In this document: positions 1 through 58,665 of the stretch, one piece after another
Layout of the letters: the number at the start of each line of letters is the position of its first letter
How positions within the stretch are numbered: position 1 is the stretch's first letter
Source of the DNA: Candidatus Kuenenia stuttgartensis
GTDB lineage: Bacteria > Pseudomonadota > Alphaproteobacteria > SMXS01
Length of the DNA stretch: 58,665 bases
Direction of reading: 5' to 3'
Assembly: GCA_943329845.2 (NCBI GenBank)
Contig: CALQFM020000019.1
Span: forward strand, 1 to 58,665
Made by a program: the position numbers and the translations under genes
Notes under the pieces: model-generated
What the model was told of the DNA's origin: nothing
Seen by the model: only the letters and a program-made list of their open reading frames with translations
The model's database searches: none

Positions 1-70
1 AATATGACCCCGGCAGAGATGGCGGCCAGATCAGCCGGCCAACCGGGTCGGGGGTATACCCCCAACCCGG

Positions 71-625
71 TTGCCATCACGCCCAACAACGGGCATCAAA
101 GGAACGCCGGGCTCTACTTATGAATGGCGGAGACTTGGGGCTCAGACCACCTGGCTTCAGGCCGGCGGATGGATGCAGCGCACCTGGACCCGGACCGGCG
201 ACGACACGCTGGTGGGCCCTGCGATCAAGGCGGCGGCGCTGCCGCTGGGGCATGGCCTCAACCTCGCCCTCTCTGCGTGGGGCGGTTGGAGCCTGGGCCT
301 GGATCGATTCGAGGCAGCGGGCGCCAGCATTCCGCTCACCATGGAACTGGGCAGTGGCGTCACCGTCAATCTCAACGCCGGATGGGAATGGAGCCGCACC
401 GACGACAGGCACAAGGCCATCGTCGGCGCCCAGATCGACTGGTCGGCATCCGATCACCTCTCGCTGATGGCCGAAGGCTTCAGTCAGATCGGCGCCGGCG
501 TCGGCTATCAGGCTGGAATCCGGTGGATGCCCGCTTACTGGATCGATGTCGATCTGCTGGTCGGCCGGCTATCGGACGGCAGCGCCCGTCACGCCGCGAC
601 AATGGGCGTGACGGTGCGCTACTGA
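71..625 (+). CDS. Outer-membrane beta-barrel protein, C-terminal part (5' end outside window; probable frameshift near 118)
   Basis: The readable protein is a run of alternating amphipathic strands (for example LNLALSAWGGWSLGLDRF and VTVNLNAGWEWSRT) ending in VTVRY. An aromatic C-terminal residue after alternating hydrophobics is the usual barrel-assembly signal of outer-membrane proteins. No signal peptide is present, so this is only the end of the gene. The in-frame reading opens at 8 after a stop and its only start candidate is a TTG at 71 with no ribosome site. The first 120 bases have better codon usage one frame over, where they read into AGLY and then hit a stop at 119-121. Removing one T at 117-118 would join the two frames as AGLYYEWRRLG. 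Family unknown; autotransporter or porin-like barrel are both possible. Confidence 0.55.
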   Translation: MPSRPTTGIKGTPGSTYEWRRLGAQTTWLQAGGWMQRTWTRTGDDTLVGPAIKAAALPLGHGLNLALSAWGGWSLGLDRFEAAGASIPLTMELGSGVTVNLNAGWEWSRTDDRHKAIVGAQIDWSASDHLSLMAEGFSQIGAGVGYQAGIRWMPAYWIDVDLLVGRLSDGSARHAATMGVTVRY

Positions 626-628
626 CCG

Positions 629-1546
629 CTACTTGTTGAGGAAATTCAGCGGCAGGCCCGCGCGCGGCCACTCGCAGCTCACCAGCTTGCCGGTGGTCGA
701 CAGGGTGATGAACGCCGTCTTCAGGTCCTTGCCGCCGAAGCAGATGTTGGTGGTCAGGATGTCCGGGAACGGAAAGTGCTCGGTGCCCGAACCATCGGCC
801 TTGAAGCTGGTGATGCCGCCATTGATCAGCGTCGCCACGCAGATATTGCCTTCTGCGTCGACCGCCATGGAATCGAGCAGCTGGTGGCCGCCCAATCCGT
901 GCACCAGCCGGTGCGGCTGGCCGCCCGGCTGCTTCTTCGCCTTCCCCGGTGCGTCGAGGTCGACGGCCCACAGGCGCCCGGTGGTGGTTTCCGCGAAGTA
1001 GAGGGTGTTCTCGTCCGGCGACAGGGCGCAGCCATTGGCGGTGATGACGCCGTGGACGATCCGGGTGATCGAGCTTCCGTCCGGCTTTGCGTAGTAGACC
1101 GAACTCAGGTCCATGTCCCACTGCCGGCGCTTGCCCAGGTCGGTGAAGTAGAAGCCGCCCGACTTGTCGAACACCAGGTCGTTGGGGCCCTTCAGCTTCT
1201 GGCCGTCGCACTCGGTGTAGAGCACCTTGATCTCGCCGGTTTCCGGGTTGACCTTTTCGATGCGGCCGCCCTTGTAGTCGTCCGACTGGTTGCCCGGCAT
1301 CAGGCCGCCGTCGGGTAGCTTGTGCCAGGCGAAGCCGCCATTGTTGCAGATGTAGATCCAGCCGTCCGGACCCAAGGCCGCGCCGTTGGGGCCGCCGCCG
1401 ACCTTGGCGATCATCTCGATCTTGCCGTTGGGCATGACCCGCGACAGCGCGCCGCGCTCGATCTCCACCAGGATGACCGAGCCGTCCGGCATGGCGATCG
1501 GGCCTTCCGGAAACCGCAGGCCCGAGGTGATTTCGGTGATCTTCAT
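629..1546 (-). CDS. SMP-30/gluconolactonase/LRE family lactonase-like protein
   Basis: A 305-residue six-bladed beta-propeller of the SMP-30/gluconolactonase family, which hydrolyses sugar or aromatic lactones using one divalent metal. The family metal ligands are recognisable: Glu14 in RFPEGP, Asn171 in ANGCALSPDE and Asp225 in LLDSMAVD, with an extra conserved Asn122 in LKGPNDLVFD. Length is normal for the family and there is no signal peptide, so it is cytoplasmic. It is the last gene of a minus-strand run (mobA, VOC protein, EthD-like protein, this gene) with 25 bases between it and its neighbour. The context suggests a catabolic lactone or enol-lactone step rather than sugar metabolism, but the substrate cannot be read. 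Confidence 0.85.
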   Translation of the reverse strand: MKITEITSGLRFPEGPIAMPDGSVILVEIERGALSRVMPNGKIEMIAKVGGGPNGAALGPDGWIYICNNGGFAWHKLPDGGLMPGNQSDDYKGGRIEKVNPETGEIKVLYTECDGQKLKGPNDLVFDKSGGFYFTDLGKRRQWDMDLSSVYYAKPDGSSITRIVHGVITANGCALSPDENTLYFAETTTGRLWAVDLDAPGKAKKQPGGQPHRLVHGLGGHQLLDSMAVDAEGNICVATLINGGITSFKADGSGTEHFPFPDILTTNICFGGKDLKTAFITLSTTGKLVSCEWPRAGLPLNFLNK

Positions 1547-1571
1547 GACGCCCTCCCCGTTCGACTAACGC

Positions 1572-1910
1572 CTAGGCGAACGCGATCTCTTCCTGGTACC
1601 AGCCCGCGCCGATGATCTTCATGGACTGGTTGTTCGGCTGGCGCTTGTCCCATCCCTTGGGATCGGCCTGGTAGGCGTCGAGGACCTTCTGCGCGGCGAC
1701 CGCGTCGTCGCCCTCGAATTCATAGATGGTGATGTAGCCGGCCGGCGGCTCGCCGAGGAAGCCCTTCAGCGACTTGAAGCAGCGCACCACGGTGACGTTC
1801 GGGCAGTTGAACGTATCCTCCACGTGATTGCCCAGGTACCAGTCCTTGAACGCCTGGATGTGGTCGTCGGTCTTCGGCTCGATAAGGCCGATCAGAACAA
1901 GCTTGCCCAT
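1572..1910 (-). CDS. EthD-like / dimeric alpha-beta barrel protein
   Basis: A 112-residue protein beginning MGKLVLIGLIEPK. It has the ferredoxin-like dimeric alpha-beta barrel pattern of EthD and related small catabolic proteins: a first strand, then a helix DHIQAFKDWYLGNHVEDTF holding the typical W..NHV motif, then a strand YITIYEFEG. The start at 1910 is preferred over the in-frame ATG at 1928 because GGGAGAG sits five to six bases before it. EthD-type proteins accompany oxygenases in ether and steroid catabolism, though their reaction is poorly defined. It lies between a VOC protein and an SMP-30 lactonase on the same strand, so a shared catabolic operon is likely. Exact function unknown. 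Confidence 0.7.
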   Translation of the reverse strand: MGKLVLIGLIEPKTDDHIQAFKDWYLGNHVEDTFNCPNVTVVRCFKSLKGFLGEPPAGYITIYEFEGDDAVAAQKVLDAYQADPKGWDKRQPNNQSMKIIGAGWYQEEIAFA

Positions 1911-1983
1911 GTGACTCTCCCGTTTCATTCATGAGTGAAGGTTGCGGGAGCGTAGGCGACGGCCAGCATATTGGCAAGCGAGG

Positions 1984-2520
1984 CTAGAGCTTCACTTCCC
2001 GCACCGGGTCCGATCCGTCCCAGCCCTTGGCGGCGTTGATCAGCATGGTCTGGAAATCGACCAGATCCTGGCGCTTTTCCACCAGCTCTACCATCACGCC
2101 CAGATCGGCGCGGGTGTCCATGTAGGCGAAGCGGCCACCGATGTCCGGCGCGCCGCCGGTGGTGACCGCCGGATAGCCGAGCAGCTCGTATTTCAGCTTC
2201 ACCGCGTCGAAGTCGTCGACCCAGACGCCGACATGGTGGAAACCGCCCTTGTCCGGGCCGAAAACGTCGCGGTAGGCGCTGGGACTGTCGTCATGCTGCT
2301 GGATCAGCTCGATCTCGATGTCGCCGGCCTGGGCCAGCGCGAACGAGGCATCGAGTCTGGCCGGTTTACCGCGATAGGTGATCTCGCCGGCGTCCAGGTG
2401 CCGGTAGATGTAGAACGGACCGACGCCCAGCTTCCCGGTCCAGCGCTGCAGCGCCGCGTCGATATCCGGCACCACGTAGGAATTCTGGAACACCTTCAGG
2501 CCAAGCGGCAGGTCAATCAT
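1984..2520 (-). CDS. VOC-superfamily (glyoxalase/dioxygenase fold) protein, paralogue 1
   Basis: A 178-residue vicinal-oxygen-chelate protein made of two beta-alpha-beta-beta-beta modules. Candidate metal ligands are in the second module: FHHVGVW and the closing strand VMVELVE. It shares the pattern IQQHDD.PS.YRD followed by a glycine and HH.G with two other proteins of this window (36637-37164 and 44499-45086), so the three are paralogues. Members of this subgroup are usually annotated only as glyoxalase/bleomycin-resistance-like and their substrates are unknown. Twenty-one bases separate it from mobA upstream, and an EthD-like and a lactonase gene follow. Lyase, isomerase or ring-cleavage chemistry are all possible. 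Confidence 0.8.
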   Translation of the reverse strand: MIDLPLGLKVFQNSYVVPDIDAALQRWTGKLGVGPFYIYRHLDAGEITYRGKPARLDASFALAQAGDIEIELIQQHDDSPSAYRDVFGPDKGGFHHVGVWVDDFDAVKLKYELLGYPAVTTGGAPDIGGRFAYMDTRADLGVMVELVEKRQDLVDFQTMLINAAKGWDGSDPVREVKL

Positions 2521-2541
2521 CGGTCGTCTCCCGTTCTTTGC

Positions 2542-3156
2542 TCAGTCTAAGCCCAGCCGCTCCGCCTCGGCCAGTTCTTCAGGCGTGTTGATGTTGAAAA
2601 ACGGATCGATCGGCGAAACCGGGAAGTCGGCGGCGCGGGCACCGACCCGTTCGGCCCATTCCCCGGCCTTGCGCCCGCCACCCGCCAGGAAGTGCGACAG
2701 GCCATTCCGCAGCCGCATGTGGAACAGGCCGGCGACAGGATGCAGCCTGCCGCCGGACGACGCCACCGCCGCCGGCGCGTCGCCCACCGCCGAATGCAGG
2801 CGCGCCACGAGATCGCGCGGCAGGAACGGCGAATCGCAGGGCGCGGTGACGATCCACCCGAATGTCGGCGCATGGGCAGCCGCCCAGTCCATGGCGGCGA
2901 GCAGGCCGGCGAGCGGTCCCCGATAGGCGTCGACCGTGTCGCCGATCACCGGCAGGGCGAAGGGTTTCCAGCGGTTCGGATCGCCATTGGCATTGAGCAT
3001 CAGCCGCTCCACCTGCGGCGCCAGCCGGTCGATGACATGGCGCAGCACCGGCTTGCCGGCGAGCGGCAGCAGCGCCTTGTCGCCGCCGCCCATGCGCCGC
3101 GACAGGCCGCCCGCCAGGATGACGCCGAGAACGCCGCTTGTGGCTGTATTTTCCAT
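2542..3156 (-). CDS. mobA: Molybdenum cofactor guanylyltransferase MobA
   Basis: MobA transfers GMP from GTP to molybdopterin to give the bis-MGD cofactor of DMSO-reductase-type enzymes. The N-terminal nucleotide-binding signature LAGGLSRRMGGGDKALLPL is complete, followed by NANGDP, the metal-binding PCDSPFLP and the C-terminal NINTPEEL. I start at the ATG at 3156 (MENTATSG, 204 residues), which places the first strand close to the N-terminus as in the family. A TTG at 3195 would add 13 unlikely residues. It is divergent from mobB, separated by about 100 bases, so the two MGD-maturation genes probably share a promoter region. No molybdoenzyme is visible in this window. Confidence 0.92.
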   Translation of the reverse strand: MENTATSGVLGVILAGGLSRRMGGGDKALLPLAGKPVLRHVIDRLAPQVERLMLNANGDPNRWKPFALPVIGDTVDAYRGPLAGLLAAMDWAAAHAPTFGWIVTAPCDSPFLPRDLVARLHSAVGDAPAAVASSGGRLHPVAGLFHMRLRNGLSHFLAGGGRKAGEWAERVGARAADFPVSPIDPFFNINTPEELAEAERLGLD

Positions 3157-3259
3157 GAGCCGTAAAAACCGTTCGTCGCGGCTTTCGGGCGCCAAGGCGA
3201 TTCCGCCTTGCCTGAAAGCGCTCTAGGATACGCCCCAACTATAGCGGGGAGCGGCGCCA

Positions 3260-3769
3260 ATGCACGTGATCGGCATCGTCGGCTGGAAGAACAGCGGCAA
3301 GACGACGCTGGTCGTCGAGCTTGTCCGCCTGCTCACCGGGCGCGGCCTGAAGATCGGCACCATCAAGCACGCCCATCACAGCTTCGACATCGACCAGCCG
3401 GGCAAGGACAGCTACCGCCACCGCGAGGCGGGCGCCACCGACGTGATCGTCGCCTCGGGCGCGCGCTGGGCGCAGGTGCACGAGCTGCGCGGCGGCGCGG
3501 AGCCGGAACTGGCCGACCTGCTGCCACGCATCTCGCCCGGCACCGACATCGTGCTGGTTGAAGGCTTCAAGCGCGACCCGCACGACAAGATCGAGGTGGT
3601 GCCGGCCGACTTCGACGGCCGCCTGCTGACCCTCGACGACCCGCATGTGATCGCCCTGGCCAGCGATGCGCCCGGCCTGCCGCCGGTCGCCGTGCCGGTG
3701 CTGAGGCGGTCGGACCCGGCCCAAGTGGCCGAGTTCATCCTGGCGCATCTGGGCCTCGGAACCGTTTGA
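3260..3769 (+). CDS. mobB: Molybdopterin-guanine dinucleotide biosynthesis adapter MobB
   Basis: A 169-residue P-loop GTPase of the MobB family, which binds GTP and MobA and helps hand the cofactor to the apoenzyme. The Walker A motif is GWKNSGKTTL near the N-terminus, followed by the family-typical IKHAHHSFDIDQPGKDSYRH. LVEGFK near residue 100 corresponds to the conserved VEGFK strand of this family. It is divergent from mobA and is followed at once by a NifU-like scaffold gene, whose start lies 32 bases after the mobB stop. Standard length, no anomalies. Confidence 0.94.
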   Translation: MHVIGIVGWKNSGKTTLVVELVRLLTGRGLKIGTIKHAHHSFDIDQPGKDSYRHREAGATDVIVASGARWAQVHELRGGAEPELADLLPRISPGTDIVLVEGFKRDPHDKIEVVPADFDGRLLTLDDPHVIALASDAPGLPPVAVPVLRRSDPAQVAEFILAHLGLGTV

Positions 3770-3801
3770 CGGCCGGGGACCGGCGCCTATATCAACCGGC
3801 C

Positions 3802-4269
3802 ATGCTCGACGCTCTCTACAACAAGGACGTGCTGCGGCGCGCCGCCACCATCGGCCGGACCGGACGCCTGGCCGCGCCCGACGCCAGCGTCACCCGCGTC
3901 TCGCCGGTCTGCGGCAGCCGGATCACAGTGGACGTGACGGTGAAGGACGGCGTGGTCAGCGACTACGCCCAGGACATCCAGGCTTGCGCGCTCGGCCAGT
4001 CGTCGGCCGCCGTGCTGGCCGAGAAGATCATGGGACGGAACATCGCGGAATTGCGTGAGGTCGCCGGTGCACTGCGCGCCATGCTGGTCGACGGCGCGCC
4101 GCCGCCCGACGGCGACTGGGCCGGCCTCGCGATCCTCGCGCCCGTGCACGATCACAAAGGTCGCCACGGCGCGGTCATGCTGCCGTTCGAGGCGGTGATC
4201 GACGCCATTGCGGAAGTGACGGGCGAGGACGGGGTTGCCGCCAGCGAGCAACTGACCAAGCGGTCATGA
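3802..4269 (+). CDS. NifU-like iron-sulfur cluster assembly scaffold protein
   Basis: A 155-residue protein of the NifU/IscU N-terminal scaffold type. The core reads SPVCGSRITVDVTVKDG followed by QDIQACALGQSSAAVL, giving two of the usual cluster-binding cysteines (Cys in PVCGS and Cys in QACAL). A third is not evident; the later position holds VHDHKGRHG. I use the ATG at 3802 (MLDALYN); a TTG at 3766 overlapping the mobB stop would add 12 residues without homology-like character. This class in alphaproteobacteria is a diverged IscU relative and may serve a delivery rather than a general assembly role. Its placement behind mobB suggests maturation of an Fe-S/Mo enzyme, which is inference. Confidence 0.8.
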   Translation: MLDALYNKDVLRRAATIGRTGRLAAPDASVTRVSPVCGSRITVDVTVKDGVVSDYAQDIQACALGQSSAAVLAEKIMGRNIAELREVAGALRAMLVDGAPPPDGDWAGLAILAPVHDHKGRHGAVMLPFEAVIDAIAEVTGEDGVAASEQLTKRS

Positions 4270-4287
4270 TCCAGGAATAAGTAGGAG

Positions 4288-4430
4288 AACCGCTTCGCGG
4301 TCCCCCTCACCCTAGCCCTCTCCCCGTTGGGGCGAGGGGACGCTGGCATCGACGGCGGCGAATTCCCCTCTCCCGTCCCCGGGAGAGGGTGGACGCCCGC
4401 AGGGCGGCCGGGTGAGGGCCGCCGCGCAGC
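4288..4430. repeat. GC-rich intergenic repeat, copy A
   Basis: The gene-free space between the NifU-like gene and the acyl-CoA synthetase carries CCCTCACCCTAGCCCTCTCC, then GGGAGAGGGTGGACG and GGGTGAGGG in inverted arrangement. Related segments lie at 12148-12250 and 14336-14482. All three sit between genes and can fold into long stems. They resemble the dispersed extragenic palindromic elements of many alphaproteobacteria. Confidence 0.6.
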
Positions 4431-4435
4431 GGCCT

Positions 4436-6034
4436 TCAGCTCACCTGGCGTTCGCGGCCGGCCCAGTAGGGCTCGCGCAGGACGTGCTTCATCAGCTTGC
4501 CGGTGCCGTTGCGCGGCAGCTCGGGGACGAAGTCGACCGACTTCGGCACCTTGTAGCCGGCGATGTGGCTGCGGGCGAAGCTGATCAGCTCGTCGGCAGT
4601 CAGCGTCTTGCCGGGCTCCAGCGCGACGACGGCCTTCACTTCCTCGCCCCAGCGCTCGCTGGGGATGCCGATGACAGCGGCTTCCTTGACGGCCGGGTGC
4701 TCGTAGAGCGCGGCTTCGACCTCGGCCGAGTAGACGTTCTCGCCGCCGGTGACGATCATGTCCTTCAGCCGGTCCTGGATGTAGAGGTAGCCTTCCTCGT
4801 CCACCATGCCCACGTCGCCGGTGTAGTACCAGCCCTCGCTGTCCAGCACCTTGGCCGTGTCCTCGGCCCGCTTGTAGTAGCCGACCATGGGCGCGGCGGT
4901 GCGGATGGCGATTTCGCCGGGCGTGCGCAGCGGCAGATCCTTGCGGGTGACCGGGTCGACGATCCGCAGCTCATGCAGCTCGCTGGGCTTGCCGCAGCTT
5001 TTCATCTTCTCGGTCGGCGTCAGGGTGTGGTCGGCCGGCTCGAGGAACGTGGCCGTGCCGGCGATCTCGGTCATGCCGTACATCTGCACGAAGCCGCAGC
5101 CGATCACCTCGACCGCCTCGCGCATCAGCTCGGGCGGGATCGGCGAGGCGCCGTAGCTGATCAGCTTGATCGAGCTGAGGTCGGCGCCCTGGCGGGCCTT
5201 GTCGAGCAGGATCTTCAGCACCGCCGGCACCATGAAGATCTTGGCGACCTTGTATTGCAGCACGGCGTCGACCATGCGCTGGGCGTCGAAATCCGGATGG
5301 ATCACCACGGTGGTGCCCATGCGCAGATTGCCCAGGATGGAGCCATTGCCCGACAGGTGGAAGTTCGGCGCGATGCACAGCGACACCTCGTCCGGATTGT
5401 ACGCCTTCCAGGTGCCTTCCAGCAGCGCCGGATCCGGCGGCTCGCCGGTCCAGCCGAGATAGGCCGCGTCGTTGGGGATCTGCACGCCCTTGGGACGGCC
5501 GGTGGTGCCGCTGGTATAGAGCTGCACATAGACGTCGCGCGGCGCCGAGTGGATGCCGGTGTCGGCGTCGTCCTGGGCGTCGCGCCACTGGGCGAAGTCG
5601 CCCCAGTCCTTGTAGGTGCCTTCCAGCACATACACATGCTGCAGAGCCGGCAGCTGGTCCTTGAGCTGGGCGACGAGCGGCGCGAACTCGCTGCTGACGA
5701 ACAGCACCTTCACGTCCGCGTCGTCGAGGACGAACTGCACCTCGGGCGGCGCGAGACGCCAGTTGACCGGTACCAGCACGGCATTGGCCTTGCTAGCGCC
5801 CGACAGGATCTGCGGGTGATAGTCTGTGTTCTTGCCGTAGTAGCCGACGCGTTCCTGCGGTTTCACGCCCAGCTTGATCAGGCCGTTGGCGACCTGGTTG
5901 CCGTAGCGGTCGAGCTGCGCGAACGTGGTTACGCGATCCTCGTAGATGGTCGCGATCTTGTCCGGCGTGCGCTCGGCGTGATAGCGCGCGCTGTCGCCGA
6001 CATTGAATGCTTCTTTCAATTTATACTCAGGCAT
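4436..6034 (-). CDS. AMP-dependent acyl-CoA synthetase (long-chain fatty acid/acyl-CoA ligase family)
   Basis: A 532-residue ANL-superfamily enzyme that activates a carboxylic acid with ATP and CoA. The P-loop-like motif is LYTSGTTGRPKGVQ near residue 170, the adenine-binding region is QMYGMTEIAGT, the hinge region is YYTGDVGMVDEEGYLYIQDR and the C-terminal lysine motif is PRNGTGKLMKHVLR. The full-length domain set is intact and there is no signal peptide. It is divergent from the 2-hydroxyacid dehydrogenase gene at 6159. The acid could be fatty, aryl or a steroid/terpenoid side-chain acid; the surrounding oxidative genes favour a catabolic substrate, but this is not decidable by eye. Confidence 0.9.
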   Translation of the reverse strand: MPEYKLKEAFNVGDSARYHAERTPDKIATIYEDRVTTFAQLDRYGNQVANGLIKLGVKPQERVGYYGKNTDYHPQILSGASKANAVLVPVNWRLAPPEVQFVLDDADVKVLFVSSEFAPLVAQLKDQLPALQHVYVLEGTYKDWGDFAQWRDAQDDADTGIHSAPRDVYVQLYTSGTTGRPKGVQIPNDAAYLGWTGEPPDPALLEGTWKAYNPDEVSLCIAPNFHLSGNGSILGNLRMGTTVVIHPDFDAQRMVDAVLQYKVAKIFMVPAVLKILLDKARQGADLSSIKLISYGASPIPPELMREAVEVIGCGFVQMYGMTEIAGTATFLEPADHTLTPTEKMKSCGKPSELHELRIVDPVTRKDLPLRTPGEIAIRTAAPMVGYYKRAEDTAKVLDSEGWYYTGDVGMVDEEGYLYIQDRLKDMIVTGGENVYSAEVEAALYEHPAVKEAAVIGIPSERWGEEVKAVVALEPGKTLTADELISFARSHIAGYKVPKSVDFVPELPRNGTGKLMKHVLREPYWAGRERQVS

Positions 6035-6158
6035 GACTGCCGCTGCTCCCGTTCAGATCCGTCTTCCCATGGGGCGGGATTTTAGCGAGAAGCTGGCAAC
6101 CAGCAACCTCGCATGTTCCCGTTCGCCCTGTTATGTAGCGAGTCGAGGGAGAAATACC

Positions 6159-7127
6159 ATGAATCTGCTGATCTACGCTCCAGCTTACAACCGCATCCGC
6201 GACCGCATGCCCGAAGGCGTCACGCCACTGCTGCTGCACCCGGATGAGTCGTTGACCCTGAACGGCCAGAAGGTGGCGCCGGAAGACGCGCGCTTCGACA
6301 TCGCCTGGGCCTCGACCGACCTTTATACAAAGGGTCCGAGCCGGGCCAACTTCGCCCTGCTGACGGCGGCCAAGGGGCTGAAATGGTTCCAGTCCGGCGC
6401 CGCCGGCTTCGACCATCCGATCTTCGCCAAGGTGGCGGCGACCGGCACCATCATGACCCGCAGCGACGCCCAGGGCATCGCCATCGCCGAATACGTGCTG
6501 GCGCGGACCCTGGAGGCGTTCCACGACGCCGCCGGCCGGGCCGCCAAGCAGGCCGCCCATGACTGGAGCCGTCACGAGTTCCGCGACGTCTGGGGCACGC
6601 GCTGGCTGGTGATCGGCTACGGCGCCATCGGCAGCCAGATCGGCATCCGCGCCCGCGCGTTCGGCGCCCATGTGACCGGCGTGCGGCGCTCGCCGGCGGC
6701 AAGCGATCCGGCCGACGCCATGATCACGCCCGACGGCATCCTGGCGGCGCTGCCGGACACCGATGTGGTGGTGATCGCCGCGCCGCATTCGGGCGACACC
6801 GACAAGCTGGTCGACGCCGCGTTCCTCGCCGCCATGAAGGAACGCTCGGTGCTGGTCAACATCGCCCGCGGCCGGCTGGTGGACGAGCCCGCCCTGCTCG
6901 CGGCGCTCGATGCCGGCAAGCCCGAGATGGCGATCCTCGACGTGTTCGAGAAGGAGCCGCTACCCCCCGACAGCCCGTTCTGGGACCATCCAAGAGTCCT
7001 GCTGAGCGGCCACTGCGCCGCCGACAGCCCGATGAACATCGCGCGCGGCGACGAGGTTTTCCTCGGCAACCTGAAGCGCTATCTCAAAGGGGAGCCGCTC
7101 CGCCTGGTGGTGGATTTCAACAGCTGA
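6159..7127 (+). CDS. D-isomer-specific 2-hydroxyacid dehydrogenase
   Basis: A 322-residue NAD(P)-dependent dehydrogenase of the phosphoglycerate/glyoxylate reductase family. The nucleotide-binding motif is WLVIGYGAIGSQIG, the substrate-binding and catalytic arginine lies in NIARGRLVDEPALL, and the acid and histidine of the relay are in VFEKEPLP and LSGHCAADSP. The ATG at 6159 is chosen because GAGGGAGA precedes it by six bases; the in-frame reading continues upstream to 6003 but that part overlaps the divergent synthetase start. It reduces a 2-keto acid or oxidises a D-2-hydroxy acid. The aldolase gene follows after 88 bases on the same strand. Confidence 0.9.
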   Translation: MNLLIYAPAYNRIRDRMPEGVTPLLLHPDESLTLNGQKVAPEDARFDIAWASTDLYTKGPSRANFALLTAAKGLKWFQSGAAGFDHPIFAKVAATGTIMTRSDAQGIAIAEYVLARTLEAFHDAAGRAAKQAAHDWSRHEFRDVWGTRWLVIGYGAIGSQIGIRARAFGAHVTGVRRSPAASDPADAMITPDGILAALPDTDVVVIAAPHSGDTDKLVDAAFLAAMKERSVLVNIARGRLVDEPALLAALDAGKPEMAILDVFEKEPLPPDSPFWDHPRVLLSGHCAADSPMNIARGDEVFLGNLKRYLKGEPLRLVVDFNS

Positions 7128-7215
7128 CTTGAGGGAGACCGCCGGGAGCATCGGTTGACGCTGTTACCGGGCAGGCCCACAATAAGACAGACTCAGGACT
7201 CTGGAGACGGAACAC

Positions 7216-8019
7216 ATGGCACAGCAGCAATCCGTGGCGATCAAGGTGGATCGTGCCACCTTGCCGCCTTTCGACCGCAACGCCATCTCGGCGGCGGAAT
7301 GGCAGATTCGCGTCGACCTCGCCGCGACCTACCGGCTGGTGGCGCTGCACGGCTGGGACGATCTGGTGTTCACCCATATTTCGGCGCGCGTGCCGGGACC
7401 GGAGCACCACTTCCTGATCAATCCCTACGGCCTGACCTTCGAGGAGATCACCGCATCCAGCCTGGTGAAGATCGATCTGTCGGGCAAGCCGCAGCACTCG
7501 ACGCCGCATTACGTCAACGCGGCGGGCTTCACCATCCACAGCGCCATGCACATGCACAGCGAGACCGCCAACTGCGTCATCCATACCCATTCGGATGATG
7601 GCGTGGCGGTGGCGGCGCAGAAGCACGGCATCCTGCCGATCTCCCAGACCGCCATGACCCTGTGGGGCGACATCGCCTATCACGATTACGAGGGCGTGGC
7701 GCTGGACCTGGACGAGCGCGAGCGGCTGCTGGCGGATATGGGCGACAAGCACTGCATGGTGCTGCGCAACCACGGCCTGCTGACCGTCGGCAAGAACTGC
7801 GCCGACGCCTTCATGCGGCTCTATTATCTCGAGCGGGCCTGCACCTATCAGGTCAAGGCGCTGTCGGCCGGCATCGAGAACCTCAACCTGCCGAACCAAG
7901 GCATGCCCGAGCACACCGCCGGCCTGGTCCAGTGGGCGTTCGACGGCGGCACGGGCAAGCTGAGCTGGCCCGCCCTGCTGCGCAAGCTGGACCGCGAGAA
8001 CCCGGGCTACGACGCGTAG
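7216..8019 (+). CDS. Class II aldolase/adducin family protein
   Basis: A 267-residue protein of the class II aldolase/adducin fold, which uses zinc in retro-aldol cleavage or decarboxylation. Zinc-ligand histidines are visible in CVIHTHSDDG and again in VLRNHGLLTVG, and the substrate-phosphate region FTHISARVPG is near residue 55. Close relatives are usually annotated only by fold and many act on non-phosphorylated catabolites. It follows the hydroxyacid dehydrogenase on the same strand and ends in a clear rho-independent terminator at 8041-8068, so the two probably form a short operon. Confidence 0.87.
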   Translation: MAQQQSVAIKVDRATLPPFDRNAISAAEWQIRVDLAATYRLVALHGWDDLVFTHISARVPGPEHHFLINPYGLTFEEITASSLVKIDLSGKPQHSTPHYVNAAGFTIHSAMHMHSETANCVIHTHSDDGVAVAAQKHGILPISQTAMTLWGDIAYHDYEGVALDLDERERLLADMGDKHCMVLRNHGLLTVGKNCADAFMRLYYLERACTYQVKALSAGIENLNLPNQGMPEHTAGLVQWAFDGGTGKLSWPALLRKLDRENPGYDA

Positions 8020-8040
8020 GCATCATTCTATCCAAAGCGG

Positions 8041-8068
8041 AAAGGGCACGGCTTTCCGTGCCCTTTTT
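8041..8068 (+). terminator. Rho-independent terminator after the class II aldolase
   Basis: An 11-bp perfect stem (AAAGGGCACGG with CCGTGCCCTTT, loop of four) ends in a run of five T on the plus strand, 21 bases after the aldolase stop. Confidence 0.88.
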
Positions 8069-8116
8069 GTTGGCGGCCAACCACAGGCAGCCCTGTACAG
8101 GTTGAGGCAGGCGCAA

Positions 8117-8146
8117 CAAAAAAGGGGAGCCGCGAGGCTCCCCTTT
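8117..8146 (-). terminator. Rho-independent terminator of the first TonB-dependent receptor
   Basis: Stem AAAGGGGAGCC with GGCTCCCCTTT and a four-base loop (8121-8146). Read on the minus strand it is followed by a run of T. It lies 20 bases past the receptor stop codon. Confidence 0.88.
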
Positions 8147-8166
8147 CGTCTTGTGTCAGGCGTCGA

Positions 8167-10581
8167 TCAGAAGCGGTAGGTGCCCTGGACGACGACCTCG
8201 CGGCCGCGCTCGACCACGCCGGCGAGATCGCCGCGGTTGCCGCCGGGCTTGTCGCCCGAGGTCAGCACCTTGATCTCGTTGGTCAGGTTCTTGCCGATCA
8301 GCGCGAACTCCCAGGTGTCGTCGGGGTCGTGGAACCGGATCGCGGCGTTGAACTTGGCGTAACCGGGCTGGCGGCTGCCGGGCGCCTGGTTGTCCTGCGA
8401 GTAGTACCAGCTGATGTACTTCACATCGGCCGACAGACCGATGCTGAACGCGTCGCTGATCGGCGTGTCATAAGACACTCCGAAGAAGCCCGAAAACCGC
8501 GGCGCGTTGGCCAGCGGCTCGCCGCTGAGGTCCTGGGTCAGCGTGGTCGCCGGCGGATTACGCGCCAGGCAGCCTTCCGGCGCGGTCTGGCCGGTGAAGC
8601 AGGGCGACGTGGAGAAATCCTTGAAGTTCGCCACGTTGTAGGTCGCCGCGGTGCGGATGTTCCAGTGATCGTCCGGCACCCACTGGAATTCCGCCTCGAG
8701 ACCCTTGGTCACGGCCGAGGCCGCGTTGCGGATGACGAACGAGGTGGTGACGATGTCCAGGGACGACCGCTGCAGGCCATTGAACTGGTAGTAGTAGGCA
8801 TTCAGGTCGAGGCGGATGGCGCCGTCGGCAAGCACCGCCTTGTAGCCGATTTCGCCGCCCTTGGCGGTCTCGGGACCGAAGGACAGGCCCTCATAGGTTT
8901 CGGTCCTGAAGATCAGGCCGGCATGTGAGATGCCGCCCGACTTGAAGCCGGTCTTGTAGGCCGCATAGATCGTGTGATCCGGCGCGGGGTGCCAGGTCAG
9001 CGTCGCTTCCGGCGACCAGTTGGACGTGTCCGTGGTGCCTTCTATCGGCACGCCGACCGGACGCATCAGCCGCTGGGTCGTCGGCGCCGGGTTGAGGTAG
9101 ATGTTCTCGCGGAAGGCGTACATGTGCTCGTTGGTGTAGCGCACGCCGCCGGTCAGCTGGAGACTGTCGGTGATGTCCCAGAGGATCTGGCCAAAACCGG
9201 ACATGGTCTCGCGCTTGTTGGTGTCGCGGTGCCAGTAGCCGACGAAGAACGGCACCGTCGGGTCGGGCACCAGCGCGAAGTCGAGGCCGCCGCGGCCGAT
9301 GTTGTAGGGATGGCGCGTGGTGTTCTCATAGTAGCCGCCGATGACGAAGTTGACGGGACCGTCATAGGTCGACGTGACGCGCAGTTCCTCGCTGAATTGA
9401 GACTGGCTTTCGCCGTTCATGCCCGGGAAATGGGCGTACGTGTCGTAGCCGTAGTTACCCCAGCCCTTGGTGTCGAGGTAGTAGAAGCCGCTGACCGAGT
9501 TGATGTTCACGTTGCCGAAGTCGTAGGTCATGTCGAGAGACACCAGGGTGCTCTTGATCTTGGTGAAGTAGTCGCCCTTGTTGCCCTTGGGCTGCAACGG
9601 ATAGGTAAAGCGGATCTCGGCGGGCATCAGGCCGACCGAGCGGTTGTGGTCCACGATGCAATCCTCGTTGGGATCGCGGAAGCCGCGGGTGGTCGAGCCG
9701 TCGGCGCCGCAGGCGACGACCTGCGACACGCCGGTCTGCTCGTCGTCCTTGTACTGCGAGCCCAGGATGCGCAGCGTCGCGGCGAACCGGTCGGACGGGT
9801 CGAACTGCATGGTGATGCGGCCGACCAGGTTCTGGTCCGACGGCGTCACCTTGTTGCTCTCGCCCGCGCCGGGCAGCGCCAGATTCGGCTCGAACAGGTT
9901 GGGGATCGGCACGGAAACGTTCTTCAGGTAGCCCTTCATGTCGGAGAACCGCAGCGCCACGCGGATGCCGAACTTGTCGTTGATCGGGCCGCCGTAGGCG
10001 CCCTCGACCATCTTTTCCTTGGCGTTGAACTCGTAACCGGCCTGGACGTAGCCTTCCCAGTCGGAGCCCGGGCCCTTGGAGCGCAGCGAAATCACGCCGG
10101 CGGGGCTGTTCTTGCCGAAGAACAGCGCCTGCGGACCCTTCAGCACTTCGACCTGCGACAGGTCGAAGAACGCCGCGCGCGAGATGTAGCCGCGCGAGAT
10201 CTGGATGCCGTCGACGTTGAAGCTCACCGCCGTCTCGATACCGGCGTTGGTCGACGACGACGCGATGCCGCGCAGGATGACCGCGCCGCCATTGCCGGAG
10301 GTGCCGGGCGTGATCTGCAGCTGCGGCACCGAGTCACTGATTTCGGTGATGCGCGTCGCATTGTAGCGGTCGAGGTCGGCTTCGGTCAGCGCGCTGACCG
10401 CGACCGGCACGTCGATCAGGGTTTCCTCGGTCTTGCGCGCGGTGGTGGTGACGGACTCGATGCCACCGGTGCGCGGGGCCGGCTCCTGATCCTGCGCCAT
10501 GGCCGGCATGGCCATCGCGAGGCTCGATGCGGCAACAAGCGCCGCCCGGTGAATGGACTTCGTCCCTCGATTGAATTTCAT
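8167..10581 (-). CDS. TonB-dependent outer-membrane receptor 1
   Basis: An 804-residue TonB-dependent receptor: signal peptide (positive start, then hydrophobic LVAASSLAMAMPAMAQ), plug domain beginning near IDVPVAVSALTEADLDRYN and a 22-stranded barrel ending in an aromatic residue (VQGTYRF). The sequence ESVTTTARKTEETL before the plug is the usual region for the TonB contact. The start at 10581 is supported by AAGGGGGAAC before the ATG; an in-frame extension to 10647 has no such site. This style of receptor (VPVAVSALT, ITEISDSVPQLQI) is abundant in sphingomonads and related alphaproteobacteria, where it takes up plant or aromatic compounds as well as iron chelates. The gene stands alone with its own terminator. 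Ligand unknown. Confidence 0.93.
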   Translation of the reverse strand: MKFNRGTKSIHRAALVAASSLAMAMPAMAQDQEPAPRTGGIESVTTTARKTEETLIDVPVAVSALTEADLDRYNATRITEISDSVPQLQITPGTSGNGGAVILRGIASSSTNAGIETAVSFNVDGIQISRGYISRAAFFDLSQVEVLKGPQALFFGKNSPAGVISLRSKGPGSDWEGYVQAGYEFNAKEKMVEGAYGGPINDKFGIRVALRFSDMKGYLKNVSVPIPNLFEPNLALPGAGESNKVTPSDQNLVGRITMQFDPSDRFAATLRILGSQYKDDEQTGVSQVVACGADGSTTRGFRDPNEDCIVDHNRSVGLMPAEIRFTYPLQPKGNKGDYFTKIKSTLVSLDMTYDFGNVNINSVSGFYYLDTKGWGNYGYDTYAHFPGMNGESQSQFSEELRVTSTYDGPVNFVIGGYYENTTRHPYNIGRGGLDFALVPDPTVPFFVGYWHRDTNKRETMSGFGQILWDITDSLQLTGGVRYTNEHMYAFRENIYLNPAPTTQRLMRPVGVPIEGTTDTSNWSPEATLTWHPAPDHTIYAAYKTGFKSGGISHAGLIFRTETYEGLSFGPETAKGGEIGYKAVLADGAIRLDLNAYYYQFNGLQRSSLDIVTTSFVIRNAASAVTKGLEAEFQWVPDDHWNIRTAATYNVANFKDFSTSPCFTGQTAPEGCLARNPPATTLTQDLSGEPLANAPRFSGFFGVSYDTPISDAFSIGLSADVKYISWYYSQDNQAPGSRQPGYAKFNAAIRFHDPDDTWEFALIGKNLTNEIKVLTSGDKPGGNRGDLAGVVERGREVVVQGTYRF

Positions 10582-10795
10582 GCGTTCCCCCTTGTTGTTG
10601 CGTTGGTTAAGCGTCCGCGGTCCCAGCAGATGGTTCCCGCCAGCCATGGACGATCAAGGCATGAGCGAAGGCACAAAAAACATACGTCGCTCCAAAAACG
10701 CAAAACAATTTACCGTCTGTATGGCTTTTAAAAAACAACCGGCATTCGCTGTGCCTTTTCGGTCACACCCTCGCGACCATGCGCGCACAAACGAA

Positions 10796-10818
10796 AAGGG
10801 GAGCCCGAAGGCTCCCCT
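10796..10818 (-). terminator. Terminator of entericidin-like gene 1
   Basis: Stem GGGGAGCC with GGCTCCCC (10798-10817) followed on the minus strand by TTTTCGTTT. It is about 25 bases after the stop codon at 10842. Confidence 0.8.
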
Positions 10819-10841
10819 GAACATGGTCTGGACCGGCTTGC

Positions 10842-11003
10842 TTACTTGGGATCGACCGGCTTGTTCTGGGCCTTGTCCATCTCGCGTTCGCCGGCCTTGC
10901 CGACGCTCTCGACGTCCTTGCCCGCGCCCTGCACCGCGTTGCAGGCACCCAGCGCTGCGACAACGGCCACGATCATCAGCTTCTTGATGGTATCCGACTT
11001 CAT
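10842..11003 (-). CDS. Entericidin A/B-like small lipoprotein, copy 1
   Basis: A 53-residue protein. The N-terminal lysines and a hydrophobic stretch IVAVVAALGA precede Cys21, a good lipobox, followed by NAVQGAGKDVESVGKAGER. The VQGAG(K)DVE..GKA pattern is the hallmark of entericidins, small membrane lipoproteins; in Escherichia coli EcnA/EcnB form an antidote/toxin pair that is growth-phase controlled. GGAGG lies eight bases before the ATG. It is a near-duplicate of the gene at 11196-11345 on the same strand, and each copy has its own terminator. The tail EMDKAQNKPVDPK differs from copy 2. Whether either is toxic is unknown. Confidence 0.88.
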   Translation of the reverse strand: MKSDTIKKLMIVAVVAALGACNAVQGAGKDVESVGKAGEREMDKAQNKPVDPK

Positions 11004-11139
11004 GATTCAACCTCCTGGGAATGTAACGGTAGTTCAGCCGCCACGTCCCTTGAGGGAGGCAGCACAAAGCCATAACGCCGCGATGCGCGAAAAAGTTCGA
11101 GGCGGGTGAAAATATCGCGGTATCCCGGCACCAAGGAAA

Positions 11140-11171
11140 AAGCCGCGCCCGCCCATCGGCGCGCGCGGCTC
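11140..11171 (-). terminator. Terminator of entericidin-like gene 2
   Basis: Stem AGCCGCGC with GCGCGGCT (11142-11171). On the minus strand it is followed by TTTTTCC. It lies 25 bases past the stop of copy 2. Confidence 0.7.
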
Positions 11172-11195
11172 GGTTACTCCGCCGAATGGAGGGCC

Positions 11196-11345
11196 TTACA
11201 AGCCTTCCTTGGCCTTGTCCAAGGTCCGCTCGCCGGCCTTGCCGACGCTCTCGACATCCTTGCCGGCGCCCTGAACCGTGTTGCACGCGGCGACCAGGGT
11301 CACCAGCGCGACAACGGCGAACTTCTTGATGGTCTCGGTCTTCAT
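11196..11345 (-). CDS. Entericidin A/B-like small lipoprotein, copy 2
   Basis: A 49-residue lipoprotein with signal MKTETIKKFAVVALVTLVAA and lipobox Cys21, followed by NTVQGAGKDVESVGKAGER. From the cysteine to GKAGER it differs from copy 1 at one residue (T for A), so the pair arose by tandem duplication. The ATG at 11345 has GGAGGG ten bases upstream; the longer in-frame reading to 11399 has no signal-peptide logic. The protein should be lipidated and envelope-anchored. In enterobacteria one member of such a pair antagonises the other; here the main difference is the C-terminal tail (TLDKAKEGL). Confidence 0.88.
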   Translation of the reverse strand: MKTETIKKFAVVALVTLVAACNTVQGAGKDVESVGKAGERTLDKAKEGL

Positions 11346-11483
11346 GGTCCTGCCCTCCAGGTTGTGTTTCTTTCCTTCAGCCCCGAAAGTCCGGGGCACA
11401 CGAAACCGGCGATCAACGCCGGTATTGCGGCACCGGTTCTCCTTCTCGGAAACTTTAGGCTACAGTGAGTCCGCAAACGAGGA

Positions 11484-12128
11484 ATGGAGGCGGAATTGGA
11501 CGTTTTTGAGGCGATGGAAACCTGCCGTGCCGTGCGATTCTTCAAAAAGGATCCGGTGCCGGACGAACTGATCGACAAGATCCTGTACGCGGCCACGCGC
11601 GCGCCCAGCCCCGGCAACTCGCAGGGCTGGGACTTCATCGTGATCACCGACCGGGAGATCAAGCAGAAGCTGTCGGAAAAGATCACCGAGGTGATCGACG
11701 CCACGGTGGAAAGCATCCAGAAAAGCATGGGCGGCCTCGACGCGCTCGACGACGTCAACCGCCGCATGCTGCAGGGCACGCAGAACATGGCGCGCACCCT
11801 GGGCGACATCCCGGCGATCATCCTGGTGTGCGGCAAGAAGGTCTATCCGCCCCAGTCGCCGACCGAGCAGTTCGTCTGGTCGGCGCTCTACCCGGCGGCG
11901 CAGAACATCACCGTGGCCGCCCGCGCGCTGGGCCTCGGCACCTGCTTCACCACCTATCAGAACACCTGCGAGAAGGAGCTGCGCGAGCTGCTCGACATCC
12001 CGTCGGACGTCTACATTGCCGCGTTCATCCCGGTCGGCTGGCCGGCGATCAATTTCGGCCCGCTGGCGCGCCGCCCGGTGAGCGATTTCGTCCACCGGAA
12101 CGGCTGGCAGGGGGATTTGCGGGCATAG
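11484..12128 (+). CDS. Nitroreductase-family FMN oxidoreductase
   Basis: A 214-residue protein of the nitroreductase fold. It has the FMN phosphate-binding start ETCRAVRFFKKDPVPDE, the second motif ATRAPSPGNSQGWDF and the C-terminal GLGTCFTTYQN and IPVGWP segments. Such enzymes use FMN and NAD(P)H to reduce nitro groups, quinones or enones, and also form the C-terminal half of mycobacterial FbiB, which reduces dehydro-F420. The ATG at 11484 follows ACGAGGA. It lies 2.5 kb from the F420 locus, in which the cofE gene lacks that fused domain, so a role in F420 maturation is possible but unproven. Confidence 0.87.
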   Translation: MEAELDVFEAMETCRAVRFFKKDPVPDELIDKILYAATRAPSPGNSQGWDFIVITDREIKQKLSEKITEVIDATVESIQKSMGGLDALDDVNRRMLQGTQNMARTLGDIPAIILVCGKKVYPPQSPTEQFVWSALYPAAQNITVAARALGLGTCFTTYQNTCEKELRELLDIPSDVYIAAFIPVGWPAINFGPLARRPVSDFVHRNGWQGDLRA

Positions 12129-12147
12129 TCCGTCAAGCGGAGGGATA

Positions 12148-12250
12148 CCCCTCACCCCACCCTCTCCCACAAGGGGAGAGGGGTCTGGATGCGCCGCCAA
12201 ACCCTTCTCCCCTCGCGGGAGAAGGTGGCGCGAAGCGCCGGATGAGGGGG
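12148..12250. repeat. GC-rich intergenic repeat, copy B
   Basis: Fills the space between the convergent nitroreductase and hydrolase genes. It has CCCCTCACCCCACCCTCTCC with GGGGAGAGG, then CTTCTCCCCTCGCGGGAGAAG and GGATGAGGGGG. Same composition and arrangement as the repeats at 4288-4430 and 14336-14482. It may act as a bidirectional terminator. Confidence 0.6.
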
Positions 12251-12266
12251 CCCGCGAACCGGGTCT

Positions 12267-13244
12267 CTAACCGAACTTCCGCTTCAGCCACGGGATCATC
12301 AGGTCGCAGAGTTCGTCCGGGCGTTCGTGGCCGGTCCAGTGGCCACAGTCCTGCAGCACCTGGACCTCCAGGTCCGCCACATAGGGCTTCATCGGCTCGG
12401 AGCAGCCGGGCGGTCCGGAGGGATCGTCCGTCGCCTCGACCATCAGGCACGGGACGTAAATGTTCGGGTCCAGATCCTTCACCGCACGCCAGTTGGCCGA
12501 GATGTTGCGGTACCAGTTCAGGCCCGGCGTGATGCCGGTGCGGCGGAACGCGGCGAGAAAATAGTCCAGCTCGTCGTCGGTCAGCACGAACTCGCCGCGC
12601 GGTTTTTCCGCGAACACCAGGTTCTCCATGGTCAGGATGCGCTTTTCCTTCGGCAGCGCCTGGAAGTCCGACATCCTGAACAGCGCCTTGCGATAGAGTC
12701 CGGTGAACAGCTTGTCGAGGTGGGCGTTGAACTTGGCGTCCGACGAGTCCGGGTTGTCCGGCCCCTTGTTGTGGAAGTTCACCACATACTGCTCGTCGCC
12801 CCATTCCTCGCGCAGCGCCACCAGCGGATCGCGCGGGATCAGCGGCGCCGGCCGGTAGGGCGTGTTGACGCCGACGACGCCGGCCACATGGTCGCGCTGC
12901 AGCAGCGCCGACGACCACACCACAGGCCCGCCCCAGTCATGGCCGACGTAAACTGCCTTGTTGAGCCCGAGCGCGTCGAGCAGCCCGGCCATGTCGGCGG
13001 CCAGTTCGCTGACCGCGTAATCCTCGGTGCGCGGCGGGCAGTCGCTGCGGCCATAGCCGCGCTGGTCGGCGGCGATGGCACGGAACCCGGCCTCGGCGAG
13101 GCGCGGCATCACCCGGTGCCAGGAGAACGCCAGCTCGGGAAAGCCATGGCAAAGCAGCACCGGCACGCCCTCGCCCATCTCGTAATAGGCGACGCGGATG
13201 CCGTTGGTGTCGGCGAATTTCGGTTCCGGAAAATTGACGGCCAT
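12267..13244 (-). CDS. Alpha/beta hydrolase, epoxide-hydrolase-like
   Basis: A 325-residue alpha/beta hydrolase. The oxyanion motif HGFPE is at residues 33-37 and the nucleophile elbow VGHDWGG has Asp103, which indicates an epoxide hydrolase or dehalogenase rather than a serine esterase. The catalytic histidine is probably in DCGHWTGHERPDEL near the C-terminus. The start at 13244 (MAVNFPEP) has AAGGGGAG upstream; the reading to 13292 is a longer unsupported alternative. It follows a double-hotdog thioesterase by 89 bases on the same strand, so they may be co-transcribed. Epoxide hydrolysis would fit a P450/Rieske oxidative pathway, but the substrate is unknown. Confidence 0.88.
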   Translation of the reverse strand: MAVNFPEPKFADTNGIRVAYYEMGEGVPVLLCHGFPELAFSWHRVMPRLAEAGFRAIAADQRGYGRSDCPPRTEDYAVSELAADMAGLLDALGLNKAVYVGHDWGGPVVWSSALLQRDHVAGVVGVNTPYRPAPLIPRDPLVALREEWGDEQYVVNFHNKGPDNPDSSDAKFNAHLDKLFTGLYRKALFRMSDFQALPKEKRILTMENLVFAEKPRGEFVLTDDELDYFLAAFRRTGITPGLNWYRNISANWRAVKDLDPNIYVPCLMVEATDDPSGPPGCSEPMKPYVADLEVQVLQDCGHWTGHERPDELCDLMIPWLKRKFG

Positions 13245-13333
13245 GGGACTCCCCTTCCAAGGCATGAGCGGAGAGGATGGCGGAGGCGCCAAGGTGAATC
13301 AATCCGGTTCGGATTCACCTATCGCCGTGATCG

Positions 13334-14266
13334 TTATGCCGCCAGCCCCGGAATCACCAGCTTCTGCAAATGCGCCTTCCGGTCCTCGGGCAGCGGCACG
13401 ACCTTGCGCGCTTCCAGGTCGAGGGTGATGCCGATGGCTTCCGAGGCCGAGACCAGGTCGCCGGTCTCGCCGTTGAAGGTCCAGTGAATGATGTGGTTGG
13501 CCTTCTCCCCCACATGTTTCAGACCGGAGCGGACAACCACGATGTTGCCCCGGTGCAGCGGCTTGTTGAAGCGCAGCCGGTATTCCAGCACGGCGCCACC
13601 ATACTTGCCGGTGGAGCGCTCCTTGCCGGTGTCGACCGGGCGGTAGTGGCGCGCCAGGTGCACCACGCCGTCCGAGATCCGACCGATATAGAACTCGGGC
13701 AGCATCTGCCCCGCGTCGTCGCATTCGATGGGCTGGACCACGCCGCGGGTGATCTCGATCAGGCCCATGCCGTCGGTCTGCGCCAGCGTCGGCGCGCCCC
13801 TGGCGAAGATGCCCGGATCATCGAGCGCGATGCTGCGCGGCGCGCCGTGGGCCGGCAGGTCCATCAGCAGCGCCTCGGCACGTGCCCGCACCGGCTCGGC
13901 CAGCGGCATGGACTGACCGGTCCTGCGGTCGCGGGAGACGATCAGCATGTTGAACGTGGCCGAGACCGCGTCGGTATGGCCGTTGACCATCTCCACATAG
14001 ACCCGCAGCCAGTCATCGCCGACATCGAGGATGCCGGCGCGGCCGGCAAGGCCCCAGCCCGGGTGCATCTCGCGCAGGAACCGCAGATGCTGGTCGGCTA
14101 TGACCATATCGAGCCCGGACACACGCCGCGCGGTGCGCGACATCCCCAGATGATGCCAGAGCGTCGCCAGCCCCTCGCCCACCTTGGACGCGTAGTAGCG
14201 CACGTTAAGGTGGCCGTTCTCGTCGCACTCCCAGGTGTTGGCCATGCCCTTGAAGACGTCGATCAT
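13334..14266 (-). CDS. Double-hotdog acyl-CoA thioesterase-like protein, paralogue 1
   Basis: A 310-residue protein with two hotdog modules. The first opens with WECDENGHLNVRYYASK, matching the D..GH.N..Y motif of 4-hydroxybenzoyl-CoA thioesterase relatives; the second, near residue 195, has QPIECDDAGQMLPEFYIGR. These enzymes cleave acyl-CoA thioesters. GGGGAACGCG precedes the ATG. A second member at 45161-46087 shares the layout, including the long linker of about 60 residues between modules. It lies upstream of an epoxide-hydrolase-like gene on the same strand. Substrate unknown. Confidence 0.8.
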   Translation of the reverse strand: MIDVFKGMANTWECDENGHLNVRYYASKVGEGLATLWHHLGMSRTARRVSGLDMVIADQHLRFLREMHPGWGLAGRAGILDVGDDWLRVYVEMVNGHTDAVSATFNMLIVSRDRRTGQSMPLAEPVRARAEALLMDLPAHGAPRSIALDDPGIFARGAPTLAQTDGMGLIEITRGVVQPIECDDAGQMLPEFYIGRISDGVVHLARHYRPVDTGKERSTGKYGGAVLEYRLRFNKPLHRGNIVVVRSGLKHVGEKANHIIHWTFNGETGDLVSASEAIGITLDLEARKVVPLPEDRKAHLQKLVIPGLAA

Positions 14267-14577
14267 CGCGTTCCCCGCCGTTTGTACCGTTGGCCCAAGG
14301 GTTATCCCGGCGGATCAGACAAGTAAACGCTCTCAAATGCCCTCGCCCTCTGGGAGAGGGAGGGACCCGCGCGCAACGCGCGTGGGAGGGTGAGGGGCGT
14401 TGCCGGGAACAAGAACAGACGATGCGTTAGGCAAGCAACGCCCCTCACCCTGACCCTCTCCCAACGGGAGAGGGAAGAGGAACAAATCAGCGGCGCCGCT
14501 TGCGACCGGCCCGGCGACCGCCTAACCTCGCAAACCGAATCGGCATCAATGACTTTCCTTCGAAAACGAGGTAGGGA
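14267..14577. other. Intergenic space with repeat copy C and PPOX-gene leader
   Basis: Between the divergent thioesterase and PPOX genes. About half is the repeat at 14336-14482. The remainder, up to the ATG at 14578, has ACGAGGTAGGGA as ribosome site and no other feature that I recognise. Confidence 0.6.
14336..14482. repeat. GC-rich intergenic repeat, copy C, with long inverted repeat
   Basis: Contains a perfect 16-bp inverted repeat, GGGTGAGGGGCGTTGC at 14388-14403 and its complement at 14435-14450, around a 31-base loop. Flanking GGGAGAGGG and CCCTCTCCC extend the stem. The same motifs build copies A and B, and this copy is the most symmetrical of the three. Confidence 0.7.
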
Positions 14578-15102
14578 ATGACGAAATACGCGGAAGACTA
14601 CGAGGACGTGACCCAGTATCCGCTGGATCCGGACCGCGAGGCCCAGCTGCGCAAGATGCAGCGGGAATGCACCTTCATCTGGACCAACAAGGAAGGTGAG
14701 CCCGTCGGCGTGATCATGTCGTATCTCGACACCGACGACGGCCGCATCTGGCTGACCGGCGCCGAGCAGCGCGCCCGGTTCCCGGCGATCAAGCGCGACC
14801 CGCGCAGCTGCGTGGTGATCACCAGCGCCGGCACCGAATGGGGCGCGGGCAAGACCGTGACCTACAAGGGCATCTCGGTCATCCACGACAAGGCCAACCG
14901 CGAGATCAAGGACTGGTTCTATCCGGCCTTCGCCCGCAAGCTGTACGGCCACGTCAGCGACGAGAAGGTCGAACAGTTCGTGAAATTCCTGGATTCCCCT
15001 GCCCGCGTGGTGATGGAATTCATCCCGACCAAGAAGATCGTCTATGACGGCGACAAGATGGCCCGCGCAACGCCGATCGTGAAGGGCGTCGTCGCACGCT
15101 GA
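14578..15102 (+). CDS. PPOX-class (pyridoxamine-phosphate oxidase fold) protein, possibly F420-dependent
   Basis: A 174-residue split-barrel protein of the flavin/deazaflavin PPOX class. The strand pattern CTFIWTNKEGEPVGVIMSYL, GRIWLTGAEQRARFPAIKRD and SCVVITS is typical, with the arginine-rich ARFPAIKRDPR equivalent to the family phosphate-binding segment. In actinobacteria many such proteins use F420H2. Its position at the edge of an F420 biosynthesis locus supports this, but FMN or heme binding cannot be excluded. The ATG follows a usable ribosome site. An NTF2-like gene follows after 29 bases, so the two are probably one transcript. Confidence 0.75.
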   Translation: MTKYAEDYEDVTQYPLDPDREAQLRKMQRECTFIWTNKEGEPVGVIMSYLDTDDGRIWLTGAEQRARFPAIKRDPRSCVVITSAGTEWGAGKTVTYKGISVIHDKANREIKDWFYPAFARKLYGHVSDEKVEQFVKFLDSPARVVMEFIPTKKIVYDGDKMARATPIVKGVVAR

Positions 15103-15131
15103 AAACCGTAATCCAAATGGGGAACCGACAA

Positions 15132-15584
15132 ATGCCAAGTGAAGTGGAAGACAAGCTGGAGATCCAGCAGCTCGCCCAGACCTACGCCGACGGCGTGATG
15201 CAGCGTGACGTGGACATCTGGGGTTCGACCTTCGCCGAGGACGGCGAGTGGAGCCTGCCGGGCATGGAAAAGCCGCTGAAGGGCCGCGAAACCCTGAAGC
15301 CATTCTGGTCCAAGGTGATGGTAGGCTACCCCTACGTGCTGCATTGGGTGCAGCCTGGCATCATCAAGGTGACCGGCGACAAGGCCACTGCGCGCTTCTA
15401 CGTGCAGGAGAACATCAGAGATGCCCAGGGCGGTGAAAATCGAGTCGCCGGCGTCTATGACGACGAGCTGGTGCGCGAGAATGGCCATTGGAAGTTCGCT
15501 AGCCGCAAGTTCGCCGTGCTGTATCGCGGCCCGACGGACCTGTCCGGCAATTTCGCCGCCTATTCGGGCGGCGCCATCTTCTAG
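15132..15584 (+). CDS. NTF2-like (SnoaL-type) protein
   Basis: A 150-residue cone-shaped alpha+beta barrel protein: helix EIQQLAQTYADGVMQRDVDIWGSTFAEDGEWS, then strands ending in GHWKFASRKFAVLY. The pattern of a first helix followed by W...F..DGEW is typical of SnoaL-type isomerases, dehydratases and hydrolases. I start at 15132 because GGGGAA lies eight bases upstream; an ATG at 15117 lacks such a site. Its stop overlaps the end of the convergent cofD gene by four bases. Related domains appear twice in the protein at 26700-27785 and in a pseudogene at 24905-25195. Confidence 0.8.
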   Translation: MPSEVEDKLEIQQLAQTYADGVMQRDVDIWGSTFAEDGEWSLPGMEKPLKGRETLKPFWSKVMVGYPYVLHWVQPGIIKVTGDKATARFYVQENIRDAQGGENRVAGVYDDELVRENGHWKFASRKFAVLYRGPTDLSGNFAAYSGGAIF

Positions 15585-16531
15585 GCCTTCAACCTGACGG
15601 CGAATTCGAGGACTGCACGGGCCAGCCCCGTGCGGTCCTCGATCGTTTTCATGACCGTGTTGGTGACGTAGGAAGAGACGCCCAGCGTGTCCGCCATCTC
15701 CGCGTCCTCGGTATCGAGCACCAAGCCGTCAATCAGGTCGCGGTAGTGATGCGCGATGGTGTGTTGCGTCACCTCGAGGCCCAGCTCGGCCATCAGCTTG
15801 GCCGTCGGCCCCTTGATCGCCTTGCCGCCGACGATGGGCGAGACGGCGATCACCGGCGCGGCATTGGCCGCCAGCGCCTGGCGCACACCCGGGATGGCGA
15901 GCAGCGGATCGACGCTGAGGTATGGATTCGACGGGCAGATGACGATGGCGTCGAGCTCATCGCGTAGCGCACTGATGAAGGCCGGACTCGGCATGGCGGT
16001 TTCGGCGCCCTCGAAGCGGATACCCCGAACCTCGGGCTGGCACTTGTCACGGACGAAGTAGTGCTGGAACGCGAGGTCGCCGTCGTCGGTCTCGATCACC
16101 GTCGCGACCTCGTCGTCGGTCATCGGCGCGAGCAGCGGGCCGATGCCGTGGCTGCGGGCGAAATCCGCGGTGATCCGACTGAGCGATTGGCCGTCCATCA
16201 GCCGGCGGGTGCGCTCCACATGGGTCGCCATGTCCTTGTCGCCCAGGTTGAACCATGTCGGGCCGCCGAGGGTCCGCAGGTTCTCCATGAACTCCCAGGT
16301 CTCGCCCATCCGGCCCCAGCCCAGTTCCGTGTTAGACAGGCCGCCCAGCGTATAGGTGACGGTGTCGATGTCCGGGCAGATGCGCACGCCCAGATGGGTA
16401 AAGTCGTCACCGGTGTTGATGATGACGGTCAGCTTGTCGGGCGGCAGGATCAGCGACAGGCCCAGCGCCAGCTTGGCGCCGCCGACTCCGCCGCAGAGGG
16501 CGAGGACGTTGCCGGTCTTTGGCCCGGTCAC
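15581..16531 (-). CDS. cofD: 2-phospho-L-lactate transferase CofD (FbiA)
   Basis: CofD joins the lactyl-phosphate-type side chain (from CofC) to the deazaflavin Fo, giving F420-0 or dehydro-F420-0. The family nucleotide-binding start VLALCGGVGGAKLALGL and the signature NTGDDFTHLGVRICPDIDTV are intact; ICPSNPYLS and VSPIVGGKAIKGPT follow. The 316-residue length is normal. The start is GTG at 16531, overlapping the cofE stop by four bases (GTGA). The in-frame reading continues to 16741 but that extension lies entirely inside cofE. cofE and cofD are therefore translationally coupled. Confidence 0.95.
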   Translation of the reverse strand: MTGPKTGNVLALCGGVGGAKLALGLSLILPPDKLTVIINTGDDFTHLGVRICPDIDTVTYTLGGLSNTELGWGRMGETWEFMENLRTLGGPTWFNLGDKDMATHVERTRRLMDGQSLSRITADFARSHGIGPLLAPMTDDEVATVIETDDGDLAFQHYFVRDKCQPEVRGIRFEGAETAMPSPAFISALRDELDAIVICPSNPYLSVDPLLAIPGVRQALAANAAPVIAVSPIVGGKAIKGPTAKLMAELGLEVTQHTIAHHYRDLIDGLVLDTEDAEMADTLGVSSYVTNTVMKTIEDRTGLARAVLEFAVRLKA

Positions 16532-17292
16532 CGGAACATGTCCATTTCTTTCGGCCGGATCAGCACCGTCGCCGGGCGCTCGTTGCGCGGCGTGGTCAGG
16601 CCGCGGACGATGGCGACGGGCGTGGCCTCGGTCGCCTCGCCCATGACCAGGTTGGCGGCGGCGGCGACCTGGTCGGCGATGGACACTTCGGTCACCTCGA
16701 GCACCTTGCCGAACATGTCCACGTCGCCGCGCTGGTCCCACAGCGGCTCGAGCCCGGCGCAGCCGATGGCAAGGGCGGAGGTGCCGATGCGCCAGGCGCG
16801 GCCGACGCTGTCGGCGACCACCACGCCCACATCGGCGCCCGAGCGGGCTTTGATGGTCGTACGCAAGGCGCGGGCGCTGGCGTCCGGGTCGACGGGTAGC
16901 AGCAGCGCCATGTCGTCGGCGCCGCCTTCCACGTTCGACCGGTCGATGCCGGCATTGGCAATCACCAGCCCCAGCTTCTGCTCGACCACCAGCACGTTGG
17001 TCTTGGCGCGCAGCACCGCGTTGGATTCCCGCAGCACCAGTTCGACCACGCGCGGATCCTTGCCGGTGATGCCGGCCAGCTCGTGGGCGCGTTCGGACGG
17101 CGTCACGGTCGACAGCGCGACCAATCTGCCCTCCGTCTTGGAGACGATCTTCTGCGCCACCACGACCACGTCGCCATCGGCCAGCGTCTCGCCCATGGCG
17201 GCGAGGCCGTCGAGGATGAAGCCGGCGATGTCGTCGCCAGGCTTCACCATCGGGATGCCGGGAACCGCGAAGACGCTCAGGCGGACGGACAT
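16528..17292 (-). CDS. cofE: Coenzyme F420-0:L-glutamate ligase CofE (single-domain)
   Basis: A 254-residue CofE-type ligase that adds gamma-linked glutamates to F420-0 using GTP. Recognisable segments are VVVAQKIVSKTEGR, PRVVELVLRESNAVLR and ADSVGRAWRIGTSALAIG. It corresponds to the N-terminal half of mycobacterial FbiB; the C-terminal nitroreductase-like domain of FbiB is absent. It is followed by cofD with a GTGA overlap and preceded by the npdG-like gene on the same strand 40 bases away, so the three probably form one operon. Confidence 0.94.
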   Translation of the reverse strand: MSVRLSVFAVPGIPMVKPGDDIAGFILDGLAAMGETLADGDVVVVAQKIVSKTEGRLVALSTVTPSERAHELAGITGKDPRVVELVLRESNAVLRAKTNVLVVEQKLGLVIANAGIDRSNVEGGADDMALLLPVDPDASARALRTTIKARSGADVGVVVADSVGRAWRIGTSALAIGCAGLEPLWDQRGDVDMFGKVLEVTEVSIADQVAAAANLVMGEATEATPVAIVRGLTTPRNERPATVLIRPKEMDMFR

Positions 17293-17332
17293 GGCCGGAC
17301 CCTTCCGATGATCAGTGCGCCTCGGGGTTCAT

Positions 17333-18004
17333 CTAATGGGCTTCGCCGGGCGTGCCGGTGATCTTGATCCCCGCGCCGTGGATCTTGTAACGGCGGTTGA
17401 TGGTGATCAGCACCGAGGTCAGCGCCTCGGCGGCGGACGAGTTGGCCAGCGGACCGGCGCTCCAGCCCTTCATGCCGGCGTCCTCGACAAGGCCGACCAC
17501 CAGGTCGCGCGCCTCGATGTCGTCGCCCGAGACCAGCACGTCGCACTCGATCTCGTGGTCGCTGTTGAGGTGCTCGGCGCCGATGTTCTGGAACGCGGCG
17601 ACCACCTTCACGCCCTCGCCGACGAAGGCCTGGGCGCGCACGGCGGCGCTGTCCTCCTCGGGAAGCTGCACGCGGCCGACCTTCGGCGGCACCAGCGGCA
17701 CGGTCGCGTCGATCAGGATCTTGCCCTGCACGCCGGCCTTGATCACCTCCAGCATGGGCCGCTGATTGGAGAACGGCACGGTCAGCGCGACGATCTCGGC
17801 CGCTTCCGCCGCGGCACCGTTTTCCATGCCGATGACGTCGCCGCCGACGTCGGCCTTCAGCGCATCCGCCGCTTCCTGGGCCTTGCCCGCTTCGCGCGAA
17901 CCGATGATCACCTTGTGGCCGGCCTTCGCCCAGCGCCGCGCCAGGCCGCCGCCCAGAGCACCGGTCCCGCCGATGACGGCGATCGTCCTCTTGGTGTCCG
18001 CCAT
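17333..18004 (-). CDS. npdG: NADPH-dependent F420 reductase (F420H2:NADP oxidoreductase)
   Basis: A 223-residue Rossmann protein beginning TIAVIGGTGALGGGLARRW, followed by KVIIGSREAGKAQEAA, where Ser-Arg matches the NADP-phosphate contact of this family. VPLVPPKVGRVQLPEEDSAA and VKVVAAFQNIGAEHL are typical of F420-dependent NADP reductases. The enzyme moves hydride between NADPH and F420, supplying F420H2 to users such as the LLM and PPOX proteins nearby. It heads the npdG-cofE-cofD strand run and is divergent from the LLM gene across 146 bases. Confidence 0.93.
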   Translation of the reverse strand: MADTKRTIAVIGGTGALGGGLARRWAKAGHKVIIGSREAGKAQEAADALKADVGGDVIGMENGAAAEAAEIVALTVPFSNQRPMLEVIKAGVQGKILIDATVPLVPPKVGRVQLPEEDSAAVRAQAFVGEGVKVVAAFQNIGAEHLNSDHEIECDVLVSGDDIEARDLVVGLVEDAGMKGWSAGPLANSSAAEALTSVLITINRRYKIHGAGIKITGTPGEAH

Positions 18005-18150
18005 GGAATTCCCCTTTCAGTTCTGCCGGTTTTTCGGTTGTGTAGCACGGTTGCCGAGGCTGGCAGCATCAAAAAAGATGTGCCAAGGTACCGCCAAGCC
18101 ATAAGCCGCCGGTGACCGTCCGGCTGCCAATCCGAACAGGGGAGACACGC

Positions 18151-19131
18151 ATGAAAGTCGGATTCAACATGCCGCAGCTGACGCAGTTCGCCAGCCAGAA
18201 AGCGGTGCACGAGTTCGCCGTCATCGCCGACAAGATGGGATACGACTCGCTGTGGGTGCAGGATCACTTCCTGTATCCGGATAATCCGGTCCAGAGCCAC
18301 CCGGTTCACCAGCACAAGCTGGGCAAGGACAAGATCGTCCAGTGGCCCGACGCCTATGCCAGCATGCTGGCGCCGCTGGAGGCGCTGGCCTATGTGGCGG
18401 GCATCACCAAGAACATCCGTCTCGGCACCTCGATCCTGGTGTTCGGCTATCACCGTCCGGTGACCCTGGCCAAGCAGGTCGCCACCATCGACGTGCTGTC
18501 GGGCGGCCGCTTCGACCTGGGCCTGGGCCTGGGCTGGGCGACCGAGGAATTCGCCCACATGGATACGCCGTTCGGCAAGCGCGGCGAGCGTTGCTCGGAT
18601 TTCATCCGGGCGCTGCGCGCGGCCTGGGCCGACAATCCCACCGAATACAACGGCCCGTACTACAACTTCCCCAAGGGCCAGACCACGCCCAAGCCGGTGC
18701 AGAAGGACTGGAACGGCAATCCTGGCGTGCCGATCCTGGGCGCGTTCCTCAACGACCGGGGCTTCGACCGGGTCGCCGAGCTGTGCGACAAGTGGCACCC
18801 GGCCGGTCATCCGCCCGAACTGGCGGCCATGCGGCTTGCCCAGATCAACAAGATCGCCAAGGAAAAATACGGCCGCGAGCCGATGAAGTGCGTCATGCGC
18901 GTCTTCGCCGCGCCCAAGCTCCCCGGCATCAAGGAGATTGGCGAGCAGCTGATGGCGCCGAACTGGATCGGCACCGTGGACGACATGATGCCGCACCTGA
19001 AGGCCGCCAAGGCCGCCGGCATGGACGAGATCGTCATCGACTGCAGCTTCTTCCACGAGATGAAGAGCGACGAGGACTGGATCTCCCAGCCCGAGTTCTT
19101 CCGCCCGCTGCTGGAAGAAGCCAAGAGCTGA
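18151..19131 (+). CDS. LLM-class (luciferase-like) flavin/F420-dependent oxidoreductase
   Basis: A 326-residue TIM-barrel protein of the luciferase-like monooxygenase superfamily. The N-terminal VGFNMPQLTQFAS, the DHFLYP strand, IRLGTSILVFGYHRPVTLAKQVATIDVLSGGRF and GLGLGWATEEF segments are typical of the F420-using branch found in actinobacteria. The ATG at 18151 has AGGGGAG upstream. Location between an F420 reductase and cofC argues for F420H2 as cofactor; the alternative is FMNH2. It could reduce or oxidise a catabolic intermediate such as a ketone or alcohol. Substrate unknown. Confidence 0.9.
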   Translation: MKVGFNMPQLTQFASQKAVHEFAVIADKMGYDSLWVQDHFLYPDNPVQSHPVHQHKLGKDKIVQWPDAYASMLAPLEALAYVAGITKNIRLGTSILVFGYHRPVTLAKQVATIDVLSGGRFDLGLGLGWATEEFAHMDTPFGKRGERCSDFIRALRAAWADNPTEYNGPYYNFPKGQTTPKPVQKDWNGNPGVPILGAFLNDRGFDRVAELCDKWHPAGHPPELAAMRLAQINKIAKEKYGREPMKCVMRVFAAPKLPGIKEIGEQLMAPNWIGTVDDMMPHLKAAKAAGMDEIVIDCSFFHEMKSDEDWISQPEFFRPLLEEAKS

Positions 19132-19144
19132 CACAATAATTGTG

Positions 19145-19170
19145 ACGGAAGCGGGCATTCCCGCTTCCGT
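19145..19170 (+). promoter_or_regulatory. Hairpin in the cofC leader
   Basis: An 11-bp perfect stem (ACGGAAGCGGG with CCCGCTTCCGT, loop CATT) 13 bases after the LLM stop and just before the cofC ribosome-site-like GGCGGAG. There is no T-run, so it is either a weak terminator or a stability or processing element between the LLM gene and cofC-fbiC. A second small palindrome, CACAATAATTGTG, lies at 19132-19144. Confidence 0.6.
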
Positions 19171-19217
19171 CTCGCCAGGCGGAGACCATCATCCGCGAGA
19201 CGTCCGACATCTGGGCG

Positions 19218-19883
19218 TTGCTGCCGGTCAAGCGCCTGACGGGCGCGAAGCAGCGGCTGTCGCCCGTGCTGAGCGAAGGCGAGCGCACCGAGCTGGCGCG
19301 TGCCATGCTGCTCGACGTGCTGCTGGCGCTGCGTCACGCCTGGGGCCTGGCGGGCGTCGCCGTCGTGACCGAGGACAAGGAAGCCAGGGTGCTGGCCAGG
19401 GAACACGGCGCGGCGCTGATCCGCGAAGCCGAGGGCGGCCTGAACGCGGCGCTGACCGCCGGCCTGTCGACACTCGGCACCTATGGCGCAAGCGGCGCGC
19501 TGATCATCCACGGCGACCTGCCGCTGGCGGCAGCGGGCGAGATCACCGCGCTGATCGCCGCCCATCCCGGTGGCAAGGCGGCGACCTTCGTGCCTGCCCG
19601 CGACGGCGGCACCAATGCCATGCTGCTGAGCCCGATCGACGCCATGCCGCTGTCCTATGGCGAGGGCAGTTTCGAGAAGCACAGGAGCGCGGCGTTGGAG
19701 CGGGACATGGCCGTTACCCTGCTTGCCTTGCCCGGGCTGGAGCTGGACATAGATACGCCTGACGATCTGCGACGCCTGTTGGCGCGAGGCGCGTGCGGGC
19801 ATACCATGGATTATTTGCTGGCGACCGATGTTGCCACCCGGTTACAACAGTCCCCAGCCACGTCATTGGGAACCGAACAGTGA
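19218..19883 (+). CDS. cofC: 2-phospho-L-lactate (or PEP/3PG) guanylyltransferase CofC/FbiD
   Basis: A nucleotidyltransferase of the MobA-like fold that makes the GDP-activated three-carbon acid for CofD. Conserved pieces are LLPVKRLTGAKQRLSPVLS, AVVTEDKEAR, ALIIHGDLPLAA and ARDGGTNAMLL. The only conventional start is TTG at 19218, but codons just before it read IRETSDIWA, and IWALLPVK matches the normal first strand of the family. A ribosome-site-like GGCGGAG at 19178-19184 is followed by ATC ATC at 19188-19193, where an ATG would be expected. The stop overlaps the fbiC start (GTGA). Whether it uses 2-phospholactate, phosphoenolpyruvate or 3-phosphoglycerate cannot be read by eye. Confidence 0.88.
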   Translation: MLPVKRLTGAKQRLSPVLSEGERTELARAMLLDVLLALRHAWGLAGVAVVTEDKEARVLAREHGAALIREAEGGLNAALTAGLSTLGTYGASGALIIHGDLPLAAAGEITALIAAHPGGKAATFVPARDGGTNAMLLSPIDAMPLSYGEGSFEKHRSAALERDMAVTLLALPGLELDIDTPDDLRRLLARGACGHTMDYLLATDVATRLQQSPATSLGTEQ

Positions 19884-22306
19884 ACCGTGAAGTCGTGTCC
19901 TACCTGGAGAAGGTCGAAGCGGGCCACCGGCCGACGCGCGACGAATCCCTGCGGCTCGCCGTCGAGACCGACATTCCCCGGCTGATGGCCACCGCCTCGT
20001 TCCTTCGCGACCAGGGACACCGCAACATCATCACCTTCTCGAAGAAGGTGTTCATCCCGCTCACCCATCTGTGCCGCGACGTCTGCCACTACTGCACCTT
20101 CGCGCAGCCGCCGAAGAAGGGCGAGCAGGTGTTCATGACGCCCGAGCAGGTGCTGGACATCGCCCGGCAGGGCGCGGCCATGGGCTGCAAGGAGGCCCTG
20201 TTCACCCTGGGCGACAAGCCCGAGCTGCGCTACAAGGCCGCCCGCGAGGCGCTGGCCGCGCTGGGGCACGAGACGACGCTGTCCTACCTGGCCGCCATGG
20301 CGAAGCTGGTGCACGAGGAGACGGGCCTGTTCCCGCACCTCAATCCCGGCCTGATGACCGACGAGGACCTGGCCATGCTGCGGCCCCTGGCGCCGTCCAT
20401 GGGCATCATGCTCGAGAGCACGGCGGCGAGCCTGCTGGAGAAGGGCAAGCCGCATCACGGCAGCCCGGACAAGGAACCGCAAGTGCGCCTCGAAGGCCTG
20501 CGCCGCGCCGGCCGCGCGCAGGTGCCGTTCACATCGGGCATCCTGATCGGCATCGGCGAGACCCGCGCCGAGCGGATCGAGAGCCTGCTGGCGCTGCGCG
20601 ACATCCATGACGAGTTCGGCAACCTGCAGGAAGTGATCATCCAGAACTTCCGCGCCAAGCCGGGCACGCGCATGTCCGACGCGCCGGAGCCGGACCTGGA
20701 CGAGTTGCTGTGGACGCTGGCGATCACCCGCATCGTCTTCGGCCCGGCCATGAACATCCAGGTGCCGCCGAACCTCAGCCCGGGCCAGCTGCAGCCGCTG
20801 GTCGCCGCCGGCATCAATGACTGGGGCGGCGTGTCGCCGCTCACGCCCGACTTCGTCAACCCGGAAGCGCCGTGGCCGCATCTCGACAAGCTGGCCGCCG
20901 AGACCGCCGCCACCGGCAAGCTGCTGGTCGAACGGCTGACTATCTATCCGGAATACGCGCTGCGGCCCGAGCGGTGGCTCGATCCCGCCATGCGCACGCC
21001 GGTCATCCAGGCCATCGACAGCGAGGGCTATCCGCGTACCGAGGAGTGGTCGCCCGGCGAGGACACGCCGCCGCCCGACGCCGACCTGAAGCTGCTGGCC
21101 GCGCCCATGCCCACGCGCATCGATCCATGGCTGAAATCGATCCTCGACCGGGCGGTAAAGGGAGAACGGCTCAATGAAACCGAGGTCTCGCGCCTGTTCC
21201 TCGCCCGCGGCGACGAGTTCACTGCGGTGTGCCGCACCGCCGACGACCTGCGCCGCAAGGTGAAGGGCGACACGGTGACCTATGTGGTCAACCGCAACAT
21301 CAACTACACCAATGTCTGCTACTTCAAGTGCCAGTTCTGCGCCTTCTCCAAGGGCAAGCTGACCGAGAATTTGCGCGGCAAGCCCTATGTGCTGGGCATG
21401 GACGAGATCCAGCGCCGCACCAGGGAAGCCTGGTCGCGCGGCGCCACCGAGGTCTGCATGCAGGGCGGCATCCATCCTTCCTACACCGGCCAGACCTATA
21501 TCGAGATCACCGAGGCGGTGAAGGAAGCCGTGCCCGGCATGCACGTGCATGCGTTCTCGCCGCTGGAAGTGTGGCAGGGCGCCGAGACGCTGGGCATCTC
21601 GCTGAAGGAATTCCTCACCCGGCTGAAGGCGGCCGGCCTGGGCACGCTTCCCGGCACCGCCGGCGAGGTGCTGGACGATGAGGTCCGGCGCATCCTCTGC
21701 CCCGACAAGATCAACACCGCCCAGTGGTTCGAAGTGATGGAGACGGCCCATTCGCTGGGCATCCGCACCACCTCGACGATCATGTACGGCCATGTCGACG
21801 GCCCGGTCAACTGGGCGCGCCACCTGCTCGGCCTGCGCGACCTGCAGGCGAAAACCGGCGGCTTCACCGAATTCGTGCCGCTGCCCTTCGTGCACATGGA
21901 AGCGCCGATCTACCTGAAGGGCCGCGCACGCAAGGGCCCGACCTTCCGCGAGGCGGTGCTGATGCACGCCGTGGCACGCCTGACCCTCAACGGGCTGATC
22001 GACAACATCCAGACCAGCTGGGTGAAGATGGGACCGGAAGGCGTGAAGGCGTGCCTCAACGCCGGCGTCAACGACATGGGCGGCACCCTGATGAACGAGA
22101 CCATCACCCGTGCCGCCGGCGCCAGCCACGGCCAGGAGATGGAGCCGTACCGGATGGAAGAGATCATCCGGGGCAATGGCCGAATTCCGGACCAGCGGTC
22201 CACAGCCTATGGCGATGTGGCCGACGAGCGCGTGCGCGTGTCGTTCCAGGCCGCGCCGCTGGAGGATTTGCGGTTCACCGCGGCCAAGGAATACGAGCGG
22301 AGCTAG
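19880..22306 (+). CDS. fbiC: Bifunctional Fo synthase FbiC (CofG-CofH fusion)
   Basis: An 808-residue fusion of two radical-SAM enzymes that build the deazaflavin Fo from tyrosine and a flavin-pathway pyrimidine. The CofG half carries CRDVCHYC at residues 65-72, and the CofH half starts near residue 430 with CYFKCQFC at about 480-487. Both CxxxCxxC clusters are complete, as are MGCKEALFTLGDKPE (CofG) and VCMQGGIHPSYTGQTYIEI (CofH). The start is GTG at 19880, overlapping the cofC stop; in-frame sequence before it to 19793 lies inside cofC. The fused form is typical of actinobacteria, while archaea keep the halves separate. This supports acquisition from an actinobacterial-type source. Confidence 0.96.
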   Translation: MNREVVSYLEKVEAGHRPTRDESLRLAVETDIPRLMATASFLRDQGHRNIITFSKKVFIPLTHLCRDVCHYCTFAQPPKKGEQVFMTPEQVLDIARQGAAMGCKEALFTLGDKPELRYKAAREALAALGHETTLSYLAAMAKLVHEETGLFPHLNPGLMTDEDLAMLRPLAPSMGIMLESTAASLLEKGKPHHGSPDKEPQVRLEGLRRAGRAQVPFTSGILIGIGETRAERIESLLALRDIHDEFGNLQEVIIQNFRAKPGTRMSDAPEPDLDELLWTLAITRIVFGPAMNIQVPPNLSPGQLQPLVAAGINDWGGVSPLTPDFVNPEAPWPHLDKLAAETAATGKLLVERLTIYPEYALRPERWLDPAMRTPVIQAIDSEGYPRTEEWSPGEDTPPPDADLKLLAAPMPTRIDPWLKSILDRAVKGERLNETEVSRLFLARGDEFTAVCRTADDLRRKVKGDTVTYVVNRNINYTNVCYFKCQFCAFSKGKLTENLRGKPYVLGMDEIQRRTREAWSRGATEVCMQGGIHPSYTGQTYIEITEAVKEAVPGMHVHAFSPLEVWQGAETLGISLKEFLTRLKAAGLGTLPGTAGEVLDDEVRRILCPDKINTAQWFEVMETAHSLGIRTTSTIMYGHVDGPVNWARHLLGLRDLQAKTGGFTEFVPLPFVHMEAPIYLKGRARKGPTFREAVLMHAVARLTLNGLIDNIQTSWVKMGPEGVKACLNAGVNDMGGTLMNETITRAAGASHGQEMEPYRMEEIIRGNGRIPDQRSTAYGDVADERVRVSFQAAPLEDLRFTAAKEYERS

Positions 22307-22309
22307 GCT

Positions 22310-22888
22310 CTAACGCTTGATCGTCGCGATCTCGTCGGCGAGCACGGCGCGCTGGCGTTCCGGTGGCCATTGCTGGGGATCGAATACGGTCTCCGTCGCC
22401 AGGCCGGTGATCATCGTCAGCAGGCGGCGAGCCCGTAGTTCCATGGTCTGCTCGGACACGTCGAGCCCCTCGTATTCCCGCGCCAGCACCCGCTTGATCA
22501 GATCGAGCGCCTCGCGGGCACGGCGCTGTTGTTCGGCCATCATCTCGGGATCGTTGGCGACGTGGCCCCAGAAGGCGATCCAGATCTGCCAGTCGCGGGT
22601 CCGCTCCTCGTCGAGCGGCAGCAGCCACTCGACGCATACCTGCATCGGCTTTCCGGCGGCCAGCTCCTCGTCGACCTTCGCCACAGCGCCGACGGCGGCC
22701 GAGCGGAAGATGTAGGTCATCAGCTCGCGCTTGTTGCGGAAGTAGTGCGAGACGATGGCGGTGCTGTAGCCCGCGGCCTTGGCGATGTCGCGGAAGGTGA
22801 CGCCTTCGAGGCCGGACTTGGCCAGCAGCCTCGCCGCAATGGCGGCGACCTGCTTGCGGCGAGCTTCATGATCGACGGGAGGTGGCAT
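22310..22888 (-). CDS. TetR-family transcriptional regulator 1
   Basis: A 192-residue TetR regulator. The N-terminal HTH reads LLAKSGLEGVTFRDIAKAAGYSTAIVSHYFRNKREL, with the recognition helix STAIVSHYF near residue 45. The C-terminal ligand domain has tryptophans (WQIWIAFWGHV) consistent with a hydrophobic effector pocket. It is convergent with fbiC (three bases between stops) and downstream of the PQQ dehydrogenase gene on the same strand. It may control that gene or the neighbouring oxygenase genes. Confidence 0.9.
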   Translation of the reverse strand: MPPPVDHEARRKQVAAIAARLLAKSGLEGVTFRDIAKAAGYSTAIVSHYFRNKRELMTYIFRSAAVGAVAKVDEELAAGKPMQVCVEWLLPLDEERTRDWQIWIAFWGHVANDPEMMAEQQRRAREALDLIKRVLAREYEGLDVSEQTMELRARRLLTMITGLATETVFDPQQWPPERQRAVLADEIATIKR

Positions 22889-22978
22889 GGAGGATGCGTT
22901 GGCGGTGCGTTGTTCGGTTGTGAATCGTTATCTATCAAACCCCTAGGGTCGAGTCACGGCCCATGGGCGCAGCCCGGG

Positions 22979-24865
22979 TCAGCGTCCCGGCGCCTCGTAG
23001 ACCAGCAGCACGTTGCCCGGCATGTGGCCGGCGAAATTGTATCCCGAACTGATGAACAGCAGGCCCCGGTCGGGAACCGCCGCCGCCGCGCCGTCCATGG
23101 ACCCGCCACGCGCCATCACGCCGGACACGGTCTTGACCGGCTGGGTGGTGTCCAGCTTCCACAGGATCTTGCCGGTGGCCGCGTCATGCACGCGGAAATA
23201 GCCGTCGAGCCCACCGGCGAACACCAGCTCGGGCGTGGCGGTGATCGCCGCGGCGTTGCCCACGGCGCAGAATTCGCGACCGTTGCACTCGTCCTCCAGC
23301 TTCATCTGCCAGACATTGGCGCCGGTCTTCAGGTCGAGCGCGAACAAGCCCGGATTGGGCTTGTCCTGGTAGCTGACCGTATCGGGCGCGTCGGAGATCG
23401 GCACGAACACGCGGGCGTTGTCGACCGCGATGCCGAAATGCACGCCACCGTGCAGGCCGCCGCGGCCGAGCCTGGTCTTCCAGATCAGCTTGCCGGTGTC
23501 GGGATCGACCGCATGCACCACGCCCGATTTCTGCGGCCCCAGCACGAGTTCGGTGCCGTCATCGGCGCGCGCCAGGACCATGGCGGCCCCGAAATCGAAA
23601 TCGGGACCGTTCTCCTCCGGGCAGTTGTGCTTGGGCTCGGCCACGCAGGCGGAGTTCCACGCGTCGCCCGACGTGGCCTGGTAGACCCACTTCTTCTTGC
23701 CGGTCTTCAGGTCCATGGCGAACATCGAATCGCTGGTGGCTGTGGCGGGCGACGAATAGTTCTCGCCACTGCCCACATAGAGCTGGCCGCGCTTCTCGTC
23801 GATGGCCGGGCTGTTCCAGATCGGCGCGCCCGACGGGCCGATACGATCGGTGCCGACATCGTTCTTGCCGCGAACCGCCGGCGTCTCGTCGACTGTGTGG
23901 GTCTGCCAGACCGGCTTGCCCGTTGCCGCGTCGAGTGCCGTCACCGAGCCGCGGAAGGTGCAGCAGGCGTATGCCGGATCGGTGGCCGGCACAACCTCGA
24001 GCGACGACACCGGCACGTAGAGCCGGTCGCCATAAAGGGTCGGCGTGCCGGTGATGGTGGCGCTGGGGTGCTCGTCGGGATGGGCGCGCCAGACCTGCTC
24101 GCCGGTCACGGCGTCGATCGCGTAGACATTGCCGATCAGGTCGCCGAAATAGAGCCGGGGCTTCGCGGCCGCATCGCCCGCCTTCCACAGGCTGACGACG
24201 ATGCCGGTGCGCACTTCGGCCGACGCATGATACATCCAGCGCACGCAACCGGTATTCCGGTCCAGCGAGAACACCGTGCCGTTCTGGCTGCCGACGAACA
24301 CGGCACCGCCGGCCAGGCCAGGCTGCGACCGCGCGCGCAAGGCATCGGGGAAGGCGAACGCCCATTTCAGCTTCAGCGACGCCACGTTGGCGCGGCCGAT
24401 ACCGGCGCGCTCGCTGGGTACAAGCCGGTCGTTGCCATAGCCCAGGCCCCAGCTCGGCACCGATGGCGGCTGCCCGTAGTCGAACCGCGCGGCCTCGCCG
24501 GTGCATTGCGGCGCTGCCGACTCGCTGACCTTGGCGCCCAGCTGCCGGTTGGTGAGATATTCTGCGACCTGCTTCTTCTCCAGATCGGAGAGGCGCGCCG
24601 CCTGCGGCTTCATCACGCCCTCTGTCAGCGCCCGGTAGATGGATTCGGGCGCCATGAACTGCAGCATCTTGGGATGCGGCGCGCGCGCGACGCCGGTCTC
24701 ATGGCAGCCGGCGCAGTTGGCCGCGTAGACCTTCCCGCCAGGCGAGTCTTTCTTCTGCTCGGTAAGACCGAGGGATGAATGCTCCCCGGCGCCGGCGGCC
24801 TGCGCTGCGTGAGCGATGAATGCGGCGGCCAGCGCGGCCGTCAGCAAACCCAGTGACCTGCGCAT
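22979..24865 (-). CDS. PQQ-dependent quinohemoprotein dehydrogenase with N-terminal cytochrome c (PVA-dehydrogenase-like)
   Basis: A 628-residue periplasmic protein: signal peptide (MRRSLGLLTAALAAAFIAHA), a cytochrome c domain with CAGCH at residues 51-55 and the distal Met probably in KMLQFMAP, then an eight-bladed PQQ propeller with repeated GK.VW or GKLIWK blade ends. The vicinal cysteine pair of PQQ enzymes is in ACCTFRGS. In type II alcohol dehydrogenases the heme domain is C-terminal. An N-terminal heme domain is the arrangement of polyvinyl-alcohol dehydrogenases of sphingomonads and pseudomonads. It should oxidise a secondary alcohol and pass electrons to the respiratory chain. Substrate is inference; the gene sits beside Rieske oxygenases. 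Confidence 0.9.
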   Translation of the reverse strand: MRRSLGLLTAALAAAFIAHAAQAAGAGEHSSLGLTEQKKDSPGGKVYAANCAGCHETGVARAPHPKMLQFMAPESIYRALTEGVMKPQAARLSDLEKKQVAEYLTNRQLGAKVSESAAPQCTGEAARFDYGQPPSVPSWGLGYGNDRLVPSERAGIGRANVASLKLKWAFAFPDALRARSQPGLAGGAVFVGSQNGTVFSLDRNTGCVRWMYHASAEVRTGIVVSLWKAGDAAAKPRLYFGDLIGNVYAIDAVTGEQVWRAHPDEHPSATITGTPTLYGDRLYVPVSSLEVVPATDPAYACCTFRGSVTALDAATGKPVWQTHTVDETPAVRGKNDVGTDRIGPSGAPIWNSPAIDEKRGQLYVGSGENYSSPATATSDSMFAMDLKTGKKKWVYQATSGDAWNSACVAEPKHNCPEENGPDFDFGAAMVLARADDGTELVLGPQKSGVVHAVDPDTGKLIWKTRLGRGGLHGGVHFGIAVDNARVFVPISDAPDTVSYQDKPNPGLFALDLKTGANVWQMKLEDECNGREFCAVGNAAAITATPELVFAGGLDGYFRVHDAATGKILWKLDTTQPVKTVSGVMARGGSMDGAAAAVPDRGLLFISSGYNFAGHMPGNVLLVYEAPGR

Positions 24866-24904
24866 GAACTTCCTCCCCGAATCGGTCTCGCCGGTTTTCC
24901 CGGT

Positions 24905-25195
24905 CTATTCTCTGCCTGCGCTATAGAGCCTGTCCGCCCTGTCGCCCTCAAGCTCGACCTGCACGTTGCCGAGAAAGTGCCGGGTCGTCTACAGTTCGGA
25001 CAGCACGTCGAACGCGAACTGGCTGGACGGGCCGACGAATCCGCCCATGTCATGGGTCGAGTCGGGATAGAACACCGATTCCAGAAGCTTCCGGTCGCGG
25101 CGGTCCAGCGCCCAGCAATAGCGGTGGACGATGCCGTCGATTTCCTAACGGTCGGCGACCTGGCGCAGCAGGACGGCATCGATCGCTTCGTTCAC
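24905..25195 (-). pseudogene. Decayed NTF2-like (SnoaL-type) gene with two in-frame TAG stops
   Basis: Translation from GTG at 25195, which overlaps the stop of the Rieske gene by four bases (GTGA), gives VNEAIDAVLLRQVADR, stop, EIDGIVHRYCWALDRRDRKL and onward to VLSEL, stop, TTRHFLGNVQVELEGDRA. This is unmistakably the first half of a SnoaL-like domain; compare DRQAIAANLANHSRGIDRCD in the protein at 26700-27785. Two amber codons at positions 17 and 69 interrupt it and the last third is missing, so it is non-functional. It was once coupled to the Rieske oxygenase gene, perhaps as its small subunit-like partner. Readthrough is unlikely because no neighbour contains an internal TAG. Confidence 0.8.
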
Positions 25196-26586
25196 ACGGC
25201 CTCTCCCCTCACGTAGGAATCCAGCGTCTGGTTGAGGTGGCGGATGCGCACCTCCTGATAGGTCGCGAGCGTCTGGCCCGGCTTCCTGCTGGTGGTGAGG
25301 CCTTCCTGCTGCATGCCCAGGTTCCAGGTGTCCTGGTCATAGACATGGCCCATGAACGCGTCCATGCCGGGCACCGTCGTGTAGGACTGCTCGATGGGAA
25401 TGCGCACCGGCTGGGCGGATTCGGGGCGGTTGCCCGAGCGCGGCACCGGCCGCAGGAACAGCAGATCGAACAGCGACTTGTCCGGGCTCGTCCCGATCGG
25501 CCGGAACCGGTAGACCATCGGCATGGACAGACCCGGGAACAGGAACATGTTCGGGAACAGCGTGTACTCGATGGTGTCGAGGATCTCGGAGTCCGACAGG
25601 TGACCCGTCGCCACGTCGAGCGCGTTCTCGAACTGGTCGCGCAGGAAATTGGACATGGTGCGCCGCGCGTTGCCGCCTTCCGGCACCATCACCGGATTGT
25701 CGACCAGCGACCGGTCGCCCATCAGCATGTTGTCGACCTTCTCCTGCTCGGTCAGCGTCCGTCCCAGATGCGGGCTCTGGATGCCGCTCAGGGAAAGGAA
25801 CCGGTCGACATGCTTGTCGCGGATGTCGTACTGGGTGCTGGGTTCCGATGTGCCCGACAGCAGCTGCGGGTGCGTCACCCGCGTGTGGTAGTTTTCCATG
25901 AACGCCTCGGCGGCCAGCTTCCAGTTGCAGGGCAGCTCCTTCTGGATGTGAACCGTGACGTAGCGGTCCTTCATGTTCCAGTTGGCGAAGTCCTTGGTCA
26001 GGATGCCGAGGTATTCCAGCAGCGGCGGCGCATCGTCGTCCATGTTGATGAAGACGAAGCCGCCCCAGGTTTCCGCGCGCACTTCCGGCAGCTTGTAGGC
26101 TTCGGGATCGACGTGGGTGAAGTCCCAGGCGCTGGGGATGTTCTTCAACGTGCCGTCCAGGTTCCACTGCCAGCCGTGATAGATGCAGGTGAAGTCAGGC
26201 TTGGAGCCCTGGGTATGCGACGGGCACAGCTTGGTGCCGCGGTGCAGGCAGGAATTGTAGAACGCCTTGATGCCGCCGGCCTCGTTGCGCATCACGACGA
26301 TGGAATACCGGCCGATGTCGTAGACCACGTAGTCGCCGGGCTCAGGGATATGGTCCTCGCGGCACGCCCATTGCCAGACCTTGGTCCACATCCGCTCCAT
26401 CTCCAGGTCGAAGAACGCCTGGGAGGTATACCGCTCATAGGGAATGTCCTCGTTGCCGAGGAATTCATACGTCTCCTGGTCGAGCGGTGGCGGCACGCTC
26501 TCGTTCAGGCTGCGGAGGATATCCTGTGCACTCGGCTCGGGCGACGCCGTGGCGTAGCGGCGGGCGATATCGGACAGTTCATTCAT
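25192..26586 (-). CDS. Rieske non-heme iron oxygenase, large subunit 1
   Basis: A 464-residue aromatic-ring-hydroxylating-type oxygenase alpha subunit. The Rieske cluster motif is CLHRGTKLC followed by CIYHGW (C-x-H, 17 residues, C-x2-H). The mononuclear iron site is in AEAFMENYHTRVTH (His-x4-His), with the third acidic ligand expected further on near DTIEYTLFPN. The ATG at 26586 has GGGGAAGCG upstream; the reading to 26667 is not needed. It follows the tandem-NTF2 gene by 113 bases on the same strand and was followed by the decayed NTF2 gene. Electron-transfer partners are not adjacent, so a shared ferredoxin/reductase elsewhere is likely. Confidence 0.93.
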   Translation of the reverse strand: MNELSDIARRYATASPEPSAQDILRSLNESVPPPLDQETYEFLGNEDIPYERYTSQAFFDLEMERMWTKVWQWACREDHIPEPGDYVVYDIGRYSIVVMRNEAGGIKAFYNSCLHRGTKLCPSHTQGSKPDFTCIYHGWQWNLDGTLKNIPSAWDFTHVDPEAYKLPEVRAETWGGFVFINMDDDAPPLLEYLGILTKDFANWNMKDRYVTVHIQKELPCNWKLAAEAFMENYHTRVTHPQLLSGTSEPSTQYDIRDKHVDRFLSLSGIQSPHLGRTLTEQEKVDNMLMGDRSLVDNPVMVPEGGNARRTMSNFLRDQFENALDVATGHLSDSEILDTIEYTLFPNMFLFPGLSMPMVYRFRPIGTSPDKSLFDLLFLRPVPRSGNRPESAQPVRIPIEQSYTTVPGMDAFMGHVYDQDTWNLGMQQEGLTTSRKPGQTLATYQEVRIRHLNQTLDSYVRGEAV

Positions 26587-26675
26587 TTCGCTTCCCCATG
26601 CGCTGTCAGACGCGGCACACACGCCTGACGGTTCACGACGCAGGATAGCTCCCGTCCCACGCCACACAAACCGAA

Positions 26676-26693
26676 ACCGACCGATTAGTCAGT
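26676..26693. promoter_or_regulatory. TetR-type palindromic operator candidate upstream of Rieske gene 1
   Basis: ACCGAC, six bases, GTCAGT: an 18-bp near-palindrome whose mismatches are all pyrimidine-for-pyrimidine or purine-for-purine. It lies 90 bases before the Rieske start and seven bases from the end of the tandem-NTF2 gene. Form and spacing fit a TetR-dimer site; which of the two TetR proteins would bind is unknown. Confidence 0.4.
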
Positions 26694-26699
26694 TCCGTC

Positions 26700-27785
26700 T
26701 CACGGCCCCCAGAACGCATAGAGCGGATCGTCGGGATACTTGCCGCCCCGCGTCGTCAGCGTCTCGTACATGCCCTGCCCGGTCTGGTCGGAGGACGGAT
26801 GGCTCGTCATCCAGTCCATCACGAAAGTGCGGTGGGTGTATTTCCAGACGCCGCCGCGCCGCTCGAACCGGTCGATGTAGCGGCCGCCGGTGAGGTCGTC
26901 GGTGAAGCCATCCGGGCCTGGAACCCTGGTGAAGGCGATGACGTAGCTTTCCGCCACGGCGATATCGCCCTCGACGTCGATCCATTCGTTGGCGACCGAG
27001 TGGGACATGCCCTGACGGTCGGCGGTCGCGCCGATGATCATGCCGCAGAACTCGTCGGCCGAGCCGGCGAAGACGCCCACATCGATGGTCGCTCCCGGAT
27101 GCCAGACCGAACGCAGCAGCGCCTCGTCGCCCCGGTCGGTGGCGCGGGCCTGGGCCATGATCAGCTCGTGGATGTCCTGCTTGGCCAGCACCACGGCGGC
27201 TTTATCGGCCAGGTCGTCGGAAACCTGCACGGCGTTGTCTCCCTTGTTCATGTCCTGCTTCCAGGCGGCGAGCAGCCGGTTGCCCGGATCGTCCCCGCCG
27301 CGGGCGCCGCGGATGAACGGCGGTCCCTCATAGGACGGCAGCGCGGTCCCGGTCGGCGCGCGGTTGGTGTTCCAGTCGAGCACGTAGAGCCGGTGCGTCA
27401 TCTTCCAGACGCCGTCGCGCTTCTCGTGCCGGTCGAGGTAGCGCCCGCCGACCATGGTCTGCAACGGCGGCGTCTCGTTGGTGCGTTCCAGATAGGCGAT
27501 GACGTAGCTCTCGGACAGCGCCCGGTCGCCATCCACCCTGATGGACCGGTTGCAATGACGGTGCAGGGTCATCGGGCGGGTGGCGATCAGCCTGACGATG
27601 ACGTCGGCGAACTCGTCCGCCGGGCCGTCGAACATGCCGTAGGAAACGGTCGCGTCCGGGTGATAGACGGACTTGATGAGTGCGGAGTCGCAGCGGTCGA
27701 TGCCGCGGCTGTGGTTCGCCAGGTTGGCGGCGATGGCCTGCCGGTCAGCGATGGCGGCGATGGCGGATGCAAAGTCGGTGGCCAT
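26700..27785 (-). CDS. Tandem NTF2-like (SnoaL-type) two-domain protein
   Basis: A 361-residue protein made of two related NTF2-like domains. Domain 1 (about 15-170) reads DRQAIAANLANHSRGIDRCDSALIKSVYHPDATVSYGMFDG; domain 2 (about 205-355) reads KQDIHELIMAQARATDRGDEALLRSVWHPGATIDVGVFAGSADEF. Each ends in a similar GGRYLDR/GGRYIDR...GVWK.THR block, so the gene is an internal duplication. Single-domain proteins are the norm, acting as dehydratases, isomerases or hydrolases on polycyclic substrates. Start at ATG 27785 with AGGGAAC upstream; the longer reading to 28169 lies inside the receptor gene. It precedes the Rieske gene on the same strand. Confidence 0.85.
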   Translation of the reverse strand: MATDFASAIAAIADRQAIAANLANHSRGIDRCDSALIKSVYHPDATVSYGMFDGPADEFADVIVRLIATRPMTLHRHCNRSIRVDGDRALSESYVIAYLERTNETPPLQTMVGGRYLDRHEKRDGVWKMTHRLYVLDWNTNRAPTGTALPSYEGPPFIRGARGGDDPGNRLLAAWKQDMNKGDNAVQVSDDLADKAAVVLAKQDIHELIMAQARATDRGDEALLRSVWHPGATIDVGVFAGSADEFCGMIIGATADRQGMSHSVANEWIDVEGDIAVAESYVIAFTRVPGPDGFTDDLTGGRYIDRFERRGGVWKYTHRTFVMDWMTSHPSSDQTGQGMYETLTTRGGKYPDDPLYAFWGP

Positions 27786-27809
27786 GCCGGTTGTTCCCTG
27801 AAGAAAGTT

Positions 27810-27840
27810 GGCGTGCCCGGCCGGAGCGGCCAGGCACGCC
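27810..27840 (-). terminator. Hairpin after TonB-dependent receptor 2
   Basis: A 14-position stem with one mismatch (GGCGTGCC and GGCCG against CGGCC and GGCACGCC), immediately past the receptor stop on the minus strand. The T-run is weak (ACTTTCTT), so termination may be partial and allow some read-through into the NTF2/Rieske genes. Confidence 0.55.
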
Positions 27841-27847
27841 CACCTTA

Positions 27848-30220
27848 CTACATCTTCACCTTTACCGTGACGCCAAGGGTGCGCGGGTCGGCATAGTTGA
27901 CCAGACCGAAGACACCCGGCGCGTCGTACACGCTGGAGATATAACGTTCGTCGAACAGGTTGCGCGCCCAGAAACCGACGGACCAAGCCCCCCCTTCCGG
28001 TCCCACGTCGAGGTTGAGATCGACGACATGGGTCGGCTGGATTTCGGAACGCGGTGTGTTGTCCAGCTTCACGTTGTATTTCTTGCTGACGTACTTGTAC
28101 TGGACGTTGGTCTTGACCTCGAAGTCGCCGATCAGGAAGACATACTCCGCGCCCAGATTGGCCGTCCATTTCGGCGAATTCTGGAGGGTATAGCCGGCAA
28201 GCTGTTTGAAGCCGCCCAGCGCGCCGGCGTCGACATACGGGAAGTCAGTATAGGTCGCCACGAGGTAGCCAAGCGAAGCGTTCAAGGTCAGGCCTTCGAC
28301 CGGTACCGCGATTATCTCGGCCTCGATGCCCCTGGTATGAGCGCCAGCGGCGTTGAGGATCGAGTTGCCGTTGACCGTATTGCCGAACTGATCCTTGAAG
28401 AAATAGATCGAGGCCAACTGGATGTCCTGGTACCAGTTGTAGAAGCCGGTCAGGTTGGCGCGCAGCCGGTTGTCGAACCACTCGCTCTTGACGCCGACTT
28501 CGATGGTATCGACATATTCCGGGTTGTACGGACCGATATCTTCCGGAATGCCGACACGGCCGACGAAGCCGCCTGACTTGAAGCCGTGGGCGTAGTACCC
28601 GTACAGCATCATGTCGTCCGTGACATCAAACTCGGCGCCGACCTTGCCGCCCAAATTATCCCAGGACTCCTTCCCAGTGGGTGTCAGGGCCCCAAGGAAT
28701 ATCTCGTTCGGCCCAGCCGTCATATTCAGCACGGGCCCCCGAAGTTCGGCCTTGCCGGTCGTATTGATGAACGTGCTGATGGCGACATTCATGTCGGTGG
28801 TTTCATGCGTGAACCGCACGCCACCCTGAAGCCGGAACCGGTCAGTGATGTCTACGTAGGTCTGCAGGTAGGCCGACATGGTCTTGGTTGATTGATCGAA
28901 ATCGCTCAACTGACGCAGCCCCGGCGCGGCAAACTGGATGCGGAAATCCTGATAATGGTCATAGGCATAGTTCGCGTAGAACAGGCCAACCAACACTTCG
29001 ACGCCGTCCCAGGGCTTGAAGGTGTCGCGCAGTTCCTGGGTGAACTGCCAGCCCGTCGTCAGGCGATCGGTGTCGTCCAGGAACGCGGGCGTATAATCCT
29101 GGTCGGTATACTCGCGAAGGCGGAAATCCTTATACCCCGTAATGGAGGCGATCTCGCCGATGGCCGTATCCCAGTTCATCTTGAACGTGACCGAGTAGGT
29201 GTCCATGTTCGACAGATTCGGGGAGTTGCCATCGCGCGCGCCATAGTACTTCTTCGGCGCATGGCAACGCTCGCCTGCCGGCAGACAGGGCGACTCATAC
29301 ATGGGAAGCAAGGAGACCCCATTCGGCTCGTTCGGATTGGGGTAGACAGTTCCAGCGGGCTGGAACAGCGCCTCGCCCGGCACGGCGCCGTTGATGGATG
29401 GCGGCGAATCGTCGCGCGAACTGAAATACTCGCCGATAAGGGACGCGCTGAAGTTCTCGCCCTTGTCGTAGGTCAGGTTGAGCCGGAAGCCATTGCGGTT
29501 CTTGTCGCCCAGCGACTTGCCATCGACGATGTTGGTGTTAAAGCCGTCGCGCTGGTGGTGGGAGAAGGTCATCCGACCGGACAGCACGTCCTTGACGATC
29601 GGGAAGTCCATGGCACCCTTGAACTCGAACGTGCTGTAGTTTCCGTAGGTAGCCTCGGCCTGCACCCCGAAATCGCCGGAAGGTTTGTTGGTCACAACCT
29701 GGACCACGCCGCCGGTGCTGTTGGCGCCGAACAGGGTGCCCTGCGGACCGCGCAGGATTTCAACGCGCGCCAGGTCGTAGGTGTCCAGCAGCGACGTCAT
29801 ATTGAAGAACTGCGGCACTTCATCCTGCACCACGACCACGGTCGTGCCGGCGTAGGGATCGGGCTCGATCACGCCCATGCCGCGAATGTTGAACACCGCG
29901 CCGTGCGGGGTATTGGCGAACTGCTGGATCTGAACGTTCGGGATGTAACCCTGCAGCGCCTCGAGGGTCACCGCGTGAATGTTCTCCATCCTCGCGCCAG
30001 AAACAGCGGCGACCGAGATCGGCACATTCTGGATGTCTTCCTCTTTCTTCTGCGACGTCACCGTGACGCTTTCGACGCCCTTGGCGATGTCGCTCCTGGG
30101 CGATTCCGCCGGCTTCCCGGCGGCGGGAGGCGGCGTGTCCTGCGCCTGCGCCGCGCCCGCATATAGCCCGAGCAGGCTCAGACATAGAGCCGTGCTCAAC
30201 CCCAACTTCCTGGTGTTCAT
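27848..30220 (-). CDS. TonB-dependent outer-membrane receptor 2
   Basis: A 790-residue receptor with signal peptide (LSTALCLSLLGLYAGAAQAQ), a candidate TonB-contact region ESVTVTSQKKEEDIQ, plug beginning VPISVAAVSGARMENIHAVTL and a barrel ending PRTLGVTVKVKM. The final residue is Met rather than aromatic, which is less usual for a barrel terminus. GGGGAG precedes the ATG. It lies directly upstream of the tandem-NTF2 and Rieske genes on the same strand and is divergent from a TetR gene, so it probably imports the substrate of this catabolic cluster under TetR control. Ligand unknown; iron chelates remain possible. Confidence 0.93.
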   Translation of the reverse strand: MNTRKLGLSTALCLSLLGLYAGAAQAQDTPPPAAGKPAESPRSDIAKGVESVTVTSQKKEEDIQNVPISVAAVSGARMENIHAVTLEALQGYIPNVQIQQFANTPHGAVFNIRGMGVIEPDPYAGTTVVVVQDEVPQFFNMTSLLDTYDLARVEILRGPQGTLFGANSTGGVVQVVTNKPSGDFGVQAEATYGNYSTFEFKGAMDFPIVKDVLSGRMTFSHHQRDGFNTNIVDGKSLGDKNRNGFRLNLTYDKGENFSASLIGEYFSSRDDSPPSINGAVPGEALFQPAGTVYPNPNEPNGVSLLPMYESPCLPAGERCHAPKKYYGARDGNSPNLSNMDTYSVTFKMNWDTAIGEIASITGYKDFRLREYTDQDYTPAFLDDTDRLTTGWQFTQELRDTFKPWDGVEVLVGLFYANYAYDHYQDFRIQFAAPGLRQLSDFDQSTKTMSAYLQTYVDITDRFRLQGGVRFTHETTDMNVAISTFINTTGKAELRGPVLNMTAGPNEIFLGALTPTGKESWDNLGGKVGAEFDVTDDMMLYGYYAHGFKSGGFVGRVGIPEDIGPYNPEYVDTIEVGVKSEWFDNRLRANLTGFYNWYQDIQLASIYFFKDQFGNTVNGNSILNAAGAHTRGIEAEIIAVPVEGLTLNASLGYLVATYTDFPYVDAGALGGFKQLAGYTLQNSPKWTANLGAEYVFLIGDFEVKTNVQYKYVSKKYNVKLDNTPRSEIQPTHVVDLNLDVGPEGGAWSVGFWARNLFDERYISSVYDAPGVFGLVNYADPRTLGVTVKVKM

Positions 30221-30289
30221 GTGTAACTCCCCGCTGTGTCGGCCGTTGCTCCGGCCCGATTGTCGCTAAGTTCCAAACTATGCATTTAC

Positions 30290-30303
30290 TCAACGATCGT
30301 GTA
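30290..30303. promoter_or_regulatory. Operator-like site 1 (TCAACGATCGT) before TonB receptor 2
   Basis: TCAACGATCGTGTA lies 70 bases before the receptor start. Its left part matches the palindrome TCAACAATCGTTGA at 30449-30462 in the same intergenic space. A TetR-family gene reads away from the other side. A repressor site shared by the divergent pair is the simplest reading. Confidence 0.45.
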
Positions 30304-30448
30304 AATATTTTCCTGACCATATGATCAAAAACATACTGCTATGTCGCTAAAATACCACAATAGGCACCCTAACCAGGTATGTGGAGGCCAAAATTCAACT
30401 CCAAATCCATTTCTTTCGTTCTGGGAGATGATTTGGCAATATTCCTAT

Positions 30449-30462
30449 TCAACAATCGTTGA
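30449..30462. promoter_or_regulatory. Operator-like site 2 (TCAACAATCGTTGA) before TetR gene 2
   Basis: A 14-bp near-perfect palindrome located 58 bases before the TetR start. It shares TCAAC-ATCGT with site 1 at 30290. The surrounding intergenic DNA (30221-30519) is AT-richer than the genes, consistent with divergent promoters. Confidence 0.5.
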
Positions 30463-30519
30463 TGACTTTAGCAACCGACCTTCCCAGATTCCCTCGCCCC
30501 TGGCACCGCGGACCCGCCC

Positions 30520-31170
30520 ATGAATGCTCCCGATACCGGCCCGACAACGCGCGACCGTATCCTCAACGCGGCCGAGCGCCTGTTTGCGCAGCGCGGCTAT
30601 TACGGCGTCACCATCCGCCAGATCACCCGCGAGGCGGGCGTCGACGTGGCGCTGGCCAGCTACTATTTCGGGCCGAAGGCCGACCTGTTCCGGGCGGTGC
30701 TGGAGCGCAGGGCCGAGGAGCTGCACGGTGCCATCCTGGCGTCCATCGACGCCGTGGAGAAACGCGCGGGTGACCGGCCGCCCGGCGTCGAAAGCCTGAT
30801 CCGCGCCTTCGCCCAGCCGTCCATCGACCGGCTGGTGCGCGGCGGCGAAGGCTGGCGCGACTACATCCACATGATGGCGGGACTCTACAGCTCGCAGCAG
30901 AGCGAGTTCCTCGTCGCCATGAACGACATGTACACGCCCGCCATGCGGCGCGTCATGGAGCTGATCCGCCTGTCGATCCCGACGGCCAGCGAACGCAGCG
31001 TGACGCTGTCGTTCTACATGCTGCTGACGGCGGTGATCAGCATCTACTCGGAGACGGTCGGCCTGGAGCGGCTGTCCAACGGGACCATCCATCCAACGGA
31101 TTTCGACGCCATATTGGATCACCTCGCGCCGTTCTTCGCGGCGGGGTTCCATCGCATGGCTTCCGTCTAG
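30520..31170 (+). CDS. TetR-family transcriptional regulator 2
   Basis: A 216-residue TetR regulator with HTH ILNAAERLFAQRGYYGVTIRQITREAGVDVALASYYFGPKADLF near the N-terminus, and a ligand domain with the helix FYMLLTAVISIYSETVGLERL. It is divergent from TonB receptor 2 across about 300 bases holding two related operator-like sites, and reads toward the flavoprotein/Rieske genes. It is therefore the best candidate for local control of substrate uptake and oxidation. No strong ribosome site is visible before the ATG. Confidence 0.92.
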   Translation: MNAPDTGPTTRDRILNAAERLFAQRGYYGVTIRQITREAGVDVALASYYFGPKADLFRAVLERRAEELHGAILASIDAVEKRAGDRPPGVESLIRAFAQPSIDRLVRGGEGWRDYIHMMAGLYSSQQSEFLVAMNDMYTPAMRRVMELIRLSIPTASERSVTLSFYMLLTAVISIYSETVGLERLSNGTIHPTDFDAILDHLAPFFAAGFHRMASV

Positions 31171-31229
31171 AGGTCCTCCCCAGGACCGTACCGTAGCGGG
31201 CATCTCTGCGACCTCGCGCGAATGGTACG

Positions 31230-31241
31230 TGACATCTGTCA
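31230..31241. promoter_or_regulatory. Operator-like palindrome TGACATCTGTCA, copy 1
   Basis: TGACA-TC-TGTCA, repeated exactly at 31264-31275 (34 bases apart, start to start) in the leader of the flavoprotein gene at 31324. A promoter-like TATCAT lies between the copies at 31252-31257. Two identical inverted repeats around a -10-like element suggest a repressor or activator dimer pair. Confidence 0.55.
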
Positions 31242-31263
31242 TGTAAACTGTATCATCGGTTGA

Positions 31264-31275
31264 TGACATCTGTCA
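31264..31275. promoter_or_regulatory. Operator-like palindrome TGACATCTGTCA, copy 2
   Basis: Identical to the site at 31230-31241 and flanked by an extra inverted base pair (A...T). It ends 48 bases before the flavoprotein start codon. Confidence 0.55.
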
Positions 31276-31323
31276 TGCACAATCATGAATCCATGAGGCA
31301 TGGCGCGGAACGGGGAGCGAGAC

Positions 31324-33081
31324 ATGTCCGACACACCTTCATCAAAGATCAGCCGCAGGCAGATTCTGGCGGGCGCCGGCATCGCGGCCGGCGCCGCGGC
31401 GACACTCGCCGTCACTGGATCGGCCGCGGCGGCGCCAAAGACCAGCTGGGATCAGGAAGCGGATATCGTCGTCGTGGGCGGCGGCTCGGCCGCCTGCTCG
31501 GCGGCGGTAACGGCCGCGAGCCTGGGCGACAAGGTCATCCTGCTGGAAAAGGAAGCGATCCTGGGCGGCACCACCAACAAGTCGGGCGGCGTCGCCTGGG
31601 TGCCGAACAATCCGGAGATGCGCAAGGCCGGCGTTACCGACACGCGCGCCGACTGCCTCAAATACATGGCGCGTTTCTCGTTCTCGCAGGCCTACAATCC
31701 CAACAGCCCGACACTGGGCCTCGATGCGCTGACCTACCGGCAGCTCGAGGCGTTCTATGACAATGGCGCGGCGACCATCGAATTTCTCGACAAGGTCGGC
31801 GCCGCCAAATACGCGACCTTCAGGGTGGGCGGCAACCCGTCGCCCGACTATGCCGACCATCTGCCCGAGAACAAGGCACCGAAGGGCCGCTCGCTGACAC
31901 CGGTCAACGACAAGGGCGAGGCGGTCAGCGGCAATATCGGCGACGGCGTCGTGCTGATCGGCGCCATGGAAGCGTGGCTGAACAAGAACAAGGTGCCGCT
32001 GCTGACCGAGCACCGGGTGACCGCCGTGATCAAGGAAGCCGGCCGGGTCGTCGGTGTCGAGGCCGAGAGCGGCGGCAAGACCATCCGGATCAAGGCGCGC
32101 AAGGGCGTGATCTTCGGCACCGGCGGCTATGCCCACAATACCGACCTGGTGCAGCTTCACCAGAAGGCGCTGTACGGCGCCTGCGCCATGCCCGGCTCGA
32201 CCGGCGACTTCATCGCCATCGGCGGCGCGGCGGGCGCGAAGATGGGCACGCTGGGCACCGCCTGGCGGACGCAGGTGGTGTTCGAGGAGGCGCTGAAGAA
32301 CCGGGTGCTGCCGCAGGGCGTGTTCTTCATCCCGGCCGACGCCATGTTCGTGGTCAACAAGTATGGCAAGCGGGTCGTCAACGAGAAGCGCAACTATAAC
32401 GATCGCACCGAGGTGCATTTCGTCTATGATCCGGTGCACGAGGATTTCTCCAACCAGCTGCTGTTCATGGTGTTCGACGGCCGGGTGGTGGACGCGTTCG
32501 GCGGCGCCTATCCGATCCCCGCGCCCGGCAATATCGGCCCCCATGTCATCGAGGCGACCGACCTGCAGTCGTTGGCCGCGGCCATCGGCAAGCGGCTTGA
32601 AGGGCTGAGGGACAAGAGTGGCGGCTGCACCCTGGCCGAGGATTTCCCGGCCACGCTGAAGACCACGATCGACCAGTTCAACGGTTACGCCCGGAGCGGC
32701 AAGGATCCGGACTTCAAGCGCGGCGACCAGTCCTACGACCGGGAATGGCAGGCGTTCTTCTCGCAGATGCGCGAGGGCAGCACCGAGAAGCCCAACAGCA
32801 TGCCGAATTCGACCATGCACCCGCTGCGCGACAAGGGTCCGTATTACTGCATCATCCTGGCCGCCGGCGCGCTCGATACCAGCGGCGGGCCGCAGATCAA
32901 TGAGAAGGCCCAGGTGATGGGCGCGGACGGCACGCCGATCCCCGGCCTCTATGGCGCCGGCAACTGCATCGCCAGCCCGTCGCGCGAGGCATACTATGGC
33001 GCGGGCGGCACCATCGGGCTGTGCCTGACCTTCGGCTACATTGCCGCCCAGACCGCGCACAAGGAGACGGCGGCGGCCTGA
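31324..33081 (+). CDS. Tat-exported FAD-binding dehydrogenase (fumarate reductase/3-ketosteroid-dehydrogenase-like)
   Basis: A 585-residue FAD-binding-2 family protein. The N-terminus has a twin-arginine signal, SRRQILAGAGIAAGAAATLA, with a likely cleavage after AAAA. The FAD motif is IVVVGGGSAACSAAVTAASLGDKVILLEKE, and the C-terminal FAD block is GLYGAGNCIASPSREAYYGA followed by GTIGLCLTFGYIAA. This fold includes flavocytochrome c reductases and 3-ketosteroid delta-1-dehydrogenases; Tat export of a cofactor-loaded enzyme points to the periplasm. GGGGAG precedes the ATG. It is followed by Rieske gene 2 after 26 bases. Substrate unknown. Confidence 0.9.
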   Translation: MSDTPSSKISRRQILAGAGIAAGAAATLAVTGSAAAAPKTSWDQEADIVVVGGGSAACSAAVTAASLGDKVILLEKEAILGGTTNKSGGVAWVPNNPEMRKAGVTDTRADCLKYMARFSFSQAYNPNSPTLGLDALTYRQLEAFYDNGAATIEFLDKVGAAKYATFRVGGNPSPDYADHLPENKAPKGRSLTPVNDKGEAVSGNIGDGVVLIGAMEAWLNKNKVPLLTEHRVTAVIKEAGRVVGVEAESGGKTIRIKARKGVIFGTGGYAHNTDLVQLHQKALYGACAMPGSTGDFIAIGGAAGAKMGTLGTAWRTQVVFEEALKNRVLPQGVFFIPADAMFVVNKYGKRVVNEKRNYNDRTEVHFVYDPVHEDFSNQLLFMVFDGRVVDAFGGAYPIPAPGNIGPHVIEATDLQSLAAAIGKRLEGLRDKSGGCTLAEDFPATLKTTIDQFNGYARSGKDPDFKRGDQSYDREWQAFFSQMREGSTEKPNSMPNSTMHPLRDKGPYYCIILAAGALDTSGGPQINEKAQVMGADGTPIPGLYGAGNCIASPSREAYYGAGGTIGLCLTFGYIAAQTAHKETAAA

Positions 33082-33107
33082 CCAGTGGGGCACACGCGGA
33101 GGTGACC

Positions 33108-34454
33108 ATGAACAAGCCAGCCGGCACGCACGAGTCTTACGCCGCGCGCTTCGTCAGTGAGATTTTCCCTGAGCGCTACAAGCGCGGCGCCCTGCACGGC
33201 GAGCGCTACACCTCGGCCGACTTCTTCGCCCGCGAGTGGGAGAACGTCTGGACCAAGGTCTGGCTGGTGATCGCCCGTACCGCAGAAATCCCGGAGGCCG
33301 GCGATTTCGTCGTCGAGGACATCGGCCCCGAATCCATCCTGGTGGTGCGCCAGGAGGACGGCGGCATCCGGGCGTTCTACAACGTGTGCCAGCACCGCGG
33401 GAACCGGCTGGTGCAGCCGGCAGAAGGCTCCATGCCGTCCTTCACCTGCGACTACCACAGCTGGACCTGGGGCATCGACGGCAGCCTGGTGTCGGTGCAG
33501 GACGAGGGCGATTTCTCTGAAGGCAGCCCGTGCGGCACCGTCCGGCTGGAGGAGATGAAATGCGAGGTGTTCGCCGGATTCTTCTTCGTCAACATGGACA
33601 AGGACGGCATATCCCTGAAGGACTATCTCGGCCCGATCTGGGACCGCTGGCAGGTCTATCCGGTCGAGAACATGACGCGGGTGCAGGCGCTGACCGTCAG
33701 CCTGCCCAGCAACTGGAAGGCGCTGCACGACAATTTCAGCGAGGTCTATCACTTCGCCACGGTGCACGCGCCTTACCTCGACTACCTGGAGGACGACTTC
33801 CGCGACATCAGCTGCGAGATCTTCGACCAGGGCCATACGGTGATGCACATGAAGGGCGGCCTGCCCTCGGCACACTATCTCGACAGCGACCTGCCGCCGA
33901 TCAGCGAGCAGCTCGGCGCCGAGCTGAGGCGCTGGGACCTGGACCCCGCCGATTTCACCGACCGGCCGACCGAGACGCGGCTGGCGCTGCAGCGGCAGAA
34001 GCGCACGCTGGGTCCCGCGCGCGGCCACACGCACTACGAGAAGATGAGCGACAGCCAGCTCACAGACAGCCACCACTATACCATCTTCCCGAATTTCTCG
34101 GCCGGCATGCTGGCCGACGGCATCCTGTTCCATCGGCTGCGGCCCCATGCGACCGACCCGAACCAGTCCTATTACGATGTGTTCTACTACGCCTCCGGAG
34201 ACGACGCGTTCAGCAGCATGTCGACGGCGGCTGGCGGCGGCCTCGCCGAGGCCGAGCGCGAATATGTGGCGTTCGGCGAGAAGAGCCTGGGCGCCCTGCT
34301 CGACGGCGACGTCGGCACCATGGCGACCCAGCAGAAGGGACTGCGCTCACGCGGCTATCGCGGCGGCGTGCTCGCCGACCAGGAATACCGGCTGGCGTTC
34401 TACCATCACATGATCGACCGCTACATGGCGGGATACAGGCCGGGGAAGCCCTAG
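33108..34454 (+). CDS. Rieske non-heme iron oxygenase, large subunit 2
   Basis: A 448-residue Rieske oxygenase alpha subunit. The cluster motif is CQHRGNRL with CDYHSWTW (C-x-H, then C-x2-H), and the iron site is DNFSEVYHFATVHA (His-x4-His). The last part has HHYTIFPNFSAGMLADG, the usual strand before the third iron ligand. The ATG at 33108 has CGGAGGTG upstream, an excellent ribosome site. It is co-oriented with the Tat flavoprotein gene and convergent with a ferredoxin gene, with stops overlapping by four bases. It is a distant relative of the oxygenase at 25192, so two separate hydroxylation steps are likely. Confidence 0.93.
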   Translation: MNKPAGTHESYAARFVSEIFPERYKRGALHGERYTSADFFAREWENVWTKVWLVIARTAEIPEAGDFVVEDIGPESILVVRQEDGGIRAFYNVCQHRGNRLVQPAEGSMPSFTCDYHSWTWGIDGSLVSVQDEGDFSEGSPCGTVRLEEMKCEVFAGFFFVNMDKDGISLKDYLGPIWDRWQVYPVENMTRVQALTVSLPSNWKALHDNFSEVYHFATVHAPYLDYLEDDFRDISCEIFDQGHTVMHMKGGLPSAHYLDSDLPPISEQLGAELRRWDLDPADFTDRPTETRLALQRQKRTLGPARGHTHYEKMSDSQLTDSHHYTIFPNFSAGMLADGILFHRLRPHATDPNQSYYDVFYYASGDDAFSSMSTAAGGGLAEAEREYVAFGEKSLGALLDGDVGTMATQQKGLRSRGYRGGVLADQEYRLAFYHHMIDRYMAGYRPGKP

Positions 34455-34771
34455 AACTGCGCTTCGGGCAGCCGGATCACCAGGCCGTCCACCTCCGCGG
34501 TCATCTCGATCTGGCAGGTCAGGCGGCTGCACGGCAGCACGTCGACGGCGCAGGACAGCATGTCCTGCTCCTCCTCGGACGGCGGCGCGAGCCGCGGCGC
34601 CCAGGCTTCGTCCACATAGCCGTGACAGGTGGCGCAGGACAGGCACCCGCCGCACTCGCCCATGATGCCGGGAATCAGCGCGTCAGTGGCCGCCTTCATC
34701 ACCGAGCGGCCGGCTTCGGCGTCGAGGATGTGTTCGGCGCCCGAGGCGTCGATGACGATCAGTTTCACCAT
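34451..34771 (-). CDS. 2Fe-2S ferredoxin (adrenodoxin/putidaredoxin type)
   Basis: A 106-residue [2Fe-2S] ferredoxin. The cluster loop is GECGGCLSCATCHGYV (C-x5-C-x2-C pattern of the vertebrate-type family), with the last cysteine in DVLPCSRLTCQI, of which CSRLTCQ is the hallmark. The acidic stretch EEEQDML is the usual P450-contact helix. It lies four bases after the P450 gene on the same strand, so it is that enzyme's electron donor. A matching ferredoxin reductase is not in this window. Confidence 0.93.
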   Translation of the reverse strand: MVKLIVIDASGAEHILDAEAGRSVMKAATDALIPGIMGECGGCLSCATCHGYVDEAWAPRLAPPSEEEQDMLSCAVDVLPCSRLTCQIEMTAEVDGLVIRLPEAQF

Positions 34772-34775
34772 GCGC

Positions 34776-35999
34776 TCAAGCCTGCCAGACCAGCGGCAGA
34801 TCGACCACCGTGCCGACGATGCCGTAGAGCACTTTCGGCGTCCGGCCGGGCGCGATGTCGAAGTCGGGAATGCGCGACAGCCACTCCTCGAGGAAGATGC
34901 GCAGCTCGGCCCGCGCCAGCAGCGAGCCGGGGCAACGATGGACGCCGGCGCCGAAGGTGGAGTGGATGCCGATGCGGCGGTTGAAGTCCACGTCGAGCGG
35001 GCATTGATAGGCCCGGTCGTCGAGGCCGTGCAGCATGGTCGGCACCAGGATCAGGTCGCCTTCCTTGAAGGTCACGCCCTGGAATTCCATGTCCCGGATC
35101 ACTGTGCGCGGGATCGCGACCAGCGGGAAGCGCCGCAGGAACTCCTCCACCGCCGGCGGGATCATCGCCGGATCGGCGACGAGCTGGCGTCGGTGGTCCG
35201 GATTCCGGGCGAGGAACATCATCAGGAACCCCAGCACCGACACGACCGTGTCGAGCCCGGCGATCAGCACCTGCATGCACAGTTCGAACGCCTCGCCGTC
35301 GGTCATGGGCCGGCCGTCGATGCTGCCGGCCAGGAACTGGCTGAACAGATCGTCGCCCGGGTTCTTCCGGCGCTCCAGCAGCACCGGCATCAGATAGTCG
35401 TAGAAACCCTGGTTGACCTCTTCCGGCGTCATCGACCCGTCGGGCCGGTTCACCTGCTCGGACAGCGCCTTGAGCTTGATGCGGTCCTCGACCGGCAGAT
35501 TGACCATCTTCAGGAACAGGCTGATCGGCAGCAGCTCGGCGAATTCCGAGGCAAACTCGCAGTGCCCTCTCGCGCGGAACGCCTCGATCAGCGACACGGT
35601 CAGCTCGCGGATCGACGGCTCCAGCCCGCGCACCACCTTGGGCGACAGGCCGTGGTTGATCAGGTTGCGGAACGGCCGGTGCTCGGGCGGGTCGAGCGAG
35701 GTGGGCAGCACGCGGATCGCCTCGTTGCGCTCCACCGGCAGCAGGATGTTGCGCGACGAGAACAGGTCGTGGTCGGCGTAAATGGTATGGATGTCCTCGC
35801 CACGGGTGGCGATCCAGTGGCCGCCATTGTACGGCGTCCAGACGAAGTCCGGGCGGCCTTCGCCCTGCAGCTTCTTCCAGTATTCGAAGAAGTCCTCTTC
35901 GGGCGCCGGCTGGGCGAACAGGTCGAAATCGATGACGCATTCCGCTGGCACATGTGCCGGCACGTCCGACTTGCGGAACAGTTCTGTGGCTTCGGCCAT
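34776..35999 (-). CDS. Cytochrome P450 (bacterial class I, P450cam-like)
   Basis: A 407-residue soluble P450. The I-helix motif is LIAGLDTVVS, the K-helix E-x-x-R is EEFLRR, and the heme loop is FGAGVHRCPGSLLAR with the cysteine thiolate. LPISLFLKMVNLPVEDRIKLKAL resembles the P450cam branch, which hydroxylates terpenoids such as camphor and linalool. The ATG at 35999 (MAEATELF) has GGGGATC upstream. It forms a two-gene operon with the ferredoxin. A terpenoid or steroid-like substrate is plausible but not shown. Confidence 0.93.
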   Translation of the reverse strand: MAEATELFRKSDVPAHVPAECVIDFDLFAQPAPEEDFFEYWKKLQGEGRPDFVWTPYNGGHWIATRGEDIHTIYADHDLFSSRNILLPVERNEAIRVLPTSLDPPEHRPFRNLINHGLSPKVVRGLEPSIRELTVSLIEAFRARGHCEFASEFAELLPISLFLKMVNLPVEDRIKLKALSEQVNRPDGSMTPEEVNQGFYDYLMPVLLERRKNPGDDLFSQFLAGSIDGRPMTDGEAFELCMQVLIAGLDTVVSVLGFLMMFLARNPDHRRQLVADPAMIPPAVEEFLRRFPLVAIPRTVIRDMEFQGVTFKEGDLILVPTMLHGLDDRAYQCPLDVDFNRRIGIHSTFGAGVHRCPGSLLARAELRIFLEEWLSRIPDFDIAPGRTPKVLYGIVGTVVDLPLVWQA

Positions 36000-36078
36000 G
36001 ATGATCCCCGGTTCAGCGTTTCCCGGTCGAACTCTAGCATCACGCCAGACCATCCCGCCATCGGTTACATAACGATTG

Positions 36079-36480
36079 TCATGAACTTATCAACCGCGCC
36101 GCGGCGACGCCCGCCACCGAGCAGATCATGGTCAGCACCGCGCCCCACAGCATGTCGGCCACGGTAATCGCCAAGGTCCAGTGCTTCAAGGTCGCCAGGT
36201 TGGTCAGGTCGTAGGTCCCATACGCCATCAGACCCAGCAGGAAGCCGCAGATCGCGGCGGTCTTCAGCGACTGGGCCGCGATCCCCGGCGCCATGGCGAA
36301 GAACAGCACGCCGCCCAGATAGAATACGTAGAACGCGATCGCGGCCGGGATATTGAAGGGCTCGCGGAGCAACCCGCCGATCTGGCCGTGATAGAAGCCG
36401 CGCGCCACCACCCCCAACCACAGCAGGTCGAGTGCGAGGAACACGACGCCGGCAGCGGCATAAGCCCAGACATAGATCAT
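36079..36480 (-). CDS. DUF2177-family membrane protein
   Basis: A 133-residue hydrophobic protein with four predicted membrane helices (AYAAAGVVFLALDLLWLGVV, PAAIAFYVFYLGGVLFFAMA, TAAICGFLLGLMAYGTYDLT, AVADMLWGAVL-type segment). The motifs YVWAYAAAG, LDLLWLG, FYHGQIGGLL and YGTYDLTNLATL match DUF2177, a widespread inner-membrane family of unknown function. The ATG at 36480 has GGAGGAAAG upstream; the reading to 36549 is not needed. It lies downstream of the VOC-2 terminator and upstream of the P450 on the same strand. Confidence 0.85.
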   Translation of the reverse strand: MIYVWAYAAAGVVFLALDLLWLGVVARGFYHGQIGGLLREPFNIPAAIAFYVFYLGGVLFFAMAPGIAAQSLKTAAICGFLLGLMAYGTYDLTNLATLKHWTLAITVADMLWGAVLTMICSVAGVAAARLISS

Positions 36481-36575
36481 CAGCTTTCCTCCCTTTGGCA
36501 CCACGGATGATACGCGTGGGACGCCGGGACGGATCGTCGCACACGACACCGGCGCGACGCTCGGGCCAAATCAAA

Positions 36576-36597
36576 ACGGCCCGCCGAGGCGGGCCGT
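36576..36597 (-). terminator. Terminator of VOC paralogue 2
   Basis: Stem ACGGCCCGCC with GGCGGGCCGT (36576-36597), read on the minus strand into TTTTGATTT. It is 40 bases after the VOC stop. Confidence 0.82.
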
Positions 36598-36636
36598 CCG
36601 AACTAATCCGTCACCGGATTACATGGTCATGCCAAA

Positions 36637-37164
36637 TTACATAGTCATGATCGGGTTGTCGCCCGGCTTGAACAGCTCGTGGGCGCGCTTCCACTGGGCG
36701 AAGGTGCCCAGGATGTGCTTGGGGTCGCCGTGCAGTTCGGTGAAACCGCCACTGACCGAGCGGGTGTCGAAGTAGCAGGCGTCGACCTCGTCGGCATACA
36801 GCCGGCAGGCGTCGACGAAACCGGCGTCCTGCAGGCGCTTGTACTCGGCCTCGAAGTCGTGCACCAGCAGGCCGAGGTGGTGATAGCCTTCCTCGCCCGC
36901 CTTGTACATGTCGCGGTAGATCGACGGCTTGTCGTCATGCTGCTGGATGAACTGGATCATCATGTCGCCCAGATAGCCGAACGCATAGGACACGTCGGCC
37001 TCGATGTCCTGGCCGCGGTAGTGGAACTTGTCGGTGACGTGATGCGGCACCATGACGAACGGGCCCGCATAATACAGCTTCGCCCACTTGTTGATCGACG
37101 CTTCCAGGTCGTTCACGTAGTACGCGTACTGGAATATCGGATATTGCGATAACAACGCTGCCAT
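36637..37164 (-). CDS. VOC-superfamily protein, paralogue 2
   Basis: A 175-residue VOC protein beginning with the paired-module strand FQYAYYVNDLEASINKWAKL. It shares IQFIQQHDDKPSIYRDMYKA and EGYHHLGLLVHDF with the proteins at 1984-2520 and 44499-45086; the closing acidic strand is SGGFTELHGD, typical of this paralogue group. It stands alone with its own terminator. Upstream at 37255-37266 is a perfect palindrome ACATGCGCATGT. Reaction unknown; a role on a catabolic intermediate is likely from context. Confidence 0.82.
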   Translation of the reverse strand: MAALLSQYPIFQYAYYVNDLEASINKWAKLYYAGPFVMVPHHVTDKFHYRGQDIEADVSYAFGYLGDMMIQFIQQHDDKPSIYRDMYKAGEEGYHHLGLLVHDFEAEYKRLQDAGFVDACRLYADEVDACYFDTRSVSGGFTELHGDPKHILGTFAQWKRAHELFKPGDNPIMTM

Positions 37165-37545
37165 CTGAATCTCTCCCCATGATGACCGGTCTTCCGGGGC
37201 GGAACTGTTGCACCAAAACCGGGCGCGGAAAAGCCCCTTCGTCAGCTAACATTCACATGCGCATGTCATTATGTGGCCATAGGCGCGAACGAACGGTGCG
37301 GAAACGCCATGACCAGACTTTGGCAACGGGAAATCCTGTTTCCTATGATAATACAATCTCTATGGGCGGTTTATCCACTAGTCCTCTCATGGTTCTTTGC
37401 GGGTAGGATGCGTGCGAGTCGCGAAGCGGCCGGCGTTTTCTTGGAATGGCAGAGAAACGTGATTGTCTGTGGCGAAATCCGGACCAGTTTGCGCTAAGTT
37501 CCCACCGGTCGCCCGCCACATCGGATCTTTTGGTCAACATCGTTC
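37165..37545. other. Intergenic space between VOC paralogue 2 and the RND operon
   Basis: About 380 bases between divergent genes. It holds the palindrome at 37255-37266; the rest is less GC-rich than the genes and contains no reading frame with coding character. It presumably holds both promoters, but I see no convincing -35/-10 pair. Confidence 0.5.
37255..37266. promoter_or_regulatory. Perfect 12-bp palindrome ACATGCGCATGT upstream of VOC paralogue 2
   Basis: Fully symmetric, 91 bases before the VOC start. A similar site, TCATGC-GT-GCATGA, lies before VOC paralogue 3 at 45108-45121. The shared ATGC...GCAT half-sites suggest a common regulator, but spacing differs by two bases. Confidence 0.4.
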
Positions 37546-38709
37546 ATGAACGTCACCGAACTCAGACACTCGCGCCGTAACCAGGCCATTGCCGCTACGG
37601 TGCTATTGGCCATCATCGCCTTGCTGTGGTGGCTATTCGGCACCGGCAAGAAGGAAATGCCGCCGCCGCCACCGGTACCCGTCGGCGTGGTCCGCGCGGA
37701 GCAGCGCGACGTGGCGCACATGGCAAGCGGCATCGGCACCGTGGAATCCCTGCATAACGTCACCCTGCGTCCGCAGGTCGAGGGCGTGCTGGCCGAGGTG
37801 CTGTTCCAGGAAGGCCAGATGGTCCGCAAGGGCGATCTGCTGGCGCGCATCGACGACCGGTCTTTGGCGGCGGCGCTCGCGCAGACGCAGGCCGAGAAGG
37901 CCCGCAACCAGGCCCAGCTCCGGGCTGCCGAGCAGGATCTGACCCGCTATCAGAACCTGGTGAAGGAAGAGGCGATCTCGCGCCAGACCGTCGAGCAGCA
38001 GCAAGGCACCGTCGGCGAGTTGCAAGCCACGGTCAACGCCAACGACGCCGCTATCGCCGCCGCCCAGGTTCAGATGTCCTATACCCGAATCACCGCTCCC
38101 GTCAGCGGCCGCGTCGGCCTGCGCCGGGTCGATCCCGGAAATCTGGTCCGCGCGAGCGATAGCGATGGGCTGGTGACGGTGACCCAGATCGCGCCGATCT
38201 CGGTGGTGTTCTCGCTGCCCCAGACGATGGTGCCCAGCATCCAGCCGCTGCTGAAGCAGCAAGGCGGCGCATTGGTCACGGCCTTTGACCGCGACAAGGG
38301 CACCAGGCTCGCAGACGGCCGGCTGACCATGATCGACAACCAGATCGACACCACGACGGGCACCATCAAGCTGCGCGCCGAGTTCGACAACGCCGACGGC
38401 TCGCTGTGGCCCGGCCAGTTCGTTACCGTGCGGCTGCAGATCGGCCTGAGCGCGAAGGCGACGGTCGTATCGCCCCGCGCAGTCAAGCAGGGACTGGATG
38501 GCCCGTTCGTGTTCCGCGTGAACAACGGCAAGGCCGAGGTGGTGCCGGTAACCGTGGGCTACACCACCGACCAGGAAGCCATCATTACCAAGGGCATCGC
38601 GCCGGGCGAGACCATCGTGTCCGATGGCCAGTCACGGTTGAAGAATGGCGCGCCGGTGAAGATCGTCGAGGGAGCCGGTGGCGGCGCCGTGGCGGAGGGG
38701 ACGCATTGA
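37546..38709 (+). CDS. RND efflux periplasmic adaptor (membrane fusion protein)
   Basis: A 387-residue HlyD/AcrA-type adaptor. One N-terminal membrane segment, AIAATVLLAIIALLWWLFG, is followed by a proline stretch and the biotinyl-lipoyl core VTLRPQVEGVLAEVLFQEGQMVRKGDLLARID, an alpha-hairpin with coiled-coil character (SLAAALAQTQAEKARNQAQL) and the beta-barrel. There is no lipobox, so it is anchored by the helix as in MdtA relatives. The ribosome site is weak. Its stop overlaps the permease start (TTGA). The complex exports drugs, solvents or metabolites. Confidence 0.92.
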   Translation: MNVTELRHSRRNQAIAATVLLAIIALLWWLFGTGKKEMPPPPPVPVGVVRAEQRDVAHMASGIGTVESLHNVTLRPQVEGVLAEVLFQEGQMVRKGDLLARIDDRSLAAALAQTQAEKARNQAQLRAAEQDLTRYQNLVKEEAISRQTVEQQQGTVGELQATVNANDAAIAAAQVQMSYTRITAPVSGRVGLRRVDPGNLVRASDSDGLVTVTQIAPISVVFSLPQTMVPSIQPLLKQQGGALVTAFDRDKGTRLADGRLTMIDNQIDTTTGTIKLRAEFDNADGSLWPGQFVTVRLQIGLSAKATVVSPRAVKQGLDGPFVFRVNNGKAEVVPVTVGYTTDQEAIITKGIAPGETIVSDGQSRLKNGAPVKIVEGAGGGAVAEGTH

Positions 38710-41700
38710 CCGTAAAGCCAGGCATCTCGGTCTGGTTCATCCGCCACCCCATCGCCACCTTCCTGCTGGCGCTGGCGGTGGTGGCGCTGGGCGCCGTGGC
38801 GTTCCCCCAGCTTCCCATCGCCCCGCTGCCGCAAGCCGAGTTTCCGACCCTGAGCATCAGCGCGCGGCTGCCCGGCGCCAGCCCGGAGACGATGGCCTCG
38901 GCCGTGGCGACGCCGCTCGAGGCCGAGCTCAGCTCGGTCCCCGGCATCACCGAGATGACCTCGAGCAGCGCTCTGGGCAGCACCGGCATTACCCTGCAGT
39001 TCTCGCTCGACAAGGACATCGACGTCGCCGCGCAGGAAGTCCAGGCGGCGATCAACTCGGTGTCCGGCCGGCTGCCGTCCGACATGCCCAGCCTGCCCAC
39101 CTGGCGCAAGGTGAATCCGGCCGACGCGCCGATCCTGATCCTGAGCGTGCAGTCGAAACTGATGCCGCTCAACGAGCTGAGCGATATCGCCGACACCCTG
39201 ATCGGCCGGCAGATCAGCCAGATCGACGGCGTCGGCGAATTGAACTTCACCGGCCAGAAGAAGCCGGCCATGCGCATTCAGGCCTCGCCCGAGAGGCTGG
39301 CGGCCTATGGCATCACCCTGGCCGACCTGCGAGAAGTGATTCGGAAGAGCAGCATCAACCAGGCCAAGGGCGCCATTTACGGGCGCGACCGGGTGACGAC
39401 GCTGGAGACCAACGACCAGATACTCACGCCCGGCGAATACGACATGCTTCCGGTCGCCTACCGGGACGGGCGGCCGGTGCTGTTGAAGGACGTGGCCAAG
39501 GTCAGCTTCGGCTCCGAGAACGATTATGTGCAGGCGTGGCAATACGGCGAGCCGGGCGTGAACTTCATCATCCGCCGCCAGCCAGATGCCAACATCGTCG
39601 AGACCGTCGACCGGATCATGGAGGCGCTGCCGAAGCTGCAGGAGACCCTGCCGGCCAGCGTCGAGGTCAAGGTGCTGAACGACCGGACGCGCACCATCCG
39701 GTCGACCCTGCACGAAGTGGAGGTCACCCTGGTCGTCACCACGATCATGGTGATCCTGGTGATGGGCCTGTTCCTGCGGCAGCTTTCCGCGACCCTGATC
39801 GTCGGCGCAGTGCTTGGCGTGGCGCTGATTTCCACCTGTGCCGCCATGTACGCGCTGGGATTCAGCCTCAACAACCTGACCCTGGTGGCGCTGGTGATTG
39901 CCGTCGGCTTCATCGTCGATGACGCCATCGTAGTGATCGAGAACATCCACCGGCACCAGGAAGCGGGCGAGGGCATGGTCGAGGCGGCGCTCAGGGGATC
40001 GTCGCAGATCGGCTTCACCGTGGTGTCGATCAGCTTCTCGCTGATCGCCGCGTTCATCCCGCTGCTGTTCATGGGTGGCATCGTCGGCCGGCTGTTCCGC
40101 GAGTTCGCGTTGACCGTCACCGCCGCCATCCTGGTCTCGGTGGTGATGTCGCTGACGCTCGCCCCCATGCTGGCCTCGCGCTTCATGAAGCCGCAGAAGC
40201 ACGATCGGGACCGGCCCGGCTTTTCCGAGCGGCTGCTTTCCAGCTATTCGCGCGGCATCGACTGGGTGCTGGCCCACCAGAGATTCATGCTGGGCGTGTT
40301 CGGCATGACGCTGGTGATCGCCGTCGCCAGCTATGCGCTGGTGCCGAAGGGCTTCTTCCCGCTACAGGACACCGCCTTCGTGTTCGGCACGACCCAGGCA
40401 GCCGACGACGTGTCCTACGGCGACATGGTCAAGAAGCACAAGCAGCTGGCCGAGATCGTCGGCAAGGATCCGGCGGTCATGCGCTTCGGCATGGCCGTGG
40501 GACAAACCGCCGGCAGCGCCACCATGGCCAATGGCCGCTTCTTCATCGTGCTGAAGGACCCCGGTGATCGCGACGTGGACGCCGAAGGCTTCATCGCCCG
40601 GCTTCGGCCGCAACTCGCCCAGATTCCGGGCATCATGCTGATCCTGCGCACGGCCCAGGACATCAATATCGGCTCCGGCTTCAGCAAGGCCCAGTACCTG
40701 TTCGTGCTCCGCGGCAACGACAGCCAGGAGCTGGGCGTCTGGGCCAACCGGCTGACCGAAAAGCTGGCCACCATTCCCGGCTTCGCCGACGTGTCCAACG
40801 ACCTGCAGATGGGCGCCGCGGTCACCCGCATCACCATCGACCGCACCGCGGCAGCCCGCTTCGGCATCGCCGCCGAGGACGTGGACCAGCTGCTCTACAA
40901 CGCCTTCGGCCAGCGCCAGATCAGCGAGTTCCAGACCGAGACCAACCAGTACAAGGTGATCCTCGAGATCGACCAGAACCAGCGCGGCACCGCGGAAAGC
41001 CTCCATTATTTCTATCTGCGCTCGCCGCTGACCGGCCAGATGGTGCCGCTGTCGTCGATCGCCAGGGTAGAGCCGCCACGGGCCGGGCCTGTACAGATCA
41101 CCCATGACGGCATGTTCCCGTCGGTGAACGTGTCGTTCAACCTGGCAAAGGGAACCGCGCTGGGCGACGCGGTGAAGCTGGTGCAGCAGGCGCAGCTCGA
41201 CCTGGGCATGCCGGGCTCGATCACCGGCTCGTTCCGCGGCAGCGCCGAGGCGTTCCAGACCTCGCTGGCCAGCCAGCCCTACCTGATCCTGGCCGCGCTG
41301 CTGGCGGTCTACATCATCCTTGGCGTGCTCTATGAGAGCTTCGTCCACCCGCTAACCATCCTGTCGACGCTGCCGTCGGCCGGCATCGGCGCCATCCTGT
41401 TCCTATGGGTGCTGGGCTTCGATTTCTCGATCATGGCGATGATCGGCCTGGTGCTTCTGATCGGCATCGTCAAGAAAAACGGCATCCTGATGGTGGACTT
41501 CGCGCTGGACGCCCAGCGCCAGCACGGCCTGCCGCCCGAGGAGGCGATCCGCCAGGCCTGCCTGGTCCGTTTCCGGCCGATCATGATGACCTCAATCGCC
41601 GCCGCGCTGGGCGCCGTGCCGCTGGCACTGGGCCTGGGCACCGGCGCCGAGCTGCGCCAGCCGCTGGGCGTCGCCGTGATCGGCGGCCTGGTGGTGAGCC

Positions 41701-41816
41701 AGATGCTTACCCTGTTCTCGACGCCGGTGATTTACCTGGCGCTGGACCGGCTGTTCCACGGCGCCGCGCGCCAGACCGACCCCACCATTACCGCACCCCA
41801 GAGCCTCGCCCCATGA
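38706..41816 (+). CDS. RND-family efflux permease
   Basis: A 1036-residue permease of the hydrophobe/amphiphile efflux-1 type. It starts at TTG 38706, overlapping the adaptor stop (TTGA) and giving MTVKPGISVWFIRHPIATFLL, the usual first cytoplasmic residues and TM1. The in-frame reading upstream to 38406 lies inside the adaptor gene. TM4 has the proton-relay pair in GFIVDDAIVVIENIHR, and the second half repeats with GIVKKNGILMVDFALDA. Twelve membrane segments and two large periplasmic loops are consistent with MdtB/MdtC-like pumps. The outer-membrane channel gene follows with an ATGA overlap. Confidence 0.94.
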   Translation: MTVKPGISVWFIRHPIATFLLALAVVALGAVAFPQLPIAPLPQAEFPTLSISARLPGASPETMASAVATPLEAELSSVPGITEMTSSSALGSTGITLQFSLDKDIDVAAQEVQAAINSVSGRLPSDMPSLPTWRKVNPADAPILILSVQSKLMPLNELSDIADTLIGRQISQIDGVGELNFTGQKKPAMRIQASPERLAAYGITLADLREVIRKSSINQAKGAIYGRDRVTTLETNDQILTPGEYDMLPVAYRDGRPVLLKDVAKVSFGSENDYVQAWQYGEPGVNFIIRRQPDANIVETVDRIMEALPKLQETLPASVEVKVLNDRTRTIRSTLHEVEVTLVVTTIMVILVMGLFLRQLSATLIVGAVLGVALISTCAAMYALGFSLNNLTLVALVIAVGFIVDDAIVVIENIHRHQEAGEGMVEAALRGSSQIGFTVVSISFSLIAAFIPLLFMGGIVGRLFREFALTVTAAILVSVVMSLTLAPMLASRFMKPQKHDRDRPGFSERLLSSYSRGIDWVLAHQRFMLGVFGMTLVIAVASYALVPKGFFPLQDTAFVFGTTQAADDVSYGDMVKKHKQLAEIVGKDPAVMRFGMAVGQTAGSATMANGRFFIVLKDPGDRDVDAEGFIARLRPQLAQIPGIMLILRTAQDINIGSGFSKAQYLFVLRGNDSQELGVWANRLTEKLATIPGFADVSNDLQMGAAVTRITIDRTAAARFGIAAEDVDQLLYNAFGQRQISEFQTETNQYKVILEIDQNQRGTAESLHYFYLRSPLTGQMVPLSSIARVEPPRAGPVQITHDGMFPSVNVSFNLAKGTALGDAVKLVQQAQLDLGMPGSITGSFRGSAEAFQTSLASQPYLILAALLAVYIILGVLYESFVHPLTILSTLPSAGIGAILFLWVLGFDFSIMAMIGLVLLIGIVKKNGILMVDFALDAQRQHGLPPEEAIRQACLVRFRPIMMTSIAAALGAVPLALGLGTGAELRQPLGVAVIGGLVVSQMLTLFSTPVIYLALDRLFHGAARQTDPTITAPQSLAP

Positions 41817-43222
41817 GCTTTCGCCATGTCCTGATGATCGGCGTCGCGGCAGCCGGACTGGCGTCCTGCGGCGCCACGCCCAGACCGCTGCCCACCGCCG
41901 AACTGCAGCAATCGTGGCAGGGTGCGCCCGACGGCGCCAAGATCGTCGAGGTCGCGCCCAAGGCGTGGTGGCTGGATTTCGACGATCCGGTACTCGCGAA
42001 ACTGATCGACATGGCGCAAACCCGCAACCTGGACCTGCGCCTTGCCGAAAGCCGGGTCATGGAAGCCCGCGCGCTGCGCAAGGGCGCCCGCGCCGAGCTG
42101 TTCCCCGAATTGACAGGCGCGGCCGGTGCCGAGCGCGCCCGCCAGCACCTGACGGCCGCCAACGCCGGACAGACACGCACGTCCAACACCTTCGGCCTGT
42201 CGCTGGGCGCGGCGTGGGAGGCGGATTTGTTCGGCCGCCTGCGCAGCGAGGCGCGCGCCGCCAACGCCGACCTGCTGGCGAGCGAATCCGACCGCGACGC
42301 GGTGCGCCTGACCCTGCTGGCCGAGGTGGCGCGCACCTACATGGAGTTCCGGCTCTACCAGGCCCAGGCCGTGCTGGCCGAGAAGAATGCCGACGCGCAG
42401 GCGGGCACGGTGCGGATCACCCGCGCCCGGTTCAACCAGGGCATGGGCAGCCGCCTCGACCTGGAGCGGACCGTGGCGCAGCTCGCCCAGACCCGCGCGA
42501 CGGTGCCGCAGGCTCGCGAGCAGGCGGAATCCGCGCGGTACCGGCTGGTACTGCTCCTGGCGACACGGCCCGAAGACCTGGCGGCCCTCGTCCCCGAGCA
42601 AGGCGCCATGCCGGACGCCAACGCGCTGGTGGTGCTCGCCGCACCCACTCAGGTGATCGCCCTGCGGCCCGATGTGCGCGCCGCCGAGCGCCGGCTGCTG
42701 GCCGCTGCCGAGCGGGTCAAGGCGGCGGAAGCCCTGCGCTATCCGCAAATCACCCTGTCCGGCCTGCTCGGCGTGGAGAGCGACCGGATCGGCGAACTGT
42801 TCAACCCGGGCACCAGGATATGGTCGGCGGGCGCGTCGCTGCTTCAGCCGCTGTTCGACTTCGGCCGCATCCGCGCCAACATCGACGCCGCCGACGCGCG
42901 TCAGGAACAGGCCTATCTGAGCTACGAGTTGACCGTGCGCACCGCGCTGCAGGAGGCGCAGACCGCCATCATCCTCTACACCCAGGGCGTGATCCGGCAG
43001 AAGGAACTGGGCAACGCCGTAGAGGCGGCGCGCAAGGCCGCCGATCTGGCCCACCGCCAATACCAGGAAGGCACGCTGGGACTGCTGGAGGTGCTGGACT
43101 CCGAACGCACCCTCTATGACGCCGAGACCGACTGGACCTCGGCCACCGCCGACGTATCCATGCGGCTGGTGAGCGTTTACCAGACCATGGGCGTGGTGCC
43201 GCCCGCCGCCCCGCCTGGCTGA
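41813..43222 (+). CDS. Outer-membrane efflux lipoprotein (NodT/OprM family)
   Basis: A 469-residue outer-membrane channel of the TolC class. The signal ends in AGLASC, a lipobox, so the protein is lipidated. It carries two outer-membrane-efflux repeats with long alpha-helical stretches (KLIDMAQTRNLDLRLAESRV and IALRPDVRAAERRLLAAAER). The start at 41813 overlaps the permease stop (ATGA); a longer in-frame reading to 41405 lies inside the permease gene. It completes the tripartite pump with the two preceding genes. Confidence 0.93.
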   Translation: MSFRHVLMIGVAAAGLASCGATPRPLPTAELQQSWQGAPDGAKIVEVAPKAWWLDFDDPVLAKLIDMAQTRNLDLRLAESRVMEARALRKGARAELFPELTGAAGAERARQHLTAANAGQTRTSNTFGLSLGAAWEADLFGRLRSEARAANADLLASESDRDAVRLTLLAEVARTYMEFRLYQAQAVLAEKNADAQAGTVRITRARFNQGMGSRLDLERTVAQLAQTRATVPQAREQAESARYRLVLLLATRPEDLAALVPEQGAMPDANALVVLAAPTQVIALRPDVRAAERRLLAAAERVKAAEALRYPQITLSGLLGVESDRIGELFNPGTRIWSAGASLLQPLFDFGRIRANIDAADARQEQAYLSYELTVRTALQEAQTAIILYTQGVIRQKELGNAVEAARKAADLAHRQYQEGTLGLLEVLDSERTLYDAETDWTSATADVSMRLVSVYQTMGVVPPAAPPG

Positions 43223-43264
43223 GGCCGCAAGCAGGGCATCGTGCCGCCAGCCGGAGCCTGAACG

Positions 43265-43930
43265 ATGACCATCACCATCACCGCCTTTGAGCGCTCCCCC
43301 GATCGTGGCAGGGGTCTGGCGCGTGACATGCGCGTCCGCTGGGCATTGGAAGAGGTGGGGCAACCTTACGACGTTCGTCTCGTGTCGTTCAGTGCGCTGA
43401 AGGAGCCCGCGCACCAAGCGATTCATCCTTTCGGGCAGATACCGACCTATGAAGATGGAGGTCTCGCGCTGTTCGAGTCGGGGGCAATCGTCCTTCATAT
43501 CGCCGAGCGCCATGCCGGCCTGCTGCCGGAAGACGCGAATGCCCGGGCGCGCGCGATCGCATGGATGTTTGCCGCGCTCAACACGGTAGAGCCGCCGATC
43601 GTTGAACGCTCGCTGGCCACGCTCGTGGAGCGCGACAGAACCTGGTACGACGAGCGCCTGCCTATCCTCGATGATCGCGTCCATGCCCGGCTGGACGAGG
43701 TTGCCCACCGGCTTGGCCATGAAGAATGGCTCGATGGCGCGTTCAGCGCCGGTGACCTGCTGATGGTGACGGTGCTGCGCAGGTTGGACGGCTCGGGTCT
43801 GTTGGAGGACTATCCCACCCTTGCCGCCTATATCGCTCGCGGCGAAGCCCGGCCCGCCTACCAACGGGCATTCGACGATCAATTGGCGGTTTTTACCGGA
43901 AGTTCCCCGAAAGGGGACGGGGTGTCCTGA
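43265..43930 (+). CDS. Glutathione S-transferase family protein
   Basis: A 221-residue GST. The thioredoxin-like N-domain has VRWALEEVGQPYDVRLVSF and the glutathione-binding cis-proline IHPFGQIPTYEDGGLALFESGAIVLHIAE; the helical C-domain contains FSAGDLLMVTVLRRL. The usual catalytic Ser/Tyr/Cys is not obvious in the start ITAFERSPDRGRG, where an arginine or serine could act. GGAGCCTG precedes the ATG. It lies 42 bases after the efflux operon on the same strand and may be co-transcribed as a detoxification gene. Confidence 0.88.
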   Translation: MTITITAFERSPDRGRGLARDMRVRWALEEVGQPYDVRLVSFSALKEPAHQAIHPFGQIPTYEDGGLALFESGAIVLHIAERHAGLLPEDANARARAIAWMFAALNTVEPPIVERSLATLVERDRTWYDERLPILDDRVHARLDEVAHRLGHEEWLDGAFSAGDLLMVTVLRRLDGSGLLEDYPTLAAYIARGEARPAYQRAFDDQLAVFTGSSPKGDGVS

Positions 43931-43946
43931 AGCCGCGACGCAGCGG

Positions 43947-44330
43947 CTAGGCCTGCGTCCCTGCGCCTTCGATGATCGGCAGGAGTTCCCCCAGGCTGAA
44001 TGGCTTGGGAAGAAATGCGACACCGGGAAGCGCGGTCGATTGGCGGCCAGAGGTGAGGACGACTGGCAGGGCCGGCCTGTTCACCTTGATCCACTGCGCC
44101 AGACCGACGCCGTTTATGCTGCCAGGCATCTCGATGTCGGAAAGGACCAGGTCGACCCGCCGGTTTTCCATGAGGAACTGCAGCGCCTCGTCACCGGTTT
44201 CGGCTTCCACGACCGTAATGCCTTTGCGACGCAGAAAGCTGGCAAGCGCCGTCAGCAGCGACCGTTCATCCTCTACCAGCAGGATGACCCGTTCGCCCAG
44301 ATCAACGGCAGGTATATTAAGTTCCGACAC
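43947..44330 (-). CDS. Receiver-only response regulator
   Basis: A 127-residue single REC domain. Acidic pocket residues are Glu20/Asp21 in LLVEDE, the phosphorylated aspartate is Asp65 in LVLSDIEMPG, and the conserved lysine is Lys109 in FLPKPF. There is no output domain, as in CheY- or DivK-like stand-alone receivers, or receivers acting in hybrid-kinase chains. The start is GTG. It is convergent with the GST gene. No histidine kinase is in the window. Confidence 0.9.
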   Translation of the reverse strand: MSELNIPAVDLGERVILLVEDERSLLTALASFLRRKGITVVEAETGDEALQFLMENRRVDLVLSDIEMPGSINGVGLAQWIKVNRPALPVVLTSGRQSTALPGVAFLPKPFSLGELLPIIEGAGTQA

Positions 44331-44454
44331 AGAAGCCTCAATCGGACCACACGCGCAGCATCATTGCGCCATAACAATGCGCCCCTACCTGCGGTTGTGC
44401 AAGATGGCAATTCGTCGGCGAGGGTCCAGTGAGCCAAATGATCGCCAAAAGAAA

Positions 44455-44480
44455 AGGGAGCCGACCGTAGCCGGCTCCCT
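44455..44480 (-). terminator. Terminator of VOC paralogue 3
   Basis: Stem AGGGAGCCG with CGGCTCCCT, read on the minus strand into TTTTCTTTTGG, 18 bases after the VOC stop. Confidence 0.85.
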
Positions 44481-44498
44481 GTTCTCGTCAGACAATGC

Positions 44499-45086
44499 TT
44501 ACTGGCGGCCTTCGCGGTTATTCGTGTTCTCGCGGATCAGGTCGGTCACGCCGTCCCATTCCTCGTGCATGGTCTGCCAGCCGTCGAACAGCTTGCAGAT
44601 GACGGGGGCGTCGCCGTGCAGTTCGACGAAGCAGCCCATGTCCTTGCGGCAATCCATGTAGGCCACGTAGTCGCCGCCCCAAAGTTCGCAGGCGACCTCG
44701 TAACCGGCGGCCTGGAAGCGGCGGACTTCCTCCTGCACGTTCGGCACCAGCACGCCGACATGGTGGAAGCCGTTCTCGCCCTTCTTGTACATGTCGCGGT
44801 AGATCGACGGCGTGTCGTCGTGCTGCGCGATGAACTGGATGTGGGCCGGGCCGGCCTGGCCGAAGGCGTAGGACACATCGGCCTCGATGTGCTTGCCGCG
44901 GTACAGGAAGCCCTCGCCGATGTGATGGCGGACCACGAAGAACGGGCCGGCGCCGAGCATCTTGTTCCACTTGTGGCAGGCCTCGTCGATGTCGTCGACG
45001 AACCAGGCATACTGGCGGATCGGGTGACGGATCAGGCCGCGGGCATTCAGGCGATTGGTCGGAATCTGGAAGCTGAGGTCATTCAT
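44499..45086 (-). CDS. VOC-superfamily protein, paralogue 3
   Basis: A 195-residue VOC protein, longer than its paralogues by an N-terminal extension (MNDLSFQIPTNRLNARG). It shares IQFIAQHDDTPSIYRDMYKK and NGFHHVGVLVPNV, and closes with DMGCFVELHGD. It starts at ATG 45086 with GGGGAGAAC upstream. It lies 74 bases downstream of a double-hotdog thioesterase on the same strand, with a palindrome at 45108-45121 between them, and ends in its own terminator. Substrate unknown. Confidence 0.82.
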   Translation of the reverse strand: MNDLSFQIPTNRLNARGLIRHPIRQYAWFVDDIDEACHKWNKMLGAGPFFVVRHHIGEGFLYRGKHIEADVSYAFGQAGPAHIQFIAQHDDTPSIYRDMYKKGENGFHHVGVLVPNVQEEVRRFQAAGYEVACELWGGDYVAYMDCRKDMGCFVELHGDAPVICKLFDGWQTMHEEWDGVTDLIRENTNNREGRQ

Positions 45087-45107
45087 GTCGGTTCTCCCCG
45101 GGGACAT

Positions 45108-45121
45108 TCATGCGTGCATGA
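45108..45121. promoter_or_regulatory. Palindrome TCATGC-GT-GCATGA upstream of VOC paralogue 3
   Basis: Perfect six-base arms around GT, 22 bases before the VOC start codon, where a repressor would block transcription. Compare ACATGCGCATGT before VOC paralogue 2. Confidence 0.4.
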
Positions 45122-45160
45122 TAACAGCGTCGGCGCCGCTGGCAACTGAGATCAATCGGA

Positions 45161-46087
45161 TTATTCGGCCGCCTCGTCCTTGATGTCCGGCCGCTTGTTC
45201 GAGGCCAGCGCCTCGCGCATGGCTGGCGGGAATTCGGCGGAGCGCCGCGCGTCCAGGTCGAAGGCGATGCCGAACTGCAGGCCCAGGCTGATCGGCTCGC
45301 CGGTTTCCTCGTTGTAGCTCCAGTGTTGGAACACCATGGTCTTGGCGGTGACGTCGGCGTGGCGGGTTTCGCTGACGACGGGCTCGCCCAGCCGCGGCAC
45401 GCGGAACATCACGTGCCGACTTTCCATGGTGGCGATGGCGACACGCCGAGCCACGTCCGGATCGAACACCCGGTGCTTCATCTCGATCTTGATGGGCATG
45501 CGCGCCAGCGCGATGGTCTTGGCATCGGAGATGTCCATGAAGCCGTAGCCGTCGCACTCGGCCGCCTCGACAGTGTAGGACGGGAAGCGTACGAAGCTGC
45601 CCTCGCCTTGGGCCGCCTCTCGGCTGACTGGCGAGACCGGCTCGATGGGCAGGCTACGCGGCCTGCCCCGGTCGGGCCACTCGATCATGGCCTCGGCCGC
45701 CGCGTCCAGCACGTCCTGCGGGATCGTCCTGGAGGCGCGGGTGGCGCCGTCGAACAGGCCGAAGCCGTGGTTGAAGGTAGCGGCCACATCGCCGGTGTCG
45801 CGGTTGAACATTTCCATGTAGGCGTCGATGCGGTCCGGTCCCGCCTGGCGCACGCCGCCGCGCACGGCGAGCGGCGCACCCTCGAGCTGCTCGCGGTAGA
45901 AGCGGGTGTGGACGTCCATGATCTGGACCACCGCGCGATCGTCGCGCAGCCGGTCGAAGCCCAGGCCCAGATAAGACGCCATGTTGAGCGTGCCGCGCGC
46001 CGCCTTGCGGGCGTAGACCCGCACATTCATGTGGCCGAGATTGTCGATTTCCGCCGGTTCGACCCGGCTTTCCGAATAGATCCGCAT
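45161..46087 (-). CDS. Double-hotdog acyl-CoA thioesterase-like protein, paralogue 2
   Basis: A 308-residue protein with two hotdog modules. Module 1 reads ESRVEPAEIDNLGHMNVRVYARKAARG, matching D..GH.N; module 2 near residue 180 has VEAAECDGYGFMDISD. The layout equals the protein at 13334-14266 (310 residues), including the aligned AEAMIEWPDRGRPRSLP linker. The ATG at 46087 has GGGAAGCC upstream; the reading to 46192 is not needed. It precedes VOC paralogue 3, so acyl-CoA turnover and a VOC enzyme appear linked. Confidence 0.8.
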   Translation of the reverse strand: MRIYSESRVEPAEIDNLGHMNVRVYARKAARGTLNMASYLGLGFDRLRDDRAVVQIMDVHTRFYREQLEGAPLAVRGGVRQAGPDRIDAYMEMFNRDTGDVAATFNHGFGLFDGATRASRTIPQDVLDAAAEAMIEWPDRGRPRSLPIEPVSPVSREAAQGEGSFVRFPSYTVEAAECDGYGFMDISDAKTIALARMPIKIEMKHRVFDPDVARRVAIATMESRHVMFRVPRLGEPVVSETRHADVTAKTMVFQHWSYNEETGEPISLGLQFGIAFDLDARRSAEFPPAMREALASNKRPDIKDEAAE

Positions 46088-46192
46088 GGCTTCCCGATGA
46101 CCAAGGCGCCGGGCCGCGAAGGCCTCAAGCGCGAATGACTTTTCCCGTTCTATTGAGCATGGCTTGGCGGGCCGATCAAGAGGTTGGCACAA

Positions 46193-46221
46193 AAAAAGGG
46201 GCGGCCCGAGGGCCGCCCCGT
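46193..46221 (-). terminator. Strong terminator of the autotransporter-like gene
   Basis: A 10-bp perfect stem GGGGCGGCCC/GGGCCGCCCC, loop GA (46198-46219). On the minus strand it is followed by seven T. Confidence 0.9.
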
Positions 46222-46243
46222 AGACTGAACCCGGTGCTTCTTC

Positions 46244-48436
46244 CTAGAAGCGGAACCGCACGCCACCGTTGATGATGTGGTTGGTGTAGTCGCCACCGAG
46301 TTCGCTGCTGAAGTCGAAGAACACGGACCAGGTGCTGCTGATGACCCAGTTCACGCCAAGGCCGAAGGTGAACACCGTGTTGGCGCCCGGCTCGCCCCAC
46401 ACCGTGAAGCTGGCCGACTGGCCGACGAACCGCGAGGTGATCGGGCGCAGGTTGTTCTCCAGCTCGTGCGACACACCGACCCTGACGTAAGGCACCAGGG
46501 CGGCGCTGCGCGAGTTGCCGACCATGAACGCCTTGGTCACGACCAGGTTGGTCTCGACGCGCATGGAGTCGGAGCCGTGCCGGTCGATATCGAGGCTGAC
46601 CGAGCCGGCGCCCGTCTCCGTGACCGGACCCTGGCTCACGTGAGCGAAGGTGAAGCCGACGTTCGGGATCGCGAACCAGCCGTCGTCCAGGTGGAACGAG
46701 TAGCCCGCCTTGATGTGGGCATAGGCCACGTCGCCGTCGTGCTTGGAGTGGGCGGTGCGGTCGATGGCGCCGAACGTGATGTCGCGGTTCGTCGTCATGC
46801 TGAGGTCGCCATAGCCGCCGACCACATCGACGAACCACCGCTTGCCGTAGAAGGTGGCGTAACCTGCCACCTGCCAGCTGTCGACGTCGCCATCGCCAAG
46901 GCGGCCCTTGACCTCCATGTCGGTGTTGCCGAAGCCGCCCATCAGGCCAACGATGATGTTGGGGTTGACCTGATAGTCGAGGCCCAGGAAGCCTGCGACA
47001 TGATCCATGTTGTAACCGAGGAAGCCGCGCTTATCCCGGCTGATGTCGGTGTTGCCATAGCCGCCCTGGACCCAGAACGAGAACCGGTCGTCGTTGCTGT
47101 TGCCCACGGCCGAACCGCTGCCGAACTTGACCACCTGGGCGTTCACCCGGACGCCGTTGCGGGCACCGCGGAGGCGGTCGGACGCGGTCTGGACGCCTGC
47201 CTTGGCATAGTACAGGCCGGCTTCGGTGTAGCCGTTGTACCATTCCGGATGCAGATCATCGAGGCCGGCCGGGATGTTCGGATCGAGGCCGAGCTGGGCC
47301 GCCACATAGGCCAGGTCGTCATTCGGGGCGACGCTGACGCCGAAGGGGATCAGCAGGTCGAGATAGTCGGCGGTAGCCTGCTGGTTGAGCGTCAGCGGGC
47401 CGAAATTGCCGTCTCCGAACACCGGAATGGTGGTCAGGATCACCGAGTTCGGCAGGTATTGCAGCACGCCCTTGAACAGGCCGGCGGTGACGGTCTCGTC
47501 CTGCGTCGTCGACGGATCGTCCTGTACGAGTTCCACCAGGCCGTTGTCGACGATGTCGTCGAACGTGCCGTACACGCCGCCCTGGGCGGTGATCAGGGTG
47601 TAGGTTTTGCCGCCCTTCAGGTAGCTGCCATGCGGCGTGGGCTCGCCGTCCTCGTCATAGTCGAAGCTGTCGACGAGGCCGTCATTGTTCACGTCGGCGA
47701 ACGCACCCTCGAAGATGATGTGGGCGGTGCCGTTCAGGTTCGCCTTGCCGTCGGTCGACGTCTTGGTGGACTTGAAGACCTCGAGCAGGTCGGCGGCGAA
47801 AGGATCCACCTCGGCCTCGAAGATGCCGCCTGTGGTGCCGGCGACCGGGTCGGGGTCGGCGAAGTTGACATTGCCGACCACGCCTAGGGTGCCGATGGAG
47901 TTTCCGGGCGACAGGGTGCCGCCGTCATTGACGTCAACGACGCCGATCACCGTGCCATGGCCGCCCAGGGTGCCGCCGGCATTGACCTCGACCGTCGGCG
48001 AGGTCAGCACCGCGCTGTTGATCGGCGCGAGGACGTCGGGAGTGTCCAGGTCGTCGTCATGGTCGGTGAGGCCGGTGCCGCCGATATTGAGGCGACCGCC
48101 ATTGATGTTGGTGACCACGTCGACCGTGACCGCGCCGTTCAGGTCGAAGGTGCCGCCGTCGACCTTTTCGAGTGTCTCGATCTCGACGGCGTTGCCGTCG
48201 AAGACGCCCTGTCCCTCGCCGTCCAGCGTCAGGATGTCGTTCTCGACGTTGCCGCCGTCATCGCCCATGTCGATTCGCGGGGGAGACACGATCCTGGCGC
48301 TCACCGACCCGCCGCTGCTCTCCGTGGTGGCCGGCGCGGTCGCGGCCGTGAAACGGGCACGGCTGGTGAACTGGTCCCAGGATCTGTTCCCCTCAGACCA
48401 TTCCAAGGTCACGCTACAGAGCGGGCTCCTGTGCAA
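46244..48436 (-). CDS. Autotransporter barrel-domain protein, probably 5'-truncated
   Basis: A 730-residue reading. The first half has passenger-type repeats (VEVNAGGTLGGHGTVIGVV, VNDGGTLSPGNSIGTL), typical of self-associating autotransporters. The last 280 residues form the autotransporter barrel with GYNMDHVAGFLGLDYQV and YGKRWFVDVVGGYGDLSMT, ending in an aromatic GGVRFRF. There is no signal peptide: the open reading starts at TTG 48436, 23 bases inside the end of the upstream O-antigen ligase gene, with no hydrophobic start or ribosome site. The 5' end appears lost by a rearrangement that joined it to the polysaccharide locus. If so it is a pseudogene-like remnant. Confidence 0.75.
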   Translation of the reverse strand: MHRSPLCSVTLEWSEGNRSWDQFTSRARFTAATAPATTESSGGSVSARIVSPPRIDMGDDGGNVENDILTLDGEGQGVFDGNAVEIETLEKVDGGTFDLNGAVTVDVVTNINGGRLNIGGTGLTDHDDDLDTPDVLAPINSAVLTSPTVEVNAGGTLGGHGTVIGVVDVNDGGTLSPGNSIGTLGVVGNVNFADPDPVAGTTGGIFEAEVDPFAADLLEVFKSTKTSTDGKANLNGTAHIIFEGAFADVNNDGLVDSFDYDEDGEPTPHGSYLKGGKTYTLITAQGGVYGTFDDIVDNGLVELVQDDPSTTQDETVTAGLFKGVLQYLPNSVILTTIPVFGDGNFGPLTLNQQATADYLDLLIPFGVSVAPNDDLAYVAAQLGLDPNIPAGLDDLHPEWYNGYTEAGLYYAKAGVQTASDRLRGARNGVRVNAQVVKFGSGSAVGNSNDDRFSFWVQGGYGNTDISRDKRGFLGYNMDHVAGFLGLDYQVNPNIIVGLMGGFGNTDMEVKGRLGDGDVDSWQVAGYATFYGKRWFVDVVGGYGDLSMTTNRDITFGAIDRTAHSKHDGDVAYAHIKAGYSFHLDDGWFAIPNVGFTFAHVSQGPVTETGAGSVSLDIDRHGSDSMRVETNLVVTKAFMVGNSRSAALVPYVRVGVSHELENNLRPITSRFVGQSASFTVWGEPGANTVFTFGLGVNWVISSTWSVFFDFSSELGGDYTNHIINGGVRFRF

Positions 48437-49802
48437 CCCGGCTACTTAGTGACTGAGCGCATCCGATGCCGAGGACGAAGGAAAAAGAAGCGGCTATCGC
48501 CGGGATTTGCATCGGGAAATCAACCAAGGAATGTGCCGCGCACAGGATGGAAACAGCAAACGCGACTGCTGGTATATGTTGGTCTTGGCGTCGCAACACA
48601 GCGCCGCTCCAACAACTAATGACGGGAATCATAATAGTGGCAAATAGGACGAGCGCGCCTGCGATCCCAAGTTCAAGCGCATTTTCAAGGTAACTGTTAT
48701 GCGCGGCATCCACAATGGTCGTCAGATTGCTTGGGTCATACATGCGGTAAACGGATTTGAAGCTTCCAAGCCCATATCCCAACCATGGTGACGCCGCTAT
48801 AGCGTCCAAAGAGCTTTCGTAAATCGCGATGCGTTGATCAGCACCGAGTTCGCTCTGGTCGACCCGATCGAGGAGCCTGGCGAGACCGGGGCCGAACAGC
48901 GCGATAACGGCTAATGCCGCTCCCAGAAAAATCACGAATGTGAAACTTGCTTTGGGCCGGCTCCGTCTCAAGAGTGCCGCCACCAACGCAATGAACCCGA
49001 AGCCAGCAGCCGCGAAGCCACCGCGGGAAATGCTCATGATCAACGCGGCGGCAAGAACAAGACCGGAAGCGACCAAATACCAATATCTGGCAACAACCAT
49101 TTCAAGGAATCGGCGTAGCTTTTCTTGTCTTGGTGTGTCGGGGAGCCATAGGCCACGGGTCTCACCGACCAGAAAACCGACAGCGCAGATTAGACCAATC
49201 CCGGCCAGACTGGAAAGGTGATTGGGATTTACAAACGGCATGGCCAAGCGCCCGCCGACCGAGGAGGCTTGTCCCGAACCTTGTGCGTCGAACCACAAGA
49301 AATCATTCCAGCCCAGCAGCCACGACATCATTCCGATTGCCGCGGTCGCAGCGCTTGCGACAGCAATGCCTCCTAGACCGAATTTCGCCAAGCCGCGATC
49401 ATGGCCAGTTTGGAAAGCGAGCCAGAAGATAGCCGCGTAGCTGGTCAATCGCAGCAACGTGTGCAGACCCGCCTGAGGATCAACGGCAATCCTGCCGGGG
49501 CTGGGCACCGGCAATGACTGGGCAGCGATCAGCCATATGGGGTGGTGCCATGCCACCGGGGCAAAGCTGCTGATCTGAAACAGGGCCCAGCTGACAACGA
49601 GCAAGAAGCCAATCAGGCTCCACTTGAGACGACGAAGCGCATGAACCGTGCGATTTCTGCGTAAAGCGACTCCCGTACCCCAGGCGACCAGCAAGCTACC
49701 AGTGACGATGACCATCAGGCTCCAGGCCCAAGGCTGAACCGATCCGAAGGGCAACGGCATCCAACACACCAGGATGAGCAGCGCCGCGAATGTCCAGTTC
49801 AT
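48414..49802 (-). CDS. O-antigen ligase/polymerase-family membrane protein (WaaL/Wzy type)
   Basis: A 462-residue polytopic membrane protein with about ten to twelve hydrophobic segments, among them FAALLILVCWMPLPFGSV, SLMVIVTGSLLVAWGTGVAL and FVIFLGAALAVIALFGPGLA. The motif PFVNPNHLSSLAGIG and the periplasmic loop WLGYGLGSFKSVYRMYDP...DAAHNSYLENALELG are the Wzy_C signature, the H-N-x-Y/L part being conserved in ligases and polymerases. It acts on lipid-linked glycan in the inner membrane. The ATG at 49802 is chosen over 49850 because the first segment then starts at once. It belongs to the minus-strand polysaccharide locus. Confidence 0.9.
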   Translation of the reverse strand: MNWTFAALLILVCWMPLPFGSVQPWAWSLMVIVTGSLLVAWGTGVALRRNRTVHALRRLKWSLIGFLLVVSWALFQISSFAPVAWHHPIWLIAAQSLPVPSPGRIAVDPQAGLHTLLRLTSYAAIFWLAFQTGHDRGLAKFGLGGIAVASAATAAIGMMSWLLGWNDFLWFDAQGSGQASSVGGRLAMPFVNPNHLSSLAGIGLICAVGFLVGETRGLWLPDTPRQEKLRRFLEMVVARYWYLVASGLVLAAALIMSISRGGFAAAGFGFIALVAALLRRSRPKASFTFVIFLGAALAVIALFGPGLARLLDRVDQSELGADQRIAIYESSLDAIAASPWLGYGLGSFKSVYRMYDPSNLTTIVDAAHNSYLENALELGIAGALVLFATIMIPVISCWSGAVLRRQDQHIPAVAFAVSILCAAHSLVDFPMQIPAIAASFSFVLGIGCAQSLSSRVAQEPAL

Positions 49803-50390
49803 GCGTTGCAACGACAGTTCCTTTCTACTCGTCGCCCCTGTTCCCAGCATACGCCAAAGCAGCCGCGCTCGCTGCGATTATGGGGCGCGACAAGCAATGC
49901 CCAGGTTTGGAGCATTTCTTTAACCGCACGCCGCGGGCGGCATCCAATCACGGCATCATGTTCCTCATTTTCACAGGAGTACCTGTGGGTTGAGGCAACG
50001 GTGAAGAACTCCCGCATGGCTCGATAGCACGCCCTCAAAGGCAGGCAGGACGTACCGAGTGCACGACAATTGGCGCGTCACAGGAGGCGTTATCAGGCGC
50101 ATCCCCCTCATATTTGGCGCGGCGCCATCCCTGCCCAATGGCCACGCGGCGGCCCCTCATGAGGAGCAGTCTGGAAAATGGGTTCGTTTCGAAATCCAAG
50201 CATTCGCGTGGACTAAATAATAATGAGTGTTATTTGCAATAACGCTACGGACACCTGAGGGTGCATACCCTCGGCAGGTGGTCCGCCATGACGTCCCCCA
50301 CCGAGCAAACTACGTGTTCAACCCGCTTGGGTCAGACCGCATGTAATACAAAACCGATCTCCTGAACTCAGCCGTTGAGGCCGACCAGGA
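49803..50390. other. Gene-free stretch of about 590 bases in the polysaccharide locus
   Basis: Between the ligase gene and the UDP-glucuronate decarboxylase gene. Short readings in both strands show no domain-like sequence. An inverted repeat, GTTATT-TGC-AATAAC, is at 50229-50243 within an AT-rich patch, possibly a promoter or operator for the ligase gene. I see no RNA gene. Confidence 0.5.
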
Positions 50391-51362
50391 TCAAGACGGC
50401 CTCCGCTCGGAAAGTATGTTGCTGAAATAGTCAATGGTCCAACCAAGACCCTGCTGCAGGTCCACCTTTGGATCCCAATCCAGCATCTGCTTGATCTTGG
50501 AGATATCCGGGCACCTCTGCTTCGGGTCATCTGCAGGAATCTCGCGGTAGACGATCTCACTCCTGGAGCCCGTCAGCTGCACCACTTTTTCCGCGAGTTC
50601 CTTGATCGTGAACTCACCCGGATTTCCCATATTGAGCGGCCCGGTGACGTCATCATCCGTTGCCATCAGTCGGATGAACGCCTCGATGAGATCATCCACA
50701 TAGCAGAAGGACCGCGTCTGGCTTCCGTCGCCATAGATCGTGATGGGATCGTGCTGGAGGGCCTGCATGATGAAATTCGAGACAACGCGGCCGTCGGCCG
50801 GATGCATGCGCGGGCCGTAAGTATTGAATATGCGGGCAACCTTGATCTGGAGGCCGTGTTGCCGATGGTAGTCGAAGAACAACGTTTCAGCGCAGCGCTT
50901 GCCCTCATCGTAGCAGGATCGGATCCCGACCGGATTGACATTTCCCCAATATGTTTCCGGCTGAGGGTGAACGACGGGATCCCCATAAACCTCGCTGGTT
51001 GATGCCTGGAAGATCTTGCACTTGAGCCGCTTCGCCAGCCCCAGCATGTTGATGGCGCCGTGCACGGATGTCTTGGTCGTCTGCACCGGGTCATGCTGGT
51101 AGTGAACAGGTGAAGCCGGGCAGGCGAGATTGTAGATTTCATCGACTTCCACATAGAGCGGGAAGGTCACGTCGTGCCGCATGAACTCGAACCGCGGATG
51201 GTTGTGCAAATGATCGATGTTGCGCTTCGTGCCGGTGAAGAGGTTATCGGCGCAAATCACCTCGTGGCCCAGATCGAGCAGTCGGTCTATCAAGTGGGAG
51301 CCGATGAAGCCGGCACCGCCCGTGACGAGAATGCGCTTACGGCTGTCGTAGAGTCGGGCCAC
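50391..51362 (-). CDS. UDP-glucuronate decarboxylase / UDP-xylose synthase-like SDR
   Basis: A 323-residue extended short-chain dehydrogenase. The NAD motif is [19 protein letters not shown], and the strand [32 protein letters not shown] with catalytic YDEGK (Y-x3-K) matches UDP-glucuronic acid decarboxylase more than UDP-glucose epimerase. [21 protein letters not shown] and [19 protein letters not shown] are highly typical. It would make UDP-xylose from UDP-glucuronate for the surface glycan. It stands in the minus-strand polysaccharide locus, with an IS5 remnant upstream. Confidence 0.92.
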
Positions 51363-51592
51363 GAGGCAGACCTCTCAATGGTCGGGAGAAATCACGATCA
51401 GCGGCCACCATCGCGAATGAGGCGGCGTGTTGTCCAGAAATACCAAGCCTCGGGAAACCTTCGTAGCGGCCGGCCCCCTATCGATAGGCTGCGCTTCAGC
51501 ATAGAGGTTTAGGGTCTAAACCCAGCCTATGGAAGTGGATGGGTTAACCGGGATTCCCCTTTTTCCATCTTCGCGGTGGAGGGGTTGAAGGG

Positions 51593-52125
51593 ATGAGCCG
51601 ACTATTCTGGTTGAGCGACACGCAGTGGCTTCGATCGAGCCGCGTCTGCCGAAGCACCAGCCCGGCACGCGCCGGGTGGATGACAGGCGGGTTATCTCGG
51701 GCATCATCCACATCCTCACGACGGGTTGCGACTGTCCGGCGGAACATGGCCCGCCTATCGCCGTCTACAATCGCTTCCATCGCTGGTCGCGCCGCCGGTT
51801 CCGGAACAGCCTTCTGGAAGCTCTCGCCGGGGCCGGGGCGGTGACGAAGAGCGCGGCCATGGCCTCCACCTACGTGAAGGCCCAGCGGTCCACGTTTGGA
51901 GGAAAGGGGGCGGGTACGACCGATCGGCCCCTCGCAGGGCAGCCAAACGAGCAGGATCCACGGGCTCACCGATGTGATCGGCCGGCCGTTTGCCCCCACG
52001 CTGACGCCTTGCAACGTCTCGGACATGAAGGCGGCGGCGGAATTGCTCGCCCGCCTGCGTGGCACCGGGTACGCCATTGCCGACAAGGGATACAACGCGG
52101 ACGCTCTGCGCCGCTCGCTGTGTCA
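51593..52125 (+). mobile_element. Degenerate IS5-family transposase remnant
   Basis: Three frames read one IS5-type transposase in order: MSRLFWLSDTQW (from 51593), then IEPRLPKHQPGTRRVDDRRV to SAAMASTYVKAQRSTFGGKG (51630-51905), then HGLTDVIGRPFAPTLTPCN to GYAIADKGYNADALRRSL (51960-52120). The two frame changes fall near 51630 and 51910. About three residues are also missing after TTGC, where the usual RWRD motif is shortened to D. The last third, with the catalytic glutamate, is gone. It is an immobile remnant lying between the UXS gene and the recombinase segment. Terminal inverted repeats could not be fixed; GGGATTCCCC near 51551 is a possible left end. Confidence 0.8.
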
Positions 52126-52366
52126 GTCCATCAGCGGCACGCACGCGCAGGGCGGCAAAGCGCGCGCATAACCGGCCTTTCGTGCCGCGACGCCAACTGA
52201 CTGTCCGCCACCGGGCTGTCGAGCATCGCTTGCACGGTGAGGCTTTGTCGGGGCACCGGCCGGCGCAGAGGTACCGCTGCGGCAAAGAGCCCGACGCCCG
52301 TGTTCTTTAGATGTTCTGGGCATCGTGCTATAAGCCAGCACCGAGTTTCAGAGAGGAAGCGCTTCA

Positions 52367-52876
52367 ATGGCCGCATCACCAAAGCAGATCGCCGCCAATC
52401 GCAGCAATGCCAGCAAGTCCACCGGGCCGCGCACCCCCGAGGGCAAGGCCGCCAGCCGCGCCAATGCCGTCAAGCACGGCGCGCTGGCCGGCATCGTGGT
52501 CGCGGAAGGGGAAGACGCCGCGGCGTTTGAGGCACTTCATATCGGTCTTCAGGAGCAGTTCAAACCGGCGACAGCACTCGAGGAGCAACTGATCGAGAAG
52601 CTGGCCATGGCGTTCTGGCGCAACCGCCGCCTCGCCATGGCGGAGAAAGTCATTATCGAAGCTCAGAAGGCTGATCTTCCGCTGATCTCTTCGTTCACCA
52701 GTTCATCCACGGTGATGATGAGAAATAACATCCCGAAGCTCGGCACCATGACGCTGCTTGGCCGCTACCAGGTCATGGTGACTAATGAAATCCAGCGCAC
52801 CCTGGCGATGTTGCGCAAGGAACAGCAGCTGCGGGAGCAGACCATCGACGTCACGCCAGCGGGCGCTGGCGGCTGA
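52367..52876 (+). CDS. Conserved hypothetical protein (STGPRTPEGKA family)
   Basis: A 169-residue soluble protein. The N-terminal ANRSNASKSTGPRTPEGKAA followed by SRANAVKHGALA is a widespread motif in uncharacterised proteins of bacterial accessory DNA. The rest is mostly helical (EEQLIEKLAMAFWRNRRLAMAEK and YQVMVTNEIQRTLAMLRKEQQL). There is no catalytic motif that I recognise. GAGAGGAAG precedes the ATG and TATAAG lies near 52330. It sits between the IS5 remnant and the XRE/recombinase pair, which fits accessory DNA. Confidence 0.65.
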   Translation: MAASPKQIAANRSNASKSTGPRTPEGKAASRANAVKHGALAGIVVAEGEDAAAFEALHIGLQEQFKPATALEEQLIEKLAMAFWRNRRLAMAEKVIIEAQKADLPLISSFTSSSTVMMRNNIPKLGTMTLLGRYQVMVTNEIQRTLAMLRKEQQLREQTIDVTPAGAGG

Positions 52877-52882
52877 CGCGTC

Positions 52883-53140
52883 TCAGGATTTGGCCGAGGC
52901 GATTCGTCCGGGGCGCAACTGAACGCCAGGCGCTGAAGCCGGGTCTCCCAGAAACACGACACCAGCGGCCTCAAGTGCAGCCTGGACACGCTCTAGGGTG
53001 CCGGACCGGCTGACCGGAACACCGGGCGCCTCCTCAAATCGTTTTATAGTGGACCATCCAACGCCGCACAGCCTTCCAAGTTCCTGTGAAGACAGTCCAA
53101 GAAGTCCACGCGCGGCTCGGATTTGTGCTGCCGATATCAC
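52883..53140 (-). CDS. XRE-family small transcriptional regulator
   Basis: An 85-residue Cro/CI-type HTH protein: QIRAARGLLGLSSQELGRLCGVGWSTIKRFE contains the helix-turn-helix, and the tail VQAALEAAGVVFLGDPASAPGVQLRPG is the standard extension of a common alphaproteobacterial subfamily. The start is GTG. A perfect 16-bp palindrome at 53160-53175 lies 20 bases before the start, between it and the divergent recombinase gene, so it probably controls both. Confidence 0.88.
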   Translation of the reverse strand: MISAAQIRAARGLLGLSSQELGRLCGVGWSTIKRFEEAPGVPVSRSGTLERVQAALEAAGVVFLGDPASAPGVQLRPGRIASAKS

Positions 53141-53159
53141 TTGCGATAACCCGCCTTAG

Positions 53160-53175
53160 TGGGCTATATAGCCCA
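53160..53175. promoter_or_regulatory. Perfect 16-bp palindrome TGGGCTATATAGCCCA (XRE operator candidate)
   Basis: Fully symmetric, between the XRE start (53140) and the recombinase start (53187 or 53211). The central TATATA could be the -10 of either promoter, so binding would block transcription. Form and location are typical of an autoregulated XRE repressor. Confidence 0.65.
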
Positions 53176-53186
53176 TTAAGAATTGG

Positions 53187-54347
53187 TTGAACAACGTCGC
53201 GAGTTCCCGCATGGCTTGTCAAATCCAGCAACTGCTGGCCCGGTGCGAAGGCGCCTACTCCGAAAACACGCTTCGTGGTTATGCCGCCGATCTGAAGGCG
53301 TTTCAAGGCTGGTGCGAGGCGCATGGCCGCACATGGTTTCCAGCGGAACCGCGAACCGTCGCCGACTTCGTCGAGGCCGAGCGAGGCCGGCTGCTGATTT
53401 CGACGATCAAGCGCCGGCTATGCGCAATCACGTTCATCCATCGCATCGAAAACCGCCCCAATCCAGCCGTCGCTCCCGACGTGCAGCTCTCACTGCGCCG
53501 TGCCATGCGCGCCAGACCGCGGCGGCCCAGTCAGGTTAGCGGGCTGACCTCTGAACTGCTCGGCGCCATCCTGAAGGCCTGCCCGGCGACGCTGCGCGGG
53601 AAGCGCGATGCCGCCCTTGTGGCGGTTGGGTACGACACGCTGTGCCGGAGCGCCGAGCTTGCGGCAATGCAGGTAGAGCATCTGCGGGCGGCCGACGACG
53701 GTACGGTGGCTCTGCTCATCCCGCTGTCGAAAGGCGACGTGGCTGGAGATGGCCGGATTGCCTATCTCAGCCCGCAGAGCGCCGGGCTGATGAACGCCTG
53801 GCTCGCCAGCGCGAACATCAAGTCCGGGGCCCTGTTCCGGGCAGCAAAGAACACTACAGTGGCGGACAGGCCACTCGACACCTCCTCCATCCGCCGCCTG
53901 ATCAAATCTGCAGCCAAGCGGGCTGGTCTCGATCCGCAACTCGCTGCCGGACTGTCCGGTCACTCCATGCGTGTTGGCGCTGCCCAGGACATGATGACGG
54001 CGGGGTTTGATCAGCTTGCAATCATGCAGGCTGGCGGCTGGAAGAGCGCCAACGTGGTTGCGCGATACGTCGAGAATGCATCAACGCGCGCACTGCATGA
54101 ACGGCGCTGGCAGTTCTGCAGCCCAGGTGCAGCAGCCGGAGTGAAGGAGCACTCCGCAGTCATTGGACCGCTATCACCAGAGGCCGGCATCAGCATCGCC
54201 AACGCCGTGAAGCCGGCCGTCAAATTGCGACGCCAGCACCACATGCCCGGGCACGTGACCAAGAAGATACATGTCGAACGTCCTTTGCCGCAGGCAGGGA
54301 CTGATATAGGTATCGCCCCGGGTATCCTGCCGAGCGTCGGCCTCTAA
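53187..54347 (+). CDS. Tyrosine-type site-specific recombinase/integrase
   Basis: A 386-residue tyrosine recombinase with a SAM-like N-domain (CEGAYSENTLRGYAADLKAF) and a catalytic domain. Catalytic residues are visible: Arg154 in TLCRSAEL, Lys182 in LSKGD, His259/Arg262 in GHSMRVG, Trp285 in GGWKSANV and Tyr294 in ARYVENAS, so the enzyme looks intact. The N-terminal start is TTG at 53187 or ATG at 53211; neither has a strong ribosome site. The last 70 residues beyond the tyrosine are not typical. It is divergent from an XRE regulator and sits in an insert that splits the polysaccharide locus. No tRNA attachment site was found. Confidence 0.88.
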   Translation: MNNVASSRMACQIQQLLARCEGAYSENTLRGYAADLKAFQGWCEAHGRTWFPAEPRTVADFVEAERGRLLISTIKRRLCAITFIHRIENRPNPAVAPDVQLSLRRAMRARPRRPSQVSGLTSELLGAILKACPATLRGKRDAALVAVGYDTLCRSAELAAMQVEHLRAADDGTVALLIPLSKGDVAGDGRIAYLSPQSAGLMNAWLASANIKSGALFRAAKNTTVADRPLDTSSIRRLIKSAAKRAGLDPQLAAGLSGHSMRVGAAQDMMTAGFDQLAIMQAGGWKSANVVARYVENASTRALHERRWQFCSPGAAAGVKEHSAVIGPLSPEAGISIANAVKPAVKLRRQHHMPGHVTKKIHVERPLPQAGTDIGIAPGILPSVGL

Positions 54348-54455
54348 CGGCGAGGCGACGTCCTCTCACAGCATGCCCGAGGCCAGTTTCTCTCGGCCAG
54401 TCGAGGTCAGAACTGCGTCTCTGATCTGTCCGCAGTCAAAGTGGGCTCGAGCAGA

Positions 54456-55682
54456 TTAATCCGCCACCCCCCGAAGCAGCGCCGACCACCGCGCAATGGA
54501 TCCCCGCCGGGTGTAATTCGCGAGCAGCATGGCGCGGGAACTTTCCCCCATTTGGCGACAGAGATCCGGGCTGCCAGCCAGCGTCATGATGGCGCTCGCC
54601 AGATCCTCGTCATGACCCGGGGAAACGACCAGGCCGCAATCGTGCAGCCGGACGAGACGGGCGATTTCGCCATCGGGATCTGTAACCGACAGCACCGGAC
54701 GGCCAGCGGCCGCGATACCATAGAATTTACTTGGAACAATGAGCCCCTCAAGCTCTGGCCGCAGCGATAGCCAGTGCACATCCGGCACGGCCAAGGACTG
54801 GGCCAGCATGTGCTTGGGCTGGTACGGCTGGAACATGAAGTTGCTCAGCCCCTCGGCCTCCACGCGCCCGGCAAGCCCGTCGCCATGATGGCCGCCGCCG
54901 ATGAACAGGAACCTGATCCTGGGATCATGCTTGAGCCGCCGGGCCGCGCCGAGCAGGGTTTCCACCTCGTGCGCCCGGCCCAGATTGCCCGAGTAACCGA
55001 CAACGAACGCATCGTCCTGAAAGCCCCACTCCCTGCGCAGCTCGCATTGGTCACGAACCAGCGGGGTGACGAGCTCGTCGTCGCTCCAATTGTGGATGAC
55101 GGCGATTGCGTGGGGCGCGACACCCTCAGCCTCCAGACGTTCAGCCATGCGCTCCCCGATCACCACGTTGGCGCGGGCACTGCGCAGTGACAGGTTGCGA
55201 ACGATGCGCAAGGACTTTCCGCCAGCCCCGCTCAGCGCCCGGATGCCCAGCTCGGCCGCGACCTCAGGGTAAAGATCCTGCAGCCAGTTGATGTGCCGCG
55301 CACCGCGCAGACTAGCCGCCAGTGCCGCGACCACCGAAATCATCGGTGGATCGGTCTTGGCGATGACAAGGTCGCCGGGGCGGAGGCTTCGCAGTAGCGC
55401 CCAGAAAGCGGCCGCATAGAAGGAAAGGTAATCCACCGCCCTGCCGGCCAGGGATTTGCGGCCGAACCGGGTCGTCCAGATGCGCTTGATCTGCACGCCG
55501 TTGACATGCTCGGCGCCAGAAAGCTGGATCGACGGATCATCGTAGACTGCACGACTGGTTACAACCCGCACATCCAGGCCATCCTTCGAGAGGGCAAAGC
55601 ACAGATCGGCGAGGATCTGCGCCGTGGCCGAATGGTCCGGGTAGAAGAACCGATTGACGAAAATGATCCGCGGCAGGGCCAT
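54456..55682 (-). CDS. Glycosyltransferase family 4-like protein (WbuB/L-fucosamine-transferase-like)
   Basis: A 408-residue GT-B glycosyltransferase. The N-domain begins IIFVNRFFYPDHSATAQILADLCFAL, and the donor-binding C-domain contains VVGYSGNLGRAHEVETLLGAA and EGLIVPSKFYGIAAAGRPVL, with the usual E-x7-E region replaced by SKFYGIAAAGRP. It resembles WbuB-type enzymes that add sugars to lipid-linked O-antigen intermediates. It is on the minus strand in the polysaccharide locus, downstream of fcl by about 310 bases. Sugar specificity cannot be read. Confidence 0.85.
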   Translation of the reverse strand: MALPRIIFVNRFFYPDHSATAQILADLCFALSKDGLDVRVVTSRAVYDDPSIQLSGAEHVNGVQIKRIWTTRFGRKSLAGRAVDYLSFYAAAFWALLRSLRPGDLVIAKTDPPMISVVAALAASLRGARHINWLQDLYPEVAAELGIRALSGAGGKSLRIVRNLSLRSARANVVIGERMAERLEAEGVAPHAIAVIHNWSDDELVTPLVRDQCELRREWGFQDDAFVVGYSGNLGRAHEVETLLGAARRLKHDPRIRFLFIGGGHHGDGLAGRVEAEGLSNFMFQPYQPKHMLAQSLAVPDVHWLSLRPELEGLIVPSKFYGIAAAGRPVLSVTDPDGEIARLVRLHDCGLVVSPGHDEDLASAIMTLAGSPDLCRQMGESSRAMLLANYTRRGSIARWSALLRGVAD

Positions 55683-55990
55683 TCCTATTGAGTTTCCAAT
55701 CTACGCCGGAAAATGATCGGCGAATTGCGGGCATTCGCGCCTAGAATGGCGCCGGCCCAAGAGGCGGCCGGCCGTGTTCCTGCCGGCAACCCCGCTGAAA
55801 CCGCTATGCCCCCAAGACGCCGCCCTCGCGGTCGTCCGCAGCCGCTTGCATACTTCAGGGACGTGAAAGCTCAGCGTGCGGAGGCTGCCGATTGAGAGGC
55901 CTCGCCGCATTCGAGCCCGGCAAGGGCGGCGCATATCGCTCGGCGGGCGATGAGGAGCAGCCTCGCCCCGCGCGGCATCAGACTTGCGGT
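55683..55990. other. Gene-free stretch between the glycosyltransferase and fcl
   Basis: About 308 bases. A GGCGCCGGCC...GGCCGGCC GC-rich patch near 55747-55777 can fold, but no T-run follows, and no reading frame has family-like sequence. I see nothing further in it. Confidence 0.5.
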
Positions 55991-56968
55991 TCAGAGCACA
56001 CGCTCGAAGAGATGTCCCTGGTTCTCGCGGAACCAGCGATACGTAGTGGCAAGGCCGTCCGCCAGACTGGTGCGGGCGCGCCATCCAAGGCCGGACAGTT
56101 TGTCGCTGCTCACGAGCTTTCGCGGCGTGCCGTCTGGCTTGGTTCCATCGAATTCAAGGTCGCCCCTGAAACCGACCACGGCGCAGACCTGTTCTGCCAG
56201 TTGCCGGATCGAGACCTCTTCGCCGGTCCCGACATTGACGATCTCTTCGCCCGAATAGTGCCTGGCAAGAAACACGACGGCATCGGCAAGGTCGTCCACA
56301 TGCAGGAACTCGCGCAGCGGTGTGCCCGAGCCCCATACAGTCAGTGTCGGCGCCCCGGCTTCCCTCGCGTCATGCGCCTTGCGCAACAGGGCCGGCAGGA
56401 CATGGCTGCTGCTGAGATCGAAATTGTCGCCTGGGCCATAAAGGTTGGTCGGCTGGGCACAGATGAAGTTACTGCCATATTGCCGGCGATAAGCCTGGCA
56501 CAGCTTGATCCCGGCAATCTTGGCCACCGCGTACCACTCGTTGGTCGGCTCGAGCGGCCCGGACAACAAGGCATCCTCCAGGATCGGCTGCGGCGCCATC
56601 TTGGGATAGATGCAGGACGAGCCAAGAAAAACCAGCTTGCTGACACCCGCCCGGCGAGCTGCCTCGATGATGTTCGCCTCGATCATGAGATTGTCGTACA
56701 GGAATTCCGCCGGATAGGAGCTGTTGGCCAGAATGCCTCCGACCTTGGCCGCCGCCAGGAAGACGGCATCGGGCCGCGCCTTGTCCACCCAGTCCTCGAC
56801 GTCGCGCTGGCGGCGCAGATCAACGGCCGTGCGATCCGCCACGATGATCTCACAATTCTCGGAGGCCAGCCGACGGACGATCGCCTGGCCAACCATGCCG
56901 CGATGGCCGGCAACCCAGATGCGTTTGCCTTCAAGGTCATAGTGCTGCCGTGTCACGAGTTCACCCAA
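55991..56968 (-). CDS. fcl: GDP-L-fucose synthase (GDP-4-keto-6-deoxymannose epimerase/reductase)
   Basis: A 325-residue extended SDR enzyme that converts the Gmd product to GDP-L-fucose. The NADP motif is RIWVAGHRGMVGQAIVRRL, the family strand is VFLAAAKVGGILANSSYPAEFL, the catalytic serine is in LGSSCIYPKMAPQPILE and Tyr/Lys in EWYAVAKIAGIK; QPTNLYGPGDNFD follows. Length is normal. The start is TTG at 56968 or GTG at 56956 (GGGTGA precedes the latter). It follows gmd by 24 bases, so the two form an operon. Confidence 0.94.
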   Translation of the reverse strand: MGELVTRQHYDLEGKRIWVAGHRGMVGQAIVRRLASENCEIIVADRTAVDLRRQRDVEDWVDKARPDAVFLAAAKVGGILANSSYPAEFLYDNLMIEANIIEAARRAGVSKLVFLGSSCIYPKMAPQPILEDALLSGPLEPTNEWYAVAKIAGIKLCQAYRRQYGSNFICAQPTNLYGPGDNFDLSSSHVLPALLRKAHDAREAGAPTLTVWGSGTPLREFLHVDDLADAVVFLARHYSGEEIVNVGTGEEVSIRQLAEQVCAVVGFRGDLEFDGTKPDGTPRKLVSSDKLSGLGWRARTSLADGLATTYRWFRENQGHLFERVL

Positions 56969-56992
56969 TGCTGCAAAATCATCGGCTTGCGA

Positions 56993-58099
56993 TCAGCGCG
57001 CCATGCCAGGAGTGCCGGCGCCACGCCGGCCCCGGTCCTCGTCGAGACGCCGGTGGATGGCTTCGTCGGCGACGTTTTTAAGATCTTCGGCGACCATCTC
57101 GCGCACCAGGGTCTCGAAGCTGGTGGTCGCGGACCAGCCCAACTCCCGCCGCGCCTTGGCCGCATCACCGACCAGTATCTCAACCTCGGTCGGCCGAAAA
57201 TATTTAGGGTCGACCTGGACCAGCGTCCGCCCCGACTTTCGGTCGAGGCCAATCTCTTCCACGCCATCGCCGCGCCAGAGGATCTCGGTGCCGACCTCAG
57301 CGAACGCACGCTCGACGAACTCCTTGACCGTGCGGGCCTCGCCCGTCGCCAGCACGAAATCGTCCGGCGTGTGATGCTGGACGATGCGCCACATGCCCTC
57401 GACATAGTCGCGCGCATGGCCCCAGTCGCGCTTTGCCGACAGGTTACCAAGGTAGAGTTTTTCCTGCAGGCCGTGTTGGATCGCCGCAACGGCCCGCGTA
57501 ATCTTGCGGGTCACGAAGGTCTCGCCGCGGATCGGACTTTCATGGTTGAACAGGATGCCGTTCGAGGCGTGAATGCCGTAGGCCTCCCTGTAGTTGACGG
57601 TGATCCAGTATGCGTAGAGCTTGGCGGCCGCGTAGGGCGAGCGCGGGTAGAACGGCGTGGTCTCCGACTGGGGGATCTGCTGGACCTTGCCGTAGAGCTC
57701 TGATGTCGAAGCCTGGTAGAATCGGGTGCGCTCGGTCATGCCGAGCAGCCTGATGGCCTCAAGCAGGCGCAACGTGCCGAGTGCGTCGGCGTTCCCGGTG
57801 TATTCAGCGGTTTCGAAGCTGACCTGGACATGGCTTTGGGCCGCCAGGTTGTAGATCTCGTCAGGCTGCGTTTCCTGAACGATGCGGATCAGGTTGGTCG
57901 CATCGGTCATGTCGCCATAGTGGAGGAACAGCCGGGGATTGTCCTCGTGTGGGTCCTCGTAGAGGTGGTCGATCCGACCCGTATTGAACGAGGAGGACCG
58001 GCGCTTTACGCCGTGGACCTCGTACCCCTTGGCCAATAGCAGTTCGGTGAGATAGGCGCCGTCTTGGCCGGTGACCCCTGTGATCAAGGCGCGTTTCAT
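56993..58099 (-). CDS. gmd: GDP-mannose 4,6-dehydratase
   Basis: A 368-residue SDR dehydratase, the first step from GDP-mannose to GDP-L-fucose. The NADP motif is [19 protein letters not shown], followed by [19 protein letters not shown]. The catalytic residues are in [11 protein letters not shown] (Thr/Ser/Glu) and [10 protein letters not shown] (Tyr/Lys), and [16 protein letters not shown] is diagnostic. The ATG at 58099 has AGGAGTATC upstream, an excellent ribosome site. It is the upstream gene of the gmd-fcl pair; the 460 bases before it should hold the promoter and are bordered by a transposase gene. Confidence 0.95.
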
Positions 58100-58561
58100 T
58101 TGATACTCCTGCGAAATAATACACAAGCCGTCCACGACGCAGATATTAATAACGGTGGAGTTCTTCCATCGTTTCCACGTAACTAATGGCCCACTGATTT
58201 TTAGGCGCGGAATAGAGAGCCGCCCCCGCACTATACCTAAACAAACAGGGGATGCTTTTATTGATAGGCCACTGGCGCGCTGGCGACTGCGAAAATTGCG
58301 ATCATTTCAACCGAGGATGCATTGAGAAAGCCGCATAAACACTTGGTCCGTTGAGCGAGACAAATAGGTCAGCAGTCCGGCCATCTAACCTACGACAGCG
58401 CGCCGGAAATAAGGCTCAGTTGACCGCAGGGGCCGCTAACCCGAATTATTCATCAGCCGGGCTATTCCGGGTCGGCGAACGTAGCTTAACCTACTGATTT
58501 GGTGTAGAGAATAGGTGCTTAGACCACTCTCGAACACCGGACAGAAAGTGCCACGCCCGCC
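58100..58561. other. Gene-free stretch between gmd and the IS1380-type transposase
   Basis: About 460 bases, less GC-rich than the genes. It should hold the gmd promoter and, in the part nearest the transposase, the left end of the insertion sequence. AACCCGAATTATTCATC near 58439-58455 is a possible left-end segment, but I cannot fix the inverted repeat. Confidence 0.5.
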
Positions 58562-58665
58562 ATGGTCGACGATAGCGTTGCTGGTTTTGGATTCCCAGCT
58601 ATTTGCCGCAAGAGAGTGACCGCGGCGTTCGATGGCGGGCGGCTGACATCGGACGGTGGCGTGCT
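58562..58665 (+). CDS. IS1380-family transposase, N-terminal fragment (cut by window edge)
   Basis: Thirty-four codons from ATG 58562: MVDDSVAGFGFPAICRKRVT and then AAFDGGRLTSDGGV. The motif A.FDGG.L.SDGG is the start of the IS1380 DDE transposase family (usual form I...FDGG.ITSDGG). The gene continues past the window end, so integrity is unknown. It borders the polysaccharide locus and may mark an insertion upstream of gmd. Confidence 0.8.
   Translation, partial: MVDDSVAGFGFPAICRKRVTAAFDGGRLTSDGGV

Follow-up and report, generated by a model that had tools for sequence, protein, structure and literature searches.

Gene content of the locus

Two Rieske oxygenases, a cytochrome P450 and a flavoprotein dehydrogenase are encoded within 11 kb of a 58,665-nucleotide stretch of alphaproteobacterial DNA (the window), which raises the question of whether these genes belong together and, if so, what compound they would act on. 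Pfam assignments identify the alpha subunits of two Rieske/Ring_hydroxyl_A oxygenases, Rieske1 at 25192–26586 on the reverse strand (about 464 amino acids, open reading frame start at 26667) and Rieske2 at 33108–34454 on the forward strand, a TonB-dependent receptor (27848–30220, reverse), an FAD_binding_2 protein (31300–33081, forward) whose gene ends 26 bp upstream of Rieske2, a Fer2 [2Fe-2S] ferredoxin of the putidaredoxin/adrenodoxin type (34451–34771, reverse) and a P450 (34776–35999, reverse) located 4 bp before the ferredoxin. All of these had been named in a first-pass annotation, including the export of the flavoprotein, which is predicted from an SRRQIL twin-arginine leader read in the sequence. 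The same annotation had counted two regulators, whereas a single TetR protein (TetR_C_30, 30520–31170, forward; best NCBIfam model PsrA, at 85 of 300 bits) resides between 25192 and 35999, the other, with a BetI-type C-terminus (22310–22888, reverse), falling outside.

Several genes had been overlooked. These encode a tandem SnoaL_4 protein of 361 amino acids (26700–27785, reverse; two SnoaL_4 stretches, 129 bits), a beta-propeller dehydrogenase of the PQQ type that is fused to a cytochrome c domain and carries a secretion signal recognized by eye (22979–24865, reverse; 47% identical over 271 residues to a protein from plasmid 2 of EbN1), a DUF2177 membrane protein (36079–36480, reverse) and a VOC/Glyoxalase_4 protein (36637–37164, reverse), a superfamily that includes ring-cleaving dioxygenases. 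A broken SnoaL_4-like gene with in-frame stops, its family recognized by eye, occupies about 24866–25191 on the reverse strand. Adjoining the cluster at 15581–22306 is a set of Pfam-assigned F420 genes comprising CofD, F420 ligase, an NpdG-like protein, a luciferase-like oxidoreductase, CofC and FbiC.

The flavoprotein resembles cyclohexanone dehydrogenase

The product of 31300–33081 matches the cyclohexanone dehydrogenase (CDH) of Alicycliphilus denitrificans K601 (8AM3, 8AM6 and 8AM8; PMC10966990) over its full length and scores 381 bits to 8am8, compared to 149 bits to the best solved 3-ketosteroid dehydrogenase (KSTD). Both enzymes carry a twin-arginine leader, and the catalytic residues of CDH, Tyr195, Tyr376, Tyr570 and Gly574 (PMC10966990), are kept as Y184, Y366, Y565 and G569, positions that are invariant across the four aligned sequences. 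Unlike its Alicycliphilus counterpart, the window enzyme is clustered with Rieske and P450 genes.

The difference in score led us to reject a steroid as first choice of substrate. A side branch of steroid or triterpenoid metabolism, in which a KSTD-like FAD desaturase would act together with Rieske and P450 enzymes hydroxylating sterols, nevertheless draws on several observations, although we consider it rather unlikely. The enzyme does match KSTD profiles, with the best NCBIfam model reaching 276 of 789 bits, which is below the curated KSTD cut-off, and the other listed KSTD models scoring less, and no NCBIfam model attains its cut-off among the 25 of 45 matches listed. Relatives of CDH are encoded in steroid-type taxa (Steroidobacteraceae, 50%; Sterolibacteriaceae, 44%; Panacagrimonas, 43%), which also counts against an alicyclic ketone as substrate. 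The best plasmid homologue of Rieske2 among the matches listed (50%), with a 31% identical FAD homologue beside it, belongs to Sphingobium Tom strains, which may be connected with work on tomato steroidal glycoalkaloids (PMC10653915), although the excerpts of that work do not mention them by name. Steroid-degradation matches in sponge metagenomes are, in the excerpts of the study available, largely assigned to Alphaproteobacteria among others (PMC5790920). The known substrates of CYP101 enzymes, as far as the accessible parts of the literature describe them, argue against this interpretation, being mostly small terpenoids, with flavonoids in case of CYP101D5.

A CYP101-type P450 and two Rieske oxygenases

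The P450 shares 192 of 395 residues (48.6%) with P450cam (D297L chain) and 180 of 395 (45.6%) with CYP101J2. Both values exceed the 40% amino-acid identity that, in the literature excerpts consulted, delimits a P450 family, thus assigning the protein by sequence to CYP101, and since they stay below 55% for the two enzymes compared, it probably constitutes a separate subfamily. Thr101, Arg112, Asp251, Thr252 and the heme ligand Cys357 of P450cam are all kept, of which we take Arg112 to mediate ferredoxin docking and Asp251, Thr252 and the heme cysteine to be likewise functional. The adjacent ferredoxin, whose matches in the PDB are Ferredoxin VI and putidaredoxin, completes the resemblance to the systems of P450cam and CYP101J2. 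Differences are that Tyr96, Phe87 and Phe98 of P450cam are here replaced by Ile, Leu and Val and that no reductase is adjacent in the window. According to the accessible portion of an earlier study (PMC9655578), CYP101 enzymes that prefer ionone do not have the tyrosine.

Both Rieske proteins contain the ligand motifs of the Rieske cluster (CLHRG/CIYHGW and CQHRG/CDYHSW) and the histidine motif of the mononuclear iron (MENYHTRVTH and SEVYHFATVH). The closest solved relative of Rieske2 is the carnitine monooxygenase CntA, at 128 bits with about 200 residues aligned in the main stretch. The glutamate at the bridging position of CntA is common to Rieske2 and to all 50 of 57 related rows that matched the motif pattern (7 rows did not; the set was selected for resemblance to the two Rieskes of the window and contains duplicates), and we thus rejected it as marker of a quaternary-ammonium substrate. 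Rieske1 is 56–57% identical to Rieskes adjoining CDH in Gammaproteobacteria. A specific kinship with these proteins was rejected in a tree of 48 of the 57 rows (2 short and 7 duplicate rows omitted), which places Rieske1 elsewhere, in weak association with locus L057 (83/82) and in a position that is not specific to CDH neighbours, a result that counts against the module proposed below.

Conservation of the gene neighbourhood

The first-pass annotation had argued from the combination of genes, an argument that is weak in a genome full of such genes and in view of the congener G005, whose corresponding locus has neither Rieske1 nor an intact P450. We identified 58 places encoding Rieske alpha subunits (PF00848) in the 3.68-Mb genome and 43 merged places encoding P450s, of which 42 are over the Pfam cut-off, whereas no Rieske beta subunit over cut-off was found in the genome. 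Stretches of 10.8 kb with at least two Rieskes and one P450 were observed four times compared to a mean of 1.4 in random placements, a model that ignores contig ends; at least one such group appeared in a fraction of 0.78 of placements (0.76 on repeat) and four or more in 0.04. Oxygenase genes therefore clump somewhat, and a group like that of the window is expected somewhere in the genome, so that we rejected the idea that finding two Rieskes close to a P450 is telling by itself.

The possibility that unrelated oxygenases have come together by chance in a genome saturated with them, which is favoured by these numbers, is also in line with the corresponding locus of the congener G005, where Rieske1 is absent and the P450 is deleted to a stump, indicating gain or loss of both genes between congeners. 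Because both are missing there, we regard P450 and Rieske1 as accessory parts of the cluster, and their absence also counts against the module proposed below. The remainder of the locus renders a chance neighbourhood improbable. CDH, Rieske2, ferredoxin, VOC protein, tandem SnoaL protein and TonB receptor are syntenic with G005, and CDH, Rieske2, ferredoxin and P450 with G006. The unit of CDH, Rieske2 and ferredoxin is retained in both with dN/dS values of 0.11–0.40 (0.15 for the intact ferredoxin of G005), the DUF2177 and VOC genes are conserved in both, and in G005 the tandem SnoaL protein and the PQQ dehydrogenase are 90% and 87% identical, with an interval of only about 210 bp between their genes. 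The same gene kinds are moreover grouped on Novosphingobium plasmids.

A ranking across genomes drew on first-look candidates, at most about 10 per genome being scored. In a wider comparison, Rieske genes were found in the fetched DNA of only 12 of 24 close CDH loci, compared to 12 of 54 distant FAD loci, several rows being near relatives. CYP101-like P450s are encoded near CDH in L051 (from G006), in L057 and on three Novosphingobium plasmids; the P450s near CDH in L058, L062 and L106 are only 27% identical and thus not members of CYP101. Both the modest share of loci with a Rieske and these divergent P450s count against the module proposed below. F420 genes are located near CDH in 2 of 24 close loci (L055 and L059) and in none of the 54 distant ones, with L119 omitted, and, at 30 kb, on plasmid 2 of EbN1. 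Since L055 and L059 have one island in common and 58 plasmid records, many of them alphaproteobacterial, carry an FbiC homologue, the link between F420 and CDH remains a lead.

A putative module for alicyclic compounds

We propose, with about even chances of being correct, that the genes at 22.3–37.2 kb form an accessory module for the catabolism of a hydrophobic, alicyclic compound resembling a terpenoid or norisoprenoid. The sequence itself shows the families of the genes, their order, the conservation of that order and the catalytic residues, and from these we infer the functional steps. The TonB receptor would take the compound into the periplasm, where the secreted PQQ-cytochrome c dehydrogenase may oxidize a ring alcohol to the ketone and the Tat-exported CDH-like flavoenzyme may desaturate the ketone to the enone. 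Hydroxylation would take place in the cytoplasm, through the Rieske oxygenases and the CYP101-type P450, and a dehydration or isomerization may be catalysed by the tandem SnoaL protein. The idea of the first-pass annotation, that a hydrophobic cyclic substrate is oxidized in several steps, is retained, as it agrees with the CYP101 P450, the CDH-type desaturase and the grouping of like genes on Novosphingobium plasmids. Of the terpenoid, steroid and polycyclic substrates it had offered, we favour a terpenoid or another alicyclic ketone, a steroid being possible but less likely. A scan of cluster proteins revealed no gene for ring cleavage or a CoA pathway, VOC aside, which counts against a catabolic module. 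A role in detoxifying or tailoring a terpenoid of a host or microbe instead of growth on it, as this finding and a neighbouring pair of HlyD-like and RND-type efflux genes (37.5–41.8 kb, assigned by eye) could suggest, appears very improbable, as the TonB receptor and the PQQ-cytochrome c dehydrogenase indicate uptake and energy-yielding oxidation and related loci contain genes of CoA-transferase, AMP-ligase and acyl-CoA dehydrogenase.

Electron supply to the oxygenases

That no reductase for either type of oxygenase is encoded in the cluster, as noted in the first-pass annotation, holds. Counting carriers of PF14759 (GR-type ferredoxin reductases), with PF07992 reductases lacking this domain outside the count, we found one place in the genome, on contig C93 beside an adrenodoxin-type ferredoxin, and for PF00175 there are no places in the whole genome. 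A single PF14759 reductase adjoining its own ferredoxin is found in 9 of 10 genomes of the family. The combination of a GR-type reductase and a putidaredoxin-type ferredoxin presumably corresponds to a class IIA Rieske system. In the proposed module, electrons would pass from NAD(P)H via the C93 reductase to the local putidaredoxin-like ferredoxin and onwards to the P450, with Rieske2 as a possible second acceptor. A doubtful extension is that, across the family, one GR-type reductase and its adjacent adrenodoxin-type ferredoxin might feed dozens of terminal oxygenases, approximately 100 in this genome, with P450-type ferredoxins crossing over to alpha-only Rieskes, which would explain why the ferredoxin was kept next to Rieske2 in G005 after the loss of the P450. 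If true, such a one-reductase hub would offer a natural test of how far a single electron-transfer chain can be shared. With its 43 P450 and 58 Rieske alpha places alongside one PF14759 reductase, the genome is an outlier compared to the maximum of 17 P450s per genome given in the available part of a survey of 599 alphaproteobacterial species (PMC8197338).

Comparison with known systems

The closest named cluster is found on pNL2 of Novosphingobium aromaticivorans DSM 12444 (SARO_RS18525–RS18605), which contains counterparts of seven window genes, namely the TonB receptor (SARO_RS18525, 47%), the tandem SnoaL protein (SARO_RS18530, 45% over 356 residues), Rieske1 (SARO_RS18545, 49%), Rieske2 (SARO_RS18570, adjoining CDH, 41%), the P450 (46%), CDH (53%) and the VOC protein (31%). 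In pNL2, p1 of Novosphingobium sp. ES2-1 and the THN1 plasmid, a CDH (54%), a CYP101-like P450 (44–46%) and a Rieske2 homologue (40–41%) are located within about 10 kb, and ES2-1 p1 shares P450, Rieskes, SnoaL, VOC and CDH with the window. The pNL2 cluster differs by additional Rieskes, NTF2-like proteins and SDRs, and within 25.6 kb of pNL2 there is no match to the window ferredoxin, the PQQ dehydrogenase or the F420 genes at an E-value of 1e-6. Its P450 was rejected as identical to any solved P450, the best solved relatives reaching at most 384 bits. The accessible parts of the literature consulted contain no functional study of this cluster, for which our proposal provides a concrete and testable substrate class in a laboratory strain that is tractable.

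The predicted sharing of one reductase has a parallel in sphingomonads, where, in the sections of the report available, several terminal oxygenases are likewise combined with one GR-type reductase in a shared ferredoxin/reductase set (PMC4048848). These organisms differ in having seven alpha/beta pairs and, in strain PNB, a Rieske-type ferredoxin, compared to 58 alpha subunits, no beta subunit over cut-off, an adrenodoxin-type ferredoxin and 43 P450s in the genome described here. An expansion of Rieske paralogues is also reported, in the excerpts at hand, for SAR202 group VII, with 1–62 alpha and 1–3 beta copies, the genome with 62 alpha copies being that of a sponge symbiont, although these organisms belong to the Chloroflexi (PMC6946804).

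Gene content of the cluster

In the interval 25192-35999, three minus-strand genes, for a Rieske oxygenase alpha subunit (Rieske1, 25192-26586), a tandem SnoaL_4 protein and a TonB receptor, come before three on the plus strand that encode a TetR regulator (30520-31170), an FAD enzyme with a Tat leader (31300-33081) and a second Rieske alpha subunit (Rieske2, 33108-34454). A ferredoxin (34451-34771) and a P450 (34776-35999) follow, again on the minus strand. The two Rieske oxygenases, the TonB receptor, the P450 with its ferredoxin and the Tat flavoprotein described in the first-pass annotation are thus all found, but only one of the two regulators it had placed here; another TetR (BetI-type, 22310-22888, minus) is located outside. 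The most likely start of Rieske2, 33108, lies 26 bp past the FAD gene, and only 4 bp separate the end of the P450 gene from the start of the ferredoxin gene, so that these form two tight pairs. Genes for DUF2177 and VOC proteins are found upstream of the P450 gene, and Glyoxalase_4 (VOC) proteins recur in the window (1984-2520, 36637-37164, 44499-45107). Between Rieske1 and a PQQ dehydrogenase with a fused cytochrome c domain in Pfam (22979-24865, minus), a SnoaL_4-like pseudogene with in-frame stops was read by eye at 24866-25191; the corresponding interval of the congener G005 is too short for it.

The P450 shares 192 of 395 aligned residues with P450cam (D297L chain) and 180 of 395 with CYP101J2. 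Since both values exceed the 40% rule for families while remaining below the 55% rule for subfamilies (as stated in the accessible part of PMC8197338), the protein is classed by its sequence as a CYP101 member. It retains Thr101, Arg112, Asp251, Thr252 and Cys357 of P450cam, whereas Tyr96, Phe87 and Phe98 are replaced by Ile, Leu and Val; according to the available text of PMC9655578, camphor binders make use of this tyrosine, which is absent from ionone-preferring CYP101 members. Comparison with solved structures assigns the ferredoxin to the Ferredoxin VI/putidaredoxin type. Aligned to 8am8, one of the 8AM entries belonging to a paper on cyclohexanone dehydrogenase (PMC10966990), the FAD enzyme reaches 381 bits, versus 149 for the highest-scoring 3-ketosteroid dehydrogenase, and it contains all four catalytic residues described in the accessible part of that paper (Tyr195, Tyr376, Tyr570 and Gly574) as Tyr184, Tyr366, Tyr565 and Gly569. 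Rieske1 and Rieske2 are distant from every solved enzyme (best 113 and 128 bits).

Conservation of the locus

Among 143 genomes searched, the FAD enzyme (CDH) finds a match at E<=1e-60 in four, its own, G005, G006 and G007. G005 displays TetR1 (the BetI-type regulator), the PQQ dehydrogenase, tandem SnoaL, TonB receptor, the interval's TetR, CDH, Rieske2, ferredoxin, DUF2177 and VOC in the order of the window; Rieske1 and the P450 are absent from this locus. A stump of the P450 C-terminus persists between its ferredoxin and DUF2177 genes (20/50 residues in a search of 196 bp, E=3e-7), and the P450 was therefore deleted there, leaving an intact ferredoxin (dN/dS 0.15 against that of the window). 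As G005 holds 44 first-look P450 candidates elsewhere, this ferredoxin may serve other P450s rather than Rieske2. In G006, CDH, Rieske2, ferredoxin, P450 and DUF2177 are found together on a contig beginning at CDH, and the gene sets of both genomes make CDH-Rieske2-ferredoxin the stable core of the cluster. At the G007 locus, the CDH shows 51% identity, and the Rieske (37%) and P450 (27%) beside it are different ones.

A single scan of genome contigs identified 79 loci. In the fetched DNA of the 24 close ones (CDH >=42%), a Rieske was present in 12, a P450 in 5 and a VOC match in 5, compared to 12, 16 and 0 in 54 more distant FAD loci (L119 left out). CYP101-like P450s near CDH were found in L051 of G006 (90% to the window P450) and L057 (45%), whereas those in L058, L062 and L106 reach only 27%. 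L058, L061 and L062 are closely related to each other, their main pieces sharing 81-88% DNA identity. VOC genes are also found near Rieske genes in these three loci, L106 and Novosphingobium plasmids, and VOC-like genes adjoin the PF14759 reductase (L137).

Outside the interval, Pfam assigns CofD, F420 ligase, an NpdG-like protein, a luciferase-like oxidoreductase, CofC and FbiC to 15.6-22.3 kb. Loci L055 and L059, which share an island of CDH, AMP-ligase, PNPOx, acyl-CoA dehydrogenase, enoyl-CoA hydratase, SnoaL and TonB-receptor genes, likewise have F420 genes close to their CDH homologues, and on plasmid 2 of Aromatoleum aromaticum EbN1 such genes are found 30 kb from CDH. As 58 plasmid records carry FbiC homologues, we treat this association as a lead and not as a result. 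The window further contains an autotransporter beta-domain protein (46244-48436) and, near its right end, a phage-type integrase (53187-54347) adjoining nucleotide-sugar and glycosyltransferase genes.

Relatives on plasmids

The named relatives were taken from plasmids, where CDH matches 9 records (E<=1e-80), the P450 17 (E<=1e-70) and Rieske2 31 (E<=1e-60), with 15 listed for each of the latter two. Three Novosphingobium records appear among the listed matches of all three genes, which are found within 10 kb there. Plasmid pNL2 of N. aromaticivorans DSM 12444 carries counterparts of seven window genes in one run; the cluster region of Novosphingobium sp. ES2-1 was also compared. We found no functional study of such plasmid clusters. 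We regard the cluster as an accessory oxidative catabolic module of this known kind, whose substrate, as suggested by sequence, would most likely be an alicyclic terpenoid-like ketone. Counting against this reading, the best Rieske2 homologue among the listed plasmid matches (50%), from Sphingobium Tom strains, resides beside a 31% FAD homologue, with adjoining VOC and TonB receptor genes. We associate these strains with studies of the steroidal glycoalkaloids of tomato, although the accessible part of PMC10653915 does not name them.

Oxygenase complement of the genome

The surprising part is the genome rather than the cluster. Its 3.68 Mb (107 contigs, estimated 100% complete and 0.68% contaminated) contain 58 places for Rieske alpha subunits (PF00848), of which a few are contig-end fragments, and 43 for P450s, merged from 47 matches, one of these places being below cut-off. 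While the cluster genes stand, the co-occurrence of two Rieskes and a P450 carries little weight as evidence: two or more Rieskes together with a P450 are present in four 10.8-kb stretches, and random placement yields a mean of 1.4, with at least one in 76-78% and at least four in 4% of trials. Oxygenase genes hence clump somewhat, and one such group is no surprise.

The beta subunit (PF00866) is absent at cut-off, with three weak matches below. A single PF14759 reductase with an adjacent ferredoxin resides on contig C93; nine of ten family genomes carry one each, always next to a ferredoxin, and it is absent from G004 (78% complete). PF00175 reductases number zero in this genome and in six of nine others, and one or two in three.

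By first-look Rieske candidates (59), the genome ranks second of 289 alphaproteobacterial genomes, about 10 being scored per genome, behind G165 (62 candidates, 7% contaminated). For P450s, the available text of PMC8197338 gives at most 17 per genome among 599 alphaproteobacterial species. In literature searches, we recognised no description of this lineage. Related ideas on the expansion and sharing of Rieske systems are already in print: SAR202 genomes contain up to 62 alpha copies (PMC6946804), and in sphingomonads, as described in the accessible part of PMC4048848, seven Rieske pairs depend on one electron-transfer set.
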